From Polyangiaceae bacterium (GTDB lineage Bacteria; Myxococcota_A; Polyangia; Polyangiales; Polyangiaceae), in assembly GCA_023150915.1 (NCBI GenBank), contig JAKLKA010000027.1, positions 1-64,000 of the forward strand: 64,000 nt of DNA, read 5' to 3'. Position 1 is the first letter of the stretch; each line of letters opens with the position of its first letter. Below the pieces are notes generated by a model, which searched no databases, was not told the DNA's origin, and saw nothing but the letters and a program-made list of their open reading frames with translations. Below are positions 1-64,000 of the stretch, piece after piece. The translations under genes and the position numbers were made by a program.

Positions 1-111
1 GGGTTCAAGCGAGCCCAGGCCGAGCAAGCCGTCCGGCAGGTGCGCGCGCGTGGAGTGGAGCCTCGACCCGAGCCGCTGCTCCGCGCCGCAATCGCGGTGC
101 TCACGCCCTGA
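1..111 (+). CDS. ruvA: RuvA C-terminal tail (partial, 5' end outside window)
   Basis: An open frame enters from the left edge and stops at TGA 109-111, giving 36 residues. It reads GFKRAQAEQAVRQV, then a short charged stretch, then LLRAAIAVLTP. This matches the pattern of the C-terminal UBA-like domain III of the Holliday-junction protein RuvA (a G-[FY]-x-x-x-E-A-x-x-A-[IV] helix followed by a final LLRxAL helix), which contacts RuvB and regulates branch migration. Only the tail is visible. Other UBA or helix-hairpin proteins could end in the same way, so the name rests on this motif alone. Confidence 0.55.
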   Translation, partial: GFKRAQAEQAVRQVRARGVEPRPEPLLRAAIAVLTP

Positions 112-520
112 GACGCTTCGAGCCCACCCCCACACAAAGGCGGTGGGCCGGAGTGCCGTCAGTCGCCTCGGCAGCGGCAGCGGCCCCGGTACAACTGCGA
201 TGACCGGCTCGGGCGCGTGCGCGCGAGCAGAACCCACGCGCCACCGTGGTCGTCATGGTTCTGCGTCGCATCGCGTACACGCTGCTCTCGCTGTGGCGCA
301 GCGTGACCTTCCCCGGTCACGCCACCCCGGTCACCGCCCCCGATGGCTGCGGCGTGATGCGCCCGTGGCGGCAAGAGACGGGCCTCGCGCCTCGACCCCG
401 GTCCGGTCGCCTCGCTCCTGAGCCGGACGCTGCAGGTCGCCCTGACGAGAACCGATCGGGAGTGGCGCCACCGCCCGCCGGCTGTTGCCGCCGCCTGAAA
501 TGCGCTAAGCCGTCCGCGCC
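112..520. other. Intergenic region, possible decayed DDE transposase fragment
   Basis: About 410 bp separate the RuvA-like tail from the next gene and hold no convincing intact gene. Starting at 246 on the plus strand, a short frame reads LRRIAYTLLSLWRSVT. This resembles the C-terminal helix of some DDE transposases, where a segment like L-x-R-[IV]-AY-x-LL-x-L-x-RSVT is common. The similarity ends abruptly near position 310 and the rest is low-complexity Arg/Pro reading, so at most this is an insertion-sequence remnant. No terminal inverted repeats were recognised. Confidence 0.25.
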
Positions 521-1969
521 ATGAAGACGTCGCTCGGTTCTCAGGACATCAATGCTCTGGTTGCCCCGCTCGCCGACGCCGAACAGCGCTTCGCCCGCCA
601 CTTTCCCGGTGAGTCGGGCGCGCGCCAGCCAGTGCACACGGTGTACGGCGGGGCGCACCTGTTCAAGGCCGGTACGGCCAAGAAGCTGGGGGACCTGGCG
701 CTGCGCGCCCTCGCCACCTATGCGCCCGATCCTTTCGCGCTGGCGCGGGCCATCGACCTGCCGGGCGCCAGCACCCTGCCCAGCGCGCTGGGCGAGGCCG
801 ACGCCGTGGCCAAGGCGGTGCGCGAAAACCCCGAGCTGGCCCGGCGCACCGACCGCCACGCCGCGCTGGCGGTGGTGATCTACGATCGCATCAAAGACAA
901 GCTCGCCCGCGAGCCGGTCGAAGACTATCGCATCGACTTCGAGGACGGCTACGGCAACCGCCCCGACGCCGAAGAAGACGCGCACGCGGTGGCAGCGGCC
1001 GACGAGACGGCCAAGGGCATGACCGAGAAGGTGCTGTCGCCCTTCCTCGGCATCCGGATCAAGCCGCTCTCGGCCGAGCTGCGCGCGCGCAGCATCCGCA
1101 CGCTGGACCTCTACGTGACGGCCCTGGCCGAAAAGACGGCGGGCAAGCTGCCCGACAACTTCGTGGTGACCCTGCCGAAGGTGATCATGCCCGAGCAGGT
1201 GGTGGCGCTTCGCGGGCTGTTCGAGGCCCTCGAGAAGAAGACCGGGCTTCTGCCCGGCGCCCTCAAGATGGAGCTGATGATCGAGACCACGCAGGCGATC
1301 TTGGCGGCCGACGGCCGCGCCAGCCTGCCCAGCCTGATCGACGCGGGTGAGGGCCGGGTGGTCTCGGCGCACTTCGGCACCTACGACTACACCGCCAGCT
1401 GCAACGTGACGGCAGCGCACCAGAGCATCAAGCACCTGTCGTGCGACTTCGCCAAGCACGTGATGCAGGTCAGCCTGGCCAGCACCGGCATCTGGATGAG
1501 CGACGGCGCAACCACCGTGATGCCCATTGCGCCGCACGCCCAGCCGAAAGACGGCCCGGCCCTTGGCCCGAAGCAGATGGCCGAGAACCTGGAGAGCGTG
1601 CAGCGCGCGTGGAAGCTGCACTACGACAACGCCCTGCACGGCCTGGTCGGCGGGTTCTATCAAGGCTGGGACTTGCACCCCGCCCAGCTGATCACGCGCT
1701 ACGCCGCGGTCTACAGCTTCTTCCTGGGCGGGCTCGACGCCGCCAGCGACCGGCTGCGTAACTTCGTCGATCGCGCGGCGCAGGCCACCCTGGTCGGCGA
1801 CCTGTTCGACGACGCCGCCACGGGGCAAGGTCTGCTCAACTTCTTCTTGCGCGCGAAGAACTGCGGCGCCCTCACGGTCGACGAGGCCGCCCGGCTGTCG
1901 GGGCTGTCCGCCGAAGAGCTCGCCTCGCGTTCGTTCGTGAAGATCCTGGCCGGCCGACGCAAACACTGA
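521..1969 (+). CDS. HpcH/HpaI aldolase-citrate lyase family protein (DUF6986-like)
   Basis: This 482-residue protein has a TIM-barrel fold of the CitE/HpcH superfamily. Visible signatures are an acidic metal-site segment RIDFEDGYGNR near residue 140, LKMELMIET near residue 250 (the Glu that ligates Mg2+ in CitE-like lyases), and SAHFGTYDYTAS near residue 285. The length and these motifs fit the DUF6986 group, sometimes annotated as phosphoenolpyruvate kinase-like, which in other bacteria is found near purine or glyoxylate genes. The reaction is not established, but C-C lyase or aldolase chemistry on a small acid is likely. The start is ATG at 521. A 47-bp gap follows before the kinase, with no obvious link in function. 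Confidence 0.75.
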   Translation: MKTSLGSQDINALVAPLADAEQRFARHFPGESGARQPVHTVYGGAHLFKAGTAKKLGDLALRALATYAPDPFALARAIDLPGASTLPSALGEADAVAKAVRENPELARRTDRHAALAVVIYDRIKDKLAREPVEDYRIDFEDGYGNRPDAEEDAHAVAAADETAKGMTEKVLSPFLGIRIKPLSAELRARSIRTLDLYVTALAEKTAGKLPDNFVVTLPKVIMPEQVVALRGLFEALEKKTGLLPGALKMELMIETTQAILAADGRASLPSLIDAGEGRVVSAHFGTYDYTASCNVTAAHQSIKHLSCDFAKHVMQVSLASTGIWMSDGATTVMPIAPHAQPKDGPALGPKQMAENLESVQRAWKLHYDNALHGLVGGFYQGWDLHPAQLITRYAAVYSFFLGGLDAASDRLRNFVDRAAQATLVGDLFDDAATGQGLLNFFLRAKNCGALTVDEAARLSGLSAEELASRSFVKILAGRRKH

Positions 1970-2016
1970 GCGTCTGTGGACGGGACCGCGAGGCTCTGTA
2001 AAGCTCCGGCCCGCCC

Positions 2017-3279
2017 ATGTTCGTCTGTCCGGAGTGCGGTCGCTCGTTCCCCGCAGCGGGCTTCTGCACCGAGGACGGCGGCGCGCTCGCCAGCGCGGGC
2101 GACGACGCGCTGCTCGGCCAGATGGCGGGCAGCTATCGCATCACGTCACTGCTCGGCAAGGGCGGCATGGGCTCGGTCTACAAGGCCGTGCACCCCAGCA
2201 TTGGCAGCCGAGTGGCGGTCAAGTTCCTGTCGCAAGAGTGCGCACAGCACCCCTCGCTGGTCGAGCGATTCTTCGCCGAGGCCAAGGCGGTGAACCTGAT
2301 CCATCACGACAACATCGTGACGGTCTCGGACTTCGCGTGGACGCCCGACAAGCGACCCTACATCGTGATGGAGCTCTTGGACGGCTCGCCGCTGTCGGCC
2401 TACATGAAGCGCGTGGGCGGGCTGCCGCTGGGCTCGCTGTGCCGGGTGGTGATGGAGGTGCTGGAAGGCCTGGGCGCCGCGCACCAGCAGCAGATCGTGC
2501 ACCGCGATCTCAAGCCCGACAACGTCTACGTGCTCAAGAGCGGGCGGGTGAAGCTCTTGGACTTCGGCATTGCCAAGCTGCGCCCCGACCAGGGCGGCGT
2601 CAGCGACGCGACGCGCACCGGCTCGCTCTTGGGGACGCCGCAGTACATGTCACCCGAGCAGGCGATGGGCGCCCACGTGGATCACCGCGCCGATCTGTAC
2701 GCCGCCGGCGTGATCTTGTTCGAGGGCGCCACGGGCCAGCGGCCGTTCCCGGCGCAGACGCTGTACGAGCTGCTCAAGGCCCACGTCGAGCAGATGCCGC
2801 CGGCGCCCAGCTTCCTGCGCCCCGATCTGCCGCCGGCGCTCGAGGCGGTGCTGCTCCACGCGCTGCAGAAGGACCCAGCGTATCGTTATCAGTCCGCCCT
2901 CGACTTCCGGGTGGCCATCGAGCAGTGCCTGCCGCAGCTTCCGCCCGAGGCCTTCGCCCCGCTCGGCGACTCGGCGCCCACGCGGCCCATCGGCTCGCCC
3001 AGCCTGGCGTATTCGGGCCATGCGCAGCTGCCCACCCCGCACCCGGCGACGCCCGCGACCCCCTTCCCGGTGGGTCGGGTCCACGGCGCCGCGCCCCTGG
3101 CAACGCCGGCGCCTACCCTGCCCTCGCCCTATGCCGCGAACACCCTGGCAGCGCCCCAGCCGCACCCCGCCACGCGCAGCCTGTCGTGGCTGTGGATCGT
3201 GCTCGGCATCGTCGCCCTCTTGCTCATCGCGTGGACGCTCGCGTTCTGCGGAACGTGCGTCGTGGCCGCGGGGTCGTGA
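2017..3279 (+). CDS. Ser/Thr protein kinase with N-terminal zinc-ribbon-like knuckle and C-terminal TM
   Basis: This is a 420-residue Hanks-type kinase. It begins with a CPECGRSF...FCTEDGG knuckle (Cys 4, 7, 17), a module typical of myxobacterial kinases. The kinase domain spans about residues 40-310, with the glycine loop GKGGMGSVYKA, the VAVKFL lysine, the catalytic loop HRDLKPDN, DFGIAK and GTPQYMSPEQ. All catalytic residues are present, so it should be active. A Pro/Ala-rich linker leads to one transmembrane helix (about 393-415), leaving almost nothing outside, so it probably senses through the cytoplasmic side or through partners. No cognate phosphatase or substrate is adjacent. Confidence 0.93.
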   Translation: MFVCPECGRSFPAAGFCTEDGGALASAGDDALLGQMAGSYRITSLLGKGGMGSVYKAVHPSIGSRVAVKFLSQECAQHPSLVERFFAEAKAVNLIHHDNIVTVSDFAWTPDKRPYIVMELLDGSPLSAYMKRVGGLPLGSLCRVVMEVLEGLGAAHQQQIVHRDLKPDNVYVLKSGRVKLLDFGIAKLRPDQGGVSDATRTGSLLGTPQYMSPEQAMGAHVDHRADLYAAGVILFEGATGQRPFPAQTLYELLKAHVEQMPPAPSFLRPDLPPALEAVLLHALQKDPAYRYQSALDFRVAIEQCLPQLPPEAFAPLGDSAPTRPIGSPSLAYSGHAQLPTPHPATPATPFPVGRVHGAAPLATPAPTLPSPYAANTLAAPQPHPATRSLSWLWIVLGIVALLLIAWTLAFCGTCVVAAGS

Positions 3280-3283
3280 GTGC

Positions 3284-4192
3284 TCACTTGCGCGCGGCGC
3301 CCGCGCGGCACGCCGGCAGCGTTCGATACAGCCCGCCTGCGAGACTGTTGCCCTTGGGCTGCGCGCGGAACGCTTCGATCTGATCGAACAGCCGGCGCAC
3401 CCGCCCGAGCTCGGGGTTGTCGTTCGCCGGCGGGCACGGCTCAGGGCAGCTGGAAAGAGAGACCGCGGCCGACGCCCGGACGCCGAGCTGTCGCTCGCTC
3501 ACCTTCAGCGCCACGTCGCGGCAGGTGACGCAGCTCCGCGTCCCGGCATCGCCGCAAGCCAGCTGTTCGCTGGAGCAGGTGGCGTCGACCTCGAGCCAGT
3601 GACCGTCGAAGCGCGCAACGTCGTTCGTGACCGATGAAAGAGCAGCGTGGGGGATCAGCCCCGAGGTGGACGAGACGCCCACCGTGGTCCACGAACCGTC
3701 GGGATTCTGCCGCTGTTCTTCGGTGTTCGCACTGATGCGCATCCGATCGCCGACCGGCGCGGTGGTGACCACGCGCTGTCGCACCCCGCCCACCTGGCTC
3801 TCTTTGAGCACCACGGTCAGCTCGAGCTCGCTTCCTTCGGACGGTTTGCGCGCCAGCTCTCCCGGCCGGCAGGCGATGTCGCGAGTAGCAACCCACACCG
3901 GCAGCGGTTTGTCAGCGGGCACCCACGCCACCAGCGCGGCCACGGGGGAACGATGCTCGATCCCGGCAAGGTCTTTCGGCCAGCGCTGCTTGGCCCAGGC
4001 CAGCTCGGCGTCCCAGTCGGCCGCCGCAGCGTCCGACGCCGCCGCCTCGACGCCGGCGTCGAGCGCCCGCGGCACCGCCGGCGGTGCGGGGTTCGGCGCG
4101 GGCGACGCCGTCGCGGGCTCGTCGATCATCTTCGGCGGCGGCTCGGGGGCGCAGCCGACCAGGGCCAGGGCGAAGCAACAGAACGCGCGCAT
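3284..4192 (-). CDS. Lipoprotein of unknown function
   Basis: The protein has 302 residues. The start at 4192 is chosen because it gives a clean lipoprotein signal (ALALVGC lipobox, Cys 13) and has a GGAGG ribosome-binding site just upstream; longer upstream readings are unlikely. After the lipidated Cys comes a Pro/Ala-rich linker, then a mixed alpha/beta region. A Cys cluster (CSSEQLAC...SCVTC) near residues 215-240 probably forms disulfides in the periplasm. It converges with the kinase gene, with stops 4 bp apart. I do not recognise a family. Confidence 0.75.
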   Translation of the reverse strand: MRAFCCFALALVGCAPEPPPKMIDEPATASPAPNPAPPAVPRALDAGVEAAASDAAAADWDAELAWAKQRWPKDLAGIEHRSPVAALVAWVPADKPLPVWVATRDIACRPGELARKPSEGSELELTVVLKESQVGGVRQRVVTTAPVGDRMRISANTEEQRQNPDGSWTTVGVSSTSGLIPHAALSSVTNDVARFDGHWLEVDATCSSEQLACGDAGTRSCVTCRDVALKVSERQLGVRASAAVSLSSCPEPCPPANDNPELGRVRRLFDQIEAFRAQPKGNSLAGGLYRTLPACRAGAARK

Positions 4193-4232
4193 GCCTCCGG
4201 GTATCAGCTCTGCGCGGTGCGGACCAGCGCGT

Positions 4233-5393
4233 TCACTTGCCGAGCACGCGCCCAGCGTGCAAGCGCTCCAAGAACTGGCCGAGGGGCAGAACCTCGACGT
4301 CTGCGTCGCGCAGCGCGCGCGCGCCCAGGTACACCCCGAACGCCTTCCCGAGGGGCATCGCAGTCCCCAGCGAATGCAGTGCCTGCACGCCACGGGGGTC
4401 CCAGCGGTCCTTGGCTTTTACCTCGATGGCCACGGTCTTTCCGCCTCGCGTCCAGATGAAATCCACCTCCGACCCAGCGGGCGTGCGCCAGTAGGAGAGC
4501 TCCCCGCCCACCGAACGCTGCTCGATGTGCGCTCTGAGCTCGTGAAGCACGTAGGTCTCGAGCAGATGCCCCCGCTCTTCACGCTCCATCGGCTCGCGTA
4601 GGCGTCCGCCGAGAGCGCGAACGACGCCGGGATCGAACAGGTAGAACTTCGGGTGGGCGACCTCTTTGACCTTCGCGCGCGGACGCCAAGCCGGGAGCCA
4701 CACGCCAAGCAGGGTGTCCACCAGGGTGTCGAAATAGCCTTGCACGGTGGGGCGAGCGACGCCGGCGTCGCGGGCGATGCTCGATACGTTGGTCACCTGG
4801 CCGTTGGCCAGCGCGGCAACCCTGAGAAATCGAGCAAAGGAGTCGAGTCGCTTCACCGCAGCCTCGATTCGGATCTCTTGAGCGAGGTAGTTCTCGACGT
4901 AGGCCTCGAGCAGTCGCACGCGCGCGCTCCGTGCCTGGGCGGCCCGAACTGCAGGCAGCGTTCCGAACGAAAGCAAGTCGTCCAGGGGCGGCAGCCCTCC
5001 AAGTTCCTGGGCCGTCAGCGGGAAGAAACGCTGGTTGACGACGCGCGCGGGCAGCAGGTTCACCCCTTCGCGTCGCAGGCGCCGTGCGCTGGAACCGGTC
5101 AGCGCGAAGCGCCAGCGCGATGGGTGCCGCGCCATGAGATCCTGAATGTCCCCCATCAACGAGGGAAGGCGTTGGATCTCGTCGACCACCACCCAAGTCC
5201 CACGCTTGGCCGCGAGGACCTCTTGGCGGAACGCCTCGGGGCTCTGCACGAGCCGGAGCATCTCGCGGTCCAGGACCAGGTCGAACCACAGCGCCTGGGG
5301 CAGCTGGGCGCGCAGCCAGGTCGTCTTGCCCGTGCCGCGCGGGCCAAGCAGCAAGAACGAGCGGGCGGGCACCCGGGCCGACCGTGCAAACAT
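4233..5393 (-). CDS. AAA-type ATPase with DUF4143 C-terminal domain
   Basis: This 386-residue protein has Walker A GPRGTGKTT near residue 20 and Walker B VVVDEIQRLP near 70, followed by a sensor segment ALTGSSARRL. The second half has the DUF4143 layout: a helical region, then ELSYWRTPAGSEVDFIW and VAIEVKAK, which resembles the PD-(D/E)xK nuclease core. Such ATPases are widespread, often occur as many scattered copies in one genome, and are thought to behave as selfish or toxin-antitoxin-like elements; the biochemical role is unknown. A broken relative lies at about 51.5-51.8 kb in this window. Confidence 0.85.
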   Translation of the reverse strand: MFARSARVPARSFLLLGPRGTGKTTWLRAQLPQALWFDLVLDREMLRLVQSPEAFRQEVLAAKRGTWVVVDEIQRLPSLMGDIQDLMARHPSRWRFALTGSSARRLRREGVNLLPARVVNQRFFPLTAQELGGLPPLDDLLSFGTLPAVRAAQARSARVRLLEAYVENYLAQEIRIEAAVKRLDSFARFLRVAALANGQVTNVSSIARDAGVARPTVQGYFDTLVDTLLGVWLPAWRPRAKVKEVAHPKFYLFDPGVVRALGGRLREPMEREERGHLLETYVLHELRAHIEQRSVGGELSYWRTPAGSEVDFIWTRGGKTVAIEVKAKDRWDPRGVQALHSLGTAMPLGKAFGVYLGARALRDADVEVLPLGQFLERLHAGRVLGK

Positions 5394-5426
5394 CGCCAGC
5401 AGTATGACGGCAAATTTGCTGGCGGT

Positions 5427-6953
5427 CTATACAGCGCCAGCCCGCGCCGCCACGTGCCGGCTCAGGTGCCGCGACAGCGTGTAGATGCCGATCTGCGGCG
5501 GCCCGCCGATGCTGGTGGGGAACAGCGAGCCGTCGAGCACGAACAGGCCCTCGACCTGGTGATGCTCGCCGCTGCTCCGGACCACGGCTCGGCGCGGGTC
5601 GTCGCCCAGGCGCAGCGTGCCCATCGGATGAACCGCGGCCATGGGCATGCCGTGCGGACGCGCAACGGAGCTCGGGATGGCCTCGATCTGATCGGCGCGC
5701 GTGAGTGTGATGGGCGGCAGGCTGGTCACCAGCACCTCGCGGGCGCCGGCTGCGAAGAGGAGGCGGGCGCAGGCCCTCACCCCCCGGGCCAGCTGCTCCG
5801 AGTCGGACGGGCTCAGCACGTACTCGATCCGCGGCCGCCCGTCGCGAGCCAGCGTGACGCTGCCCTCGGTCTCGTCGTGGAGCATCGCCGTGAGCACCGC
5901 GATCTGCGGGTAGCGAAGCATCCAGGCGCGGTGCTTATCGCCGAAGCCGGGCAGCATGATCGCCGCACCGATGGGGTGCGCAAAGGCGGTGGTGATCCAG
6001 ATGCGCCGGTCGCTGCCGGGCGACAGATCGAGGAGCTCGGTGCACTCGTAGCTTTGCGGAATGCCCCGCCAGCCCTCGATGCGCTCGTCGAACAGCCCGG
6101 CGACCGCGACCCCGGGGTGCATGCGCAAACCACGTCCCAGGCGCGCGTGCGGGTCGGGCAGGTGGCTGGCCAGGGCCAGGGCCGCGCTGCCGATGGCGCT
6201 GCCCGCCAGCACCACCGCGCCGGCATCCACGCGCACGTCGGCCAGCGGGCGCCCGCCCTCCCCGAGCGCTACGCCCACCACGCCGCGTGCGCGCCGCCCA
6301 TCGTGCAAGACGCGCGTCACGCGCACGTCCGAGACGACCCGCGCGCCGCGATCTACCGCGTCGGGGATCAGCACCTTGGCGGCGTTCTGCTTGGCGTCGT
6401 AGGGGCAGCCGATCTCGCAGAAGCCCGAGCCCTGGCAGCCCACGCGGTTGTGCATCAGCGGGCCGCCCTTCCAGCCCAGGGCCTCGACGCCGCGCTGGAG
6501 CACGCGGTTGTTGGCGTTGCGACGCTGCGGGTCGATGGTGCTCACCGACAGGTCGCGCTCCACGCTCTCGAACACCGGACGAAGCTCGGCCTCGGACAGG
6601 CCGCTCACCTGGTGCTCGCGGGCCCAGTGGTCCAAGATCTCGGGCGCCAGCCGCTTGCACAGGTTGATGTTGTGCACCGTGCTGCCGCCGACGGTGCGCC
6701 CGCCGATGACGCGGATCGCAAGATCGGCGGTGCAGCGGCCGCCGCGATCTTGATAGAGCAGGGGCATCATCTCGTCTTCGCGCTGCGACATGTCGCGCGC
6801 GCTGAGCGAGGGGCCCTCTTCCAGGGCTATGACCCGCGCCCCGCGCCGCGCGAGCTGGCTCGCCGCCATGCCGCCCCCGGCCCCGGTGCCGACGATCACC
6901 ACGTCGGCGGTCCAGCGCTGGGCCGTGCGCAGCCGGCGACCGAGCTCGATCAC
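5427..6953 (-). CDS. GMC-type FAD-dependent dehydrogenase (catalytic subunit)
   Basis: The protein has about 508 residues, counting from GTG 6953, which overlaps the stop of the preceding gene as GTGA; a GTG at 6965 is the alternative. FAD-binding VVIVGTGAGGGMAA lies at the N-terminus and GGRTVGGSTVHN follows. A Cys-rich segment CQGSGFCEIGCPYDAK near residue 180 is like the iron-sulfur or disulfide motif of sugar and alcohol dehydrogenase GMC members. The C-terminus has the catalytic His region HPMGTLRLG and DGSLFPTSIGGPPQ. With the small Tat subunit encoded just upstream it resembles gluconate/sugar 2-dehydrogenase complexes, but no cytochrome c subunit gene is next to it. The substrate is unknown. 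Confidence 0.88.
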   Translation of the reverse strand: MIELGRRLRTAQRWTADVVIVGTGAGGGMAASQLARRGARVIALEEGPSLSARDMSQREDEMMPLLYQDRGGRCTADLAIRVIGGRTVGGSTVHNINLCKRLAPEILDHWAREHQVSGLSEAELRPVFESVERDLSVSTIDPQRRNANNRVLQRGVEALGWKGGPLMHNRVGCQGSGFCEIGCPYDAKQNAAKVLIPDAVDRGARVVSDVRVTRVLHDGRRARGVVGVALGEGGRPLADVRVDAGAVVLAGSAIGSAALALASHLPDPHARLGRGLRMHPGVAVAGLFDERIEGWRGIPQSYECTELLDLSPGSDRRIWITTAFAHPIGAAIMLPGFGDKHRAWMLRYPQIAVLTAMLHDETEGSVTLARDGRPRIEYVLSPSDSEQLARGVRACARLLFAAGAREVLVTSLPPITLTRADQIEAIPSSVARPHGMPMAAVHPMGTLRLGDDPRRAVVRSSGEHHQVEGLFVLDGSLFPTSIGGPPQIGIYTLSRHLSRHVAARAGAV

Positions 6954-7447
6954 CGCGGGCTCCACTTCACCACCGGGCCGCCATAGCCCAGGGCCCCGAA
7001 GCTCGAGTCGCGGCGATAGTGGGCCATCAGCGCCAGGGCCTTGAGCGCCTGGAAGCCGGCGCGCAAGAGCCCGATGGGATGGCGTTCGATGGCCTCGAGC
7101 ACGCGATCTTGCTGCTCGGGGCCGAGCTGGCTGAAGCGCGGCCCGAAGCCCGCCGTCAGCGGCGCCAGGTGCTCCACGTAGGCGAGCAGCCCCATCAGGT
7201 CGTCGCGATCGCGCGGCGCCAGCCCGGCGACGTACGCATCGGCGAAGCTGCCCACGTCGGCCCGCTCGGGAGCGAGGATGCGGGCCCCCACCGCGTCGAA
7301 CACCACCCACTGCCAGGGAGCGAGCTCGGCCAGCGTGACGCCGGGCGGAAGCGAGTATCCGCCACCCCGCACCAGCGCAATGCCGCCACCGATGGCCAGG
7401 CTGGCCACGGACGTGAGGCGCAGGAAATGGCGGCGATCGGCCCGCAC
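6950..7447 (-). CDS. Gluconate 2-dehydrogenase subunit 3 family protein (Tat signal)
   Basis: The 165-residue protein begins MRADRRHFLRLTSVASLAIGG, a twin-arginine signal with RRHFLRL. The mature part fits the gluconate 2-dehydrogenase subunit 3 family, whose members escort and stabilise a GMC-type catalytic subunit in the periplasm. The gene directly precedes the GMC gene and overlaps it by 4 bp, so the two are translationally coupled. The GMC partner has no signal of its own and would be co-exported by hitchhiking on this signal peptide, as known for related dehydrogenases. Confidence 0.85.
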   Translation of the reverse strand: MRADRRHFLRLTSVASLAIGGGIALVRGGGYSLPPGVTLAELAPWQWVVFDAVGARILAPERADVGSFADAYVAGLAPRDRDDLMGLLAYVEHLAPLTAGFGPRFSQLGPEQQDRVLEAIERHPIGLLRAGFQALKALALMAHYRRDSSFGALGYGGPVVKWSPR

Positions 7448-7480
7448 GCCCGGCAGCGTGACACCGAGCGCCGGGCGCGA

Positions 7481-8530
7481 TCAAGGCACCAGCAGGTCTT
7501 TCGACTTCTTGTCCGGCGCGAGCGCGGTGCTTTCGCCCACCAGCTCGGCGATCACGCTCTCGAGGCCCACCACCAGACGCGCGGCGCGGTCATAGTCCAG
7601 GCGCGCGGGCGTGTCGGTGGGCCGGTGATAGTGCGGGTCGCGAAACGGCGCGGTGTCGGTGATCATCACCGCCGGCACGCCGATCTTCCAGAACGACCAG
7701 TGATCGGACCAGCCCGCCTCGGGGACCTCGCGAGGCAGCGCCGCGCCGATGGCCGGCAGGCTGCCACGCACGCTGAGCCCCTCGGCGACCAGATCGACCA
7801 GCGCCTTCGACTCGGTGTTCCCGACCACCGCGGTGAAGTTGCCGACCGTGGGCACCTTGCCCTCGAGGGCCTTCGGCGCGCGCTGGCTCCCGGCCGCGTC
7901 ACTGTACACGCCGATGCTCTCCAGGCTGAGCATGGCCACCACCTTCTCACCCCGCGCCTGGACCCCTTGTGCGTAGAGCCAGCTGCCCATCTTCGGGGTC
8001 TGGAAGTGCGGCGGCTCTTCGTTGGCGAAGAGCACGAAGCGCAGGCTGCGATCGATCGCCGCGCCCTTGTAGCGGCGGGCCAGGGCCAGCACCCCAGCCA
8101 CGCCCGACGCGTTGTCGTTGGCCCCGGGGCTGCCTTGCGCCGAGTCGTAGTGCGCGCCGACGATCACCACCTCTTTCGCGGCCCGGCCCCCCCGGACTTC
8201 GGCCGCCAGGTTCTGCACCGCCACGCCGTCGATCTCGTGACCGTCGCGCTGCACGGCGTAACCGGCCTTCTCGAGCGCCTCGACCAACCAGTCGGCGGCG
8301 CTGGCCAGCTCCCACTTCTTGTCGGCGTTGCGCTCGCCGATCTTGCCCGCCAGCTCGGCAACGTCGGCTCGCAGCTCGGCCGCGATGGCGCGCTCGCGGG
8401 CGCTCGCGGGGCGCAGCGCCGCGGGTGCTTCGGCCACGGGCGCAGGTTTTTGCTTCGCGGGCCGAGGCGCCGGCACGGGCCCCGCACATCCGCAGCAAGC
8501 CAGCGTCAGAAACCAGGCCAAGTGGCGCAT
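7481..8530 (-). CDS. M28-family zinc aminopeptidase, lipoprotein
   Basis: This 349-residue protein has a lipoprotein signal (LACCGCAG). The M28 zinc-peptidase signatures are in order: GAHYDS (first Zn His), GANDNASGV (bridging Asp), FANEEPP (catalytic Glu and Zn Glu), LESIGVYSD, and HYHRPTDTP near the C-terminus (last Zn His). It likely trims N-terminal residues from peptides at the cell surface or periplasm. It is the first gene of a minus-strand stretch reading towards the GMC pair, with a 33-bp gap, and it is divergent from purE. Confidence 0.9.
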   Translation of the reverse strand: MRHLAWFLTLACCGCAGPVPAPRPAKQKPAPVAEAPAALRPASARERAIAAELRADVAELAGKIGERNADKKWELASAADWLVEALEKAGYAVQRDGHEIDGVAVQNLAAEVRGGRAAKEVVIVGAHYDSAQGSPGANDNASGVAGVLALARRYKGAAIDRSLRFVLFANEEPPHFQTPKMGSWLYAQGVQARGEKVVAMLSLESIGVYSDAAGSQRAPKALEGKVPTVGNFTAVVGNTESKALVDLVAEGLSVRGSLPAIGAALPREVPEAGWSDHWSFWKIGVPAVMITDTAPFRDPHYHRPTDTPARLDYDRAARLVVGLESVIAELVGESTALAPDKKSKDLLVP

Positions 8531-8575
8531 CGAACGCTTCTACCATTTCGAGCCCTGGGGTAGATTGGCCACCCT

Positions 8576-9082
8576 TTGGCGAAGAAGTCTGCTCCGTTGG
8601 TCGGCGTGATCATGGGCTCTCAGAGCGACTGGGAGACGATGCGTCACGCCGTCGAGACCCTGGACGAGCTGGGCATCTTCAACGAAGTGACGGTGGTCAG
8701 CGCCCATCGCACGCCCGATCTGCTGTTCGAATACGCCGAGGGCGCCGAGGGTCGCGGGCTCGAGCTGCTGATCGCCGGCGCCGGCGGGGCCGCGCACCTG
8801 CCGGGCATGGCGGCCAGCAAAACGGCGCTGCCGGTGCTGGGCGTGCCGGTCGAGAGCAAGGCGCTGAAGGGCGTCGACTCGCTGCTTTCGATCGTGCAGA
8901 TGCCCGCCGGCGTGCCGGTCGGCACCCTGGCCATTGGTCGGGCTGGCGCGGTGAACGCAGCACTGCTCGCCGCGGCCATGCTCGGCGCGAAGCACCCGGT
9001 AATCCGCGAGGCGTATCGCCGCTACCGTGACGCGCAGACCAAGAAGGTCCTCGCGCACCCCGATCCGCGCAAGGGGGCCTGA
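8576..9082 (+). CDS. purE: N5-carboxyaminoimidazole ribonucleotide mutase PurE
   Basis: This is a 168-residue class I PurE, which converts N5-CAIR to CAIR in purine synthesis. GSQSDWE (phosphate and CO2-site Ser-Asp), SAHRTPD and [12 protein letters not shown] are all visible and intact. The start is taken as TTG at 8576 ([15 protein letters not shown]), since no ATG or GTG lies in a position that would keep the first beta strand. purK follows after 3 bp, as expected for an N5-CAIR pathway pair. Confidence 0.95.
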
Positions 9083-9085
9083 GGC

Positions 9086-10174
9086 GTGAAGGTCGGCGTC
9101 CTGGGCGCAGGCCAGCTGGGCCGCATGCTCGCCCTCGCGGGCTACCCACTGGGTCTGCGCTTCTGCTTCCTGGATCCGGCAGCGGGCTCCCCAGCCAGCG
9201 CGCTGGCCGAGCACGTGGTGGCCCCCTGGGGCGACGCGCAGGCGCTCACGCAACTGGCCGAATGCGACGTCGTCACGTTCGAGTTCGAGAACGTCCCGGT
9301 CGAGACCGTCGAGATGCTGGCGACGCGCACCCAGGTCTGCCCGGGCGCGAAGGCGCTGGCCGTGGCCCGGGACCGCCTGCACGAGAAGACGGCGTTCCAA
9401 GAGCTGGGGATCCCGACCGCGAAGTTCGCGGCGGTGGACGACGCGGCCGGCCTGGCGAGCGCGCTCTCCGAAGTGGGCCTGCCCGCGGTGCTGAAGACCC
9501 GGTGCTTCGGCTACGACGGCAAGGGGCAGCACGTGATCCGAAGCGCCGCCGACGCCGATGCGGCGTGGCGCGCGCTGGGCGGGCAGCCGCTCTTGCTCGA
9601 GGCCTTCGTCACGTTCTCGCGCGAGCTCAGCTTGATCGCCGTGCGCAGCCGCTCGGGGGACACCCGCTTCTACCCGCTGGTCGAGAACGAGCACCGCGAG
9701 GGCATCCTTCACCTGAGCCGCGCGCCGGCCCGAAACCTGGACCCGGCGCAGCAAACCCGCGCGGAAGAGCACGCGCGGCGGCTGCTCGAGCGCCTGAGCT
9801 ACGTGGGCGTGCTGACCCTCGAGCTGTTCGAAGTGGGCGGCACGCTCTTCGCCAACGAGATCGCGCCCCGCGTCCACAACTCGGGGCACTGGACCATCGA
9901 AGGGGCCGAGACCAGCCAGTTCGAGAACCACCTGCGCGCGGTGTGCGGCCTCCCCCTGGGCAGCGCCTCGGCCAGGGGACCGACGGCGATGCTCAACTTC
10001 GTCGGGCACATGCCGCCGGCGGCCCGCGTGCTCGGCATCGCCGGCGCGCACCTTCACGATTACGGCAAGCTCCCCCGGGCGCGCCGCAAGCTGGGTCACG
10101 TCACCCTTTGTGGCGCTTCGCCCGCCGATCTCGAGGCAAAGATCGCCGAAGCGCTGGCGCTGCTCGAGCCCTGA
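9086..10174 (+). CDS. purK: N5-carboxyaminoimidazole ribonucleotide synthase PurK
   Basis: This is a 362-residue ATP-grasp enzyme that carboxylates AIR with bicarbonate and ATP to form N5-CAIR. The N-terminus reads VGVLGAGQLGRML, as usual for PurK. The ATP-grasp core includes VLKTRCFGYDGKGQ, followed by the EAFVTFSREL region, FYPLVENEHREG, and the metal-binding NEIAPRVHNSGHWT. The start is GTG 9086. It forms the classic purE-purK operon with the gene before it. Confidence 0.96.
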   Translation: MKVGVLGAGQLGRMLALAGYPLGLRFCFLDPAAGSPASALAEHVVAPWGDAQALTQLAECDVVTFEFENVPVETVEMLATRTQVCPGAKALAVARDRLHEKTAFQELGIPTAKFAAVDDAAGLASALSEVGLPAVLKTRCFGYDGKGQHVIRSAADADAAWRALGGQPLLLEAFVTFSRELSLIAVRSRSGDTRFYPLVENEHREGILHLSRAPARNLDPAQQTRAEEHARRLLERLSYVGVLTLELFEVGGTLFANEIAPRVHNSGHWTIEGAETSQFENHLRAVCGLPLGSASARGPTAMLNFVGHMPPAARVLGIAGAHLHDYGKLPRARRKLGHVTLCGASPADLEAKIAEALALLEP

Positions 10175-10242
10175 CGTCGGTTTTTCACGGGACAGCCCCG
10201 CCCGGCATGGGCTATGACCAGGCGCGCTTCCCGGAGGAAATC

Positions 10243-11016
10243 ATGAAGACGAAACTGACTTCGTTGTGTGGGCTCGGGCTGTTTCTGGTGAGCGGCCTCG
10301 CCTCGGCTCAGTACGGCGGCGGCTACCAAGGCAGCTACACCCCGGGACCGCCGCCGGTGCGCTCGGCGGGCCTCGACAACATCGGCGAAGAGAGCCAGAT
10401 CACCTTCGGCGTGGACCGGGTGATGGGCGTGGCGTTCGATCGGGCCACCCTCTCGCCCGACAAGGGTGGGGATCAAACGCACAAGTCCACCAACGTGGCG
10501 CTGTTCGGCAATCCGGGTGGCGGCGGGCTGAACGCCCCGGGAATGATGATCCCACGGCTGGCCCTCGACTTCTTCGTGGTCGAGAGCATCAGCGTCGGCG
10601 GCTCGCTGATGTACTTCACGAGCAGCAGCGAGGACGAGACCGACGCCGGGTCGTCGGACGGCCCGACCAACAGCACCTTCGTCATCTCGCCGCGCGTGGG
10701 CTACGCCGTGGCCTTCGACGAGACCTTCTCGCTCTGGCCGCGCGCAGGCATCACCTACCTCAGCAGCAAGAGCGAGGTGACCACGGGCGGGACGACCGGC
10801 GGCACCTCGACCACCACCTTCAGCGGCATGGCCTTGACCGTCGAAGCCATGGTCGGCATCTCGCCGATCGAGCACTTCGCCATCCTGGCGGGCCCGTACG
10901 TGGACTACGGCCTCTCGGGCACCGTGAAGAACGAGCCCGCGACCGGCCCGAGCACCGAGACCGACGCCAAGGTGACCTCGTACGGTCTGACCGTCGGCAT
11001 CCTCGGCTACTACTGA
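10243..11016 (+). CDS. Outer-membrane beta-barrel protein
   Basis: This 257-residue protein has a classical signal peptide (MKTKLTSLCGLGLFLVSG, cleavage after ASA). It then shows alternating hydrophobic/polar strands with glycine and aromatic residues, and ends in ...VGILGYY, the aromatic C-terminal residue typical of OMP barrels. A GGAGGA ribosome-binding site lies 5 bases before ATG 10243. Ser/Thr/Gly-rich loops (for example TTGGTTGGTS) would face outward. The specific role is unknown. It is separated from purK by 68 bp and probably has its own promoter. Confidence 0.75.
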   Translation: MKTKLTSLCGLGLFLVSGLASAQYGGGYQGSYTPGPPPVRSAGLDNIGEESQITFGVDRVMGVAFDRATLSPDKGGDQTHKSTNVALFGNPGGGGLNAPGMMIPRLALDFFVVESISVGGSLMYFTSSSEDETDAGSSDGPTNSTFVISPRVGYAVAFDETFSLWPRAGITYLSSKSEVTTGGTTGGTSTTTFSGMALTVEAMVGISPIEHFAILAGPYVDYGLSGTVKNEPATGPSTETDAKVTSYGLTVGILGYY

Positions 11017-11039
11017 GCCGCGTTCCACACGTCGCGCCG

Positions 11040-11075
11040 AACGCCGCGCGCTCTCGCTCCGAGGGCCGCGGCGTT
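11040..11075. terminator. Bidirectional terminator-like hairpin
   Basis: AACGCCGCG at 11040-11048 is perfectly complementary to CGCGGCGTT at 11067-11075, with an 18-nt GC-rich loop between. The hairpin sits between the convergent barrel gene (stop 11016) and the SCO1-like gene (stop 11088), where a shared terminator is expected. There is no clear T-run, as is common in very GC-rich genomes. Confidence 0.5.
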
Positions 11076-11087
11076 GGTGCTTTGTGG

Positions 11088-11663
11088 TTACTTCGCGATC
11101 TTGGCGGCGTGCACCATGATCTGGCGCATCTCGTGATCGTCGCTGGTGCGATAATAACCGCGGATCTGCCCGGCCTTGTCCACCAGCACCAGGTGCGAGC
11201 CGTGCATGATGCCCATCTCGGGCGCCGCGGCGTCGGCCTTGCCCTCGAGCGCCACCTTGAAGCCCTCGAGCGTGGTCTTCTTGACGGTCTCGTAGTCGCC
11301 GGTCAGCAGCGTCCAGGTCGTGGTGTCGAGCTCGTTCTTCTTCGCATAGTCGCTCAGCACCGGCGGGGTGTCGTTCTCGGGATCCACGCTGATGCTGACG
11401 AAGCGCACGTTGATGCGCTTCGACTTGGCGGTGAACTGCAGGTCCTTCATCCGCCGGGTGATCTTCGGGCAGATGGTCGGGCAGCGGGTGAAGAAGAAGG
11501 CCGCGATCCAGGTCTTGCCGGCCAGCTGGGTGCTGCCGAACTCGGCCCCGGACTGGTCGGTCAGCGCGAACTTGCCGGCCGGGTAGAGCACCCTCGGCTC
11601 GTCACCGCCGCGATCGCAGGCCACGAGGGCCAGGGCCAGGAAGAGCGCCGCGAGCTTGTTCAC
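11088..11663 (-). CDS. SCO1/SenC family copper chaperone (lipoprotein)
   Basis: This 191-residue protein starts at GTG 11663, overlapping the upstream stop as GTGA. It has a lipoprotein signal (ALALVACDR). The thioredoxin-like fold carries the copper-binding CPTICP motif within FFTRCPTICPK and the conserved His in HGSHLVLVD, the third Cu ligand. SCO proteins insert copper into the CuA centre of cytochrome c oxidase or act as thiol-disulfide reductants. No cytochrome oxidase genes are nearby. Confidence 0.9.
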   Translation of the reverse strand: MNKLAALFLALALVACDRGGDEPRVLYPAGKFALTDQSGAEFGSTQLAGKTWIAAFFFTRCPTICPKITRRMKDLQFTAKSKRINVRFVSISVDPENDTPPVLSDYAKKNELDTTTWTLLTGDYETVKKTTLEGFKVALEGKADAAAPEMGIMHGSHLVLVDKAGQIRGYYRTSDDHEMRQIMVHAAKIAK

Positions 11664-12706
11664 CGTGTCTGCTCGTATAGCGCACGCAGGGTCGAGTGCG
11701 AGGCCTGCTCTTGTCGGCGTGCGATCTTCCACACCCGATCGCGGGCGGCGCGGTTGACCGGCACCTCGATGCCGTGGCGCTCTGCCCGCGCGATCACCTC
11801 GCCGTTCAAGAACTCGACCGCCGGTTCGCGCCCCCGCTCGATGGCCGCCAGCATGCTCGAGCGCAGCCGCCGATAGCGTGCCCCCACGGCGAGCAGCAGG
11901 GTGTGCTTGGCCATCAGACCGGGCGAGGCCGCGGCGGTCCGCTCGGCGTCGGTCAGGGCCAACCAATCGAGGTCGAACGTGCCGCTGACCTTCTCCAGGC
12001 GCACCTGCTCGGCCCGGGCCACGGCCACCACCTCGGTCATCACCTCGAGCGCCAGCCGGCGCACGTAGCGCTGCCGCATCAGCACGCCCAGTCGGTCGCC
12101 GCCGATCGTGCCCAGGGTAGAGATGGCGCAGTTGATGGCAAGCTTGCTCCAGCGTGCGCCGCGCAGGTTGTCGGTGAGGCTGACCGGGCCGATGGCCTCG
12201 AGGAGCCGCGCCAGCTCGTCCAGGCGGGCGTCGCGCGTTCCGTCCAGGCGGCCCACGCTGAAACCACCCGAGCTGGTGCGCTCGTAGAGCCCGGGCTCGA
12301 GCATCGAAGCGCCCCAGGTCACCACCGCGCCCACCACGCGCTCGGCGCCGACGATCTTCGCCACCCGCTCTTCGCACAGGCCGTTCTGGAAGCAGACCAC
12401 CCGCCCGTCGGGCGCGAGCACCCCGGCCGCGCTCTCGGCAGCGGCTTCGACCTGCGGCGGCTGCGTCGCGAGCAGCACGGTGTCGAAGGGCTCCACGTCG
12501 GGCCCGAGCCGCTCGAACACCGCGCGGGCGTGCACGGTGGCCGGCGGCTCGTCGCCGGTGACGCGGACGCCGTGCTCGCGCAGAGCCGCCGCGATGGCCG
12601 CGTTCGTGGTCAGCAGCGAGACGTCTTGCCCCAGATCGAGCAGGTGCGCGGCGATCACCCCGCCGATGGCGCCGCAGCCCACGACCAGAACCCGCGGTTC
12701 AGGCAT
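11660..12706 (-). CDS. Ketopantoate reductase (PanE/ApbA) family oxidoreductase
   Basis: This 348-residue protein has an N-terminal Rossmann motif VLVVGCGAIGGVIAAHL, LLATQPPQV and FQNGLCEE. The C-terminal ApbA domain includes WSKLAINCAISTLG with the conserved Lys and Asn, where PanE has K176 and N-x-x-x-[NT]. These residues support NADPH-dependent reduction of a 2-oxo acid, but the family is broad and some members are not pantoate enzymes. It is co-transcribed with the SCO1-like gene by a 4-bp overlap; the functional link is unclear. Confidence 0.82.
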   Translation of the reverse strand: MPEPRVLVVGCGAIGGVIAAHLLDLGQDVSLLTTNAAIAAALREHGVRVTGDEPPATVHARAVFERLGPDVEPFDTVLLATQPPQVEAAAESAAGVLAPDGRVVCFQNGLCEERVAKIVGAERVVGAVVTWGASMLEPGLYERTSSGGFSVGRLDGTRDARLDELARLLEAIGPVSLTDNLRGARWSKLAINCAISTLGTIGGDRLGVLMRQRYVRRLALEVMTEVVAVARAEQVRLEKVSGTFDLDWLALTDAERTAAASPGLMAKHTLLLAVGARYRRLRSSMLAAIERGREPAVEFLNGEVIARAERHGIEVPVNRAARDRVWKIARRQEQASHSTLRALYEQTR

Positions 12707-13000
12707 CGCCCCGGCGTACCGCGGGCGCCACCGGGTTTCGAGTACTTAGCCGCGTGGGTCGGCAAGAACTTGCAAAACCCGGGCGCCTCTTGTACGAGGG
12801 CCGCGCACATGGGCTCACCTGAACGAGCCGGTGCAGAAACGAACCCCATGCGACGCCTGATGAAGCTCCTCGAGCGCCTGCGCCTGCCGATGCCGGCATT
12901 GGCCTGAGCCGCTCGCTTTGCCCCTAGAGCCTTGCGCACCTCGGTGCGCACTTAACGCGAGCGATCTTCCTTCTTCCGCTTCCTTGATATCGCTCCACCC
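12707..13000. other. Divergent intergenic region with a possible micro-ORF and a palindrome
   Basis: About 290 bp lie between the PanE-like gene and the GNAT gene, which are divergent, so promoters for both should lie here. A 19-residue frame starts at ATG 12848 and stops at 12907 (MRRLMKLLERLRLPMPALA); it is amphipathic and basic but has no clear ribosome-binding site. At 12933-12950 an 18-bp perfect palindrome (TGCGCACC, TC, GGTGCGCA) could be a regulator-binding site or a short terminator. Confidence 0.3.
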
Positions 13001-13483
13001 GTGCTGACGGTTCGAGAGGCCCAGGATCAGGACGCCGACCAGCTCATCGAGCTGATCGCGGGCGTGTTCGCCGAATACCCCGGCTGCGTGATGGACGTGG
13101 ACGGCGAGCTGCCCGAGCTGCGGTGTATCGCCAGCCACTTCAGCGCGCACGGGGGAAAGTTCTGGGTCGCCGAACGCGACGGCCAGGTGGTGGGCTGCAT
13201 CGGCTTCGCGCCGGCCACGGACGAAAGTGGCATCGAGCTGAAGAAGCTGTACGTGCACTCGAGCGAGCGCAAGCACGGGCTCGGCGGCCAGCTGGTGGAC
13301 CGCATCGAGACTGCGGCTCGGGCGCGCGCCGCGCGTTTCATCGATCTGTGGAGCGACACGCGCTTCACCACCGCGCACGCGTTCTACGAGCGGCGCGGCT
13401 GGGTGCGCGGCCCGACCACCCGCGCGCTCCACGATCAGAGCGACACGGTGGAGTACTACTTCCGCAAAGACCTCACTCGCTGA
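13001..13483 (+). CDS. GNAT-family N-acetyltransferase
   Basis: This 160-residue single-domain GNAT protein starts at GTG 13001. Motif A, which binds the acetyl-CoA pyrophosphate, reads LYVHSSERKHGLGGQLVD (R-x-x-G-[LI]-G). FYERRGWV near the C-terminus is motif B. The substrate cannot be told from sequence; small-molecule or protein amine acetylation is possible. The 3' end overlaps the convergent GDSL lipoprotein gene by 11 bp. Confidence 0.88.
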   Translation: MLTVREAQDQDADQLIELIAGVFAEYPGCVMDVDGELPELRCIASHFSAHGGKFWVAERDGQVVGCIGFAPATDESGIELKKLYVHSSERKHGLGGQLVDRIETAARARAARFIDLWSDTRFTTAHAFYERRGWVRGPTTRALHDQSDTVEYYFRKDLTR

Positions 13484-14519
13484 TGGTCTTCCAGAACAGG
13501 TCGGCGACCTCTTTGTGACCCGCCGGCGTCGGGTGAATGCAGCTGATGTCGAACCAGTTGCTCGAGTTCGGGATGTAGCACTGCGACTTCGTGTCGTTGT
13601 ACTTGTACCCGTGGCCACAGAAGTGCTCACCCAGGAAGATCATGTCGGCCTTGGCGTCGACCGCGATCTTCATGTAGCCCTCGCGCAGCTGCACCAGCGC
13701 CGAGGTGCCGACCTCCCACGAGCCGCTCAGCCCCGCAAAGGCTCCGGCGGGGCACGAGCTGAGATCGGCGGTCAGGCCGGTGTATTCGTAGACGTTCGCG
13801 AACACCACCCATGAGCCGTTGGGGAAGTTCTTCGGGTCCTTCAGCCAGTCCACGGCCTTCTTCATGTTGACCAGGACCTTGTCCGACTCGGCCTTGGCTG
13901 CGGCAAACGAGAGCTTGTCCTTCGCCATCGCGGCAATGTCGTTGCCGCCCATGGTGATCACCACCAGCGTCTTCTTCGGTTCGGCGGCGGGGAAGCACTT
14001 GGGGATCTGGTTGGTTCCCGCGAAGAAATCATCGGTCTGATCGCCGTTGTTCGAGCAGTTTGCGACCTCGATGCTCGGCCACTGGGCCTTGGCCAGGTTG
14101 GTCAGCAGCTGGCGGTAGACCTGGTTGCCCGGCGTGGGCAGAGTACCAAACGTGATCGAATCCCCCAGGAACACCAGCTTCTCGGGGTTCTGGATGTCCT
14201 GGTGGTCGGTGCCCGAGCAGGTGCTGTTCATCTTCCCGCCGTACTTGTCGTAGTCGACGTAGACCAGCTTGCCCGGGCCGTAGACGGTGGTGTGGCACTT
14301 GGCCGTCGAGCCGCCGCTGGCCGTTCCAGCCGACCCGCCCGACGCCACCGTGCCGCCCGAGCCGGCCGCGCCGCCCGAAGCGCCGCCGCCACCGCCGGAT
14401 GCGCCGCCGGCGCCTCCCGTGGACGCGTCGTCTTCCTTGCTGCTGCCCCCGCACGCGATGGCCAGAACGAAACCGGCGCAGATGGCGCCCCAACGGAAAA
14501 GCTTGTTCGATGGAACCAT
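13473..14519 (-). CDS. SGNH/GDSL-type hydrolase, surface lipoprotein
   Basis: This 348-residue protein starts with a lipoprotein signal (VLAIACGG), followed by a Gly/Ala/Ser linker (about residues 30-70) of the kind found on many lipoproteins of this genome. The SGNH fold shows block I LVFLGDSITFG (nucleophile Ser), block III TMGGNDIA (Gly-Asn), and block V IHPTPAGH (catalytic His). The usual Asp of block V (DxxH) appears as SCIH here, so the dyad or triad may differ. It probably de-esterifies polysaccharides or lipids outside the cell. Confidence 0.85.
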   Translation of the reverse strand: MVPSNKLFRWGAICAGFVLAIACGGSSKEDDASTGGAGGASGGGGGASGGAAGSGGTVASGGSAGTASGGSTAKCHTTVYGPGKLVYVDYDKYGGKMNSTCSGTDHQDIQNPEKLVFLGDSITFGTLPTPGNQVYRQLLTNLAKAQWPSIEVANCSNNGDQTDDFFAGTNQIPKCFPAAEPKKTLVVITMGGNDIAAMAKDKLSFAAAKAESDKVLVNMKKAVDWLKDPKNFPNGSWVVFANVYEYTGLTADLSSCPAGAFAGLSGSWEVGTSALVQLREGYMKIAVDAKADMIFLGEHFCGHGYKYNDTKSQCYIPNSSNWFDISCIHPTPAGHKEVADLFWKTISE

Positions 14520-14589
14520 GTCGGCTCCTCCCGCGGTGATGCGCGGAAGGGTAATCCAAGGCGGTGGTCCATGCTAGGTGACGATCACG

Positions 14590-15363
14590 ATGCGCCTGGT
14601 GCTGGTGCAACCTCAGCTCGACCACTCCGAGGCCGCCGACAACATCGCGGCGGTCTCGAGCTCGCTGGCGGCGGCCGGCATCACGCCGCTCGCGGACGAC
14701 GTGCTGCTCTTGCCGGAGCGCGTCATGATGACCCACGCGCGCGAGCAGTACGTCCGCGCGATCGCGGATCTGGCCCGTGCTCTGGGGTGCAACGTGGTCG
14801 GGGGCTCGCACCACGAAGCCCGCGGCGGCGAGCTGGTCAACTCGGGCATTGCCGTCGGGCCCGACGGTGCTCGGCTCGGCGAGTACGAGAAGGTGCGACC
14901 TTATGCCAGCGAGCGCGCCGGGGTTCGGGGCGGGGTTGCGCCGGGCGAATTCGTGATCGGTGGTCGCCGTTTCATGGTGCTGATCTGCGCCGACTTCTGG
15001 TTCTCGGATCTGTTTCACCAGGCCCAGCACTTGCCCGACGTCGTCCTGGTGCCCGCCCTCTCGGTCAGTCGCAAGCCCACGCCGGACTACTCGCGGTCGC
15101 TGTGGCGCCACCTGGCCATTGCGCGCGCCTACGAGATGGGAACGTTCGTGGGGATCAGCGACTGGGGTCACCCGTCCCAGCTTCCCGCGCTGTTCACCAG
15201 CGGTGTCGGCGGCTTCGCCGATCCGACGCAGACCGAACCCGAGCAGCTCTTCCGGCCCATCGATCCCACGGGCGCCGGCGCGTTTGCTCTGGACTTCGAG
15301 CGGCTCGCGAGCTTCCGCCAAGACCGCATCGATCGCGGCTTCTTCTGGAAGCGCGAAGGATGA
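14590..15363 (+). CDS. Carbon-nitrogen hydrolase (nitrilase superfamily)
   Basis: This protein has about 257 residues from ATG 14590 (GTG 14578 is possible). The catalytic triad of the superfamily is visible: Glu in LLLPERVM, Lys in GEYEKVRPY, and the nucleophilic Cys in VLICADFWF. It therefore hydrolyses a C-N bond, most likely an amide or carbamoyl group; the standard substrate-specific motifs are not distinctive. The stop overlaps the start of a tiny Cys-rich gene by 4 bp, so the two are coupled. Confidence 0.85.
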   Translation: MRLVLVQPQLDHSEAADNIAAVSSSLAAAGITPLADDVLLLPERVMMTHAREQYVRAIADLARALGCNVVGGSHHEARGGELVNSGIAVGPDGARLGEYEKVRPYASERAGVRGGVAPGEFVIGGRRFMVLICADFWFSDLFHQAQHLPDVVLVPALSVSRKPTPDYSRSLWRHLAIARAYEMGTFVGISDWGHPSQLPALFTSGVGGFADPTQTEPEQLFRPIDPTGAGAFALDFERLASFRQDRIDRGFFWKREG

Positions 15364-15533
15364 CCGAGTCGGGGCTGTGCCAGAGCTGCCGCCATGGCCG
15401 GCGCATCGAGAGCCTGCGCGGCAGCGAGTTCTGGCTGTGCGAGCGCTCGCGCACGGAGCCTGCTTACCCGAAGTATCCGCGCCTGCCGGTGCTGGCGTGC
15501 CGGGGCTTCGACCCGGCCGCAGCAAGCGGTTGA
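15360..15533 (+). CDS. Small Cys-rich protein of unknown function
   Basis: This 57-residue protein begins at ATG 15360 inside the amidase stop (ATGA). It has CQSCRHG near the N-terminus, then SEFWLCERS, then YPRLPVLACRGF, giving four regularly placed cysteines (CxxC...C...C) that could bind one zinc or form disulfides. Short proteins with this Cys layout and the PKYPxLPV segment are found in other high-GC bacteria without a known role. Coupling to the nitrilase-family gene suggests it works with it. Confidence 0.6.
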   Translation: MTESGLCQSCRHGRRIESLRGSEFWLCERSRTEPAYPKYPRLPVLACRGFDPAAASG

Positions 15534-15535
15534 GC

Positions 15536-15685
15536 TCAGGCGCTCGCTCGCGCCACGGTGTTCTCCGGTGGGCTGGCGCACAGCGCGCGCCACGCATGCG
15601 CGTTCTGCCCGAGGGCGAAAGGTTCGGCGAGCACCTCCCTGACCTGCGCCAGGCCCATGCGCGATTCGGCGGCTTTCGGGTCCAT
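15536..15685 (-). CDS. Possible small hypothetical protein
   Basis: The 49-residue frame (MDPKAAESRMGLAQV...) starts at 15685 and stops 3 bp from the convergent Cys-rich gene. It fills the only space between that gene and the NDH-2 gene, and would be divergent from the latter. It is predicted helical and has no Cys or membrane segment. No family is recognised, and the frame may be fortuitous in GC-rich DNA. Confidence 0.3.
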   Translation of the reverse strand: MDPKAAESRMGLAQVREVLAEPFALGQNAHAWRALCASPPENTVARASA

Positions 15686-15746
15686 CGCTCGGTGAGAACG
15701 ACGCGGATTGGAATTGCTCGAGCGTTGCGGTACGTGGTGGGCGCCG

Positions 15747-17093
15747 ATGAACGATGCGCCCCCCGACAAAGTGGTGATCATCGGCGGGGGGTTCGGGGGC
15801 CTTTCCGCCGCGCGCGAGCTCCACGGCAGCGCGGTTCAGGTCACACTGGTCGACCGCTCGAATCACCACCTCTTTCAGCCGCTCTTGTACCAGGTGGCCA
15901 CCGCGGGGCTGTCGCCCGCAGACATCGCCTATCCGATCCGCACCGTGCTGCGTCATCAAGCGAACGCTCGGGTGCTCTTGGCCGAGGTCACCCGCATCGA
16001 CCTGCCGGGCAAGCACTGCGTGCTCGACGACGGCAGCCACCTCCCGTTCGATTGGCTGGTGATCGCCGCCGGCGCGCGCACCAACTATTTCGACAAGGAG
16101 AAGGAGTGGAAGCCCCACGCCTTCGGCCTGAAGGACCTGGACGAGGCGCTGGAGATCCGCCGCCGCGTGCTGCTCGCGTTCGAGGCGGCAGAGCGCGAGA
16201 GCGACCCCGTGGCTCGCCAGCGGCTGCTCACCTTCGTGGTGATCGGCGGCGGACCCACGGGGGTCGAGGTGGCCGGCGCGCTGAGCGATCTGGCGCGCAC
16301 CGTGCTGGCGGACGACTTTCGCACCATCGACCCCAGCGTGGCGCGCATCGTGATCGTCGAGCGCGGCGATCGCCTGCTCTCGGGGGGCTTCGACCCGAAG
16401 CTGAGCAAGCGCGCCCTGCGCCAGCTGATCGAGCTGGGCGTGGAGGTGCGCGTGGGCGCCTCGGTCGATGCCATCGATGCCGCCGGCGTGGGGCTGGCGG
16501 GCGGCGAGCGCATCAGCGCCGCGACCGTGCTGTGGACCGCGGGGGTGAAGGCCCGGGGCGTGGCCCGCACGCTGGGCACCGAGCTCGATCGCGCGGGGCG
16601 CATCAAGGTCGGCGTCGACTGCTCGGTTCCCGGGCACCCCCAGGTGTTCGCCATCGGGGACATCGCTCATCTGGTGCAGGCGGGTGACGAGGCGCCGCTG
16701 CCGGGCCTGGCGCCGGTGGCCGCCCAGCAAGGCCGGTACGTGGCGCAGGCGATCGCCCGCGGCGGCAAGGCGGGCAAGCCGTTCCGCTACGTCGACAAGG
16801 GCGTGATGGCCACCATCGGGCGATCGCGCGCCGTGGCGCAGGCGCTGAACGGGTCGCTGCGGATGAGCGGCTTCCTGGCCTGGTGCGCCTGGCTGTTCAT
16901 CCACATCTGGTTTCTGATCGGCTTCCGCAACCGGGTCAGCGTGCTCGCCAACTGGCTCTGGAACTACGTGACCTACCGGCGGGGCGCCCGGCTGATCACC
17001 GGGGAGCGCTCGTGGGACCTCTTGCCGGTGCTCGCCGGGCGCAAGCCACCGGCCGCGCTGCCCGAGGGCGAGGGCCCGCCCTCCGGCGGCTGA
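15747..17093 (+). CDS. Type II NADH:quinone oxidoreductase (NDH-2)
   Basis: This 448-residue protein starts at ATG 15747, just ahead of the FAD-binding KVVIIGGGFGGLSAA. The second dinucleotide-binding motif, for NADH, reads VVIGGGPTGVEVAGAL near residue 160. LWTAGVKA and FAIGDIAHL (FAD ribityl-binding Asp) follow. LAPVAAQQGRYVA near residue 325 is the quinone-site region, and the C-terminal WCAWLFIHIWFLIGFRNR segment is an amphipathic membrane anchor. It passes electrons from NADH to quinone at the inner membrane without pumping protons. Confidence 0.93.
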   Translation: MNDAPPDKVVIIGGGFGGLSAARELHGSAVQVTLVDRSNHHLFQPLLYQVATAGLSPADIAYPIRTVLRHQANARVLLAEVTRIDLPGKHCVLDDGSHLPFDWLVIAAGARTNYFDKEKEWKPHAFGLKDLDEALEIRRRVLLAFEAAERESDPVARQRLLTFVVIGGGPTGVEVAGALSDLARTVLADDFRTIDPSVARIVIVERGDRLLSGGFDPKLSKRALRQLIELGVEVRVGASVDAIDAAGVGLAGGERISAATVLWTAGVKARGVARTLGTELDRAGRIKVGVDCSVPGHPQVFAIGDIAHLVQAGDEAPLPGLAPVAAQQGRYVAQAIARGGKAGKPFRYVDKGVMATIGRSRAVAQALNGSLRMSGFLAWCAWLFIHIWFLIGFRNRVSVLANWLWNYVTYRRGARLITGERSWDLLPVLAGRKPPAALPEGEGPPSGG

Positions 17094-17135
17094 TCGGCGC
17101 GCCGGCGCCCAGGCTCTGGTACCGTTCTCGCCCGC

Positions 17136-18569
17136 ATGCCCGTCCCTCCCGAGCTCGCGAGTGATCCGGCCGTAGTGGGCCCCCTCGGCTCGCTGGCCTT
17201 CTCGGTGGTGCGCCCGCACTCGGCCACGCTGGCGCTGCGCGCGCTGCGCTGGCATCGCGACCTGGAGCGGCTCGGGGTGCGGGTGCCCCTGTTCGTCGCC
17301 CACGACGTCGGCCTGCTCTTGGGTTGCCCGAACGAGCAGCTCGAGATCGCTCCGCGCGTGGACCCGAACGCGCTGGTGGGGGCCACCGGTGCGCCGCCCG
17401 CCCTGTTCGCCAACTACCGCCGGGTGGTCGAAGAGGTCGCCGACAGCGAGACGGCGCGCCGATCGCGTGCGCTGCGGATGACCGACGACATGCTGGCGGT
17501 GCTGCTTGCCCGGGTGCTGGGCAGCACGGCCCAGCGCATCCAGATCGCTCCCTCTTACCCCGTGGCCGTGCCGCTCGACGCCACGCTGGTCGAGGGCATC
17601 GACGGCCAGCTCGTGGCCCTCTTGCCCCAGGTTCGGCGCGGGTTCGAGGTAGACATGCTGAACAAGCTGACCGATGCGCGGCTCTACGTGCTCACCTTGG
17701 TCGACGCGCTCGATCTGGACACGCTGCAGCTGTTCGGCATGCTGGGCGGCGACGCGGGTCAGGGCGCGCTGGCGCAGGTCGACCTGTTGGGGGTGCTGGG
17801 CGCGCCCGAGGCCAACGACGTGGTCGATTTCTCGCTCGAGATCTTGCCCAGCGTGCTCGAGAGCAAGGCCCGCCCGGCGGCCAGCACCCACGCGGCCTTC
17901 GGCTATTCGGGGCTCGCGCGCAAGGGCAGCATCGATGGCCTCGTGCTGACCGAGCTCGCCTGGGACGGCGACGAGCTGATGCGTCGCATGGCCGACGACG
18001 AGGTCTTGTACTACGCCCGCGAGCAGGCCCACGACGAGGCGAGTCGCGTGCACCACTTCTTGGTCGACGCCTCGGCCAGCATGCGCGGCGAGCGCGCGAC
18101 CTTCGCGCGGGGGATGGCGATCGCCAGCGCCAAGAAGCTGCTCTTGGCGGGTGAAGACGTCACCTTCCGCTTCTTCGATTCGCGGCTGTACGAAGCTCAC
18201 TCGGCGCGGTCGGGTCAGCTGCCCATCGCGTATCTGCTCTCGTTCAAGGGCGAGCACGGGCGCAACCCGTCTCGGGTGTTCGCCGAGGTCGAGCGCACGC
18301 TGGCCATCGCTTCCACCCGCGACCCGCGCGAGCCCATCGTGCACGTCTTCACTCACGGCGCGCTGTACGTGCCGCGGGACGTGATGGCCGCCATCAGCCG
18401 GCGCGCCAAGGTCTCGGGGCTGTTCATGCTGCCGTCGGGGGGCGCTCTCGATCTCGATTACCTGGACCTGCTCGACGCCCACTGGGTGGTGGACCACTCG
18501 GCGCTGGCCAGCCGATCGGCGCGCGCCAAAGAGGCACGGCGCATCCTGGGTACGGAGAAGGCGGCGTGA
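17136..18569 (+). CDS. VWA-domain protein
   Basis: The protein has 477 residues. The C-terminal half (about 300-460) is a von Willebrand A domain with the MIDAS motif FLVDASASM (D-x-S-x-S) and a later VHVFTHGALY strand. The N-terminal half is a hydrophobic/charged helical region without a recognised domain. No signal peptide is seen, so it is probably cytoplasmic. It overlaps the next gene by 4 bp. VWA proteins of this type commonly work with MoxR-type ATPases, but none is adjacent; instead the partner is a TPR/HEAT-repeat protein. Confidence 0.8.
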   Translation: MPVPPELASDPAVVGPLGSLAFSVVRPHSATLALRALRWHRDLERLGVRVPLFVAHDVGLLLGCPNEQLEIAPRVDPNALVGATGAPPALFANYRRVVEEVADSETARRSRALRMTDDMLAVLLARVLGSTAQRIQIAPSYPVAVPLDATLVEGIDGQLVALLPQVRRGFEVDMLNKLTDARLYVLTLVDALDLDTLQLFGMLGGDAGQGALAQVDLLGVLGAPEANDVVDFSLEILPSVLESKARPAASTHAAFGYSGLARKGSIDGLVLTELAWDGDELMRRMADDEVLYYAREQAHDEASRVHHFLVDASASMRGERATFARGMAIASAKKLLLAGEDVTFRFFDSRLYEAHSARSGQLPIAYLLSFKGEHGRNPSRVFAEVERTLAIASTRDPREPIVHVFTHGALYVPRDVMAAISRRAKVSGLFMLPSGGALDLDYLDLLDAHWVVDHSALASRSARAKEARRILGTEKAA

Positions 18570-20434
18570 TCAAGCTCCTGTCGCGCCTGACGCCACCCGC
18601 CTCGATCGAAGACGGCTACTCCAAGGCGCGCGGCCAGGCCGAACGGGGCCGCTGGGACGACGCGCTCGAGATGTTGATGGCGTCGCTCTTGGTCAGCCAC
18701 GCGCGCGAGCAGAGCTACGCGGCCGTGGTGATGCTCTTGACCGATGCGCTGGAGCGCGCGGGCGAGCACCGCGCTGCCCTGGCCGCCGCGTGGTACACCG
18801 GAGACAACTCGCACCAGCAGCGCTTGCTCGAGCGCGTGCCCCCGGTGGATCGCGCGCGCACCTTCATGAGCTGGGCCGAAGGCGACGCTTCGCAGCGCGA
18901 GCGGCTGTACAAGGCCGCCGCTCGCGAGCTGGAGCAAGCCGGGCTCTTGGTGCGCGCCGCAGTGTGCTGCGAGCGTGCCAACGACATTGCCGGCGCCCGA
19001 GCGCTGTGGTCGCGCCTGTCGCAGTTGGTCGACAGCGCACGCTCGGATCGCTACGTGGCTGGCCTGTGCCGCTTCAACCTGGCACGCATGTGCCGCCAGG
19101 CAGACGACCCCCGCGCGGCCCGTGAAGCCACCATCGCGGCCGTCCATCGGCTGGAAGAGGCCGCCGACCGCTTCGAGTCGATGGGGCAGCGCGAGCGCGC
19201 GTTCGACTGCTACCACGTGCTGATCGAGATCGGCTCGGCCACCGACACCTTCGAGCACGTGCTGGAAGGCTGCGTGAACGCCATCCGCATCTTGACCGAA
19301 GACAACCTGCGCTATCACGCCCTGCGGCTGTACGAGCACGCCATCAAGCTGGCGGGCTTCGCCGGCGAGCACTCGGCGGCGGCCACGCTGTGTCGCGAGA
19401 TGACCGAATACGCGCGGCGCCAGGGGCTGCACCGCGTGGCGGCACGGGGCACGCTGAACCAGGCGGATCTGTGGGCCAGCGTGGCCGAGCAGACGGCGAA
19501 GCGCCAGGGGCCGACGCACCTGGTCGAGAACGCGCTGGTGGCGGGGCTCTTGGCGCAGGCCGAGGCCGGGCAATACACCAAGGTCGGCGAGATCTATCAG
19601 GCGCTGGCAGGTCTGGAGATCGAGGGCTCGCGTCGCGAGCACTACGCCCGCGCGGCCAGGCGCTACGTGGACGCGTCGAACGCGCCGGTGGACTCCACGC
19701 TGCGCGACGAGCGCCTGGGCGAGCACGTGGGTCCGCCCGACGTGTGGCACGTGGACCTGCTCGAGTGGGAAGAGCGGGGCAGCGCCGCCGAGGCATGCGC
19801 CGACGTGCTGCTCGATCCGGCAGACGACAGCGACCGCATCACCCGCCGGACGGCGCTGTTCGGGCGCCTGGTCGCGCTGGCGGCCGAGGCGACCGAGCCC
19901 AAGAACATGGAGAAGGCTCAGGCGCTGGTCGCCGACCACCTGGCACCCATTGGGCTGTACGGGCTGCTCGCTCCGCTCGAGGCGCTGTACGGTAGTGAGC
20001 TTCCGTCGGTGCGCCTTTCCGCAGTCCGCGCGCTCTCGCGTTACTATTACAAGCGCACGTTCGTGACACTCGAGCGCGCGCTGGTGGACTCGGATGCGGG
20101 CGTGGTCAAAGAGGCCGTCGCGGCACTCGAGCGCTTGCGGTTCGACCACGCCTTCGACCCGCTCTCGCGCATCTACCGGACATCGGCGCGGGTCGACGCG
20201 CGCCTGGCGGCGCTGCGGTCGATCGCCCGCATCGATGCGGTCGAAGCGGCCGAGCTGGTGCTGGGCGCGCTGGACCACGGCGGACCCGACGAGCGCGAGG
20301 CCGTGCTGACGGCGCTCAAGGCGGGGCGGGGGAACCGCTTCGTCGAGGTGGCCCGGGCCGCCTACCCGGACGCTTCGCCCCGGCTGCGCACCGCCCTGGA
20401 CGACGTGCTGCGCGCCCGCGGCTTGCCGGTGTGA
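18566..20434 (+). CDS. TPR/HEAT-repeat scaffold protein
   Basis: The 622-residue protein consists almost wholly of helical repeats. Residues 1-400 have TPR-like pairs (for example ARGQAERGRWDDALEMLMA, and repeats with conserved small/aromatic positions). The last 120 residues contain HEAT-like repeats (VRLSAVRALSRYYYK, VVKEAVAALERLRFD, ARLAALRSIARID). GTG 18566 overlaps the VWA stop, so the pair is translationally coupled and the two products probably bind each other. No enzymatic domain is visible. It may present clients to the VWA protein. Confidence 0.75.
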   Translation: MIKLLSRLTPPASIEDGYSKARGQAERGRWDDALEMLMASLLVSHAREQSYAAVVMLLTDALERAGEHRAALAAAWYTGDNSHQQRLLERVPPVDRARTFMSWAEGDASQRERLYKAAARELEQAGLLVRAAVCCERANDIAGARALWSRLSQLVDSARSDRYVAGLCRFNLARMCRQADDPRAAREATIAAVHRLEEAADRFESMGQRERAFDCYHVLIEIGSATDTFEHVLEGCVNAIRILTEDNLRYHALRLYEHAIKLAGFAGEHSAAATLCREMTEYARRQGLHRVAARGTLNQADLWASVAEQTAKRQGPTHLVENALVAGLLAQAEAGQYTKVGEIYQALAGLEIEGSRREHYARAARRYVDASNAPVDSTLRDERLGEHVGPPDVWHVDLLEWEERGSAAEACADVLLDPADDSDRITRRTALFGRLVALAAEATEPKNMEKAQALVADHLAPIGLYGLLAPLEALYGSELPSVRLSAVRALSRYYYKRTFVTLERALVDSDAGVVKEAVAALERLRFDHAFDPLSRIYRTSARVDARLAALRSIARIDAVEAAELVLGALDHGGPDEREAVLTALKAGRGNRFVEVARAAYPDASPRLRTALDDVLRARGLPV

Positions 20435-20586
20435 GCGCCGCGCCCGCCACTCCGGCCGCGCTTCGGTCAGCACCACGCCTTCAGCCACGCTGATGCCACC
20501 CTGGTGGCCGCGCCCGGGACAGAACAACGCCTTCAGCGGGGACGCGCTCGGGTCAGAACGACGCCGTCGGCCTGGGGCGAGCGCGG
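20435..20586. repeat. Intergenic imperfect repeats between convergent genes
   Basis: A core like CGCGCnCGGGTCAGAACnACGCC occurs three times, starting near 20457, 20509 and 20543, with mismatches. GCGCGGTCAG near 20581 looks like a truncated fourth copy. The copies lie between the stops of the convergent scaffold and K+ channel genes. They do not form an obvious hairpin. They may be a degenerate tandem repeat or binding sites. Confidence 0.4.
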
Positions 20587-21606
20587 TCAGTCGCCGTCGA
20601 GCAGCGCGCGCAGCTTGTCCACGTTGGCGTGCTCACCGATCACGATGAACTGAACGCCCGCCTCGACGACCTGCCCCGGCGCAGGGTTGTAGACGTAATT
20701 GCCGTCGGGCTCGCGCAGCGCGAGCACCAAGAGGTTGGTGCGGTCACGAATCGGAATGGCGCGCAGCGACTTGCCCGCCCAGCTGGACTTCGCGGGCATC
20801 TCGACGAACTCGAAGTTCAGGTCCCGGTCCACGCGCAGGTGGTCGAGAAACGCAGTGGCTTCCGGGCGCACCAGCTCGCTCACCAGGCGATGTGCACCGA
20901 CCCGGTTCGGGCTCACGGTCGAGTCGGCCCCGGCTCGCGAGAGCTTCACTTCGTTCTCGATCTCGACCGCCTTGGAGATGATGCGAGCGCTTGGGTTCAG
21001 GGTCCGCACCGAGAGCGTGATGAACAGGTTGTCGCGATCGTCGGACAACGCCGAGACCACACCGGCGGCGCGCTTCACGCCGGCTGCGACCAGGGTGTGG
21101 TCTTCGGTCGCATCGCCCACCACATAGAGCAGGCCGCCGCCGATCTCTTCGCTGAGGCGCATCAGCATGTCTTCGTCCCGGTCGATGGCGACGAACCGCT
21201 GCCCGATCTGCGCCAGCTCTTCCACCACGTACTTGCCGGTGCGCCCGCAGCCCGCCACCACGAAGTGTCCGGACAGGCTCTCCAATTGCTTCTGCATGCG
21301 TCGTCTCCGAAACGCGCGCCCGATCACCCCTTCGATCAAGAGCGCGGTCAGTGTGGATTGGAAGAACGCGATGGCGCCGAGCCCGCCCAAGATCAGCACA
21401 CCGGTGACGACTCGCACTATGGCGAACGAGTCGGTGCCCGGCAGCTCGGAGAAGCCCACGGTCGAGACCGTGTAGATCGCGTAGTAGATGGTCTCGAAAA
21501 GGCTCCAGCGCCCGCCGCCGATCAGCCACACCACCACGCCGCCGGTGAAGATCACCATCAGCAGCAGCAGCACTGCCGAAAGCACGCGTCGGATCGCGGG
21601 GTCCAT
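20587..21606 (-). CDS. Two-TM potassium channel with RCK (TrkA-N and TrkA-C) domains
   Basis: The protein has 339 residues. Two transmembrane helices (about 8-30 and 62-92) flank a pore loop ending in the filter TVSTVGFSE, in place of the usual TVGYGD. An RCK domain follows with a Rossmann motif HFVVAGCGRTGKYVVEEL near residue 112, then a TrkA-C domain at about 260-335. The architecture is that of MthK-like, ligand-gated K+ channels. The 1-bp gap to the SDR gene upstream suggests one transcript with it. Confidence 0.9.
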   Translation of the reverse strand: MDPAIRRVLSAVLLLLMVIFTGGVVVWLIGGGRWSLFETIYYAIYTVSTVGFSELPGTDSFAIVRVVTGVLILGGLGAIAFFQSTLTALLIEGVIGRAFRRRRMQKQLESLSGHFVVAGCGRTGKYVVEELAQIGQRFVAIDRDEDMLMRLSEEIGGGLLYVVGDATEDHTLVAAGVKRAAGVVSALSDDRDNLFITLSVRTLNPSARIISKAVEIENEVKLSRAGADSTVSPNRVGAHRLVSELVRPEATAFLDHLRVDRDLNFEFVEMPAKSSWAGKSLRAIPIRDRTNLLVLALREPDGNYVYNPAPGQVVEAGVQFIVIGEHANVDKLRALLDGD

Positions 21607-21607
21607 C

Positions 21608-22507
21608 TCAGCCCAGAAGCGCGCCGAGCGCGGCCTCTAGATCGGGATGTTGCCAGACATAGCCGGCGGCACGCATCTTCTCGGGCACGGCGCGCTGCCC
21701 GGTCAAGAGCGGGTCGGCCCCTTCGCCGAAGCGGGCGCGCAAGGCCAGCGCAGGCACCCGCAGCCACGCCGGACGACCGAGCACGCGGCCGATGGCGCGG
21801 GCCAGCTCGGCCTGGGTGACCGCCCCGGGGGCCACGACGTTCACCGGCCCCGAGAGCGCCGGATCCTCGATGCAGCGCCGAACCATGCCGACGACGTCGG
21901 CACGATGGACCCACGACACGACCTGCTCACCGCTGCCGATGGGCCCGCCGGCGAACATCCGGAAGGGGGTGACCATCGCTTCCAGCGCGCCGCCACCCCG
22001 GTCGAACACCACGCCCAGCCGTGCCACCACCACCCGAACGCCGAGCTCTTGGGCCGCCAGGGCCGCCGCCTCCCAGGCCTGGCAGACCCTCGCGAGGAAG
22101 TCGGAACCCGGCGAGCTCGTCTCGTCGAGGGCCTCGTCGCCCGCGCGGGCGCCGTAATAGCCGACGGCCGAAGCGCTCACCAGCACGCCGGGGCGGGGGC
22201 TGGCCGCCGCAAGGGCCGCCACCAGCTGCCGGGTCGTGTCGACGCGGCTGGCGGTGATGCGCTGCTTCGCGCTCTCGGTCCAGCGCACACCCACGGCCTG
22301 CTCGCCAGCCAGGTGGACCACCGCGTCCTGCCCGGCAACGGCGTCCGAGCACTGGCTCCACGGCACGACCCGAACCCCGGGTGCGAAGACCGTCGTCGGC
22401 GAGCGCACCAGCGCGGTCACCGTCGCGCCGCTCGCGCACAGTGCGCGCACCAGCTCGCCTCCGATGAAGCCGGTGCCGCCGGTGACGAGGACGCGTTTCT
22501 GGCTCAC
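21608..22507 (-). CDS. TIGR01777-family sugar-nucleotide-epimerase-like SDR
   Basis: This 299-residue protein starts at GTG 22507, which places the NAD(P)-binding motif VLVTGGTGFIGGELV right at the N-terminus. Further landmarks are VHLAGE, the SAVGYYG active-site region (Ser and Tyr-x-x-x-Lys-type region modified), and a C-terminal DUF1731 segment with the typical Pro-x-x-x-Leu-Arg-x-Gly pattern. The length and order fit the TIGR01777 family (E. coli YfcH-like), of unknown substrate. It is co-directional with the K+ channel gene. Confidence 0.88.
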   Translation of the reverse strand: MSQKRVLVTGGTGFIGGELVRALCASGATVTALVRSPTTVFAPGVRVVPWSQCSDAVAGQDAVVHLAGEQAVGVRWTESAKQRITASRVDTTRQLVAALAAASPRPGVLVSASAVGYYGARAGDEALDETSSPGSDFLARVCQAWEAAALAAQELGVRVVVARLGVVFDRGGGALEAMVTPFRMFAGGPIGSGEQVVSWVHRADVVGMVRRCIEDPALSGPVNVVAPGAVTQAELARAIGRVLGRPAWLRVPALALRARFGEGADPLLTGQRAVPEKMRAAGYVWQHPDLEAALGALLG

Positions 22508-22589
22508 GGGTGCGGAATTTGTACTTCCTTTTCCGCGTAGATTGGAGCGCAGCTGGACGGGCCTCCAAATTACGTCTACGAAAACGCCC

Positions 22590-23219
22590 ATGACCAAGGC
22601 TTCACTGTTCGCTGTTGCAGTGCTCGCCGCGTCCGCCAGCGTGGGCTGCGCGGGCAAGCCGGCGCCGCCTTTCGACACCCTGAAGACCGCGAACCTGACG
22701 GCGTTTCGCCTGCAGAACTACGAGCCGCCGGCCGCCGCGGCACCCGCGCCGACCCAGCCGGGCGCACTGCCGGGCCTGCCGCCCGAGATCAGCAACTGGA
22801 TGCAACAGGGCGCCCAGGGGCTGTCGGCGCTGATCCCGCCCGGGCTCTTGCCGCCGGGCATGTTGGGGGGCAAGCCGGGGGCACCCGCGCCGGCACCCGT
22901 GGCAGACACCACCCCGCGCTTCCACGGCTTCCGCATCCTGAGCCAGACCCAGGTGATCGACGAAGATCTGAAGGCAGAGCTCGGAAAGATCTTGGGGAAC
23001 GACAGCAACTTCGACAACAACCACGCGGCCTGCATGTACGCCGAGATGGGGCTGTCGTTCTCGTCCGGCGGCCCGCCGAACGACGTGCTCATCTCTTTCT
23101 CGTGCAACCAGGTCGGTGCGAAGACCTTCGCCTGGCCCCACGCGTCCAACGGAATGAAACCCAAGACGGTCCAGAAGCTCGCCGATGTCGTGCAGCAACT
23201 CTGGCCGCCGGGGTCGTGA
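22590..23219 (+). CDS. Lipoprotein of unknown function
   Basis: The protein has 209 residues with a lipobox (ASVGCAG). A Pro/Ala/Gly-rich linker (about 45-105) leads to a compact C-terminal domain of about 100 residues with two cysteines (AACMYAE and ISFSCNQ) likely forming a disulfide. A related linker and domain pattern is common among exported proteins here, but I do not recognise a family. It is divergent from the SDR gene, with an 82-bp promoter-bearing gap that is more AT-rich than its surroundings. It overlaps the TerB-like gene by GTGA. Confidence 0.72.
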   Translation: MTKASLFAVAVLAASASVGCAGKPAPPFDTLKTANLTAFRLQNYEPPAAAAPAPTQPGALPGLPPEISNWMQQGAQGLSALIPPGLLPPGMLGGKPGAPAPAPVADTTPRFHGFRILSQTQVIDEDLKAELGKILGNDSNFDNNHAACMYAEMGLSFSSGGPPNDVLISFSCNQVGAKTFAWPHASNGMKPKTVQKLADVVQQLWPPGS

Positions 23220-23596
23220 GCGGCGTCGCCGACACGAGCGGCGCCCGCAGTCTCGAGGCCGGCGAGCAGCTGGTGCTGGCCGGCCTGTTGCGCCTGTTGG
23301 TCCGGCTCGACGGGAAGTTCTCGGACGAAGAGCAGGCAGCGCTGGAAGATCTCGCCTCGGACTTCGGGGAGAAGACCTTCTGGCAGCTGATGGACGAGGC
23401 GGGCCGCAAGCTGCCCGACGAGGCGGCGATTCGCGATCGCGTGAACCTGGTGCGCGGCGAAGAGGCGCGCACGCTGATCTACAAGCTGGTGCTCGACGTA
23501 GCGCGCGTGGATTGCATCCAGGGCCGCGAGCAGGGTCTGCTCGACTGGCTGCGCGAGGCGTGGAAGCTCGACGAGGCCGGCTCGCCGTACCGCTGA
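23216..23596 (+). CDS. TerB-like helical protein
   Basis: The 126-residue all-helical protein starts at GTG 23216 (GTGA overlap with the lipoprotein). The pattern LLRLLVRLDGKFSDEEQAAL...LLDWLREAW fits TerB/DjlA-N-like domains, in which an acidic [D]-G-x-[FI]-x-x-E-E turn can bind metal. Such domains occur in tellurite-resistance and envelope-stress gene sets. Its role here is unknown; coupling to a lipoprotein hints at an envelope link. Confidence 0.6.
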   Translation: MSGVADTSGARSLEAGEQLVLAGLLRLLVRLDGKFSDEEQAALEDLASDFGEKTFWQLMDEAGRKLPDEAAIRDRVNLVRGEEARTLIYKLVLDVARVDCIQGREQGLLDWLREAWKLDEAGSPYR

Positions 23597-24379
23597 TCAG
23601 CCGTCGTACTTGACCAGCACGTTGCCAGCAGGGTCCAAACCCGGTGGCACCACGAAGAGGCGCTCGCCGGACTCGGCCCGCTCACACAACCGCGCCAGGC
23701 GCTCGGTGTCCGCCGCGGGGATCTTCTCCGAAGGCGTGGCGCCCGCGCGGCGCGCCATTGCCCCCGTCCAGGCCTGCCCGTCGGTGAGATCGCTTTCGTA
23801 CACGAAGCTCTTGGCGCGAAACTCGTGGGTGCCGGGCACCGACGAGACCACACGCAGCGGGCCCATCCGGGTGTGAACGCGCACCGCAGGGCTGGCCCAC
23901 TGCGCGACCCCCCGCAGGCGCTTGGCCCGCAGCATCTTCAGCGTCAGAGCCTTCACCCACGCCCCGGCAACGATCTTGGGCACCAAGCTGAGCAGCGACA
24001 CGCCGATGAACGTCCCCGGCTCGACGGTGGGCGCCGCGTAGTACGCCGCGGCGACGGCCACGTCGTCGGGCCCCAGGTTCAGGCGCTTGCGGGTGGGTAC
24101 CTCCAAGAAGCGCCCGTGACACGCGAGCATGCCGATCGCCCCGGGGAGCAAGTACAGGTCCGACAGCACCCAGCCCGGCAGGGTCAGATCACCGGGAAAG
24201 GCCAGGGCGTTCGCGTCCCGATAGCGTTCGACCAGGCTGGGGTGTTGCTCCGCTGCGTAGTACGTGGCCGGACAACCCGCGGGGGTCAGATCGAGTGACG
24301 CTCGGTTCGCCTGCGACCCGAGCGCCGCCAGCGACAGATCGGGGTGGCGCGCGAAGAAGTCTCGAGCCAGCTCATCCAT
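23597..24379 (-). CDS. Conserved-looking protein of unknown function
   Basis: This 260-residue protein has no signal peptide. It starts MDELARDFFARHPDLS and has a hydrophobic stretch PGTFIGVSLLSLVPKIVAG near residue 120 that could be a membrane-associated helix. The C-terminal half is mixed alpha/beta. The ATG overlaps the stop of the arginine-deiminase-fold gene by 8 bp, so the two are probably co-expressed. I do not recognise the family. Confidence 0.6.
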   Translation of the reverse strand: MDELARDFFARHPDLSLAALGSQANRASLDLTPAGCPATYYAAEQHPSLVERYRDANALAFPGDLTLPGWVLSDLYLLPGAIGMLACHGRFLEVPTRKRLNLGPDDVAVAAAYYAAPTVEPGTFIGVSLLSLVPKIVAGAWVKALTLKMLRAKRLRGVAQWASPAVRVHTRMGPLRVVSSVPGTHEFRAKSFVYESDLTDGQAWTGAMARRAGATPSEKIPAADTERLARLCERAESGERLFVVPPGLDPAGNVLVKYDG

Positions 24380-25292
24380 CGTCGGGCTCCGACAGGATCT
24401 TGGCGCGCGTCTGTTCCAGGCGGTTCTCTTCGGGGATGGTCAGCGCATCGCGCACACCCGGTGCGTGACACACCAGGCAGCGCGAAGCGCCCCCGGCCTT
24501 CTCGCACAGCTCGCCCATTGCGAGCTCGATCACCTTCATTCCCAGGGCCGCCACGCGGTCTTTCACGCGCTGTGGCACCACGCTGGGCGCCAGCCAGCGA
24601 TCGCCGATCGGCAGGCCATTGGTGGCATACGAGCGGATCTCGCTCTCGCTGACTGGGTCGAGCCGCCAGCCGCCGAAACGCTCGGCGAGCCGGTCGAGCC
24701 CATCGCCGACGATCACGTCTTGGCAGACCAAGATCTTGTCGGCGTGGGGCAGCGGCAAGAGGGCCATGTTGCCGTGGAATGCCGGCTGCCGAAGCTCAAT
24801 CACCTGCACCTCGCCATCGAAGTGCGCCAGCGCCGCCGTCAGCCCGGCGCGATCGGTGCGACCGCCGAAGAACAGCAGGGTGGTGCCATCGAAGGTGGCG
24901 ACGTCCCCTTGCCCTTCCCAAACCCCGGCGCCGGGGTCGATCACCTCGAAGCCCAACTTCTCGGCGAGCGGGCCCCAGTGATCGCGCTCGCGCGCGCGAT
25001 GCGGCGCAGCCATGCGCGGCAAGAGGAAGCGCGGCTTGCCACCGGGGCGTCGGGCAGCGAGCACGTGCCCCGCCTCGGCGGCATAGGGCATGCCGGTCAG
25101 CGCCTCGTCCACGGGCGGCAGCACCACCACGGTGGCGCCCGCGGCTTCGATCGCCTCGGCCAATGCCAGCCACTCTTTGCGCGCGCGGCGCGGCGAGACG
25201 GCGGCCGCCTGCTCGCTGCGGAAGTTGGCGCGCCCGCGGAGCGACCAACTCTCGCCCGGCGGCGACATCAAGTACACGTCGCTACGGTCCAC
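24372..25292 (-). CDS. Arginine deiminase/amidinotransferase-superfamily hydrolase
   Basis: The protein has about 306 residues from GTG 25292 (ATG 25268 is possible). It has the beta/alpha-propeller landmarks of the family: a segment WEGQGDVATF corresponding to the FEGGGD motif, FHGNMALLPL corresponding to the active-site His segment (H-x-D-x-x, with Asn-Met here), and a C-terminal GGASRCLVCH carrying the nucleophilic Cys. Members include dimethylarginine hydrolase and arginine deiminase. The altered second motif makes the substrate uncertain. It is coupled to the unknown gene downstream. Confidence 0.75.
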   Translation of the reverse strand: MDRSDVYLMSPPGESWSLRGRANFRSEQAAAVSPRRARKEWLALAEAIEAAGATVVVLPPVDEALTGMPYAAEAGHVLAARRPGGKPRFLLPRMAAPHRARERDHWGPLAEKLGFEVIDPGAGVWEGQGDVATFDGTTLLFFGGRTDRAGLTAALAHFDGEVQVIELRQPAFHGNMALLPLPHADKILVCQDVIVGDGLDRLAERFGGWRLDPVSESEIRSYATNGLPIGDRWLAPSVVPQRVKDRVAALGMKVIELAMGELCEKAGGASRCLVCHAPGVRDALTIPEENRLEQTRAKILSEPDDG

Positions 25293-25356
25293 GCGAGGGA
25301 TTGTAGGCCAACTCTTGGCCGCGGGGCGAAAGGCACCGTACGGTTGGCGTTCGCGC

Positions 25357-26388
25357 ATGCGTCTCGTCGGCTTGGCCCTTGCGACCCTCTTGACGAGCTG
25401 CGGGTCGCCCCCCCCCGCTGCGGCACCTGCGCCCACGCCGGCACCTGCCGCTCGTCCGCCGGCCCCGCTTGCCTCGGCCGCCGCGCCCGCCGCATCGGCA
25501 CAGAAGCCCGCGACCGAGGCACCACCGAAGACGCCGTTCGCCATCGCCAAGGTTGCGCCGCCTCACGCGCGCTCGGCGCAGCCCGGGGACGGCGAGTGGA
25601 AGCCAGTGACCGAGGTCGGCGAGAGCGACGGCGAGCCACTGGCGCTGAAGACCACGCTCCACCCTCACCCCATCCGTAAAGACGTCGAGGTGGTGGTCAT
25701 CGCTTTCGACCTTTCGCGGAGCGAGCTGGTCTGGGTGGCGGGCGCGAAAGAGCCCGAGAGCAAGACCGCCCCCGCCGACAAGCGCAAGGGCATGGTACCC
25801 GCGAGCGACCACCCACGCCTGCTCGCCGCCTTCAACGGCGGGTTCATGGCCAGGCACGGGCGCTTCGGGGCCATGCTCGACGGCGCCGAGTTCCTGCCGC
25901 CCCGCGACGGCGCGTGCACGGTGGCGATCACCCAGAGCGGCAGCGTCGAGGTGGGTCCGTGGGAAGAGCTGGCGGCGAAGAAGGCCGAGCTCTCGGCTTA
26001 TCGCCAGACGCCGCCCTGCCTGTTGCACGCGGGTCAGCCCCACGCTGCGATTCGCGGCGACTACAAGAAGTGGGGCCTCTCGGCGGAAGGCAAGCCCGAG
26101 ATCCGGCGCACGGCGCTGGGGGTCGACACCACGGGGCGCCTGCTGATGTTCGGCCTGGGCGAGTGGGTCGAGCCCAAAGACATGGAGCTTGCGATGCGCA
26201 CCGCCGGCGCCAAGAGCGCGGCGCAGCTGGACATCAACTGGAGCTACACCCGCTTCAACTTCTACGCGAAGAACGCCGAGGGCCACCTGGAGGTGAAGAG
26301 CACCCTGGTGCCCAAGCTGGTGCACGGCAAGCGGAGCTATGTCGGCGAGATCGCCGAGCGTGATTTCTTCTACGTCCGCCGGAAGTGA
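25357..26388 (+). CDS. Phosphodiester glycosidase-like (NAGPA-family) lipoprotein
   Basis: The protein has 343 residues with a lipobox (LLTSCGS) and a long Pro/Ala linker. The C-terminal domain has features of the NAGPA-like family: AAFNGGFMARHGRFG, then RRTALGVDTTGRLLMFGLGE, then a GA-x-x-A-x-x-LD segment (AGAKSAAQLDIN). Family members in bacteria process phosphodiester-linked sugars at the envelope. The usual final LDGGGS is LDINWS here, so the activity could be altered. It is divergent from the deiminase-fold gene. Confidence 0.75.
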   Translation: MRLVGLALATLLTSCGSPPPAAAPAPTPAPAARPPAPLASAAAPAASAQKPATEAPPKTPFAIAKVAPPHARSAQPGDGEWKPVTEVGESDGEPLALKTTLHPHPIRKDVEVVVIAFDLSRSELVWVAGAKEPESKTAPADKRKGMVPASDHPRLLAAFNGGFMARHGRFGAMLDGAEFLPPRDGACTVAITQSGSVEVGPWEELAAKKAELSAYRQTPPCLLHAGQPHAAIRGDYKKWGLSAEGKPEIRRTALGVDTTGRLLMFGLGEWVEPKDMELAMRTAGAKSAAQLDINWSYTRFNFYAKNAEGHLEVKSTLVPKLVHGKRSYVGEIAERDFFYVRRK

Positions 26389-26410
26389 TCGTATCACGAG
26401 GCACGGAAAG

Positions 26411-27349
26411 ATGCCGCTGCCTCCGGTGGTGATCGAGCTCAGCACGGCCGACGCAGCCTCGCCGCTTGCGCCGCTGATGATGCGCGCCTGCAGCGACGCC
26501 GTGGTCGACGGCGAGTGCCAGGGCGGCGACAGCAGCGATGCCACCGCGCGAGCGGTGGTGATCGTGGCCTGGGACGACGAACGGCGCCAAGCTCGCATCG
26601 AAATCGGCGTGCGCCGCCAGGGGAAGAGTCAATGGGCGAGCCGCAAGCTGCTGTTCAAGGACAGCGACCCCGAGGCCGAGCGCTGGCGCACGGTGGGCCT
26701 GGTGATCGGCACACTGGTGGGTCAAGCCGAGCGCGATGCGCAGCAAGAAGCGCAACCTCCGGCTGCCGCAGCCAAGCCGGCCAAGATCGCGGCGCGGCCT
26801 ACTCAGCCCCGACCCGAGGGGCCCCCGGCTCCCCGCCCGGCGCGCGTGCCGCCGCGTCTGTGGATTGGCGGCGAGCTCGTGACCGGGCCCGCGCTCGACG
26901 ACGGCACCTGGCGCATCGGCGGCGCGGTCGGCGTGGTCTACGACGTACCCGAATGGCCGATGCTGGGCTCGGCGTCGGTGCGCGCCTTGGCGCGCCCCGC
27001 AGACGATCGTGGCGTCGAAGCACGCTGGCTCGGGGCGGCCCTGGGCCTTGGGGTTCGGCACCACCCCGTCGAGGTGCTCCGGACCGAGGCGCGGGGCGAG
27101 CTGGTCGTCGAGCGCATCGACGCCTCGGTGAACGGCGCCCGGCGCGATAGTGCGGGGCGCACCACCCCGGGCGCACGGCTCACGCTCGGGGCCGGCCCCA
27201 CGCTGGGCGATTGGGGCCTGGTCCTGGTCTCGGCGGAATTCACGGGGATCCCGCAGGGAACAGCGATCTCTCTCGAAGGCCAGTCGATCGGGCGCGCACC
27301 TCCGCTCACATGGTCGCTGGGCGTGGGGGCGCGCCTGCGGCTTTACTGA
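26411..27349 (+). CDS. Putative outer-membrane beta-barrel protein
   Basis: The protein has 312 residues from ATG 26411. An N-terminal alpha/beta region (about 1-110; IVAWDDERRQARIEI) and an Ala/Pro linker precede a C-terminal half rich in alternating amphipathic strands with an aromatic C-terminal residue (RLRLY), as in transmembrane barrels. No signal peptide is evident with this start; a longer start at 26339 would not add one. This is a hypothetical protein without a known family. Confidence 0.55.
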   Translation: MPLPPVVIELSTADAASPLAPLMMRACSDAVVDGECQGGDSSDATARAVVIVAWDDERRQARIEIGVRRQGKSQWASRKLLFKDSDPEAERWRTVGLVIGTLVGQAERDAQQEAQPPAAAAKPAKIAARPTQPRPEGPPAPRPARVPPRLWIGGELVTGPALDDGTWRIGGAVGVVYDVPEWPMLGSASVRALARPADDRGVEARWLGAALGLGVRHHPVEVLRTEARGELVVERIDASVNGARRDSAGRTTPGARLTLGAGPTLGDWGLVLVSAEFTGIPQGTAISLEGQSIGRAPPLTWSLGVGARLRLY

Positions 27350-27394
27350 CGCTGCCTGCCCGCGGGGCGGGCGGGTACGATACCGATACCCCTG

Positions 27395-28033
27395 ATGAGC
27401 CCCGCCCGGCGCACCAAGCCCTGGCTCTACCCGGTGCCAAGCGCGCCGGCCAGCGCGGAAGCGCGCCCGCCTCGCGCGGATGCGGAGCTGATCGAGGCCG
27501 TGGTGTGCGGCGACGGGGCTGTGGCGGGCGAGCTCTACGACCGGCTGCTGGTCACGGTCGAGCAGACCCTCTTTCGCGTGCTCGGCCGCCGCGAGTCCGA
27601 CCACGAAGATCTGGTGCAGTCTTCGTTCGAGCAGATCGTGAAGACCTTGGCCACGCGCCGATTCGCCGGTGCGTGCAGCCTGAAGACGTGGGCGTCGAGC
27701 GTGGCCACCAACGTGGGGTTGAACGCGTTGCGCTCGCGGCGCCGTGAGCGCGGGGTCTTCGACCGCTCCGAGATCGACCTTCCGGCTTCGAGCGCCGCCG
27801 GCGACAATCCCGAGCGCGATGCGTCGTTGCGCCGCGACATCGAGCACGTGCGCGGTGTGCTCGCCAGCATGAGCCCCGCACGTGCCGAGGCGCTGCTGCT
27901 GCACGACGTGCTCGGCCACGATCTGGCCGAGATCGCTGCGTTGACCGGGGTCAGCCTGGCAGCCGCGCAATCCCGCTTGGTGCGCGGGCGACACGAGCTT
28001 CACGAACGCCTGGGGAAGCGAGGTGCGTCGTGA
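27395..28033 (+). CDS. ECF-type RNA polymerase sigma factor
   Basis: This 212-residue protein has sigma-70 region 2 at about 45-110, with the core-binding DHEDLVQSSFEQ and the -10-recognition segment CSLKTWASSVATNVGLN. Region 4 is at about 145-205, with the helix-turn-helix DLAEIAALTGVSLAAAQSRL. There is no region 3, so it is an ECF-like group IV factor. It overlaps the FecR-domain gene (GTGA), the usual arrangement of sigma factor and membrane anti-sigma or regulator. Confidence 0.92.
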   Translation: MSPARRTKPWLYPVPSAPASAEARPPRADAELIEAVVCGDGAVAGELYDRLLVTVEQTLFRVLGRRESDHEDLVQSSFEQIVKTLATRRFAGACSLKTWASSVATNVGLNALRSRRRERGVFDRSEIDLPASSAAGDNPERDASLRRDIEHVRGVLASMSPARAEALLLHDVLGHDLAEIAALTGVSLAAAQSRLVRGRHELHERLGKRGAS

Positions 28034-29193
28034 CGGAACGCCCGTCGACCCCGGGCGTGCTCAGCGATTGGGCGCGGGCGCCGATCCCGGTCGAGCCGGG
28101 CAGCGGTGCGGAAGAGCGTCGCGCCCGCATCGTGAGCCAGATGGCACGCGCCATCCGCGAGACGCAGACCGAGCGCCGGCGGTCAGAGCGGCGCTGGCGT
28201 GCCCTCCTGCTGGCGGGCGCGGCAGCGGCCCTGGTGCTGGTGGTCGGCGGCCTGTGGCGGGGGCTCGGCAATCGCAGCGCAACCGTCGGAGCCCGGGTGC
28301 ACACGGATTCGGCGGGCGTGCTGATCAGCCATGGCGCCGAGTCGCGCACCCCCGCCGCCACCGGCGACGAGCCGCTGATGGCGGGTGACGTGCTCAGCAC
28401 GGTCGCGGACGGCCGCGCCACGCTGCGGCTGGCAAGCGGGGCCGAGGCCCGCGTGGAGCCCAGCTCGCGCGTCACGCTGACCGCGCTCAGCGTCGGCGGC
28501 GAGCAGCTCGATCTCGGCTTGGGTGAAGTCGCGGTGCGCGTGCCCCCGCTGGGTGACCGGGGCACCTTCCGAGTGCGGACGCCGGACACGAGCGTGGTCG
28601 TCCACGGCACCGCGTTCGTGGTGCGCGTCACCGCGCGCGAGGGTGGCACCGAGACGAGTGTGACCGTGAGCGAAGGCAAGGTCTCGGTCGAGCACGCCGG
28701 CGAGACCACGTTCGTCACGGCCGGACAGAGCTGGACCTCGAAGCCGCCGCGCGAGGCAGCACCGCCTGCGCCGCCTGCGCCGGCTGCGCCGCCTGCGCCG
28801 GTCAGCTCGAGCCCCGAGCCCCTGCCCCCGCCCGCGCTCGGCGCCAGCCCGCGCAAGCTGCCCGGCGCAGCGCCCGCCCCGTCGGCGCCCGTGGCCACCG
28901 CGGCCACCGATCCCTCGGTTCTGGCCGAGCAGAATCGTCTGTTTTCGGCGGCGGCCGCGGCGCGCAAGGCCGGCGACGATCGCGCGGCGCTGGGCCACCT
29001 GAACCAGCTGCTCGCGCGCTACCCCCAGAGCCCGCTGGCCCCCGAGGCCCGGGTCGAGCGCTTCCGCACGCTGAAGCGGCTGGGCCAGCATGCCGAGGCA
29101 GCACGCGAGGCTCGGCGCTACCTGCTGGATCATCAGACCGGCGCCGCGCGCGACGAAGCCCGGGGCGTCGCGCTCGAGCCTTCGGGCAAGTGA
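28030..29193 (+). CDS. FecR-domain membrane protein (probable anti-sigma or sigma regulator)
   Basis: The 387-residue protein has a cytoplasmic N-terminus of about 60 residues, one membrane helix (LLLAGAAAALVLVVGGLW, about 58-76), a FecR domain (about 100-240, with GEVAVRVPPLG and VVVHGTAFVV), a Pro/Ala linker, and C-terminal TPR-like repeats (ARKAGDDRAALGHLNQLLARYP). It probably holds the sigma factor encoded just upstream at the membrane and releases it on a periplasmic signal. No TonB receptor is nearby, so it is unlikely to be an iron-dicitrate system. Confidence 0.85.
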   Translation: MTERPSTPGVLSDWARAPIPVEPGSGAEERRARIVSQMARAIRETQTERRRSERRWRALLLAGAAAALVLVVGGLWRGLGNRSATVGARVHTDSAGVLISHGAESRTPAATGDEPLMAGDVLSTVADGRATLRLASGAEARVEPSSRVTLTALSVGGEQLDLGLGEVAVRVPPLGDRGTFRVRTPDTSVVVHGTAFVVRVTAREGGTETSVTVSEGKVSVEHAGETTFVTAGQSWTSKPPREAAPPAPPAPAAPPAPVSSSPEPLPPPALGASPRKLPGAAPAPSAPVATAATDPSVLAEQNRLFSAAAAARKAGDDRAALGHLNQLLARYPQSPLAPEARVERFRTLKRLGQHAEAAREARRYLLDHQTGAARDEARGVALEPSGK

Positions 29194-29202
29194 CCGCCCT
29201 CG

Positions 29203-29757
29203 TCACTGGCAGCGATGCTCGTCCGGGGTGCAGGTCTTGCCCGACTCGCAATGGCCGGTGACCAGGCATTCGACGCACTCTCGACCGTCGCAGTGCGTCT
29301 TGCTGCCCGAGGTGCAATCGGCGTCGGTGGCGCACTCGGCGCACCGGCCCAGCACGCACCGCGGCTTCTCGCCGCTGGTGCAGTCCCCCTGCCCGCGACA
29401 CTCGACGCAGGTGCTGGTGGGCAGGTCGCAGTGCTTCCCGTCGGGCGTGCAGTCGGCTTCGCCGGTGCACGCTTCTCGGCACTCGCCGGCGGGGTCGCAG
29501 GCCTTGCCGGATTCGCAGTGGCCTGCCACCAGGCAGTGCACGCAGCGCGCGAGGGTGGGGCTGCAATATTCGGTGTCGCCCGAGCACTGACTGGACGCGG
29601 TGCACCCGGCAGCGCCCGCGCCGCCGGCGCCGCTTCCCCCGGTTCCGGCCGCGCCGCCGGTGGCGCTCGCGTCGCCCCCGGCCCCCGGCAAGAGGGCAAG
29701 CTCTTGGTCGGCGCCGCAGGCCGGCAGCAGCAGCGAAAGCGCGAGCCAGCGAAACAC
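29203..29757 (-). CDS. Cys-rich repeat lipoprotein
   Basis: The protein has about 184 residues. GTG 29757 is preferred because it gives a compact lipoprotein signal (LSLLLPACGAD). After a Gly-rich linker come tandem units of about 24 residues built on C-x(5)-C-x(6)-C-x(5-6)-C (for example CVHCLVAGHCESGKACDPAG). Similar arrays occur in many myxobacterial surface proteins and are presumably disulfide-bonded. It is divergent from the related gene at 29862, and both promoters must lie in the 104 bp between them. Confidence 0.7.
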   Translation of the reverse strand: MFRWLALSLLLPACGADQELALLPGAGGDASATGGAAGTGGSGAGGAGAAGCTASSQCSGDTEYCSPTLARCVHCLVAGHCESGKACDPAGECREACTGEADCTPDGKHCDLPTSTCVECRGQGDCTSGEKPRCVLGRCAECATDADCTSGSKTHCDGRECVECLVTGHCESGKTCTPDEHRCQ

Positions 29758-29861
29758 CCACGAAAGATAGCAGATCCGAACGGTGCCGGCCCGTGCCTGC
29801 TGGCCCCGCGCTGCGGTTACTGACCTGGAAAGAGCGCTTAGCTCGCTCCCGAGGAGTCCCC

Positions 29862-30608
29862 ATGCCTTCACCCCCATCTTGGCTCTCGACACGTACCGCC
29901 GGCGCCGCGCTGCTCGCCTTCGCCTTTGCCTTCGCCTGCGGCAGCAACGACGACGCAGGGCTCGGGGGTCTGGGGAACCAGGCCGAGTGCAAGGTGAACA
30001 CCGACTGCGGCGGCAAAGAGCCGTATTGCCAAGACGGGCGCTGCGTCGAGTGTTCGAGCAACACGGACTGCACCGACGCGAACACGGTGTGCGACGGCGT
30101 CACCGGCAGCTGCAAGCGCACCTGCACGGCGACCGCCGAGTGCGGTGGCGAGAGCCCGATCTGCTCCGAGAGCCGCGGGGTGTGCGTGCGCTGCCGCGAC
30201 AACGCGGACTGCGGCGGCGACAACCCCCTGTGCAACACGACCATCGATCGGTGCGTCGAGTGCAAGAGCCACGACGACTGCGGTGCCGCCAAACCGGTCT
30301 GCGACCTGCTTCACGGCGAGTGCCGGCAGTGCGTGACCAACTCGGACTGCCCCGCTGCGACCCCCACCTGCAGCGATCACGAGTGCATCTCGACCGACTG
30401 CAGCTCGAACGAGCAATGCGGCGGCGAGCGCCCTTACTGCAACCTGGATGCGAAGGCCTGCGTCGAGTGCCTGGAAGATGCCAACTGCAAGGGCGGTGGC
30501 GACCCGGCGTGCGATCCGCAGACCAAGCGCTGCGTCGAGTGCACCTCGAACGCGCACTGCGACGAGGGCAAGACTTGCGACCTGAAAGAGATGAAGTGTA
30601 AGGGCTGA
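29862..30608 (+). CDS. Cys-rich repeat lipoprotein
   Basis: The protein has 248 residues and a GAGGAG ribosome-binding site. A signal peptide with lipobox FAFACGS is followed by at least eight Cys-rich units of about 24 residues (CKVNTDCGGKEPYCQDGRCV, CSSNTDC..., and so on), each with a [NDS]-x-D-C core. It is a longer version of the divergent neighbour's product, so the pair probably arose by inverted duplication. The surface role is unknown; ligand binding or structural spacer functions are possible. Confidence 0.78.
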   Translation: MPSPPSWLSTRTAGAALLAFAFAFACGSNDDAGLGGLGNQAECKVNTDCGGKEPYCQDGRCVECSSNTDCTDANTVCDGVTGSCKRTCTATAECGGESPICSESRGVCVRCRDNADCGGDNPLCNTTIDRCVECKSHDDCGAAKPVCDLLHGECRQCVTNSDCPAATPTCSDHECISTDCSSNEQCGGERPYCNLDAKACVECLEDANCKGGGDPACDPQTKRCVECTSNAHCDEGKTCDLKEMKCKG

Positions 30609-30617
30609 CCGCCCGGC

Positions 30618-31193
30618 TCAGCCCCCGGCGGCGTCCGCGCTCGAGTCCGATGCGGCGTCGCCGCCGCCCCCGCAGGGCGTGGGCACCACGTTGTCGGGCT
30701 TCGGCACCTGGCTGGGCAGCTGGCCCCAGTCGTAGCAAGTGTTGAGGATCGGGGCGTACACCCCGCACATCCCGGTGGAGGGGCAGCAGCCCTTCAGCTT
30801 GTAACCGGCCACGGTGTAGTCCGGGCAGTTGGGGTCGGTAGCGTCGGGCGGCACCTGCACGTCCAGGCCGCCCTCGAGCAGCTTGCTCACCTCTTCTTGT
30901 GACACGCAGCCGTAGCCCAGCGCGCTGCCGTCGTACCCGCACTCGCCCGTCTTCAGGCAGCAGCCGTTGATGTAGCTGCCGATGCCCGGACACTCCGAGT
31001 CGACGCACTTGTTGGTGTCCGGCTTCACGTCGGGCTTGGGCTCGCTGACCACGTCGCTGGCGGCGTCGGCCCCGCCGCTGCCGCCCGTGGCGGTGGTCTT
31101 GCCGTCCTCTTCGCTCTCGCCGCCGCAAGCCGGTGAGAGCCATGCCCCCAGTGTCACGCCCAAGATCGCGAGAGTCGCTCGGTGTCTGGTCAT
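30618..31193 (-). CDS. Cys-containing lipoprotein of unknown function
   Basis: This 191-residue protein starts at ATG 31193, giving the signal MTRHRATLAILGVTLGAW and lipobox SPACGG. Paired Cys motifs (INGCCLKTGECGY and LKGCCPSTGMCGV) repeat with the same C-C-x(5)-C spacing, suggesting two copies of a small disulfide-bonded domain. The C-terminus is Gly/Ala/Ser/Asp-rich. It converges with the Cys-rich lipoprotein gene, with a 9-bp gap. Confidence 0.72.
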   Translation of the reverse strand: MTRHRATLAILGVTLGAWLSPACGGESEEDGKTTATGGSGGADAASDVVSEPKPDVKPDTNKCVDSECPGIGSYINGCCLKTGECGYDGSALGYGCVSQEEVSKLLEGGLDVQVPPDATDPNCPDYTVAGYKLKGCCPSTGMCGVYAPILNTCYDWGQLPSQVPKPDNVVPTPCGGGGDAASDSSADAAGG

Positions 31194-31261
31194 GCTGCGC
31201 TGCCTCGGCGGGCAGCCTAACACGCCGAGCGGGCGACGGTCAGGCGCCCGTCAGCCGCCCG

Positions 31262-31855
31262 TCAGCCGCCCGTTTGACCCGCGAGCTTTCCCAAGATGCC
31301 CCGCGAGACGCCCTTCAGCGTCTCGAACACGCCCATGCCCGTGCGGGCGCAGGCCTCGAAGTCCGGAACGCCGGTGGGGTTCAGCAGGCGCCGCAGCTCG
31401 TCGAGCTCGACCGCGTTGGGCAGGTCCCGCTTGTTGTATTGCACGATGTACGGAACCGTGTCGGTGCGCAGGCCGTACTCGGCCAGGTTGTGGTGCAGGT
31501 TGTCCAGGCTTTCCTGGTTGGCCTCGAGGCGCTCGGCCTGGGAATCGGCGACGAAGATCACGCCGTCCGAGCCCTTCAAGATCAGCTTGCGGCTGGCGTC
31601 GTAGAAGACCTGGCCCGGGACGGTATAGAGGTGAAAGCGCACCTTGAAGCCGCGCACCGTGCCCAGATCGATGGGCATGAAGTCGAAGAACAACGTGCGC
31701 TCGGTCTCGGTGGCGAGCGAGATCATCTTGCCCTTGTTGGCAGGGTTGGTCTTCTCGAACACGTACTGCAGGTTGGCCGTCTTCCCGCAGAGACCGGGGC
31801 CGTAATACACGACCTTGCAGTTGATCTCTTTGGTCATGTGGTTGATGAAGCTCAC
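31262..31855 (-). CDS. mglA: MglA-like small Ras-family GTPase
   Basis: The 197-residue protein closely resembles Myxococcus MglA. It begins MSFIN with VVYYGPGLCGKTANLQY (P-loop GxxxxGKT), and has FHLYTVPGQVFYDASR (switch II), GVIFVADSQ, and YNKRDLPN (NKxD). MglA sets the leading pole and drives gliding and type IV pilus motility, with MglB (a roadblock protein) as its GAP. Here no roadblock gene is adjacent. Instead the gene is last in a six-gene cassette and overlaps a TerB-like gene by ATGA, which suggests a specialised, non-motility role or a different regulator. Confidence 0.93.
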   Translation of the reverse strand: MSFINHMTKEINCKVVYYGPGLCGKTANLQYVFEKTNPANKGKMISLATETERTLFFDFMPIDLGTVRGFKVRFHLYTVPGQVFYDASRKLILKGSDGVIFVADSQAERLEANQESLDNLHHNLAEYGLRTDTVPYIVQYNKRDLPNAVELDELRRLLNPTGVPDFEACARTGMGVFETLKGVSRGILGKLAGQTGG

Positions 31856-32421
31856 GACGCGCCTCCCAGCTCTGCGCGAACGCGCTGCACCACGCCGCCG
31901 ACCACGCGATCGATCTCGTCGGGCGCGAACCCGAAGTGCCCCCCGAGCTCGGTCAACGCCGCGTTCTCGGGCGGGGCCAGCACACCGTCGGCCAGCGCCA
32001 CCACCGCTGCAAACCCCAGCGCCTCGTGCTGCCGCGTGGGCTCGGCGAAGTCCTCGGCCGCGCGCCTGAGCCGTTCGCGGCGCCCGAGCATCTCGACGGC
32101 GTCGTCCAGATCCTTGAAGTGCAGCTCGAGCGCGTCATGACTGACCGCCGCCCCGGTGAGCCGCTCGAGCAGGTCGGCCAGCGTGTGTCGCTCTTCCGAC
32201 GCAAGGCCGTCGGCCGACGCCACCAGATAGGCGAGCTCGAGAATCGACACGAAGTAGGTGCTGCTCTCGGCGTCGGCGCTCTTCAGCGTTGCCTCGGCGC
32301 CCTGCGCGAGCAGCGCCCGGGTGGGCAACGCCCCCGCCGAGGCGTGCTCGACCGCCGCTTGAACCGCCGCGCGCACGCGGTCGGCGCCGAACTGACTCAA
32401 GTCCACTGTCGGTAGGCTCAT
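31852..32421 (-). CDS. TerB-like helical protein partnered with MglA GTPase
   Basis: The 189-residue protein starts at ATG 32421 (MSLPTVDLSQFG). It is wholly helical, with LELAYLVASADGLASEERHTL (an acidic TerB-like turn) and a second ALGFAAVVALADGVLAPPENAAL. Two such turns 90 residues apart suggest two TerB-like halves. It overlaps the GTPase gene (ATGA), so it may bind it as effector or regulator. It lies 32 bp after the ATPase gene. Confidence 0.65.
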   Translation of the reverse strand: MSLPTVDLSQFGADRVRAAVQAAVEHASAGALPTRALLAQGAEATLKSADAESSTYFVSILELAYLVASADGLASEERHTLADLLERLTGAAVSHDALELHFKDLDDAVEMLGRRERLRRAAEDFAEPTRQHEALGFAAVVALADGVLAPPENAALTELGGHFGFAPDEIDRVVGGVVQRVRAELGGAS

Positions 32422-32453
32422 CCCGCCCTTGATGCCATGGCTACCCGGGGGCA

Positions 32454-33020
32454 TCAACGGAGGGCCGGCGCGCCGCGACATTGTCGCTCGACCTGGTCAT
32501 ACAGCTCGAACAGGACCTCGCGCAGGTTCCCGGAGTGGCGCCCGAGCAGGACCCCGAGCTCGGCGGGGCTGGGGGCCGAAAACCCACGCCCGGCACCCAG
32601 CCGCTGAACCACCGCCGCGGCCAGCTCCGCGGTCACGGCCCGCTCGCACAGGGTGGGCAGCCCCACGTCACGATGAGCGGTGACCACCAGCGCGCTGGGC
32701 CAGCGGCGCAGGCGCCAGCGGTCCCAGACCGACAGCTCTTGGTATTCGTCCACCAGCCACAGATCCACCTTCGCCTCGGGCCCGAGCCCGCGAGAGCCAC
32801 GTACGCGCTTCACCCTCCACCCCGCGCGGGTCGCGTGGCGTTCGAGCTCGATCAAGAGCGTGCTCTTGCCGCTGCCGTGGGGCCCGATGATCTGGTGCCG
32901 CGCGCCCGGCTCGAGCGCACGCCCTGCCAAGGCGCCCAGGTCGTCGCCGACCCAGCCCAGCGCCCCCGGCGCGAAGCGCGCCGCACAGAACGGGTTGTGT
33001 TCCGCTCCGCCGAAGCTCAT
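32454..33020 (-). CDS. P-loop ATPase of the MglA cassette
   Basis: This 188-residue protein is a small single-domain NTPase: Walker A GPHGSGKSTLL near residue 45, Walker B VDLWLVDEYQEL near residue 87, and a sensor-like segment ALVVTAHRD near 110. The C-terminus reads GNLREVLFELYDQVE. The compact AAA/STAND-like core has no recognised fused domain. ATG 33020 overlaps the upstream gene's stop. A related small ATPase in other bacteria (planctomycetes among them, from memory) sits beside membrane proteins. Confidence 0.7.
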   Translation of the reverse strand: MSFGGAEHNPFCAARFAPGALGWVGDDLGALAGRALEPGARHQIIGPHGSGKSTLLIELERHATRAGWRVKRVRGSRGLGPEAKVDLWLVDEYQELSVWDRWRLRRWPSALVVTAHRDVGLPTLCERAVTAELAAAVVQRLGAGRGFSAPSPAELGVLLGRHSGNLREVLFELYDQVERQCRGAPALR

Positions 33021-33373
33021 GCGGGCCACCGGACCACGACCTCGCTGTCGAAGAGCTCGTCGTTCCCGAGCAGCACGTAACGCCGCACCCGCACCCACCA
33101 GCGGATCTTCAAGAGCGTGCCGGCAAACGTCACCGGCAAGAGGGGCAGCGTGACGTCGAGCGGGTACGTGCCCCGGGCGCCCTCTTCGCCTTCGCTCAAG
33201 ACGCGGTGGAACACCACTCCGATGTCGGTGTCGCCTTTGCCCTCGGTTTGCCACAGCACAGAGAGCTCGACCTTGCGGCCTTCGTCTCCGGGCATGGGGT
33301 CCAGGATCACGCGGCCGCGAAGCCGCCCGCCGGGCTCGATCACCTCGCGCTCGAGCTCGATGCGCGCGGTCAT
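33017..33373 (-). CDS. Small beta-sandwich protein (arrestin-like)
   Basis: The 118-residue protein starts at ATG 33373 (MTARIELEREVIEPGGRLRG). The opening, with [ILV]-x-P-G-x-x-[ILV]-x-G-x-[IV], then alternating strands ending RYVLLGNDELFDSEVVV, fits the arrestin/Vps26-like or SpoOM-like beta-sandwich pattern. No signal peptide. It overlaps both neighbours by 4 bp, so it is part of one coupled operon. Confidence 0.55.
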   Translation of the reverse strand: MTARIELEREVIEPGGRLRGRVILDPMPGDEGRKVELSVLWQTEGKGDTDIGVVFHRVLSEGEEGARGTYPLDVTLPLLPVTFAGTLLKIRWWVRVRRYVLLGNDELFDSEVVVRWPA

Positions 33374-34404
33374 GGGCCGGGCCTCGGCAGCGCGCGAAAC
33401 GCGAACCCCTCGTCGTAGTCCGGCCAGCCGGCGATCTGGGCGTGCACGCGCACGCTCCACAGCACCTGGTTGTGGCCGGCCTGGAACGAAGGCGGCGCCT
33501 CGGCCGGCAGCAGCAACGACAGGTCGTGGGTCCAGTGCTCGCCCAGTCGAACAGGCGTCCCGGCGTCGTCGTACAGCTGCTGCTCGAACACCACGTGGGT
33601 CTCGGTGCGGGTGTCCGTGCCCACGGTGTATTGCACGCTCTCTTCGCAGCGCACGGCCACGCGATAGTGCGTGACGCGCGCGGGCCCGCCCTGGTCCACG
33701 TGGATTCGCAGCTCGTCACCCAGGTACGCCGGCTCGGCCGACACCTCGACCCGCGGCAGCCGCCGTCGACCCAGGATCTTGCGCACCGTGGCCACCATGA
33801 TGTACGCCCCCACCCCGCAGAACAGCAGCGAGAAGAGCGCGGCGAACATGCTGCGCACCGCCAGCATGGCGAAGAAGAACGGCCACACGAAGCCGTTCCA
33901 GAGCAGCGCGAAGAAGATCTCGCCGAAGCCGCTGGACGCCCCGTGTAGCGCAATGGCGTGCGCCAGCACGCCCCCGGGCTGCGCCTCGAGCTTGGGCAAC
34001 GGCGCGGTCGCCAGCGCCGCTCCGTACACCTCACGCGCGCTCCGGGCGCTACCCGCCGCGACGCGATACCCGTCCGACGCCGCGGCCGCCCGCGCACCGG
34101 CCCCCACCGGCACGATCGACTCCCCTTCGGCCACCGCTTCCGCCACCGCCCCGCCAGCCGCAGAGCGCCGTGCAGCGGCCAACGCCTCGGGCGAACCCCG
34201 GTCGCGCAGCGCGCTCCAGATCATGCCCGCCCCGGCGGCGAAGAACACGCCGCCGAACGGCAGCGCGATGGCTGCGGCCCACTGGCCCGCGAGCACACTG
34301 GTCAGCCCCAGGAACATCGCGAAAAGCCCCATGCCGGTGAAGGGCATCGCGAAGGCGATCATGAAGACCGTGCCCAGCGGGCCGGTGCGCTTGGGCGCGC
34401 TCAT
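33370..34404 (-). CDS. Membrane protein with C-terminal beta-sandwich domain
   Basis: This 344-residue protein starts at ATG 34404, overlapping the lipoprotein stop. Hydrophobic segments at about 14-60 (two helices) and about 168-212 (two helices) are separated by an Ala-rich cytoplasmic or linker stretch. The C-terminal 130 residues are beta-rich (VEVSAEPAYLGDELRIHVDQ), again like an arrestin-type sandwich, so it shares that fold with the next gene's product. No enzymatic motif is seen. It probably anchors the ATPase/GTPase proteins at the membrane. Confidence 0.6.
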   Translation of the reverse strand: MSAPKRTGPLGTVFMIAFAMPFTGMGLFAMFLGLTSVLAGQWAAAIALPFGGVFFAAGAGMIWSALRDRGSPEALAAARRSAAGGAVAEAVAEGESIVPVGAGARAAAASDGYRVAAGSARSAREVYGAALATAPLPKLEAQPGGVLAHAIALHGASSGFGEIFFALLWNGFVWPFFFAMLAVRSMFAALFSLLFCGVGAYIMVATVRKILGRRRLPRVEVSAEPAYLGDELRIHVDQGGPARVTHYRVAVRCEESVQYTVGTDTRTETHVVFEQQLYDDAGTPVRLGEHWTHDLSLLLPAEAPPSFQAGHNQVLWSVRVHAQIAGWPDYDEGFAFRALPRPGP

Positions 34405-34814
34405 GGGTCGGGGCAACCGTCGGTGTCTTGTCTGCCGTTGTAGGTCTCGGGATCGTTCGGGCACTTGTCCTGGGTGTCCAAGATCCGATCCTTGTCGTTG
34501 TCGGGGTCGGGGCAACCGTCGGCGTCCTCGAAGCCGTCCTGGTCCTCGGGGTCGTCCGGGCACTTGTCACGGCTGTCGTCGAGACCATCGCCGTCGCGAT
34601 CCGGCGCGGCGCGGTCACCGTCTGCGTCGCCCAGAGCCCCGTCGCCGGCCACCATCACCGCGCCGGGCTCCACCGGCGCGCTGGGCGCGCCCGCGCCAGC
34701 GCTGGCACCGGCCTCGGGAGGGGACGGCGGCGCCGCGGACGGGGGTGGCGCGGAAGCACCGCCGCAGGCCGCGAGACACAAGAGCACGAGCACCGATCCA
34801 CGACGCATGACCAT
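34401..34814 (-). CDS. Lipoprotein with thrombospondin type 3 (Ca-binding) repeats
   Basis: The protein has about 137 residues (alternative start ATG 34808). After a lipobox (LAACGG) and Pro/Ala linker come Asp-rich repeats: DRDGDGLDDSRDKCPDDPED, then DADGCPDPDNDKDRI, then DTQDKCPND and DTDGCPDP. TSP3 repeats bind calcium and are normally followed by an OmpA domain in Gram-negative bacteria. Here the protein simply ends after the repeats, so it lacks a peptidoglycan-binding partner domain. It is the first gene of the six-gene cassette. Confidence 0.8.
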   Translation of the reverse strand: MVMRRGSVLVLLCLAACGGASAPPPSAAPPSPPEAGASAGAGAPSAPVEPGAVMVAGDGALGDADGDRAAPDRDGDGLDDSRDKCPDDPEDQDGFEDADGCPDPDNDKDRILDTQDKCPNDPETYNGRQDTDGCPDP

Positions 34815-34856
34815 GGCTTACCGGAGGAGCGGGACGCCGTGAAGCGGGCTCTGCCC

Positions 34857-34884
34857 TTGACCTTTGGCGCCAGACGGCTAGCTT
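34857..34884 (+). promoter_or_regulatory. Candidate sigma-70 promoter of ssrA
   Basis: TTGACC at 34857-34862 is a near-consensus -35 box. TAGCTT at 34879-34884, with 16 bp spacing, is a weak -10. Transcription would begin near 34891, about 16 nt before the mature tmRNA 5' end, compatible with RNase P processing. The call rests on position and similarity only. Confidence 0.45.
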
Positions 34885-34906
34885 GCCGGCACACCCACAC
34901 CCCTTC

Positions 34907-35252
<346 letters not shown>

Positions 35253-35297
35253 TCTAGTCGCAGCAAGCTGCTCTTGCTGCGCCGCTCATCGGACCTC

Positions 35298-35324
35298 ACT
35301 GGAATCCGCTCTGCGGATTCCAGT
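35298..35324. terminator. Perfect hairpin between the two tmRNA-end copies
   Basis: ACTGGAATCCGC and GCGGATTCCAGT form a perfect 12-bp stem with the 3-nt loop TCT. It is placed 46 bp after the tmRNA end and could terminate its transcript, or be part of a recombination site. Only a short T-containing tail (TTCGGTT) follows. Confidence 0.5.
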
Positions 35325-35331
35325 TCGGTTG

Positions 35332-35351
35332 CGATTCCCGGCGCCTCCACC
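35332..35351 (+). repeat. Second copy of ssrA 3' end (attachment-site scar)
   Basis: Exact repeat of 35233-35252. The sequence before it (TTCGGTTG) differs from the tmRNA T arm, so it is not a second functional gene. It marks the end of an inserted segment, or the start of the neighbouring island containing DarTG. I found no third copy in the window. Confidence 0.7.
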
Positions 35352-35605
35352 GCACAGGGAGCTTGGTTGATGCGCGATCGGCGCATCGCCAGGCTCCATG
35401 TTGCGCTGGTGTCATGTGAGCTCGCGTCCGGTGAAGTAGTTCCTCGGGCCCCCCGCACGGCGCTTGCAGCAGAGGGACAATTTGGAAGTCCCCCTTGGCC
35501 AACCGCCGTGCCGGGGACCCGGGTCATGGCGGCGGTCAAAGTAGGTCCGAGCCTTTCTTTCTGCGGCTTGCGCCGAGACGCGGGTCAACGCATCGTCCGA
35601 CCGGG
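35352..35605. other. Island-proximal noncoding stretch
   Basis: About 250 bp after the attachment-like repeat and before DarT. No convincing gene is seen. Codon pattern and base composition are less GC-skewed than in flanking genes, as expected for acquired DNA. It should contain the darTG promoter, but I cannot point to clear boxes. Confidence 0.4.
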
Positions 35606-36223
35606 GTGAGCGTTCCGGACGACCCACTGATCTTCCACATCACCCATGTGGACAACCTCCCGGCGATCCTCGCTCAGGGCGGGCTTTGGTCCGATGCCGA
35701 GCGCATCCGACGCGCGCTCGCGAGCACGAATATCGGTCACGTCCACATCAAGAACCGGCGCCTGCAGCGGCCAGTCCAGACTAGCGCGGGCGGTAACCTC
35801 GGCGACTACGTCCCGTTCAACTTCTGCCCGCGGTCGGTGATGCTGTTCGTGGTCCACCGCGGGCATCAGGACTACCAGGGCGGCCAGGAGAACATCATCC
35901 ATCTCGTGAGCTCGGTCTCTCGCGCGGTCGGGCTCGGCCGGCCGTGGGCGTTCACCGACCGTCACGCCGACCTCGGGCACGCGCTGTACCTCGAAGACCT
36001 GGCGCAACTGTCCGAGGTTCCCTGGGAGGTGATGGACCGCGACTACTGGGCCGACGTAAAGGAGGAACGGCAGGCCGAGTTCCTGGTGCATGAGTTCTTC
36101 CCATGGGAGGCCGTGATGGAGATCGCCACCATGACTCCTGCCGTCCAGCAGCGGGTACAGGGCGAGCTGCGACAGGTCCAGTATCGCCCGCCCGTGGCGC
36201 TGCGGCCGGCATGGTATTACTGA
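35606..36223 (+). CDS. darT: DarT-type DNA ADP-ribosyltransferase toxin (DUF4433)
   Basis: This 205-residue protein, starting at GTG 35606, matches the DarT toxin family, which attaches ADP-ribose to thymidine in single-stranded DNA and blocks replication. The N-terminal FHITHVDNLPAIL, with the NAD-binding His, and the QAEFLVHEFFPWEAV segment near residue 150, with the catalytic Glu, are the two diagnostic motifs. RxR and FNFCPRSVML, as in the family, lie between. The antitoxin gene follows after 10 bp. DarT also provides defence against phages when activated. Confidence 0.9.
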   Translation: MSVPDDPLIFHITHVDNLPAILAQGGLWSDAERIRRALASTNIGHVHIKNRRLQRPVQTSAGGNLGDYVPFNFCPRSVMLFVVHRGHQDYQGGQENIIHLVSSVSRAVGLGRPWAFTDRHADLGHALYLEDLAQLSEVPWEVMDRDYWADVKEERQAEFLVHEFFPWEAVMEIATMTPAVQQRVQGELRQVQYRPPVALRPAWYY

Positions 36224-36233
36224 GGGCACGCCG

Positions 36234-37301
36234 ATGAGCATCGAACGAGGAAGAGGCAACCTGCTCGAAGCCGACGTCGATGCGTTGGTGAACACCGTCA
36301 ACACAGAAGGTGTGATGGGCAAGGGTCTAGCCTTGCAGTTCAAGAAGGCGTTCCCCGAGAACTTCGCGTCGTACGAGCGCGATTGCGCCAAGGGCGAGGT
36401 GACGCCGGGTCGCATGCACGTAGTCCAGCGACTCGCCTCACCTCGCTACATCTTCAACTTCCCGACCAAGAAGCACTGGCGGCAACCCTCGAAGCTCGAA
36501 TACATCCGCGACGGGCTCGAGGATCTCGTAGCGCAGGCTCAGAAGCTCGGCGTGCGTTCGATCGCGATCCCTCCCTTGGGCTGTGGTAACGGCGGCCTCG
36601 CGTGGGCCGACGTACGACCGCTGATCGTCGCCGCGTTCGAGCAACTCCCCGACGTGCGCGTCCTGTTGTTCGAGCCCTCCGACGCACCCTCACCGGACAA
36701 AGTCATCGATCGCCGCACAACGCCCACGATGACACCCGGGCGCGCGGCGGTTCTCGCGCTGATGGGTCAGTACGTGGAGACCGAGTACGACTACCGGCTG
36801 TCGCTGGTCGAGGTCCAAAAGCTAGCGTACTTCCTCCAAGAAGCCGGAGAGCAGTTGAGGCTCGACTACAGGGCCCACCACTACGGGCCATACGCCGACA
36901 ACCTGCGCAAGGCGCTACGGAACATGGAGGGGCACTACACCCGCGGGATCGGTGACGGCAGGAACGCGCCCGAAACCCCACTGGAGCTGCTTCCCGGCGC
37001 GGTCGATTCGGCTCGGGAGTACCTGCAAACGCGGCCGGAGACCCACGCGCGCCTCGAGCGCGTCGCCAAGCTGATTGAGGGTTTCGAAACGCCCTTCGGC
37101 ATGGAGCTCCTAGCCACGGTGCACTGGGTCATGCGCAACGACGTGAATGGCGGCAGCGTTGATGAGGTCATCGCCAAAGTGCACGCCTGGAGCGCGCGCA
37201 AGAACTCGCAGATGAAGCCGGGGCACGTCCGAGCCGCTTGGTCGCGCTTGCGCGAGCAGGGCTGGGCGCAAGTGGAAGAAGCGCGATGGACGCAAACCTG
37301 A
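36234..37301 (+). CDS. darG: DarG-type macrodomain antitoxin
   Basis: The protein has 355 residues. The N-terminal macrodomain (about 1-150) shows GNLLEADVDALVNTVNTEGVMGKGLALQF and a second ADP-ribose site PPLGCGNGGLAW; it removes ADP-ribose from DNA thymidine. The C-terminal half (about 170-355) is the helical segment that in DarG binds and inhibits DarT directly (SLVEVQKLAYFLQEAGEQLRL, HHYGPYADNLRKAL). Both halves look intact. It directly follows darT, the standard order, with a ribosome-binding GAGG before the ATG. Confidence 0.92.
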   Translation: MSIERGRGNLLEADVDALVNTVNTEGVMGKGLALQFKKAFPENFASYERDCAKGEVTPGRMHVVQRLASPRYIFNFPTKKHWRQPSKLEYIRDGLEDLVAQAQKLGVRSIAIPPLGCGNGGLAWADVRPLIVAAFEQLPDVRVLLFEPSDAPSPDKVIDRRTTPTMTPGRAAVLALMGQYVETEYDYRLSLVEVQKLAYFLQEAGEQLRLDYRAHHYGPYADNLRKALRNMEGHYTRGIGDGRNAPETPLELLPGAVDSAREYLQTRPETHARLERVAKLIEGFETPFGMELLATVHWVMRNDVNGGSVDEVIAKVHAWSARKNSQMKPGHVRAAWSRLREQGWAQVEEARWTQT

Positions 37302-37867
37302 GAACCCGAATCGAGCAGGCGTTGCTCAAGGCTTGCCCGGACGATCCGACTGCCCGCATCAACCTGGAGGACGTGCCCCCGGACAAGATCGCGGGCTACG
37401 TGCTCTCGACGACCTTCGAGAAGTGGTCTCCGTCCGAGCGGCAGGAGCTCATTTGGAAGGAGGTGGAGATCCCGACCATCAACTACCACCTGAAGAAGGT
37501 GTTCGAGGACAGCGAGTTGGAGAAGGACTCAGTTATTCGAATTTTTCGAATAACTGCCGCCGACGGCAAGACTTACGACACCAAGCGCTACAACCTCTCG
37601 GCCATCATCGCCGTCGGGTACAAGGTCAACTCCGAGCGCGCTGTGCAGTTCCGCAAGTGGGCGACGCGCGGCGCTGAAGGAGCTCGGCTCAGCCGAGCCC
37701 ACGCGAATGCACTCTCCCACGAGCCGCGAGACGCTCTCCGGAACGTCCGGCAGCGTCAGCTACGCGGCGGCCGTCTGGAAGGGCCCGGTGTAGCACTGCG
37801 CGGCGGCGGGGTGAGGGATCGGATCGCGCGTGCTGATCGTCCAGAGCTACCCGTCGCTGACCGTTGA
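37286..37867 (+). pseudogene. Chimeric, 3'-disrupted RhuM-family gene
   Basis: ATG 37286 lies inside the 3' end of darG. Residues about 75-130 match the RhuM/virulence-protein family core: NYHLKKVFEDSELEKDSV, then TAADGKTYDTKRYNL, then VGYKVNSERAVQFRKWAT. The usual RhuM N-terminus is replaced by an unfamiliar acidic segment (DVPPDKIAGYVLS, WSPSERQELIW). Downstream of residue 131 the family match stops and the frame runs on through Arg-rich out-of-frame sequence to 37867, so the C-terminal half is lost. RhuM proteins are linked to mobile islands and toxin-antitoxin-like function. Confidence 0.65.
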
Positions 37868-37946
37868 CGACGTCCGGGCGGCCATGGCTTACGCTGCCGA
37901 TCTGGCCCGAGAGCGGGTCCTGCCGTTCGATGCGACGGGCTCGTGA
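37830..37946 (+). pseudogene. DUF433 antitoxin-like C-terminal fragment
   Basis: A 38-residue stretch reads VLIVQSYPSLTVDDVRAAMAYAADLARERV, matching the C-terminal half of DUF433 proteins (Y-P-x-L-[TS]-x-[ED]-D-[IV]-R-A-A-[LM]-x-Y-A). The N-terminal half of the family, with the GTR motif, is absent and replaced by unrelated sequence, with a stop in frame upstream. It overlaps the DUF5615 fragment by GTGA, as intact pairs of these genes do. Confidence 0.55.
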
Positions 37947-38011
37947 CCGCATTCAAGCTCGACGAGAACCTGCCGGCCGAAGCAGGGCCGGCCGAGCTCT
38001 CGTGCGCTCGC
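37943..38011 (+). pseudogene. DUF5615 (PIN-like toxin) N-terminal fragment
   Basis: GTG 37943 starts TAFKLDENLPAEA, the typical N-terminus of DUF5615 PIN-like proteins (L-D-E-N-[LM]-P), normally the toxin partner of DUF433. Similarity ends after about 14 residues and the continuing frame is unrelated. Truncation is at about 37980, where a fragment on the other strand begins. The pair is thus broken at both ends. Confidence 0.5.
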
Positions 38012-38156
38012 CCAGGGGCTCGTTCAGCGTCCGGATGCGGTCGGCGATCCATGCCTTCGGCGGCGGGGTCAACACGTGCTCGCTCGCGGTCTGCATGCTG
38101 GCGGTGTCCGCGGTGAGGGTCTTCACCTGCTCCTCTGGTGCCAACGCCAATTCCAT
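37953..38156 (-). pseudogene. Possible site-specific recombinase C-terminal fragment
   Basis: On the minus strand, a reading of about 60 residues has EEQVKTLTADTASMQTAS then LTPPPKAWIADRIRTLNEPL. From memory this resembles the C-terminal helical region of serine-recombinase-like proteins in myxobacteria (E-x-x-V-x-x-L-T-A-x-x-A-S, L-T-P-P-P-x-x-W). No catalytic domain is adjacent, so if the identification is right this is a fused remnant and would explain the chimeric surroundings. Confidence 0.35.
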
Positions 38157-38203
38157 CGCGGCGCAGACAGCGCCGCCTTGGCCGATGCAAGGCGTCTGAT
38201 ACC

Positions 38204-38806
38204 ATGTCGGGAGCCATGTTGCGCGCGACCGCGGCCTACGGGGATTCGTTTCAGCTCCACGTTACCCTGAGCGGAATCGCTCCCGCCGTCTGGCGCGAGC
38301 TACGTATCCCGGCTGCGCTGACGCTGGGGCAGGTCCACGAAGTGCTCCAGGTCGCGTTCGGCTGGCAGAACTCGCACCTGCATGACTTCCTGGTCGGCGA
38401 CGTGCGGCTCGGGATGACCGACGTCGAGGACGAGCTGTTCGTAGTTGATGAGCACGCCGCACCCCTCGGTGCCATTGCCAAGGTCACGGGCACGTTCATC
38501 TACCGCTACGACTTCGGCGACGATTGGAAGCACATGATACGCGTCGCGGGCCTCACGGTGGACCGCGACGGGGTCGTTCTGTGCACCGGCGGGGCGAGGG
38601 CCTGCCCGCCCGAGGACTGCGGCGGACCACCTGGCTACATGAGGATGCTCGAGGTGCTCGCTGACCCCGCCGACGAAGAGCATCAGGAGATGAAACAGTG
38701 GGTCGGCCGTGGTTTCGACCCCGAAAGGTTCGATGTCGCCAAGCTGAACAAGAGGCTCGCCACGCTCTCGAAGCGGTTCATGCGCCGGCCGCGGACCCGA
38801 CGATAG
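38204..38806 (+). CDS. Plasmid pRiA4b ORF-3 family protein
   Basis: The protein has about 200 residues (alternative start ATG 38216). It shows the family hallmarks: FQLHVTLSGIAPAVWRELRIPA, LGQVHEVLQVAFGWQNSHLHDF, YRYDFGDDWKHMI, and CPPEDCGGPPGYMRMLEVL (the conserved PPEDCGG segment). These proteins are common on plasmids and islands; their role is unknown. This copy looks full length, unlike its neighbours. Confidence 0.88.
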   Translation: MSGAMLRATAAYGDSFQLHVTLSGIAPAVWRELRIPAALTLGQVHEVLQVAFGWQNSHLHDFLVGDVRLGMTDVEDELFVVDEHAAPLGAIAKVTGTFIYRYDFGDDWKHMIRVAGLTVDRDGVVLCTGGARACPPEDCGGPPGYMRMLEVLADPADEEHQEMKQWVGRGFDPERFDVAKLNKRLATLSKRFMRRPRTRR

Positions 38807-39185
38807 CTGCCGAGCGGAACACTGCCGAATTCTCTCTCGAGTCGTAGCCCATGCTAGTGAAGCCGCTCGCCCTCCCAGCCTCGGACATCACGCGCATCGC
38901 CCGACTGCCACGCGCATCGCCCGACTGCATGGAGCGCAATCGGTGCGCGTGTTCGGATCCCGTGTCGAAGCCGTGTACGCCGAAGAGAACGTGTGGCTCA
39001 GCCAGAGGATGATGGGCCAGCTCTACGACGTCTCGCGTACGAACCATCAGCTACTCCGGCGTGGGCTCTCCCGCCCATGGCGCCGATCGGCGTGCTGAAG
39101 GCCGCCGAGGGGGCTCGAACGTAGCCGAATCCCTGCCCCAGTGCCGGGACCTGACCGCGCCTTGGTCCTCGGGTATCTTGTGGGG
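38807..39185. other. Island-edge stretch with 20-bp tandem duplication
   Basis: About 380 bp between the pRiA4b-like gene and the Uma2 gene. It contains a perfect tandem duplication (unit CACGCGCATCGCCCGACTGC, 38889-38908 and 38909-38928) and a RhuM-like fragment described separately. No intact gene is seen. Confidence 0.5.
38943..39098 (+). pseudogene. RhuM-family N-terminal fragment
   Basis: A 51-residue frame reads VEAVYAEENVWLSQRMMGQLY then DVSRTNH. This resembles the start of RhuM-family proteins, where [EN]-x-x-WL-[ST]-Q-x-x-[MI]-[AG]-x-L-[FY]-x-V-S-x is typical. The family continues into a helix-turn-helix and the DGK-x-Y region, but here the frame turns into Arg-rich sequence and stops. 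It is a second RhuM relic, 1.3 kb from the chimeric one. Confidence 0.45.
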
Positions 39186-40064
39186 GTGACCCAGCCCGTC
39201 GTCACCTGGACCATCGATCCCGAGGACCCCCGGGCGCCGCCGACCGACATCTGGCAACGCCTGACCCGCGAGCAGCAGCTCGCCATCGTCGAGGCCCTGC
39301 CGAGCGAGTTCCCCGCCTCCGAAGCGAGCCCGCCGGAGGGGGACACCCACCTGGACGCGTTCACCGAGCCGCGCGACGCCCTACGCCGCTGGTATCGCGG
39401 CCGGGGGCGATCCATCTACATCGCGGGAAATCTGCCCATCTACTACCCCGGTGAGCGGATGTTCTCGCCCGATCTGATCGCGGTCGACGGCGCCGACCAG
39501 CGACAGCGCGACAGCTGGATCGTCGACGCCGAAGGCGGCAAGGGTCTGGGCGTCGCCATCGAGATCGTGGTGCGTGGCGACCGGAAGAAGGACCTCGAGA
39601 AGAACGTCGAGCGCTATGCCCGGCTGGGCATTCCCGAGTACTACCTGTTCGACCGGCGGCGAGTGACGCTGGCCGCGTGGGAGCTCATCGGTTCGCGCTA
39701 TCAGCGACGCGTCGCCCAGAGCGGCCGCTTCCACTCCGCGGTGCTTGGGCTCGAGCTCTGGCTCGACGGCGAGCGGCTGCGCTTCTCGGTCGGCGACGCT
39801 CCGGTGCCGGTGGCCGACGAGCTCATCGAGCGAGTCTCACGCTTGTCGGCAGAAGCACACGAGCGTGTGGAGCGGCTGGAGGCGGAGCTTGCCGCGGAGC
39901 AGCGCTTGCGCGAAGAAGAGCAGCGCTTGCGCGAAGAAGAGCAGCGCTTGCGCGAAGAAGAGCAGCGCTTGCGCGAAGAAGAGCAGCGCTTGCGGAAGGC
40001 GGCCGAAGCGGAGCTCGCAGAGCTTCGGGCGCGCCTGGAGAAGCTGGAGCGCGGCGGGGGCTGA
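39186..40064 (+). CDS. Uma2-family endonuclease-like protein with coiled-coil tail
   Basis: The protein has about 292 residues from GTG 39186. The Uma2 (DUF820) fold, a PD-(D/E)xK nuclease variant, shows IYYPGERMFSPDLIAVD (Asp), VAIEIVVRGDRKKDLEKNVERY (E-x-[IV] and Lys) and LGIPEYYLFD. The C-terminus carries a long charged coiled coil from about residue 220, made of (QRLREEE) heptads encoded by an almost perfect 21-bp DNA repeat. Uma2 proteins are often numerous in cyanobacteria and myxobacteria; the target is unknown. Confidence 0.85.
   Translation: MTQPVVTWTIDPEDPRAPPTDIWQRLTREQQLAIVEALPSEFPASEASPPEGDTHLDAFTEPRDALRRWYRGRGRSIYIAGNLPIYYPGERMFSPDLIAVDGADQRQRDSWIVDAEGGKGLGVAIEIVVRGDRKKDLEKNVERYARLGIPEYYLFDRRRVTLAAWELIGSRYQRRVAQSGRFHSAVLGLELWLDGERLRFSVGDAPVPVADELIERVSRLSAEAHERVERLEAELAAEQRLREEEQRLREEEQRLREEEQRLREEEQRLRKAAEAELAELRARLEKLERGGG
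39897..39994 (+). repeat. 21-bp tandem repeat in Uma2 coiled coil
   Basis: GAGCAGCGCTTGCGCGAAGAA occurs four times without change (39897-39980), then a partial fifth copy. Each unit encodes one heptad, EQRLREE. Identity at the DNA level, including third positions, indicates recent expansion or homogenisation, and copy number may vary between strains. Confidence 0.9.
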
Positions 40065-40079
40065 ACAGCTCGGGCGCCG

Positions 40080-41294
40080 TCAGGCGTACTCGATCTGCAC
40101 CGTCTCGATGATGGTCTGCATCGCCGCCTTCACCACCTCGGTGTCCGGGTCGCGGACGATGACGTAGCCGTCGCCCTCGTAGCTGTCACTCTTGGGGACG
40201 CCCAGCCGCGGCAAGCGGCTCTCGACCACCAGGTGACCGACGGCTTCGTTGGCCCGGTCGACGCCGGTGATGCGGGCAACGCGGCCCCGGCCGGCGCCGC
40301 GCAGATAGGCCACCCCGACGGCGAAGCGGCGCTGGTACGGGCCGTCGAAGGCGTCGTCGACCACCGCGCGGGCCCAGGCGCGATACATGTCGGCGTCGTG
40401 GGCGTAGCTGGCGGCGAGCACCATGTGGGCGCCGGGCGGGCGGGCGGCGATCTCCCCGATGGCCAGGCGACCGTCGTCGCAGCGAAACCACTCCATGTGG
40501 GTGAACCCGGTCTCGAGCCCAAGGCTCTTCACGGCGCGGACACCCAGCTGGCGCGCGTCGGCAAAATCGGGACCGTCAATCACCCGGGGGAAGACCACCA
40601 CCCACTGGATCCAGGGGTTTTCCACCACCTCGAGCGGCGTGGGGTAATAGCGCGCGATCGACTGGAGCCGGACCTGCCCGCCGACGGTGATGGTCTCGAA
40701 GCTGTGCTCTTGGCCGCGCAGCAGCTCTTCGGCCAGCGCTGGGCGCTGGGGCGAGGCACGGATCGCCGAGAGGGCGGCGCGCAGCTCGTCGGCGCCGCGC
40801 ACACGCCAGGTGGCGGTGCAGCCCATGCCGGCCGGCGGCTTGAGCACCACGGGGAAGCCGACCTCGGAGACGAATGCTTCGGCGTCAGCCCAACTACGGA
40901 TCAGGCGGTGACGCGCGCAGGGCAGGCCGTGCCGGCGCAGCTCGTCTTTCATGCGGGCCTTGTCGCGGAACAGATCGGCCGTGGCCGGATCGGTACCCGG
41001 AACGCCCAGGGCGCGACGCAGCTCGCCGAGCTGGACCTGCAGCGGCTCGAGGATCCCGAGCACGCGGTGCAACCGGCCGTGGCGGCGCTCGAGCAGGCGG
41101 GCCGCCTCGATCAGCTGGCGGGTGTCGAGCCCGTCGGCCACCTGGATCTGGTCGGCAAACAATGCGCGGCTCTCGCCACGGACCAGCTCTTGGCCGATGC
41201 CGAGCAGCCGGACGCCGCTCAGCCGCGCCGCGGCGCGGGCGAAGCGCAGGGTCGTCTCGAGGGGAAATGGCGCCACGAACAGCACATTTCGCAT
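40080..41294 (-). CDS. ATP-grasp ligase (THMEWF paralogue A)
   Basis: This protein of about 404 residues has the ATP-grasp fold. DKARMKDELRRHGLP and FPVVLKPPAGMGCTATW are the ATP-binding Lys and small loop, and AEELLRGQEHSFETI follows. The metal/ligand segment is GFTHMEWFRCDDGRLAIGE then ARPPGAHM. It is a member of the broad carboxylate-amine ligase superfamily, which forms acyl-phosphate and joins an amine. The substrate is unknown. Residues of the THMEWF motif are shared with the genes at 41317 and 53829. It is divergent from the former with only 22 bp between starts. Confidence 0.85.
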   Translation of the reverse strand: MRNVLFVAPFPLETTLRFARAAARLSGVRLLGIGQELVRGESRALFADQIQVADGLDTRQLIEAARLLERRHGRLHRVLGILEPLQVQLGELRRALGVPGTDPATADLFRDKARMKDELRRHGLPCARHRLIRSWADAEAFVSEVGFPVVLKPPAGMGCTATWRVRGADELRAALSAIRASPQRPALAEELLRGQEHSFETITVGGQVRLQSIARYYPTPLEVVENPWIQWVVVFPRVIDGPDFADARQLGVRAVKSLGLETGFTHMEWFRCDDGRLAIGEIAARPPGAHMVLAASYAHDADMYRAWARAVVDDAFDGPYQRRFAVGVAYLRGAGRGRVARITGVDRANEAVGHLVVESRLPRLGVPKSDSYEGDGYVIVRDPDTEVVKAAMQTIIETVQIEYA

Positions 41295-41316
41295 CCAGGC
41301 CTTGTACCATCGTCCC

Positions 41317-42534
41317 ATGAAGGTCGTCTTCCTCGCGCCGAGCTACCCGCCCGAGATGCAGCAGTACACGCGGGGCCTGGCCGAGGTCGGGGCCGAGGTC
41401 TACGGCGTGGGCGACACCCCGCGGGCCTCGCTGCCCCCGAGCCTGAAGCCGCACCTTGCGGACTATCTGCAGGTGCCGCGCATCTTGGACGAGGACGACG
41501 TGGTGGCGCGCGTCACCGAGTGGCTGCGGGGTCGCGAGGTGGACCGCGTTCTTGCCAACTGGGAGGTCGTGGTGCTCACCGCCGCGCGGCTCCGCGAGCG
41601 CTTCGGCATTCCGGGCATGAGCGTCGACACCGTGCAGGGCTTCCGCGACAAGCAGCTGATGAAAGAGCGCGTGCGCCGCGCCGGGCTGCGCACCCCGCAC
41701 TCGGAGCGGGTGCGGACCGCCAGCGAGACGCGGGCGGCGGCGGCGCGCATCGGGTATCCGCTGATCGTCAAGCCCATCTCGGGTGCGGGCAGCGCCGACA
41801 CTTACAAGGTGCAAGACGAGAGCGAGCTGGAGAAGGCCCTCGCGGCCATGCGCCACGTCGAGGTGGCCAGCTGTGAAGAGTTCATCAGCGGTGAAGAGTT
41901 CACCTTCGACACGGTGTGCATCGGCGGAAAGCCCGCGTTCATGAACGTGGCACAGTACCTACCGCCGCCCCTCTTGGCGCGCAGCCAAGAGTGGGTCAGC
42001 CCGATCATCATCACCGTGCGCGACCTCTCGCAGCCGAAGCTTGCGGGCGGCGTGGCGCTGGGCAAGCAGGTGCTGGGCGCGCTGGGCATGGGCGACGGCT
42101 TCACCCACATGGAGTGGTTCCGAAAGCCCGATGGCGAGGTGGTGTTCGGCGAGATCGGCTGCCGCCCCGGGGGCGCGCACCTGGTGGACCAGATGAACTA
42201 CACCTGCGACATCGACCTGTTCCGTGAGTGGGCGCGCGCCGTGTGCTGGGGCAGGTTCGAGGCGCCCACGGTGCGCAAGTACAACGCCGCAATCATCTTC
42301 AAGCGGGCCAAGGGGCAGGGGCGGATCACGCGAATCGACGGGCTTCGGGCGTTCATGCGGGCCTACGGCGATCACGTGGTGGAAGAGCGCCTCTTGCGCC
42401 CCGGCACGCCCCGCCGAAACTGGAAGCACACCCTGATCTCGGACGGGCACATCTTGCTGCGGCACCCCGACTGGCAGAAGACCCACGAGATGGCCCAGGC
42501 GGCCGCGACCGAGATCACGCTCTGGGCCGAGTGA
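41317..42534 (+). CDS. ATP-grasp ligase (THMEWF paralogue B)
   Basis: This 405-residue protein parallels the divergent neighbour. It starts MKVVFLAPSYPPEM with an N-terminal nucleotide-like domain, then DKQLMKERVRRAGL, PLIVKPISGAGSADTYKV, CEEFISGEEFTFDT, and GFTHMEWFRKPDGEVVFGE then CRPGGAHLVDQMNY. About half of the key positions match paralogue A. Its ATG lies 22 bp from that gene's ATG, so transcription signals must overlap coding DNA. Likely an amide- or ester-forming ligase of an uncharacterised pathway. Confidence 0.88.
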   Translation: MKVVFLAPSYPPEMQQYTRGLAEVGAEVYGVGDTPRASLPPSLKPHLADYLQVPRILDEDDVVARVTEWLRGREVDRVLANWEVVVLTAARLRERFGIPGMSVDTVQGFRDKQLMKERVRRAGLRTPHSERVRTASETRAAAARIGYPLIVKPISGAGSADTYKVQDESELEKALAAMRHVEVASCEEFISGEEFTFDTVCIGGKPAFMNVAQYLPPPLLARSQEWVSPIIITVRDLSQPKLAGGVALGKQVLGALGMGDGFTHMEWFRKPDGEVVFGEIGCRPGGAHLVDQMNYTCDIDLFREWARAVCWGRFEAPTVRKYNAAIIFKRAKGQGRITRIDGLRAFMRAYGDHVVEERLLRPGTPRRNWKHTLISDGHILLRHPDWQKTHEMAQAAATEITLWAE

Positions 42535-43296
42535 TCAGGCGCGCGGTGCGGGGCCGGGCCGCTCTTCCAGCCAGCGGCGGTAGGCCTTGGGGGGAAAGAA
42601 CGCCAGGCTGAGGGCCACGGCCGAAACGGTGGCCAGCAGCGACACCGTGCTCAGCGCCCAGACGTGTGCCCTGAGACCCGTGCCGTAGACCAGGCGATGC
42701 GCGACGCTGACTGCGAAGCCCAGCGCGGGGCAACCGATGGCGACGCCCCAGAGCAACACCCGGTTGACCACCAGCGGCTCGGCCAGGCCGATGCGCTGGC
42801 GCAGGCGCAACTTGGAATGGAGCTGGAAGCACTCGATGGCCATCCAGGTGGGCGCCGCGCCACGGGCGGCGAGCCCGAAGGGCACCCAGGGCCCCGAGAT
42901 GGGGATCATGTCGGAGTAACGAAGCAGCTCGCCCGAGACGACCTCGCCGGCGAGCGCCACGGCAATCAGCGCCGTCAGCGAGCCTGCCAGGCCGCCGGCC
43001 CAGGCCTCGCGCGGGCGGAACACTCGCCACGAGAAGGCGACCAGCGCCACATGGCCGATGCACTCGATGGAGAGACCGATGAGCGTGAACGACGCGCGCA
43101 GCTCCGGCGTGCCTTCGACCAGGATCTTGCCGGCGGTGCCCACGGCGTAGGCGATGAAACCCACGCACAGCGTGGCCACGGCCAAGAGCAGCTCGGGCAG
43201 CTTACGCGTTCGCCACCACAGGGCCAGCACCCGCGAGCCGACCACCAGCGAGGCGACCATGGAGAGCAGCAGCCCGGCGACGCTGATCGCGATCAT
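42535..43296 (-). CDS. Seven-TM-like membrane protein
   Basis: This 253-residue protein starts at ATG 43296 (overlap ATGA with the preceding gene). Hydrophobic segments at about 3-24, 33-54, 65-88, 95-120, 130-145, 170-190 and 205-228 give about seven helices, with a charged C-terminus (PPKAYRRWLEERPG). No transporter or enzyme motif is seen. Its stop is next to the stop of the convergent ligase B gene. It may sense, transport or anchor. Confidence 0.7.
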   Translation of the reverse strand: MIAISVAGLLLSMVASLVVGSRVLALWWRTRKLPELLLAVATLCVGFIAYAVGTAGKILVEGTPELRASFTLIGLSIECIGHVALVAFSWRVFRPREAWAGGLAGSLTALIAVALAGEVVSGELLRYSDMIPISGPWVPFGLAARGAAPTWMAIECFQLHSKLRLRQRIGLAEPLVVNRVLLWGVAIGCPALGFAVSVAHRLVYGTGLRAHVWALSTVSLLATVSAVALSLAFFPPKAYRRWLEERPGPAPRA

Positions 43297-43628
43297 GACC
43301 GGCCCCTGCGCGTGCCGTCGGACTCGAGCCGCGCGAACAGATCGTAGGCCGTGTCTTCGTGAGGCTCTGCGCGGTTCGCGCCGATCTGCGCGAGCTCGCC
43401 CATCAGCGCTTGGCACAGCTCGGCGGCGCTCTCGACCTTGCGCTTGGACAGCGCAGCCCCGAGCAAGCGCTCGATCACCACCAACATCTGACGTGGCGTG
43501 ACGCTGCTCGGATCCAGTCCGACGTCGCGCAGCACCAGGCGCACGGTGCCGCGGGCCTCGAGCTTGGACATGTGGGTGCGCGCCTCGAGCTCGGCACACA
43601 CCCATTCGAACGTGGAAGAACCCGTCAC
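43293..43628 (-). CDS. Small conserved-looking protein of unknown function
   Basis: The 111-residue protein (MTGSSTFEWVCAELEART...) is predicted mostly helical, with WVCAELEARTHMSKLEARGTVR at the N-terminus and an acidic C-terminal tail. No Cys clusters or TM. It overlaps the seven-TM gene by ATGA, so the two are co-expressed and may interact. Short proteins opening this way occur in other myxobacteria, from memory, often near membrane proteins. Confidence 0.65.
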   Translation of the reverse strand: MTGSSTFEWVCAELEARTHMSKLEARGTVRLVLRDVGLDPSSVTPRQMLVVIERLLGAALSKRKVESAAELCQALMGELAQIGANRAEPHEDTAYDLFARLESDGTRRGRS

Positions 43629-43656
43629 TGCCTGGATCCGCGCAGCGTAGCTCGAC

Positions 43657-45327
43657 TCAGCCCCGGGGCGCGACGGGGGAGACGGCCTGGTCCGCTGAAA
43701 TTCGCAGCCCGGCGACGCCGCGCCCGGCCGAGAGCTCGAGCAGCAGCACCGCGGCCGAGTGCCGCGAGACCAAGCTCATGGCGGTGACGCTGCCGGCCAG
43801 CACCCGGCGACCGTTCGACACACCATCGTCGAACACCAGCAGGTCGGGGGCGCCTTGCAGCGCGGCGGGCTGGGCCAGGCGTGCCCGGATGCCGCGCGTG
43901 GCGGAACGCCACACCACCAGCAGCTTGCCGTCGAGACCGGCGGCGACCACGTCGCCGGCACGGGTACCGGTGGGGCGAACCGCGTCGGGAGCGGAGCCGA
44001 GCAGGGCGTCCAGATCCACCTCGAAGGTCTCGCAACCGGCCTTCGAGCACCGCGCATGCTGCACCACGAACCCCGTGACGTCGGTGGCGGTGCGCTTGCG
44101 GGCCGTGGTCACCACGCGTGTGAGCGTGACGTCGGCGCTGCCGCACGAGAGCATGCGCGGGCCACCCCTGGCGTCGGCGCGCAGCTTCGCGCGCTTCATC
44201 TCCGACGCGGCGCCGTCGGTGAAGAACAGCACGCGCGCTTCCGCCCCCCGCGAGAGCACCACGGCCAGCCCGTCTTGGGTGCGGCACGCCTCGATGGTGT
44301 CGGGCACGACCTCGACCACCCCGTGATCGACCGGCTTGCCGAGCCCCAGGGGCTCGCGGGTGAGGCTGGCCGACAAGAGATGATCCCAGTCGTCGTCGTG
44401 CCCGCGCGCGACCCACAGCATGCGATCGGACAGCAGCGCCAGCCGCTTGAACGACAGATCGAGCTCCACCGGCGCGCCATGCTGGGTGCCGGCCCAGGCC
44501 GAGAGGCGCCAACCTCCGGTGGGCTGGTCCGACGGCTCGAGCGTCACGAAGCGGTCTTCGCCAAAGGTGTGGGCGTACACCGCGCGATCGGGGTTCTTGG
44601 CGTCGAACAGCGTGCCGGTATCGGCGCGGAAGAAGCGCTGCACGCGGTTGTCGGCGTGCAGGTGATCGCTGACCCAGATCGACCCGCCGGGATCCCCGGG
44701 TGGCCAGAGCACCAGACTCTGCGCCCCGACGGGCGCGTGCTTGGCAAGGGACGTGCACCGCGCGCCGTCGAGCGCTTCGGAGAACGAGCAGAGGTCGCTC
44801 TGGCCGACGATCAGGTGGAGCGCCGCGCCGGGCACCGGGTCGCTGGTGGTGCCGGCCAGGGTGCCCTTGTCGACCAAACGCGGCATGCGGTCGTCTGCAG
44901 CGCTGGCGGGCGCCGGCGCCGCCGGGGCGTCCGGCGCCGGCTCGACCCCCGGGGTCAAACCGGGGATGGCCAGCGACTCGGGCTCGCGCTCGAAGCGCTC
45001 GAGGGTGAAGCCCGTGCCCCACCGTGCGCGCACGTCGGCCGCGTCGGCCTTCTGCCCCGCGCGGTCGAGGGCGTCGGCCAGCCCCGTGGCGAGCTTGTCG
45101 CACCTGAGCGGCCAGTCTGCCGGCGGCCCCCCGAGCGCGATGCGATGCAGTCGCTCTTCGGCGGTCTCGCCCGCCGAAAGCGGTGCGCCCAGCAGACAGT
45201 GCGCCAGAGACGAGGCCGCGACCTGAGCCGCCCGCGCCGCGCGCTTCTGCAAGAACAACCAGGTGCCCACGCCCAGGGCGACGACCAGCGCCGCCAAGAC
45301 CCCCACGCCGATCAGACGCCGCGACAT
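43657..45327 (-). CDS. Membrane-anchored periplasmic protein of unknown function
   Basis: This 556-residue protein has one N-terminal TM (LIGVGVLAALVVALGVGTW, about 5-24) with a short cytoplasmic tail, then a helical segment of about 100 residues with paired Cys (HCLL, RCDK), a Pro/Ala linker, and a beta-rich C-terminal domain (about 170-540) that reads like a propeller (repeated strands, LWPPGDPGGSIWVSDHL, LLVVWRSATRG). No catalytic motif is recognised. It follows the lipoprotein gene at 45353 with a 25-bp gap. Confidence 0.65.
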   Translation of the reverse strand: MSRRLIGVGVLAALVVALGVGTWLFLQKRAARAAQVAASSLAHCLLGAPLSAGETAEERLHRIALGGPPADWPLRCDKLATGLADALDRAGQKADAADVRARWGTGFTLERFEREPESLAIPGLTPGVEPAPDAPAAPAPASAADDRMPRLVDKGTLAGTTSDPVPGAALHLIVGQSDLCSFSEALDGARCTSLAKHAPVGAQSLVLWPPGDPGGSIWVSDHLHADNRVQRFFRADTGTLFDAKNPDRAVYAHTFGEDRFVTLEPSDQPTGGWRLSAWAGTQHGAPVELDLSFKRLALLSDRMLWVARGHDDDWDHLLSASLTREPLGLGKPVDHGVVEVVPDTIEACRTQDGLAVVLSRGAEARVLFFTDGAASEMKRAKLRADARGGPRMLSCGSADVTLTRVVTTARKRTATDVTGFVVQHARCSKAGCETFEVDLDALLGSAPDAVRPTGTRAGDVVAAGLDGKLLVVWRSATRGIRARLAQPAALQGAPDLLVFDDGVSNGRRVLAGSVTAMSLVSRHSAAVLLLELSAGRGVAGLRISADQAVSPVAPRG

Positions 45328-45352
45328 GGTGGCAGCATACCGCGCGGTGGGC

Positions 45353-46477
45353 TCACGGTGGAGCCGCGCACTCTTTCCACTCGTCTTCCGGGATCAGCAG
45401 GCGGGCCTTGTCGTCGAGCAACAGCCAGCGCACCAGCGGCAGCGCGATGCGCTGATAGCGCGGCTCGGTGCGCCGGCCACGGGCCGGCGGCTCGCCGCCG
45501 TCGGTGGCGGGTGCACCCTCTTCGACCAGAAGAAACGACGCGCCCTTCTTCACCGTGCCAACCAGCGCGCGCTCGCTGCCCACCTCGATCAGCAAGCTGA
45601 GGTCACGCGCACAGGTGCGACCGCGGTGGGACGACGAGTAGCGTCGCCCGAGGCGCCCCAGGCCCATCCCATGGCCGATGCCCAAGGGCGGCACGTGCAG
45701 GTCGACGCTTGGAACCCAGCCGAACACGAAGTACCCGTCGCCGTCGTAGAGGATCTTCGAGTCGGCGCCATGCACCTCGACGATCTCGACCCGGCCGCCG
45801 GCCTTGAGTCGCGCCACCGGCGCGCCGCCCCGCTCGAGAGCCAGGCCGACGCCGTCGCGAGCCACGCGCTTCTCCGGCAGGTTGGTGCGCTGGGTGATCA
45901 GGTCGCGCGCCGTGAACTGGCTGGTGTTCAGCCCCAGCGCGTCGCAGCTCACGTCGGCATCCACCCGCGGCGGTTCGCTCAGCACCGCCGTGGCGTCCAC
46001 ACCCAGCCTGAGCCGGCCAGCTGCCCCGCCCAGCCACTGGAACGAGACGTTCGGCTTGGTCACCAGATAGCCACCGAGCGTGATGCGGGTCCGCGGGAAC
46101 ACCCGGGCGTCGCCCGGGTCGATGCGGGCGCGCACGATCACCATGGCGTCTTCGAGCACCGCCGTGGGCGCCCGCGGTTGGCCCGCCGGCATCACCAGCG
46201 TGGTGGGCGCGGACACCGCCTGGCCGAACGACGCCCCCCCCTCGGTGAGGCGCAGCGCGCCGACCGACCACGCCTTTTCGGCGATGCGACACGCGGCGTT
46301 CGCCGGCTCGCGCACCTCGGGCACCACCGGCGCCGCGACGGCGGGGCTGGGGTCGGGGTCGGCGCTGGCGTTGGGCCCAGGGATCTCGATCTTGGTGGGC
46401 GCCGGCGGGGGCGGCGGCCCCGCCGCAGGGCGCGAGCACGACGCGAGCACCAGCGACACCCACCCCCGACGCAACAT
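45353..46477 (-). CDS. Lipoprotein of unknown function
   Basis: The protein has 374 residues with an N-terminal signal and lipobox (SLVLASCSR), a Pro-rich linker, then a beta-rich periplasmic region. KAGGRVEIVEVHGADSKILY and GYFVFGWVPSVDL look like an SH3-like (SH3b) module, the latter a pattern common in cell-wall-binding domains. The last 60 residues are Arg-rich and basic. It lies directly after the AstE-like gene (5-bp gap), so the product may be functionally linked to it. Confidence 0.65.
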   Translation of the reverse strand: MLRRGWVSLVLASCSRPAAGPPPPPAPTKIEIPGPNASADPDPSPAVAAPVVPEVREPANAACRIAEKAWSVGALRLTEGGASFGQAVSAPTTLVMPAGQPRAPTAVLEDAMVIVRARIDPGDARVFPRTRITLGGYLVTKPNVSFQWLGGAAGRLRLGVDATAVLSEPPRVDADVSCDALGLNTSQFTARDLITQRTNLPEKRVARDGVGLALERGGAPVARLKAGGRVEIVEVHGADSKILYDGDGYFVFGWVPSVDLHVPPLGIGHGMGLGRLGRRYSSSHRGRTCARDLSLLIEVGSERALVGTVKKGASFLLVEEGAPATDGGEPPARGRRTEPRYQRIALPLVRWLLLDDKARLLIPEDEWKECAAPP

Positions 46478-46482
46478 GGCCT

Positions 46483-47403
46483 TCAGTCCAGCGCGCGGCC
46501 CACGAAGAACCCGTCGGCGCCTTGCGCCTGGTACAGCGGCAAGAGCACCAGGCAGTCGTTCGAGGCGCGGATCTCACCGCTGCGGTCGCGTGCGATGAGC
46601 GTGCCTGCCGGCGTGGGGTGAATGGTCGAGAAGCCGGGCGCCATCTCGAAGTCGTGATCCGGCGCGATGGCGTGACGCGACAAGACCTCGATCAGCTTGG
46701 GCAGGCTGCCCCGCGCGTGCTCGAGCACCAGGCTCTGCGCGTCGTAGTCGGGCAAGGCGTGCTTCTGGAACACGCCGCTCGCCACCAGCGCCACCGTCAC
46801 CGCCGCCACCAGGTGGTCGCGCGCCTTGGCGCTGTCGTGCTGCCCGCCCTCGACGGCGAAGGTGACGCAGCCGCGCCGGCCCAGATAGCTGGTGAGCACG
46901 CCGGGCAGCTGGGTCTCGAGCCCCACCATGCAGGGCAGCGCGAAGTGCGCCGCGAACGCGCGGTGCTCGGGTGTGGGGCCGACCACTCCGAAGGGTGTGC
47001 CCTCGGACGACGTGGTGTGCAGATCGAGGACGAACACCGGCCCCCGCGCCCGGGCCATGATGGTCTCGATGGCGTCAGCCAGCTCCACGGTCTCGTGCAG
47101 CTCGGCCTCGGCCGGATCGTCGGTGGCGGCGGCCACGGCCTGTCGGGCTTCGGCCACGCGCTCTTCCGTCCACTGGCGGTTCAGATCGCGATCCAGATAG
47201 CGCCGGCGTGCCACCAACGCTCGCAGGTTCCCCGCCAGCGCGACCACTTCACCCACGTGCGGCGTCTTGTCGTGACGCAGCCGCGACAGCACGATGCGCG
47301 CGGCTTCCATCCCCGCCGGCTCGTTGCCGTGCAGACCGCCCACGATGATCAACGTGGGCCCCGGCGTGCTCGAAGCCAGGCGGTTGATCTGGCGCGGGGT
47401 CAA
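46483..47403 (-). CDS. Succinylglutamate desuccinylase/aspartoacylase-like zinc hydrolase
   Basis: This protein of about 306 residues starts at TTG 47403, overlapping the GCS2 stop as TTGA. Zinc ligands are IVGGLHGNEPAG (His, Glu) and VFVLDLHTTSSEG (His). The substrate-binding LDRDLNRQW (Arg, Asn) matches AstE/ACY family members. ATFAVEGGQHD is the region of the catalytic Glu. The family removes acyl or amino-acid groups from N-acylated amino acids and peptides. Being coupled to a glutamate-cysteine-ligase homologue suggests it trims or recycles the product. Confidence 0.88.
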   Translation of the reverse strand: MTPRQINRLASSTPGPTLIIVGGLHGNEPAGMEAARIVLSRLRHDKTPHVGEVVALAGNLRALVARRRYLDRDLNRQWTEERVAEARQAVAAATDDPAEAELHETVELADAIETIMARARGPVFVLDLHTTSSEGTPFGVVGPTPEHRAFAAHFALPCMVGLETQLPGVLTSYLGRRGCVTFAVEGGQHDSAKARDHLVAAVTVALVASGVFQKHALPDYDAQSLVLEHARGSLPKLIEVLSRHAIAPDHDFEMAPGFSTIHPTPAGTLIARDRSGEIRASNDCLVLLPLYQAQGADGFFVGRALD

Positions 47404-49397
47404 AGGTCGTCCTCTTGGCTCGGGCCGAGCAGGCTGCCGGCGTCCACGAAGCTCTTCAGCTCGGGCTCGCGCACCGGGCCCAGGCCCAGCTTCTGCTCGA
47501 TCAGCTTGTGGGCAATGGGCAAGAAGTCTTCGGTCGAGACCACGCCCACCAGCCGCTCGTTCTGCACCACCGGCAGGCACCCGACGCGATAGCGCTGCAT
47601 CAGCTTCAGCGCCTCGAGCGTGTCGGTCTCGGGCGTCACGGTCTTCACGTCGCGCCGCATCACCTTCGACACCGGGGTGTCTTTGGTAGAGCCGCCGGCA
47701 GCCAGCAGGCGCAAGAGCGCGCGATAGCTCACCAGCCCGCGCAAGCGGTGGTCCTTGTCCTCGACCGGAATGTGCCGCAGGCGCTCCCAGTCCATCAAGA
47801 TGGTGACCATCTCGACCGGGTCGTCCTCGTGCACCGTGAACAGGTCGGTGGTCATGTACTGATCCACCTTCAAGTAGTTGTGGTGCGATGCCGCGGCCTC
47901 GTCCAAGCGAGCCCGCTCCCACTCGTGGACCGGCCGGCGGGTGAGCTGGCGCTTGACCGTGGCGGCCACCAGCGCGTTCGCCTTCTCGCCCGGTGTGCCC
48001 TTGTCTTTGAGCGCGTTCCACGACGAAAGCTGCCAGCGCGCGCCGGTGCGGGTGGTCTTCACGCGCTGATCGATCACCCCCAGGTAGCGCTTGATGTCCG
48101 CCTCTTTCACCTTCTGGCGGCGAAGGCCGGCCTCGGCCGCCGGCATCAGCTTGTCGAGGATCAGGTGCACCGCGGCGATGTCTTTCCCGCCCAGCCAGCT
48201 GAACGTGGCGCCGAGCCCCTCGCGGGCGGCGGTGTAGAAGTTCGCGCCGGCAATGTCGAACTCGATGCGCTTGTCGGCTTCGAGCCCCCGCGCGGCGAGC
48301 TCGGCCATCAGACCGAACCAGAATGCGCCGTTCGCCACCTCGTCCAGCACGCTGGGGCCCGCGGGCATGACGCGGTTCTCGATGCGCAGGTGGGCCTTTC
48401 CACCGGCCACCCCGAAGCAGGGGCGATTCCAGCGATAGATGGTGCCGTTGTGCAGGCGCAGCGCCTTCAGCTGGGGGATCTCGCCACGGTCGAGCACCGC
48501 CATGGGGTCTTCGTCCAGATCGGTGCCGACCAACGTGCGAAAGCGCGCGATGTCTTCCTGGAAGATCTCGGTGATCGACTGCTTCACCCAGCGCGTTCCA
48601 AAGCTGACGCGCGCCTCGCTCTCGCGCAGGTGCGAGGTGTGGCTGCGGGTGTCGACCGCCTGGCGGAAGAGCGCGATGCGCGTCTCGGCCCACAGCCGCC
48701 GCCCGAAGAAGAGCGGCGAGTTGGCGCTGATGGCCATCATCGGGCCGGCCAAGAGCTGCGCCACGTTGTAGAGCCGGGCAAACTCGTCCGCGTCGACTTG
48801 GAAGTGGACCTGAAAGCTCGAGTTGCACGCCTCGACCATCACCGAGTCGTGCTCGATGATCAGCTCGTCGAGCCCCTTGATCGAGATCTCGAACTTGCCG
48901 TCGCGCAGCTGGTGCATCACCTTGCTGAGCGCCATGTAGCGCGGGCTGGGCACCATGTTGTGCAGGCCCAGGTCGCTCTTGCGCATGGTGGGCAAGATGC
49001 CCATCAAGACCGGCTGCATGCCGAGCTCACCGGCGGCCGCGCGCGCCTTCTCCATCAGCTCGTCCAGCTGCTTTTCCATGCGCGACAGGCCGTCGCCCGA
49101 GAGCGGCTGCGGGTCGCAGTTGGCCTCGAGCTGGAACATGCCGAGCTCGGTGGTGAAGTGGTCGTCGTTCAGGCGCTTCAGGATCTCGACGGCGCCGCCG
49201 GCCGGCGCCCACGCCTGATCGATCAAGAACATCTCTTGCTCGGCGCCGATGCGGCGCACGCCCTTCTCGAACAGCCCCTCTTTGAGCATGCGCTCGAGCG
49301 CGCGCAGATCGTTCAAGATCGCATGGGTGAACTCCCGGCGGCGCTGCGCGTCGCTCTCGGTGTCCACCGTCTTGTGTGCTCGGGTGTTGGTCGTCAT
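47400..49397 (-). CDS. GCS2-type glutamate-cysteine ligase homologue fused to CBS pair
   Basis: The protein has 665 residues from ATG 49397 (49439 is possible). Residues about 25-480 are a GCS2-family carboxylate-amine ligase: IGAEQEMFLID, LGMFQLEANCDPQ, MVEACNSSFQVHFQV and RIENRVMPAGPS carry the Glu/Asp metal and ATP residues. Residues about 510-650 form two CBS domains (VDQYMTTDLFTVHEDD and VSKVMRRDVKTVTPETD). CBS usually senses adenine nucleotides, so ligation may be energy-regulated. It may not be the cell's glutathione enzyme. Confidence 0.87.
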   Translation of the reverse strand: MTTNTRAHKTVDTESDAQRRREFTHAILNDLRALERMLKEGLFEKGVRRIGAEQEMFLIDQAWAPAGGAVEILKRLNDDHFTTELGMFQLEANCDPQPLSGDGLSRMEKQLDELMEKARAAAGELGMQPVLMGILPTMRKSDLGLHNMVPSPRYMALSKVMHQLRDGKFEISIKGLDELIIEHDSVMVEACNSSFQVHFQVDADEFARLYNVAQLLAGPMMAISANSPLFFGRRLWAETRIALFRQAVDTRSHTSHLRESEARVSFGTRWVKQSITEIFQEDIARFRTLVGTDLDEDPMAVLDRGEIPQLKALRLHNGTIYRWNRPCFGVAGGKAHLRIENRVMPAGPSVLDEVANGAFWFGLMAELAARGLEADKRIEFDIAGANFYTAAREGLGATFSWLGGKDIAAVHLILDKLMPAAEAGLRRQKVKEADIKRYLGVIDQRVKTTRTGARWQLSSWNALKDKGTPGEKANALVAATVKRQLTRRPVHEWERARLDEAAASHHNYLKVDQYMTTDLFTVHEDDPVEMVTILMDWERLRHIPVEDKDHRLRGLVSYRALLRLLAAGGSTKDTPVSKVMRRDVKTVTPETDTLEALKLMQRYRVGCLPVVQNERLVGVVSTEDFLPIAHKLIEQKLGLGPVREPELKSFVDAGSLLGPSQEDDL

Positions 49398-49419
49398 GCT
49401 CGGCCCCGCCTGGCTCCCG

Positions 49420-50157
49420 TCACTTCGTCCACTCTGCAAGATACTGTGGCAGCATCTTGCGCCAAGTCACCCAGTCGTGGTGCCAGTCTCGGCCCCACGG
49501 GTCCACCCGGTTGGGAATGCCCTTCCGCCCCAGCACGCCGGCCATGGCCCACGACTCGCCAATGTCTTCCGCCCGGCCCTCGCCAGTGGGCATCAAGATG
49601 AAGCGCGTCCGAAGCACGTCCAGGTGGCGCCCCGCCAGGCCGGGGACGAAGTGGATCGGCGACGAGACGTAGAACTCGTCGGTGAACTCGTCCAGCCGTG
49701 CGTCGTAGAACCTACGGATGTCGTAGGTCCCGCTCATGGCGATGGCCTTGGAAAACAGGTGCGGAAAGCGGCACACCATCGCCACCGAGTGCAGGGCCCC
49801 GATGGAAGAGCCCGCCGCCCAGACCTCGATCTCGGGGCTCTTGCAGTCGGTGCGGATGGCCGGAACCACCTCGGACTTCACGTAGTGGTGGAACTGGTTC
49901 TGCATCCACATCTGGTGGCGCGCCGAGCCGTGGCGCCCGAGCAGGGCCTGCCCCGCCACGCTGTCGCAGGAATAGACCTTGATCTTGCCAGCGTCGATCA
50001 GCGGGCGAAGCACGTCGATCATGTGAAAGCGCTCGATCTCTTCCGCGTCGCCGCCGGCGGTGGGGAAGAGCAGCACCGGCTGGCCGAAGGTGCCCCACCG
50101 GACCAGCGTGACCTCGCGCTGCACGCACGGCGAGCGCCAGCGTTCGACGGCCTTCAC
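49420..50157 (-). CDS. Alpha/beta-hydrolase (esterase family)
   Basis: The 245-residue protein starts at GTG 50157, overlapping the ligase stop as GTGA. The nucleophile elbow is AAGSSIGALHS near residue 105 (G-x-S-x-G in the form G-S-S-I-G). DWHHDWVTWRKMLPQYL near the C-terminus carries the catalytic His and fits esterase-D/S-formylglutathione-hydrolase-like families. It is translationally coupled to the ATP-grasp ligase, so it likely hydrolyses its ester- or amide-linked product or an activated precursor. Confidence 0.85.
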   Translation of the reverse strand: MKAVERWRSPCVQREVTLVRWGTFGQPVLLFPTAGGDAEEIERFHMIDVLRPLIDAGKIKVYSCDSVAGQALLGRHGSARHQMWMQNQFHHYVKSEVVPAIRTDCKSPEIEVWAAGSSIGALHSVAMVCRFPHLFSKAIAMSGTYDIRRFYDARLDEFTDEFYVSSPIHFVPGLAGRHLDVLRTRFILMPTGEGRAEDIGESWAMAGVLGRKGIPNRVDPWGRDWHHDWVTWRKMLPQYLAEWTK

Positions 50158-51404
50158 TTTGCCACCTGACTTTCGGCGCGCCACTTCTGCACGCGCTGCC
50201 AGAACAGCTCGGTGAACTGCTCCACTTCGTGAGCGGGGTAGAGCGCGGCGGTCTTCTTGCGGAAGGCCTCTTTCGCCACGGGCGTTCCGAAGAACTCCCA
50301 CGCCACCTGGTCCAGGTGCGGCAGGTGCTTCTCGCAGAACTCTTCGAAGCGCGCGGTCTCGAAGCGCTGTTCGGCGATCCGCGCGTAGGCCGCCAGCTTG
50401 TCCGGGTAAGGCATGTCGGCCTCGGCAGCGATGGCGTAGAACGGGGCCCAGTCCAGGTTCATGCGGAACGGCCGCCGGGTGACGGCGCAGAACACGCTCC
50501 AGCGGATCTTGGCCTTGACCAGCCAAGGGAAGTGATAGTGCAGCGACGTGACCTGCGAGTCGGGGCACGGGTTCGCGAAGTCGATGGGGTACCAGACGCC
50601 CTCTTTGCTCAGTGACTCGCACGAGTTGAAGTCCCACCCGAAGAAGGCGTTGATGGTCAGGGTGATGTCGCGCAGCGTCTTCTGATCTGCCGCGGACAGG
50701 AACTCTGCCTCGCGATCCATGGTGTAGCGATCGTGCAGGGGCACGCTGGGGTCGTACCGCACGATGTGGGTCTGGGGCCCAAGGCCGATGCAGCGCACGA
50801 AGCGGTCGAACGGCTCCACGGCCTTCTGCAGGTGCATCACCAGCTTGCCGCTCTCTTCATAACGGGCGCGCAGCGTGGCTTCGTCGGGAATGCGACTCAC
50901 CGACTTCCAACCGCCGCCGTCGTACGGCTTCATGAACATCGGGTAGCCCAGGGCCTGCCCCACCTTGCCCAGATCGAACAACTTGGCATAGCTCTGGAGC
51001 GTGGGCTTCAGATCCGGCAGCGGCTCGTAGCTCTTGGGGGGCACCATCCAAGTCTCGGGGATGGGCATGCCCAGGTGCATCATGGCGCAGTAGGTGGTCT
51101 GCTTCTCCATCGACTGCACGGCCCAGGGGTTGTTGAGCACGTACAGGCCGTCCATCACGATCGCCTTCTTGATCCACTCACGGCTGGTGTGAAACCAGTG
51201 CGTGAGCCGATCGAGCACCACGTCGTAGCGACAAGGCTGGCGCAGATCGTAGGGCTCGATGGTGACGCGATCGACTGCCACGCCGACCTGATCGCCTTGC
51301 CACTCGATGGCAAGGTCGAGCTGTTTCACGATCTCTTCGTAACAGATGGGCCAACAGATGTCGGCGCCGAGCGAGAGGCCGATGTTGCGGGTGACTTGGG
51401 CCAT
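50154..51404 (-). CDS. ATP-grasp family ligase (paralogue D, distinct lineage)
   Basis: This 416-residue protein starts MAQVTRNIGLSLGADICWP. The ATP-grasp core has EKQTTYCAMMHLGMP (Lys) and YPMFMKPYDGGGWKSV (Lys and Gly loop). VRCIGLGPQTHIVRYDP and WYPIDFANPCPDSQVTS follow, carrying the metal-binding Asn. It lacks the THMEWF motif of the other three. It is coupled to the esterase gene downstream. Upstream a 360-bp gap holds a decayed ATPase fragment. Confidence 0.85.
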   Translation of the reverse strand: MAQVTRNIGLSLGADICWPICYEEIVKQLDLAIEWQGDQVGVAVDRVTIEPYDLRQPCRYDVVLDRLTHWFHTSREWIKKAIVMDGLYVLNNPWAVQSMEKQTTYCAMMHLGMPIPETWMVPPKSYEPLPDLKPTLQSYAKLFDLGKVGQALGYPMFMKPYDGGGWKSVSRIPDEATLRARYEESGKLVMHLQKAVEPFDRFVRCIGLGPQTHIVRYDPSVPLHDRYTMDREAEFLSAADQKTLRDITLTINAFFGWDFNSCESLSKEGVWYPIDFANPCPDSQVTSLHYHFPWLVKAKIRWSVFCAVTRRPFRMNLDWAPFYAIAAEADMPYPDKLAAYARIAEQRFETARFEEFCEKHLPHLDQVAWEFFGTPVAKEAFRKKTAALYPAHEVEQFTELFWQRVQKWRAESQVAK

Positions 51405-51766
51405 GGGCGGGGGCTTCCCTATCCTTCATCTTCCCCCGGCGAAAGCCACAATTCCAAGGCCGCCCCGGCGCGCGGGTTTCGCGGGGTGGCGCGGCAGGGC
51501 CCGGCCGAGCCGACCGGTCCGGCGCCGCGGCACCGCCGGAGATGCGACCCATCGTGAGCGACGCGCACCGGGACCGCGACTACCCGGCGCTGGCGCGAGT
51601 GTCCGCGCTCAGGCAGCGGCGGATGTGAGGGCGCGGGCCCATGCCGGAGAACCCAGGGGGTCTTCCCGACCCCGCGGGGTCCGAGGAGGAAGAGCGACCC
51701 GTCCGGGGGCACCCGCCGCCGTGCGAGCACCGTCGGCGAATTGCCGGAAAACCGCCGACGGACCAA
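51405..51766 (-). pseudogene. Decayed fragment of DUF4143-type ATPase
   Basis: On the minus strand near 51650-51766 a frame reads VPPDGSLFLLGPRGVGKTPWV, almost the same as the Walker A region of the intact ATPase at 4233-5393 (ARSFLLLGPRGTGKTTWL). The frame then degrades, and pieces of the following region (CLSADTR) appear in another frame. There is no start or second half, so only a relic remains. It interrupts the otherwise continuous ligase cluster. Confidence 0.55.
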
Positions 51767-52903
51767 TCACTCGTAGACGAACAAGAAGGGCCCGGGGAAC
51801 AGCCACGAGAGCCCCTCGCGCAGCCGATCGCGCCAGTTCTCCCAGTTGTGGCCGTCGCGGGCCTCGACATAGCGCACGTCCATGCCGGTGGCCTCGAGCA
51901 CCGGGGCAAGGGAGCGGTTCTCGTAGATCAGCGACTCGTACATGCCGCAGCTGATGAAGATGCGCTCGGACATGGCGATGGGCCGGGCGCGCAGCTGGTT
52001 GACGAACGCGACCACCGGATCGAAGAGCGGCCCGCGGTGGTTGCGGTCGCCGATGTCGGTGAACGCGAACGAGCCCGACTGCAGCAGCAGCCGACCGAAG
52101 AAGCCCGGGCGCCGGAGGGCGGTGGAGAGCGACGCCACCGCGCCGAAGCTGGCGCCCATCAGGCAGCGGGACTGCGGGCGGCCGTCGATGGGCAGGGCGC
52201 GTTCGAGCTGGGGCACCACGTCGTCCACGATGAAGGCTGCGTGCCGCTCGTCGTTCGCGTACTCGACCAGCCGATCGGGCGAGCTGGTGAGCGCCACGAT
52301 CATGTCGGGGATCTCGAGCCGGTGCATCAAGTTGTCGAGGACCGTGCCGAGGGCGGCGTAGCGCAGATAGTCGTGGCCGTCGTGCACCACCAAGAGCGGG
52401 TAGCGACGCGTGCGACGAAAGCGCGCCGGCAGGTAGATCTCGAGGCGCCGGCGGCCGAAGGTCTTGGTGTCGAGCCAGAGCTCGTCGATCTTGCCCGGCC
52501 GCGACTCGGGGTCGGGGTGGATCCACGACGGGACCTCGTAGCCCTCGCCGTGGGCCACCGAGTTGGCGCCGAACGGGTCCCGCGCCTTGTGCGGGTTGAG
52601 GGGATCTTGCATCCACTCGCCGTGGCCCCCGCGCACCACCTCGAGCTTGTATTCGACCCGCGATCGGGGCGGCAGCTCGAGGGTCAGGTGCCACACGTCG
52701 GTGCCTTCGATGCGGGCCAGCTGCTGGGACGACGGCAGACCGAACACCCAGTGCTTGAGGTGGATGGCCTCGGCCTCGCCGCGGAACACGAAGGTGATGG
52801 CCGGGCCGTCGACGATGGGGAACGCCCGCCCGGCGAAGAACGCGTCCACGGCCGCCTTGGTGCGGGGCCCCGCCGCCAGCTCGTCGATGGCACGTGCGCT
52901 CAT
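51767..52903 (-). CDS. Enterochelin-esterase-like alpha/beta-hydrolase
   Basis: This 378-residue protein has an N-terminal beta-sandwich (about 20-150; FVFRGEAEAIHLKHWVFG) as found before the hydrolase in Fes-type enterochelin esterases. The C-terminal alpha/beta-hydrolase (about 165-375) has LLVVHDGHDYL, nucleophile CLMGASFGAVAS (G-x-S-x-G) and DGHNWENWRDRL (catalytic His). Known members cleave siderophore ester or amide links. No siderophore gene is present, so the substrate may be the product of the neighbouring ligases. It overlaps the S51-like gene by ATGA. Confidence 0.85.
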   Translation of the reverse strand: MSARAIDELAAGPRTKAAVDAFFAGRAFPIVDGPAITFVFRGEAEAIHLKHWVFGLPSSQQLARIEGTDVWHLTLELPPRSRVEYKLEVVRGGHGEWMQDPLNPHKARDPFGANSVAHGEGYEVPSWIHPDPESRPGKIDELWLDTKTFGRRRLEIYLPARFRRTRRYPLLVVHDGHDYLRYAALGTVLDNLMHRLEIPDMIVALTSSPDRLVEYANDERHAAFIVDDVVPQLERALPIDGRPQSRCLMGASFGAVASLSTALRRPGFFGRLLLQSGSFAFTDIGDRNHRGPLFDPVVAFVNQLRARPIAMSERIFISCGMYESLIYENRSLAPVLEATGMDVRYVEARDGHNWENWRDRLREGLSWLFPGPFLFVYE

Positions 52904-53826
52904 CCGGTCCACCGCTCTTCGATGAAGCCGTCGGCGTCGAGGCGGTGGCACAGGGCGTGGCGCACCTGCCCGCCTTCGACGTGGACGCGCGCGCCGACGT
53001 CCATGGCCACGCAGGTGGCTGGGGCGATGCGCTGAACGAAGCGCGAGATGCCAGCCCGGTCGCCCGAGTCGATGCGATGACGGAAGTCGGGCAGCACCAC
53101 CAGGTCGCGCACCAACCCGAAGCCGCGGTCCAGCACCTCGGCGATGCCGGTGCCGTGGGGCGGGAAGTCGTGGAACAAGAAGATGCGCTCGGTGAGCACC
53201 ATGGCGCCCGCCGCCGCCGCGAACCAGCGCTGGTTCTTGCACAGGCCCACCAGGCCGAACAGCTTCATGCGGTTCAAGAGCGAGACCACGTGGCCGCCCA
53301 TGACCACGACCGCCTCGACGTCGTCCAAGATCGCCGCCAGCTCTTTGCGGTGCCTGGCGATGGCGGGGCGCTCGAAGGGGCGCCAGCGATCGGCAAGCTC
53401 GTCGTGCTTGATCTGACAGCGCTCGAGGTGGTCGCGATCGAGCTGCTTCAGCGCCTCGACCGACTCGATCTGCTCTTCGGCCAAGAGCTCGGGGTCGACG
53501 TGCCGCACGGAGATGGAGCGCGCAGCCTCGAACTCGTGGTCGAGACGGATGCGATAGAAATCGTTCACCAGCCGGAGGCGCCCCTGCTTGGCCTTGTGCG
53601 CGGCGGCGAAGGGCTTGTCTTCGGCAAACACCTGTTCCGACCGGGCGTGCAGGGTCAGGTTCACCGCCTTCATGCCCAGGCTCTCGACCAGGGCTTGGTC
53701 GTCGCTCTCGCGCTCTTGCCAGCCCGCGGTGACCAGCGCCACCGGGCCCTTCACGTGGGCCAGGGCCAGCGCCGCGCCGACGTCGGGCGTGGGCTGCTGC
53801 GGGCCGAGAAGCACGACGGTAGACAC
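52900..53826 (-). CDS. Peptidase S51/class-I amidotransferase-like protein, nucleophile replaced
   Basis: The protein has about 308 residues from GTG 53826. It has a class-I glutamine-amidotransferase-like fold with VVVMGGHVVSLLNRMKLFGL, as in peptidase E/cyanophycinase. In active S51 members a G-x-SAGA segment follows. Here the corresponding segment is WFAAAAGAMVL, with Ala where the catalytic Ser should be. FLFHDFPPHGTG is retained. It may thus be a binding or regulatory paralogue or have a different mechanism. It lies 2 bp after ligase C and overlaps the esterase gene by 4 bp. Confidence 0.72.
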   Translation of the reverse strand: MSTVVLLGPQQPTPDVGAALALAHVKGPVALVTAGWQERESDDQALVESLGMKAVNLTLHARSEQVFAEDKPFAAAHKAKQGRLRLVNDFYRIRLDHEFEAARSISVRHVDPELLAEEQIESVEALKQLDRDHLERCQIKHDELADRWRPFERPAIARHRKELAAILDDVEAVVVMGGHVVSLLNRMKLFGLVGLCKNQRWFAAAAGAMVLTERIFLFHDFPPHGTGIAEVLDRGFGLVRDLVVLPDFRHRIDSGDRAGISRFVQRIAPATCVAMDVGARVHVEGGQVRHALCHRLDADGFIEERWTG

Positions 53827-53828
53827 GC

Positions 53829-55055
53829 TCAGCTCGCCCACACCTTCACGGTCTGACCGACGATGTCCAGCATACGGCGGAGCTCGTCGTAGTTCTCGTG
53901 CTTCATGCGGATCCAGGCGTTGGCCATGTACCCCGCTTCGACCGGCTGGGTGGGGGTGCCCGGCGGCGGCGTGTGGGCGTCGATGATGTGCGGCCCGAAC
54001 GACTTGCCGATGGCGTCGAGCCCGTCGTACCCGCTGATGCGACCGTCTTGGCTGGGGCGCAGCGCGATGATGCCCGCGGCCAGCCGCCGCGACGCGCGCT
54101 GGCTGGGCCGACCGTGGCACACACAGGCGGCCCACTCGCGGTACAGATCCATGTCGTTGCCGACGTTGTACAGATCCCAGGCGCGCACGCCCGGGGGGCG
54201 GCAGCCGATCTCGGAGAACTTGAGCCCCTTCGGACCGAAGAACCACTCCATGTGGGTGGCCGAGGTGCCGATACCCAGCAGCTCGATCACCTTGCGCCCC
54301 ATCCGCTTGACGTCGTCGTAACCGGGCGCGCTGTCGATGCGATTGGTGGCCACGAACTGCGGCGAGATCCAGCGCTTGCGCATGGCCTCGAGCACGTTGG
54401 GGTAGTAGTGCGTGGCGAACTCGTGCACCACGCGACCGTCGATGCAGAGCGTGTCGAAGAAGCCCTCGTGACCCTCGATGAACTCTTCGACGGCCACCGA
54501 GCGGCCCGGCTGGCCCAGCCCGAAGGCCCCCAGCGCCTTGCCGAGATCGGCCAGGCTGTCGGCCCGGATGGCGCCCGATGCACCGGCGGCGTCTCGGGGC
54601 TTCAAGATCACCGGGAAGCCGACCCGCTCGACGAACTCGCGCACCTCGGCGGCGCTTTGCGCCCCGGTCGACGCGGCACAGGGCACGCCGCCCTGGCGCA
54701 GCACTTCTTTCATCGCCGGCTTGTCGCGACACAGGAAGGCGGTCCGCACCGAGGTGCCCGGGATGCCGGCGGCCTCACGCACTTTCGCGATCGGCATGAT
54801 GTGCGCCTCGACCGTGGCCTCGAGCCGGTCGACGTGGGCGCGGCGCTGGATGAAGCGCAGGGCGTCGAGCACGGCGCCCTCGTCGCACACCGAGCTGACC
54901 TCTTCATAATGCAAGAGCCAGCGCTTGAGATCGTCGTCCAGTGAGCCCTTGCTGCCCTCGCCAATGGCGGTGACGGTGGCCCCCACTTCGGCGAGCGCCC
55001 GCACGAAGAGCTTCTGGTTGCCGGGGAAACGGGGCTCGATGAAGACGACGTGCAT
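53829..55055 (-). CDS. ATP-grasp ligase (THMEWF paralogue C)
   Basis: The 408-residue protein starts at ATG 55055 (55070 is possible). It opens MHVVFIEPRFPGNQK and shows DKPAMKEVLRQGGVP, PVILKPRDAAGASGA, VEEFIEGHEGFFDTL and ATHMEWFFGPKGLKFSE then GCRPPGVRAWDLYN. It shares the THMEWF motif and overall layout with paralogues A and B at 40-42.5 kb, which lie on the other side of the cluster. Active residues are intact. It is probably the first ligase of the minus-strand operon. Confidence 0.87.
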   Translation of the reverse strand: MHVVFIEPRFPGNQKLFVRALAEVGATVTAIGEGSKGSLDDDLKRWLLHYEEVSSVCDEGAVLDALRFIQRRAHVDRLEATVEAHIMPIAKVREAAGIPGTSVRTAFLCRDKPAMKEVLRQGGVPCAASTGAQSAAEVREFVERVGFPVILKPRDAAGASGAIRADSLADLGKALGAFGLGQPGRSVAVEEFIEGHEGFFDTLCIDGRVVHEFATHYYPNVLEAMRKRWISPQFVATNRIDSAPGYDDVKRMGRKVIELLGIGTSATHMEWFFGPKGLKFSEIGCRPPGVRAWDLYNVGNDMDLYREWAACVCHGRPSQRASRRLAAGIIALRPSQDGRISGYDGLDAIGKSFGPHIIDAHTPPPGTPTQPVEAGYMANAWIRMKHENYDELRRMLDIVGQTVKVWAS

Positions 55056-55100
55056 GGCGGTTTCTTTCACGAAGGCCCGGGCGCGGGCAAGCGCCCTGGC

Positions 55101-56573
55101 TCACATTGCGACGAGCCGCTGGTAGAGCTCGTCGTATTTCTTGGCTTGCACGGCCCACGAGAAGTTCTGGGCCATGCCGCTTTGCATGATCTTTCGCCAG
55201 GTGGCCGAGTCGCGATAGTGCGCGAGCGCGGTCTCGATGCCCCAGGTGAGGCCCTGAGCGTCGTGGTTCTCGAAGGGGAACCCGGTGCCGCGACCCGTAC
55301 GGGGGTCGAACAGCTGCACCGTGTCGCGCAGGCCGCCGGTCTTGTGCACGATGGGCACGGTGCCGTAACGCAGGCTGTACAGCTGGTTCAGCCCGCACGG
55401 CTCGTAGCGCGAGGGCATCACGAACATGTCGGCGCCCGCCTCGATCAGGTGAGCCAGCTCGTTGTTGTAGCCGCGGTAGAAGCACACCTGCCGGGGGAAC
55501 GTGCGCTGGAGCGCGGCATACATCTCTTCCAGGTGGTGCTCGCCGCTGCCCAGCGCCACGAACTGAAAGGCATGGCGGCGCAAGAGGCGGCCCAGCACGC
55601 CGGCGAGCAGGTCGAGGCCCTTCTGCCCGACCATGCGCGTCACCGAGCCGAGCACCGGCGTGCCGCGGTGGTAGGGCAGGCCCAGCTTCTCGAGCAACAC
55701 CGCCTTGTTCCGCTCTTTGCCGGCCAGGTTGGTGTGGCCGTACGCGTGGGGAATGAGCGGATCGTTCTCGGGGTTCCACTCGTCGTAGTCCACGCCGTTC
55801 AAGATGCCGACGATGGTCGAGCTGCGCATGCGCAAGAAGGGGTCGAGCCCCGCGCCGTGCTCGGGCGTCTGGATCTCTCGCGAGTAGCTGGGGCTGACCG
55901 TGGTGATGCCGTCGGCGTAGAGCACACCGTGCAAGAGGAAGCTGAGGTGCCCTTGCTTCAAATAGTCTTGGTGAAACAGGTGGGCCGCGCGCCCGAGCCC
56001 GGTCTCGGGCAGCACGTGCGCGGGGAAGGTGCCTTGGTACTGCAGGTTGTGGATGGTGAGCAGCGTGCGCGCGCGTGACAGCACCGGATCGCGGGCGTAG
56101 CTGGTCTTCAGCGCCAGCGGCACGAGCGCGGTCTGCCAGTCGTGGCAGTGGACCACGTCCGGCGCGAAGCGCATCTGGCGGCAGGCCTCGAGCGCGGCGT
56201 ACGACAGCACCAGAAAGCGCAGGTGCTCGTCGCCGTCGGCGGTGTAGATGCTGGCGCGCGAGAACAGCTCGGGGCTGTAGACGAAGAACACCTCGAGGTC
56301 GGTGCCGGGTTGAAGCGCGCTGGCAATGCCCACGGTGAAGCGCCGCGGCCCGAGCTGGATGCGTACCGGGCCGAGGCCGGGCACCGGCCGCAGGCGGTAC
56401 TTGCGCCGGTCGATCTGGGAATAGGCCGGCAAGAACACGCGCACGTCGTGCCCCAGCCGGTGCATCTGGCGCGGCAACGCGCCCAGCACGTCTGCGAGCC
56501 CCCCCGTCTTGGCGAATGGCGCCACTTCTGGCGCGATGTACAGGAGCCGCACGGGAGCCGGAGAATGACACAT
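55101..56573 (-). CDS. glgA: Glycogen/starch synthase (GT5)
   Basis: This 490-residue protein starts at ATG 56573. It has the GT5 signatures: LLYIAPEVAPFAKTGGLADV (nucleotide-sugar KTGGL), PDVVHCHDWQTALVPL, GILNGVDYDEWNP, RMVGQKGLDLL and MPSRYEPCGLNQLYSLRYGTVPIV (E-x(7)-E region). It adds glucose from ADP- or UDP-glucose to glycogen. Its stop is 46 bp upstream of ligase C. It is divergent from the kinase gene, with 83 bp between starts. No other glycogen genes are in the window. Confidence 0.93.
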   Translation of the reverse strand: MCHSPAPVRLLYIAPEVAPFAKTGGLADVLGALPRQMHRLGHDVRVFLPAYSQIDRRKYRLRPVPGLGPVRIQLGPRRFTVGIASALQPGTDLEVFFVYSPELFSRASIYTADGDEHLRFLVLSYAALEACRQMRFAPDVVHCHDWQTALVPLALKTSYARDPVLSRARTLLTIHNLQYQGTFPAHVLPETGLGRAAHLFHQDYLKQGHLSFLLHGVLYADGITTVSPSYSREIQTPEHGAGLDPFLRMRSSTIVGILNGVDYDEWNPENDPLIPHAYGHTNLAGKERNKAVLLEKLGLPYHRGTPVLGSVTRMVGQKGLDLLAGVLGRLLRRHAFQFVALGSGEHHLEEMYAALQRTFPRQVCFYRGYNNELAHLIEAGADMFVMPSRYEPCGLNQLYSLRYGTVPIVHKTGGLRDTVQLFDPRTGRGTGFPFENHDAQGLTWGIETALAHYRDSATWRKIMQSGMAQNFSWAVQAKKYDELYQRLVAM

Positions 56574-56656
56574 TGCGCGGGGCGTGTCGCGGGCTTCGCG
56601 CGGCCACGCGCGCGGGCGCACTAGCGGGCGCCGGCCGGCCGCACCACAATGCCCGG

Positions 56657-58159
56657 GTGAGCATGGTGGTTGGCGAAGTCGTGGGGGGCCGCTATCGCAT
56701 CGACGCGGTGCTGGGCGGTGGCGGGTTTGGCGCCGTGTATCGCGCCACACAGCTGAACCTGAATCGCGCCGTGGCGCTCAAGGTGCTGCACGCGGGCCTG
56801 GTGGTGACCGAGGGCGCTCTCGAGCGCTTCCGCCACGAGGCCGAGCTGGCGCAGCAGCTGAAGAGCCCGAACACGGTGCGGGTCTACGACTTCGGCACCA
56901 CCGAGCGCGGCTTGCCGTTCATCGTTTGGGAATTCCTGGAAGGGCGCCCGCTGGACGCGGTGCTGGCGGCCGAAGGGCCCATGCCCCCGGCGCGAGCGGC
57001 GCACGTCACGCGGCAGATCCTGAAGGCGTTGATGGAGGCACACGCCACCGGGATCGTGCACCGCGACATCAAGCCCGCGAACGTGGTGCTCACCGACTTC
57101 CCCGGCGAGCGCGACTTCGTCAAGGTGCTGGACTTCGGCATTGCGAAAGACACACGCGGCGACAGCGCCCCGATGACCATCGGGGCCTCGCCCCTGGGCA
57201 CGCCGGCGTACATGTCCCCCGAGCAGGTGAAGAACGAGCCGGTGGGTGCCGGCGCCGATCTGTACGCGCTGGGGCTCACCCTGGCCGAGCTCTTGTCGGG
57301 CCGGGTGGTGGTGCAGGGCCGGTCGCTGGCCGAGGTGCTCTGGACCCACTCGTCGGCCGAGCCGCTGGCGCTGCCCGCGGAAGTGCTCTCGGGCCCTCTG
57401 GGGGGCGTGGTCCAACGCGCCACCCAGAAGTCGGTGGCCCTGCGCTATCGCACCGCCGCCGACATGCTGATGGACCTGGAGCGGATCGCCGGGGTCTCTG
57501 GCCCGAGCGTGCCCGCGTCGGCCATGGCCGCGACGCTGAACGCCCAGGGCTCGCAGCCGCCACCCACGCCGCTGTCGCCGGTCTACCCGCAGCCGCTTCA
57601 GACCGCGAATGGCGTGCAGGTCACCACCTTGGCCCCGCAGTCGCAGCAATCGGGCAACAGCGTGGCCCTGGCGCTCTTCGCCGGCTTCGTGGTGCTGGGC
57701 TTGTTCGTGGTGCTGGCCGCAGGCGGCGCCGTGTTCTTCTTGCGCGGGGCCCCGGCTGCACCGGGCGCTGGTGCGGCGCCGGTGAGCGCACCCGCCCCGC
57801 CCGCCGGTGGCGAGTCGACCGAGCTCGGGGCGCGCAGCGGCAAGGGCTTCGACGGCATCGGCCCCACCATCATCTCGAAGCGCATTGCACCCGCCGGCTG
57901 GAAGCTGGCAAGCGAGCCGATCAAGAACATCGAAGGCACGTTCACGTCGTCGGCGCTGGAGATCAGCCGTGGCACCGACAAGGGAGCGATCACCATCTAT
58001 CGCTTCGACGACGAAGACGAGGCCAAGAAATTCCTGGCAGTGCTGCGTCAGAAGCGCGGCAGCGCCGTGGAGCGCCAGAGCGCGGCCATCGTGGAGGTCA
58101 TGATTCCGCAGAACGAGGCAGAAGCGCTGAAGCTGGTGGGGCTGATCAAGGGGGGTTAG
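56657..58159 (+). CDS. Ser/Thr protein kinase with C-terminal TM and extracytoplasmic domain
   Basis: The 500-residue protein starts at GTG 56657 (ATG 56663 is possible). The kinase domain (about 12-280) has LGGGGFGAVYRA, VALKVLH, HRDIKPANV, DFGIAKD and GTPAYMSPEQ; all catalytic residues are intact. A Pro/Gln linker leads to one TM helix (about 333-357; VALALFAGFVVLGLFVVLAAGG). A C-terminal domain of about 130 residues (GWKLASEPIKNIE, KGAITIYRFDDEDEAKKFL) outside the membrane could sense a signal. It is divergent from glgA. Confidence 0.93.
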   Translation: MSMVVGEVVGGRYRIDAVLGGGGFGAVYRATQLNLNRAVALKVLHAGLVVTEGALERFRHEAELAQQLKSPNTVRVYDFGTTERGLPFIVWEFLEGRPLDAVLAAEGPMPPARAAHVTRQILKALMEAHATGIVHRDIKPANVVLTDFPGERDFVKVLDFGIAKDTRGDSAPMTIGASPLGTPAYMSPEQVKNEPVGAGADLYALGLTLAELLSGRVVVQGRSLAEVLWTHSSAEPLALPAEVLSGPLGGVVQRATQKSVALRYRTAADMLMDLERIAGVSGPSVPASAMAATLNAQGSQPPPTPLSPVYPQPLQTANGVQVTTLAPQSQQSGNSVALALFAGFVVLGLFVVLAAGGAVFFLRGAPAAPGAGAAPVSAPAPPAGGESTELGARSGKGFDGIGPTIISKRIAPAGWKLASEPIKNIEGTFTSSALEISRGTDKGAITIYRFDDEDEAKKFLAVLRQKRGSAVERQSAAIVEVMIPQNEAEALKLVGLIKGG

Positions 58160-58183
58160 CCCGCGACGCGCCGGCGCCGACCG

Positions 58184-58636
58184 TCACTTCTGCAGGCGTG
58201 ACTTGAGCTCGGCCAGCTCGTCATCGACCGAGCTGTCTGGCTCCAGAGCCTTGATGGCGGGCTGCACCCGGGCCTTCGGTGCCAGACGCTCGGGCGCCTT
58301 CTTGGAAGCGACGGAGCTTTGCTTCGGGGCGCGGCGCTTGCGCCAGCGATGCCGCCCATACAGCCCGAGCAGACCGACCACCCCGGCCAGCAGGAAGTAC
58401 GGCCAGTAGTTGAGCACCAGGCCGACCGCACCCAGCACGAGGAAGAGCCCCACCACGCCATAGAGCATCAGCTTGCGGCGCTTCTTCTTCTGCTCTTCGG
58501 CCTCGCGGGCCTCGCGGGCCTCGCGCTCTTCATCCGTAGAAAACGCGTCCTCGAGCGCGCGCCCGGCGACGCGCCGGGCCTGAGACAGCGCCGCCGACGC
58601 GCCGAGCTCTTCCGCGGCTTTCTTCAAGTCCGACAT
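58184..58636 (-). CDS. Small membrane protein
   Basis: The 150-residue protein starts at ATG 58636 (MSDLKKAAEELGASAA). An N-terminal basic/acidic helix (EEREAREAREAEEQKKKRR) precedes two close TM helices (about 55-72 and 77-93, LMLYGVVGLFLVLGAVGLVL, YFLLAGVVGLLGLYG) and a Lys/Arg-rich tail. The helix-membrane-tail layout is common in membrane scaffold proteins. No family is recognised. It converges with the kinase gene (24-bp gap). Confidence 0.65.
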   Translation of the reverse strand: MSDLKKAAEELGASAALSQARRVAGRALEDAFSTDEEREAREAREAEEQKKKRRKLMLYGVVGLFLVLGAVGLVLNYWPYFLLAGVVGLLGLYGRHRWRKRRAPKQSSVASKKAPERLAPKARVQPAIKALEPDSSVDDELAELKSRLQK

Positions 58637-58745
58637 GCGCGCCTGCGCAGCATGCGCCGGGCCGCTCGCCGGAGGCAACCGGCAGGGCTCCGTGATAATC
58701 TATCTTGGGCTCGGATCGTCTCTGGTCCGGTCCAGGAGAGTTCGG

Positions 58746-60650
58746 ATGCGCGCTTACTTCTCGGGGTGGACGCTGGGGCTCGGGGCGCTGGTCGCGGTCG
58801 CTTGCGGCGGCGAGGAATTCGCGGCCACCGGCACCGGCGGGGCCAGCTCGGGGGGCGCCACCACCGGCGGCACCGGCGGCACCGGCGGCTCGACGACCGG
58901 CGGGGTCGGCGGCGCCGCGGGCAGCGGCGGCAGCGCGGGCTCGGGCGGCAGCGCGGGCTCGGGCGGCAGCGCGGGCTCGGGCGGAACCGGGGGCGCCGAC
59001 GGCGGCTGCACGGACGGCGACAACGACGGGCAGACCACCTGCGCCGGCGATTGCGACGACGCCGACCCGACCGTGAAGCTGGGCGCGAAGGAGATCTGCG
59101 GCGACACCAAGGACAACGACTGCAAGAACGGGGCAGACGACGCGTGCAACGGGATGGGTGCCTTCGTCTCGGTGAAGGCGGGCGACGACAAGAACCCCGG
59201 CACCAAGGCCAAGCCCGTGAAGACCATCATGAAGGGCATCGCCAACGCGAACGCCATTCGCCAGGGGTTTGGCGCGCCCAACGCCAAGATCGAGGTGTTC
59301 ATCGCGCAGGGCACCTACAACACCGAGAAGGTGACACTGACCGAAGGCATCAGCCTGATCGGCGGGCACCAGTGCGACAGCACCAGCAACTGCACCTGGG
59401 CTTCGGATCCGACCCAGTTCGAGAGCGTCATCGAGGCAGTGGACTACGAAGGCACGCTGGCCGGGCACACCATCACACGCGGCACGCTGCTCGAGAAGCT
59501 GACCCTGGAGGGCAAAGACGGAAGCCCCCCCGGCGGCAGCTTCGGCTCGACGGCCGTGATGCTCGACGGCGGCAGCCCGACCATCGCCAACTGCAAGCTG
59601 GACGCGCCCGACGCTACGGGCGGGTGGCCGCAGGGCCGTTCGGCCGCGATCTTCATCGCGTGGACCAGCGACGCGCTCGGACCACTGATCATGGCCAACA
59701 CCATCGCGGGCGGAAAGTCCGAGTGGGCCCACGGCATCTTGATGGCCAATCGGCCCGGGCAAACCAAGGTCAGCAACGCCGAAATCCTGAACAACGCCGT
59801 CGTGGGCGGCACCGGCAACGCGGGAAGCGCCGGCATTGCGTTCGAAAACTCGGGATCGAACACCAAGATCGTGGGCAACGACGTGAGCGCGGGGTCGTCG
59901 GCGGCCGCGTGGGCATTCGGCATCGGCGGCGCCGGCACTGCGACCATCGACCGGAATCGGGTCAACCTGCCGGGCTGGACCGCGAAGTGCAACGGCAGCG
60001 GGCGCTGCGGGGGGATCGCGTGCGAGAGCTGCACGGGTACCATCACCAACAACGTGGTGTTCGGGGCCGACGCGCCGACCAGCTCGGCGCTGCACCTGGG
60101 CGAGGCCGAGAAACAGGCCGGAAGCGTGGTGGTCCACTCGAACTACCTGAACGGCGCCGGGAGCACCGCGGGGGGCTCGAAGAGCTCGGCGCTGAGCCTG
60201 GAGATCGGGGCCTGCACCAGCTGCGGCTTCAAGGGCAAGACGGGGCGCATTCGCGGCAACATCTTGGACATGGGCGTGGCGCAGAACCGCTGCGGGGTGT
60301 TCGAGACCGCGCCGAGCGGCAAGCAGATGCACCCCGAGGCCTTCGAGTACAACTGGTTCGCGCTCGCGGGCTCGCCCACCACCCCCTGCCTCTACTCGAT
60401 GTACGACGGCGCGAACGCGCAGACCTATTCCACCGCCGCCGCAGTGGACACCGGCCTGTCTGCCAAGTGCTCGGCCAAGGCAAGCCAGCAGGGTGACCCG
60501 ATGGTGGACAGCGCCAACAAGTACCACCTGAAGGCGGGCTCGCCGTGCATCGACAAGAGCACGAACAACGAGGCGCCGAGCAAGGACATGGACGGGCAGA
60601 CCCGCCCGATGGGCAGCGGCTTCGACATCGGACCGGACGAGGCGGGGTGA
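58746..60650 (+). CDS. Large beta-helix lipoprotein with MopE-like Ca-binding segment
   Basis: The 634-residue protein starts at ATG 58746. A lipoprotein signal (LGALVAVACGG) is followed by a Gly/Ser/Ala linker (about 25-90). A Cys/Asp-rich segment DGDNDGQTTCAGDCDDADP then CGDTKDNDCKNGADDAC matches MopE-like calcium-binding repeats. From about residue 130 right-handed beta-helix strands run to the C-terminus (DGGSPTIANCKL, MANTIAGGKS, GNILDMGVAQNRCG). It is likely a surface adhesin or polysaccharide-active protein; no catalytic residues are assigned. Confidence 0.85.
   Translation: MRAYFSGWTLGLGALVAVACGGEEFAATGTGGASSGGATTGGTGGTGGSTTGGVGGAAGSGGSAGSGGSAGSGGSAGSGGTGGADGGCTDGDNDGQTTCAGDCDDADPTVKLGAKEICGDTKDNDCKNGADDACNGMGAFVSVKAGDDKNPGTKAKPVKTIMKGIANANAIRQGFGAPNAKIEVFIAQGTYNTEKVTLTEGISLIGGHQCDSTSNCTWASDPTQFESVIEAVDYEGTLAGHTITRGTLLEKLTLEGKDGSPPGGSFGSTAVMLDGGSPTIANCKLDAPDATGGWPQGRSAAIFIAWTSDALGPLIMANTIAGGKSEWAHGILMANRPGQTKVSNAEILNNAVVGGTGNAGSAGIAFENSGSNTKIVGNDVSAGSSAAAWAFGIGGAGTATIDRNRVNLPGWTAKCNGSGRCGGIACESCTGTITNNVVFGADAPTSSALHLGEAEKQAGSVVVHSNYLNGAGSTAGGSKSSALSLEIGACTSCGFKGKTGRIRGNILDMGVAQNRCGVFETAPSGKQMHPEAFEYNWFALAGSPTTPCLYSMYDGANAQTYSTAAAVDTGLSAKCSAKASQQGDPMVDSANKYHLKAGSPCIDKSTNNEAPSKDMDGQTRPMGSGFDIGPDEAG
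58926..58979 (+). repeat. 18-bp tandem repeat in lipoprotein linker
   Basis: GGCGGCAGCGCGGGCTCG occurs three times in a row (58926-58943, 58944-58961, 58962-58979), encoding GGSAGS units of the linker. The identity includes synonymous positions, so the linker length is likely variable. Confidence 0.85.
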
Positions 60651-60852
60651 CCAGGTAATCGGCGCAGCCGCTACCAAACCGCCGCAGGCCGCCTTCGTTG
60701 CCGCGCCGGGCGACGTCATCGGATCAAGCGGAGCGAGCGCCGGGGAGGGGTCGGCCGCGCGCAGGCGGCAGAGCCGCCGAGCACGAACGGGGGGTGGGCA
60801 ACCCGAACCGCTCCGTTGCGAAGATCCGAACCGCCCCGTACCCTCGGGCCCG
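60651..60852. other. Intergenic region
   Basis: About 200 bp between the beta-helix lipoprotein and the DsbA-fold gene. A short inverted repeat, GGCGGCAGAGCCGCC, lies near 60765-60779 and could be a terminator stem. I see no gene. Confidence 0.4.
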
Positions 60853-61425
60853 ATGCTGCCCGTGGAGATGTACTTCGACTACGCGAGCCCCTGGGCCTAC
60901 CTCGCCAGCGAGATCGTGGCCCGGCGGTTGCCCGGTGTCCCGCTGACGCTGCGACCCATCTACATTCGGGGCCTCGAGTCGTTTTCGCAGGGGGTGCCGT
61001 ACAGTCCCACGAAGCTCTCGTACATCGCCCGCGATCTGTCGCGCTGCATGGCGCACGAGGGCGTGCGCTTCACGCCGCCGCCGGTCTTTCCCATCAACGG
61101 CCTGTACGCGCTGCGCGCTGCGCTCTCGGCCGAGCGCGACGGCAGCCTGGACGTGCTGCACCCGGCGCTGTTCCGGGCGGCCTGGGCCGAGGGCCGTGAC
61201 CTCTCGAGCAAGGCAGTGGTGGCCGAGCTCGCGCGCGGGCTGGGGCTCGGCGCGGTGGCCGACGGCCTGGACGACCCTGAGGTGAAGGCCGAGCTCAAGA
61301 CCCGCACCGACGCTGCGGTGGCGCTGGGCATCTTCGGGGTGCCCACCTTCGCGGTGGCCGGCGATCTGTTCTGGGGTCACGACCGCATGGACTACGTGCT
61401 GCGTGCGGCGTCAGAGCCGCAGTAG
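60853..61425 (+). CDS. DsbA-fold 2-hydroxychromene-2-carboxylate isomerase family protein
   Basis: The 190-residue protein has a thioredoxin fold with an inserted helical domain. The active-site segment is YFDYASPWAYLAS, Ser instead of the DsbA CxxC, as in HCCA isomerase/GST-kappa members that use glutathione. IFGVPTFAV is the cis-Pro loop (V-P-T). It probably catalyses a glutathione-dependent isomerisation. No aromatic-degradation genes are nearby. Its 3' end overlaps the DUF4349 gene by 15 bp, convergently. Confidence 0.88.
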   Translation: MLPVEMYFDYASPWAYLASEIVARRLPGVPLTLRPIYIRGLESFSQGVPYSPTKLSYIARDLSRCMAHEGVRFTPPPVFPINGLYALRAALSAERDGSLDVLHPALFRAAWAEGRDLSSKAVVAELARGLGLGAVADGLDDPEVKAELKTRTDAAVALGIFGVPTFAVAGDLFWGHDRMDYVLRAASEPQ

Positions 61426-62304
61426 ATCGCCCAGGCCCAGGCGATCCATCCAGGGGAACGGCAGGCGCACCTTCGAGTCGATCTGCTCGGTCGATTTCGG
61501 CTCGAACACCACGGTGATGGTCGAGAACAGCACCAGCTCGGCGATCAACTTCAGCTTGCCGCGCAACCGCTCGAGCTCGATGGTCACGCGCTCGATCTGA
61601 CGCTGGACCGCCAGCGATTCTTCGACGGTCTTCGCCTTCTCGAGCAGCTCTTCCAGCCGCTTCTTCACCACCTCGAGGTTCTTCATGCGGATTTGCATGT
61701 CGAAGTAGAGATCGGTGACGTCTTCGATGCTGACGTTGCGGTGGACTACTTCGCCGAGCTTCACCAGCTCGTCGAGCGTGGCGTCGAACTTCGCGCTCGG
61801 CACCCGCACGGTGATCTGGTTGTCTTCGCGCAGCACCAGGTAGCCGCCGCGCTCTTTGGCGAGCTTCTCGACGGCGTCGATGGCCTTGGGGACCTCTTGC
61901 ACGCGCACGCGAACGTTGGCGGTGTAGATCAAGAGCTGGGACGCCAGGGCACTCTTGGCGGGCGTCGGCGCGGGCGACGGTGACCCGCCCGAGGGCTTGG
62001 CCTCGCGCTCGTGCGCCACCGGCTCGGGGCGGGCCTTGGCGACCGGCGGCGGCCCGGCTGCGCCGCCCGCGGGCATGTCGGCAGCCGGGGCACGGGCCGG
62101 CGGTGGCGCTGGCGCGGCCATGGGCTCGGCGGGCGCCTCTTCCATGATCGCGACCTCGTCCGAATCGGCGGCGGTGGCCCGGGCGCCCGACGCCGCGTAG
62201 TTGGCCTGACCCGGCGAGGCGCTTGCCTCTTTGGCGGCGGCGCCGCACCCAGACACGGCGAACAGCACTACGAACAGGAACCCCCAGAGCCCGGCGCGCG
62301 TCAT
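61411..62304 (-). CDS. DUF4349 lipoprotein
   Basis: This 297-residue protein starts at ATG 62304. After a lipobox (FAVSGCGAAA) and Pro/Ala linker comes the DUF4349 domain (about 120-290). It opens QLLIYTANVRVRVQEVPKAID, contains a coiled-coil segment (KNLEVVKKRLEELLEKAKTVEE) and ends with a short hydrophobic strand TITVVFEPK. DUF4349 proteins are periplasmic and of unknown role, sometimes near envelope-stress genes. Confidence 0.85.
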   Translation of the reverse strand: MTRAGLWGFLFVVLFAVSGCGAAAKEASASPGQANYAASGARATAADSDEVAIMEEAPAEPMAAPAPPPARAPAADMPAGGAAGPPPVAKARPEPVAHEREAKPSGGSPSPAPTPAKSALASQLLIYTANVRVRVQEVPKAIDAVEKLAKERGGYLVLREDNQITVRVPSAKFDATLDELVKLGEVVHRNVSIEDVTDLYFDMQIRMKNLEVVKKRLEELLEKAKTVEESLAVQRQIERVTIELERLRGKLKLIAELVLFSTITVVFEPKSTEQIDSKVRLPFPWMDRLGLGDLLRL

Positions 62305-62373
62305 GACGGCACGAAGCCTAGCAACAAAAACCCGCCCGCCCGAGCGGCACACCGCCACTGACACGGCGAGCTC

Positions 62374-63276
62374 ATGAGAAGCATCGTGTTTCTGGGTGTG
62401 TTCACCCTCGCGGGCTGCGGCAGCGCCGGTGGGGGCGGCGCAGGCGGCGGCCCGGACGGGGGCGGCGGCACCAGCGGCGGCGGAGCCGGCGGGTCGATCT
62501 CACCCGGCGGCAGCACCAGTGGCGGCGGGGGCGGAACGGCGATCGGGGGTTCGGCCGGCGCAGGCGGCGCGGGGGGCGGCGCGGCGGGCTCGCCCCCGCT
62601 CGGCGGAGCGCCCGGCAGCGGTGGGGCGAGCGGCGATCTGACCCTGGAGGTCGTGTCGGGCAACTACCAGATGGTGCCGGAGATGTACCCCGCCGGCGAG
62701 CCCATGGTGCTTCGGGCGCTCGCCGGCGGCGTGCCGGCCGCCGGGGTCACCCTGGCGTGGAAGATCACGGACGGCTGGGCGAGCATCGGCAAGCTCGAGA
62801 CCGTCACCGACGCGAACGGGCGGAGCGAGAACACCTTCATCGGCAACTATGTCCCGCCGAACGTGTCGTTCACCAAGCAGAAGGTCACGGTCACCGCGGG
62901 CGCGGCCAGCACCGAGCTCGGGATGACCACCTGCGACACCGGCACGGGGGCGCCGACCATGCCGCTGGCCGTGCTCGAAGCCCCCGAGCTGAAGAACGTG
63001 GGCAGCGCGAAGGCCGGCAGCACGCTGCCCGGCGCGGTCCAGATCCGCGTGGTCAACCAGGCCGGACCCTACGTCGGCTCGGCCCTGCCCGGGATCGGCG
63101 TGCGCATCGACGGGCCGCCCGGCGTGCGCTGCAAGGGCGACGTGGTGCTGACCGACGACAAGGGCCTCGCGAGCTGCGACCTGGAGGTGGGGCAGAAACC
63201 CGGCTCGCTGTCGTTCAGCGTGAAGGTGGGCGGGGCCGTGAAATACGACGGGGTTCAGCTCACCGTCACGCCGTGA
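62374..63276 (+). CDS. Surface lipoprotein with bacterial Ig-like domain(s)
   Basis: The 300-residue protein starts at ATG 62374. A lipobox (TLAGCGS) is followed by a long Gly/Ser/Ala linker (about 16-85). The first folded part (AGGVPAAGVTLAWKITDGWASIG then VTDANGRSENTF) has the Big-1/invasin-type Ig signature (V-T-D-A-x-G). The second part (GIGVRIDGPPGVRCKGDVVLTDDKGLASC) repeats the V-L-T-D-x-x-G-x-A pattern, so two Ig-like domains are probable. It is divergent from the DUF4349 gene. Confidence 0.78.
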   Translation: MRSIVFLGVFTLAGCGSAGGGGAGGGPDGGGGTSGGGAGGSISPGGSTSGGGGGTAIGGSAGAGGAGGGAAGSPPLGGAPGSGGASGDLTLEVVSGNYQMVPEMYPAGEPMVLRALAGGVPAAGVTLAWKITDGWASIGKLETVTDANGRSENTFIGNYVPPNVSFTKQKVTVTAGAASTELGMTTCDTGTGAPTMPLAVLEAPELKNVGSAKAGSTLPGAVQIRVVNQAGPYVGSALPGIGVRIDGPPGVRCKGDVVLTDDKGLASCDLEVGQKPGSLSFSVKVGGAVKYDGVQLTVTP

Positions 63277-63278
63277 GC

Positions 63279-64000
63279 TCAGCTTGGCGGAACGACCTTC
63301 TCGTAGATCTTGAAGTCGTCGAAATCGGCCATGCCGTGGTCGGCGCTGTTGCAGGCCAGGTTGCCGACGTAGAGGTACATCGGGTTCGGCGGGCTCGCGC
63401 TGGGGAAAGCGGCAGTCTTTTGCGCCGTCTGCACGCCGTCCAGGTAGACGGTGCCGGTGAGCTGCCCGCTGTTCTCGGACCAGGTGAGGGTCACGCGTGT
63501 CCACGTGCCTTTTACGAAGGTGAGGTTGGCAGACGAGACGGACACGACCGGCGTTCCGGCCACGCCGAAGGTCAGTGAGTTCTCGGGCGCGGCGGTCTTG
63601 GTGAGCTGCATGTACGTCCCTGTCAACGCGAACAGGCGGTGGGCCTTGCCGTCGTCCTTCTCGAAGTTCGGTCGGACGAAGAAGTCGATGGTGCCCAGCT
63701 TCGGATTGATGTTCTGGTCGGCCCCGTACTTGGCGCAGTCGCCGGACTGGTCCACCACCAGCGCGTTGCCGCAGATCCCCGACACGTAGGTTCCAGAGGC
63801 ATGTCCGGTGCCGCCGCTCTTGATGAACGCCGGGGTGATGATCGACCCGGCGTTGTCGAGCGTGGTGTGCAGCAAGAGCGTCGCCGTCGGGTTGGCGCCG
63901 CACCCCGACGGCACGCCGCCGCTGCCGCCGCCCGCACCGCCGCTGCCGCCGCCCGCACCGCTACTGCCGCCCGCGCCGCCGCTGCCGCCCGCGCCACCCG
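63279..64000 (-). CDS. LamG/concanavalin-like surface protein (partial, 5' end outside window)
   Basis: The frame is open to the right edge; about 240 residues are visible. The first 26 or so visible residues are a Gly/Ser/Ala linker (GGAGGSGGAGGSSGAGG), so a lipoprotein signal is likely further upstream. The folded domain follows: ATLLLHTTLDNAGSIITPAF, then IDFFVRPNF, then a C-terminal strand DFDDFKIYEK (the [FY]-D-[DN]-[FV]-[RK]-[IV] signature), all as in LamG/ConA-like carbohydrate-binding folds. It converges with the Ig-like lipoprotein gene, 2 bp apart. Confidence 0.78.
   Translation of the reverse strand, partial: GGAGGSGGAGGSSGAGGGSGGAGGGSGGVPSGCGANPTATLLLHTTLDNAGSIITPAFIKSGGTGHASGTYVSGICGNALVVDQSGDCAKYGADQNINPKLGTIDFFVRPNFEKDDGKAHRLFALTGTYMQLTKTAAPENSLTFGVAGTPVVSVSSANLTFVKGTWTRVTLTWSENSGQLTGTVYLDGVQTAQKTAAFPSASPPNPMYLYVGNLACNSADHGMADFDDFKIYEKVVPPS

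Follow-up and report, generated by a model that had tools for sequence, protein, structure and literature searches.

A conserved cluster of ATP-grasp ligases and CE1-type esterases associated with glycogen synthase in a Polyangiaceae bacterium

A cluster of ATP-grasp ligases, serine esterases and hydrolases lies next to a glycogen synthase gene in a Polyangiaceae bacterium, which raises the question of what these enzymes make together and whether their product is tied to glycogen. Focusing on the window, the whole stretch of 64,000 nucleotides that was analysed (contig JAKLKA010000027.1, positions 1 to 64,000), and on related loci in other genomes, we find a conserved, apparently cytosolic set of four ATP-grasp proteins, two CE1-type serine esterases and an S51-fold protein, with the glycogen synthase GlgA as a frequent partner. 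The existence of this system and its association with glycogen are well supported, and its product is what we infer. Conserved amidoligase neighbourhoods, in which ATP-grasp and GCS2 ligases stand with hydrolases as in this cluster, have reportedly been described (Iyer et al. 2009, Mol BioSyst); no description of the system itself was found in the full-text literature that could be searched.

Extent and conservation of the cluster

Gene calling gave eleven genes between 42535 and 55055, all on the minus strand and in the order read in the earlier note; they are listed here with their neighbours.

40080..41318, minus strand: ATP-grasp ligase A (PF02222, 36.8 bits, cut-off 27)
41317..42534, plus strand, opposite to the cluster: ATP-grasp ligase B (PF13535, 36.0 bits, cut-off 27)
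42535..43296, minus strand: multi-TM protein with about six hydrophobic segments; genus-restricted
43293..43571, minus strand: small protein; genus-restricted
43657..45327, minus strand: membrane-anchored protein with one N-terminal hydrophobic segment; genus-restricted
45353..46477, minus strand: putative lipoprotein; genus-restricted, outside the conserved system
46483..47403, minus strand: AstE/aspartoacylase-like zinc acylase (PF24827, 73 bits, cut-off 25)
47400..49397, minus strand: GCS2 carboxylate-amine ligase with two CBS domains (PF04107, 43.3 bits, cut-off 21; PF00571, 90.6 bits)
49420..50157, minus strand: esterase 2 (est2), a CE1-type alpha/beta hydrolase without E-set domain (PF00756, 31.4 bits, cut-off 22)
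50154..51404, minus strand: ATP-grasp ligase D, divergent and RimK-like (no Pfam match; fold confirmed)
51405..51766, no strand: gap between D and the Fes-like gene, a genus-level interruption of the ancestral S51–Fes–D–est2 order
51767..52903, minus strand: Fes-like CE1 esterase with N-terminal Enterochelin_N (E-set) domain (PF00756, 62.6 bits; PF11806, 30.1 bits, cut-off 27.1)
52900..53841, minus strand: S51/peptidase-E/cyanophycinase-fold protein (AF2 pLDDT 93)
53829..55070, minus strand: ATP-grasp ligase C, L-amino-acid-ligase-like (PF02222, 29.8 bits, cut-off 27)
55101..56552, minus strand: GlgA, a canonical ADP-glucose-type glycogen synthase of GT5 (TIGR02095, 529.3 bits, cut-off 328.5)

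Profile and fold matches bear out the families named earlier, namely ATP-grasp C, S51 (weakly), the Fes-like protein, ATP-grasp D, the PF00756 esterase, GCS2 with two CBS domains and AstE/AspA. The families are thus mostly as read, but the unit had been drawn wrongly. Outside its bounds were left glgA, a same-strand neighbour 30 bp upstream of C, and the ATP-grasp pair A and B (40080-42534), which adjoins the low end; the glycogen synthase link and the place of A and B in the same system were missed. Inside the bounds were placed four low-end genes that match in none of the 80 loci from other genomes. Ligases A and B and the upstream glgA, the first gene of a putative operon, belong to the system.

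As shown by a search for conserved neighbourhoods, more than 500 genome contigs, spread over several phyla, carry D, the best marker of the system; S51–Fes–D–est2 is the usual order, and this core order, which is far beyond chance, recurs in dozens of genomes. The same strand is shared by S51 and Fes in 73/73 loci, by Fes and D in 78/78 and by D and est2 in 67/69; loci with conserved order and strand span at least seven phyla by database record, and gene order is reshuffled between phyla. Among 379 genomes of the host phylum, D occurs together with B in 95 of the 103 D genomes, with neither in 270 (p = 1e-71), and together with C in 93 of the 103, with neither in 272 (p = 3e-71), where kinship among the genomes makes the p-values too strong. 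The pattern is repeated in the Acidobacteriota, in which B and D are each found in 7 of 199 genomes with an overlap of 6. Ligases and hydrolases do, then, co-occur in other genomes, and the proposal that they form one conserved unit stands, with order, strand and co-occurrence kept across phyla. Spread on plasmids was considered and set aside, as no D was found on PLSDB plasmids at E 1e-20.

Genome comparison resolves three layers. ATP-grasp C, the S51-like protein, the Fes-like esterase, ATP-grasp D and esterase 2 make up a deeply conserved core; GCS2-CBS and the AstE-like protein are a mainly myxobacterial extension; and the remaining four genes, for the lipoprotein and the membrane-anchored, small and multi-TM proteins, are restricted to the genus.

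Enzymes of the core and of the extension

Ligases A, B and C all score above the curated cut-off for the ATP-grasp catalytic domain and are predicted to be of the L-amino-acid-ligase type. They share this domain with the L-amino acid ligases and BacD (PDB 4wd3 and 3vmm), and the best matches of the C profile are the solved L-amino acid ligases 4wd3 and BacD. Unlike these enzymes, none of the three reaches an equivalog cut-off, and here three separate paralogue families are kept together with glgA and esterases; in a tree they form three separate, well supported clades (A 100/100 across phyla, B 100/99 and C 100/100). In most loci holding both, A adjoins B. For the LAL_C2 domain (PF18603), A reaches 22.2 bits against a cut-off of 29.4, and the domain is not among the matches listed for B or C.

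The predicted structure of D (AF2 pLDDT 88.6) has the fold of RimK and LysX/ArgX (RimK: VIA-align Z 19.7, 263 aligned residues, 2.8 Å) and keeps the lysine and the presumed metal-site residues, with K159, D275 and N278 found in 89/89 sequences. D differs from these proteins in carrying about 100 additional, helical residues at its C-terminal end, and it does not fall within rimK_fam (TIGR00768, 22.8 bits against 143.4). ITPK-type inositol kinases also match the D fold (VIA-align Z of about 17.6), so that a kinase reading of D is compatible with the fold alone.

The Fes-like protein has the catalytic domain, triad and Enterochelin_N domain in common with enterochelin esterase Fes and the CE1 feruloyl esterases, with S252, D350 and H352 in 79/79 sequences. 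Its nearest solved structures are enterochelin esterase, followed by feruloyl esterases, and some of the feruloyl-esterase matches are titled as isoamylase-N-domain or CBM-bearing proteins. Enterochelin esterase, whose substrate is not a glucan, has the E-set domain too. Siderophore hydrolysis was rejected as a function, as the protein stays below the equivalog cut-off for enterochelin esterase (PRK10439, 105.6 bits against 222) and no siderophore genes were noticed among the neighbours. In esterase 2, S118, E197 and H227 are found in 72/72 sequences; a small alignment gave no match among PDB sequences, and a larger one gave weak esterase matches only.

For the S51-like protein, a small alignment likewise found no match among PDB sequences, and Pfam S51 (PF03575) stays below its cut-off (16.3 bits against 23.9, E 0.008); since the PDB sequence search was empty, identification required fold comparison. 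Foldseek matched the predicted structure to dipeptidase E (7c9b, E 2e-7) and also to cyanophycinase 3en0. The protein carries a long helical insertion (residues ~64-173), and the nucleophile of the SAG motif is a serine in 54 of 74 sequences and another residue in the other 20, including the window (Ala210).

In the extension, GCS2-CBS comes after est2 in the same orientation in 39/39 loci and retains E53, E55, E91 and N93 in 47/47 sequences. The possibility that it is an ordinary glutathione enzyme, on which the earlier proposal would have foundered, was rejected: no glutamate-cysteine-ligase or ergothioneine equivalog is among its best 25 NCBIfam matches, all 25 of which are CBS proteins, and a separate plant-type GshA-like protein is found elsewhere in the genome (TIGR01436, 391 bits, below the cut-off of 463). 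The AstE-like protein has H25, E28, H129 and E185 in 25/25 sequences, the zinc ligands including H25, E28 and H129, and remains below the AstE and aspartoacylase equivalog cut-offs (33.5 against 305.7 and 49.5 against 180). A hydropathy scan predicted no membrane segment or hydrophobic N-terminus in any conserved protein, and all of them look cytosolic.

Association with glycogen genes and possible products

Of the 80 named loci, 36 have GlgA near D. In the 28 full-length ones, GlgA falls inside the 19-kb locus 11 times, against an expectation of about 0.15 (p = 2e-18). GlgA and C are on the same strand in 28 loci and no more than 300 bp apart in 24 of them, and GlgA stays close to the system despite the reshuffling of gene order between phyla. 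In the host phylum, GlgA is present in 100 of the 103 genomes with D and in 146 of the 276 without it (53%; p = 5e-19, again too strong because of kinship), and is thus common anyway. Outside Myxococcota, several clusters lie among genes of glycogen metabolism, one of which (L132) includes glgC, an alpha-glucan phosphorylase and a debranching enzyme, and another (L142) glgC and malQ. In many genomes with D, GlgA is located on another contig, so that the link could reflect shared physiology rather than one pathway; no ligase–GlgA fusion was seen among the loci examined.

The reading that we prefer, with a probability of roughly 0.38, is an amide-ligase system of the cytosol that is linked to alpha-glucan metabolism and perhaps adds and removes amino-acyl or peptidyl groups on glycogen. 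The ligases would spend ATP to build a short peptide or amino-acid amide, and the esterases, one of them with an E-set domain, would transfer the acyl group to, or off, hydroxyls of the alpha-glucan extended by GlgA. The S51-like and AstE-like proteins may then trim or recycle the peptide, and in myxobacteria the CBS domains of the GCS2 ligase might tie the rate to the energy state. Nitrogen and carbon storage would be linked through the product, either an alpha-glucan with amino-acyl or peptidyl groups or a glucan primer that carries a peptide. On the side of the alpha-glucan reading are the conservation of gene order and strand, the co-occurrence of B, C and D, the company of GlgA and glycogen genes, the canonical type of GlgA, the conserved catalytic residues of the Fes-like protein, est2, D, GCS2 and the AstE-like protein, the three separate clades of A, B and C, the lack of predicted membrane segments in the conserved proteins, and the Fes-like matches to feruloyl esterases, some of which bear isoamylase-N or carbohydrate-binding domains. 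On the other side are the S51 nucleophile lost in the window, the E-set domain of enterochelin esterase, the frequency of GlgA in D-negative genomes, its position on other contigs and the lack of a ligase–GlgA fusion. The broader claim of a new and widespread bacterial pathway for the covalent decoration of alpha-glucan (glycogen or a short primer), in which four dedicated ATP-grasp ligases make the amino-acid or peptide groups and two dedicated esterases attach or remove them, is less likely than not.

A serious competitor is a product that stays free and soluble, either a di- or oligopeptide or an amino-acid amide, serving as a compatible solute or as a redox or signalling metabolite, with glgA nearby through a shared stationary-phase or storage programme and the esterases releasing or activating an ester intermediate. 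Members of the L-amino acid ligase/BacD type, to which A, B and C are assigned, make free dipeptides, and the cytosolic appearance of the conserved proteins and the frequent absence of GlgA from their immediate vicinity agree with such a product. However, a pure peptide pathway offers no obvious place for the two conserved CE1 esterases, one of which has an E-set domain, and the company of glgA and glgC recurs in rearranged clusters.

A cyanophycin-like nitrogen store, in which D and the other ligases polymerize or branch amino acids and the S51-like protein degrades the polymer in step with the glycogen carbon store, appears improbable. The resemblance to cyanophycin metabolism lies in a ligase combined with an S51-fold protein and a storage link, here to glycogen genes, the S51-like protein having the same fold as cyanophycinase CphB and D being structurally nearest to RimK, which one PDB title names as a 'poly-alpha-L-glutamate synthetase'. 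Yet the S51-like protein departs from CphB in its helical insertion, its non-universal nucleophile and its Pfam score, no cyanophycin synthetase of the CphA type, with fused ATP-grasp and Mur-ligase parts, was seen in the cluster, and the esterases are left unexplained. More improbable still is that the ligases attach amino acids to a protein, for example to GlgA or another enzyme of glycogen metabolism, as RimK does to ribosomal protein S6, and that the hydrolases take them off again; RimK and LysX/ArgX, the nearest folds to D, modify protein substrates and GlgA is a conserved partner, but four ligases and two serine esterases exceed the needs of a simple tag and A–C resemble small-molecule ligases.

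Four separate ligases kept across distant phyla (with an identity of 63-78% for D) must do something worth the ATP, and the link to glycogen synthase suggests that the main carbon store undergoes chemistry, or is subject to control, beyond textbook glycogen metabolism. The question is open to study with mutants and mass spectrometry, as the presence/absence pattern is sharp and isolates with intact clusters exist, among them the culturable Enhygromyxa salina SWB007 (L131), which carries C–S51–Fes–D–est2.

Genus-level features of the window

The proposal of the earlier note, in which a peptide-like or acylated amino-acid product is synthesized and then exported with the lipoprotein and membrane proteins as export parts, is highly improbable: the four low-end genes follow the AstE-like gene on the same strand with short gaps in the genus, but export is rejected because these genes are genus-restricted, absent from all 80 loci outside it while the core is conserved, and is unsupported because the conserved proteins, the core included, look cytosolic and lack a predicted membrane segment. 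The lipoprotein matches only in two loci of the same genus (L030 and L031), and a simple hydropathy scan counts about six hydrophobic stretches in the protein described as having seven transmembrane segments.

The junctions, most of which had been described as 4-bp overlaps, are of this kind in only four of ten cases (Fes/S51, est2/D, AstE/GCS2 and TM7/small) by the gene calls. C and S51 overlap by 13 bp, and the remaining junctions are gaps of 5-85 bp, apart from the 362 bp between D and the Fes-like gene. Promoter and terminator scans gave nothing above chance. In relatives, the gap between Fes and D has a median of 30 bp; in the window, its translation in frame 0 reads SLFLLGPRGVGKT, and the gap (51405..51766) carries a P-loop-like remnant in one frame.

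Gene map and conserved neighbourhood

The four ATP-grasp ligases (A, B, C and D), the two esterases and the protein of S51 fold constitute a co-inherited, apparently cytosolic system that is associated with the glycogen synthase GlgA. In the window, which derives from an 8.0 Mb genome of 295 contigs with relatives in the Myxococcota, the genes are arranged as listed, the families of the cluster proteins having been assigned using Pfam and NCBIfam.

Genes of the cluster (window positions)
55101-56552, -, glycogen synthase GlgA
53829-55070, -, ATP-grasp ligase C
52900-53841, -, S51-like protein
51767-52903, -, Fes-like esterase (Fes)
51405-51766, gap of 362 bp between Fes and D
50154-51404, -, ATP-grasp ligase D
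49420-50157, -, esterase 2
47400-49397, -, GCS2 ligase fused to CBS (GCS2-CBS)
46483-47403, -, AstE-like zinc acylase (AstE)
45353-46477, -, lipoprotein
43657-45327, -, membrane-anchored protein
43293-43571, -, small protein
42535-43296, -, multi-TM protein
41317-42534, +, ATP-grasp ligase B, just past the multi-TM gene
40080-41318, -, ATP-grasp ligase A, after B

The earlier note described most junctions as 4 bp overlaps; this applies to four of the ten within 42535-55055. The D-Fes gap (51405-51766, -) contains a P-loop-like stretch, SLFLLGPRGVGKT, which is similar to the start of an AAA_14/DUF4143 gene at 4233-5393 and is perhaps a decayed insertion; in one genome of the same genus, 6.6 kb of other genes lie between D and Fes.

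In relatives, the regions surrounding the GCS2-CBS gene (20 kb at most) show the order C-S51-Fes-D-esterase 2-GCS2-AstE to be collinear across several genera, and the lipoprotein, membrane-anchored, small and multi-TM genes have matches in the same genus only. A scan of genome contigs with a D profile gave at least 503 relatives, the best 80 of which were taken as loci; according to their record titles they belong to Myxococcota, Acidobacteriota, Planctomycetota, Gemmatimonadota, Pseudomonadota, Actinomycetota, Candidatus Eiseniibacteriota and Lujinxingiaceae, although single-contig taxonomy may be wrong because most are metagenome bins. Mis-binning does not affect gene order along a contig. 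Among these best 80 loci, on contigs many of which stop early, the genes present are Fes (73 loci), S51 (68), esterase 2 (62), C (50), GlgA (36), GCS2 (34), A (27), B (26) and AstE (15); no locus has any of the four genus-restricted genes. S51 and Fes share a strand in 73/73 loci (no more than 300 bp apart in 72), as do Fes and D in 78/78, D and esterase 2 in 67/69, and esterase 2 and GCS2 in 39/39. The extension of the cluster by GCS2 and AstE is largely a feature of myxobacteria: of 32 loci assigned to other bacteria, three have GCS2 and one has AstE. A sister subclade of GCS2-CBS proteins (L040-L046, 47-50% identity) lies away from the ligase cluster.

Since adjacency is not used, the phyletic profile provides an independent test of the linkage of B, C and D. 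Across 379 genomes of the phylum, D is present in 103, B in 101 and C in 97; D and B are shared by 95 genomes and both missing from 270, and D and C are shared by 93 and both missing from 272, with p-values that overstate independence because the genomes are mutually related. The sparse, matching pattern of D and B in a second phylum, Acidobacteriota (199 genomes; seven with D, seven with B and six with both), is a stronger point than these p-values. In four genomes with D alone on its contig, Fes is present elsewhere in the genome. In a tree, A, B and C fall into three well supported clades, and several phyla are represented in each. The tree of D separates the phyla only in part, possibly as a result of transfer or of contigs placed in the wrong bin.

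Predicted activities of the proteins

The model of D (pLDDT 88.6) is an ATP-grasp enzyme closest to RimK, with Lys159, Asp275 and Asn278 kept in 89/89 sequences, and the closest solved structures to C are L-amino acid ligases. The S51-like model (pLDDT 93) has the peptidase E/cyanophycinase fold with a long helical insertion. The nucleophile position in 74 sequences is Ser in 54, Cys in 12, Ala in four, Thr in three and Gly in one; the window protein is among those with Ala, and is therefore probably inactive as a serine peptidase. Catalytic residues are kept in 79/79 Fes and 72/72 esterase 2 sequences, and the closest matches to Fes are enterochelin esterase and feruloyl esterases, some of the latter with isoamylase-N or carbohydrate-binding domains. 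GCS2-CBS retains its acidic residues and is distinct from the plant-type GshA-like GCS2 protein of the same genome (contig C206, L048:8731-10098, -; TIGR01436 391 bits, cut-off 463). No membrane segments were predicted in any conserved protein of the system.

Association with glycogen synthesis

The GlgA encoded upstream of C belongs to the canonical ADP-glucose type of glycogen synthase (TIGR02095, 529 bits versus 328) and is the only strong full-length GT5 match in its genome. Because a TIGR02149-type (Corynebacterium-type) synthase adjoins GlgC on contig C41 (L165:7070-9663, -), this genome contains two kinds of glycogen synthase; GlgB lies on a third contig, apart from both. GlgA lies within 11 of 28 full-length loci, compared with about 0.15 expected at two copies per 7 Mb, and is present in 100/103 genomes with D versus 146/276 without. 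The order around the core is reshuffled between phyla, with the same partner genes retained.

Gene orders in other phyla
L127 (Gammaproteobacteria): GlgC-A-S51-Fes-D-esterase 2-B-GlgA-C
L132 (Planctomycetota): C-GlgA-A-B-S51-Fes-D-esterase 2-GlgC-like, then alpha-glucan phosphorylase and debranching enzyme
L154 (Phycisphaerales): C-S51-Fes-D-esterase 2-GlgA-GlgC-like-A-B
L142 (Acidobacteriota): D-GlgA-GlgC-like-A-B-MalQ

In myxobacterial clusters, as many as 15 loci have an N-formylglutamate-amidohydrolase-like gene (PF05013) immediately before GlgA (for example L079:2995-4080, +).

These associations suggest, with a probability of about 0.38, that the ligases would make a short peptide or amide, which the esterases would shift onto or off glucan hydroxyls and which S51 and AstE would recycle. 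The main rival, only slightly less probable, is a free peptide-type metabolite, the genes for which would be tied to glycogen by shared regulation or physiology. The enzyme families are already known, and the system is filed among amidoligase neighbourhoods, a known kind; the open full-text literature searched yielded no description of the assembled system, which, together with its glycogen association, appears to be undescribed there.

Other genes in the window

A Uma2-type putative endonuclease gene (39180-40064, +) adjoins ligase A, and a toxin-antitoxin pair occupies 35606-37301 (+).

35606-36223, +, DarT, ssDNA thymidine ADP-ribosyltransferase (PADLOC 234 bits, Pfam 190 bits)
36234-37301, +, DarG, macro-domain partner of DarT (446 bits)
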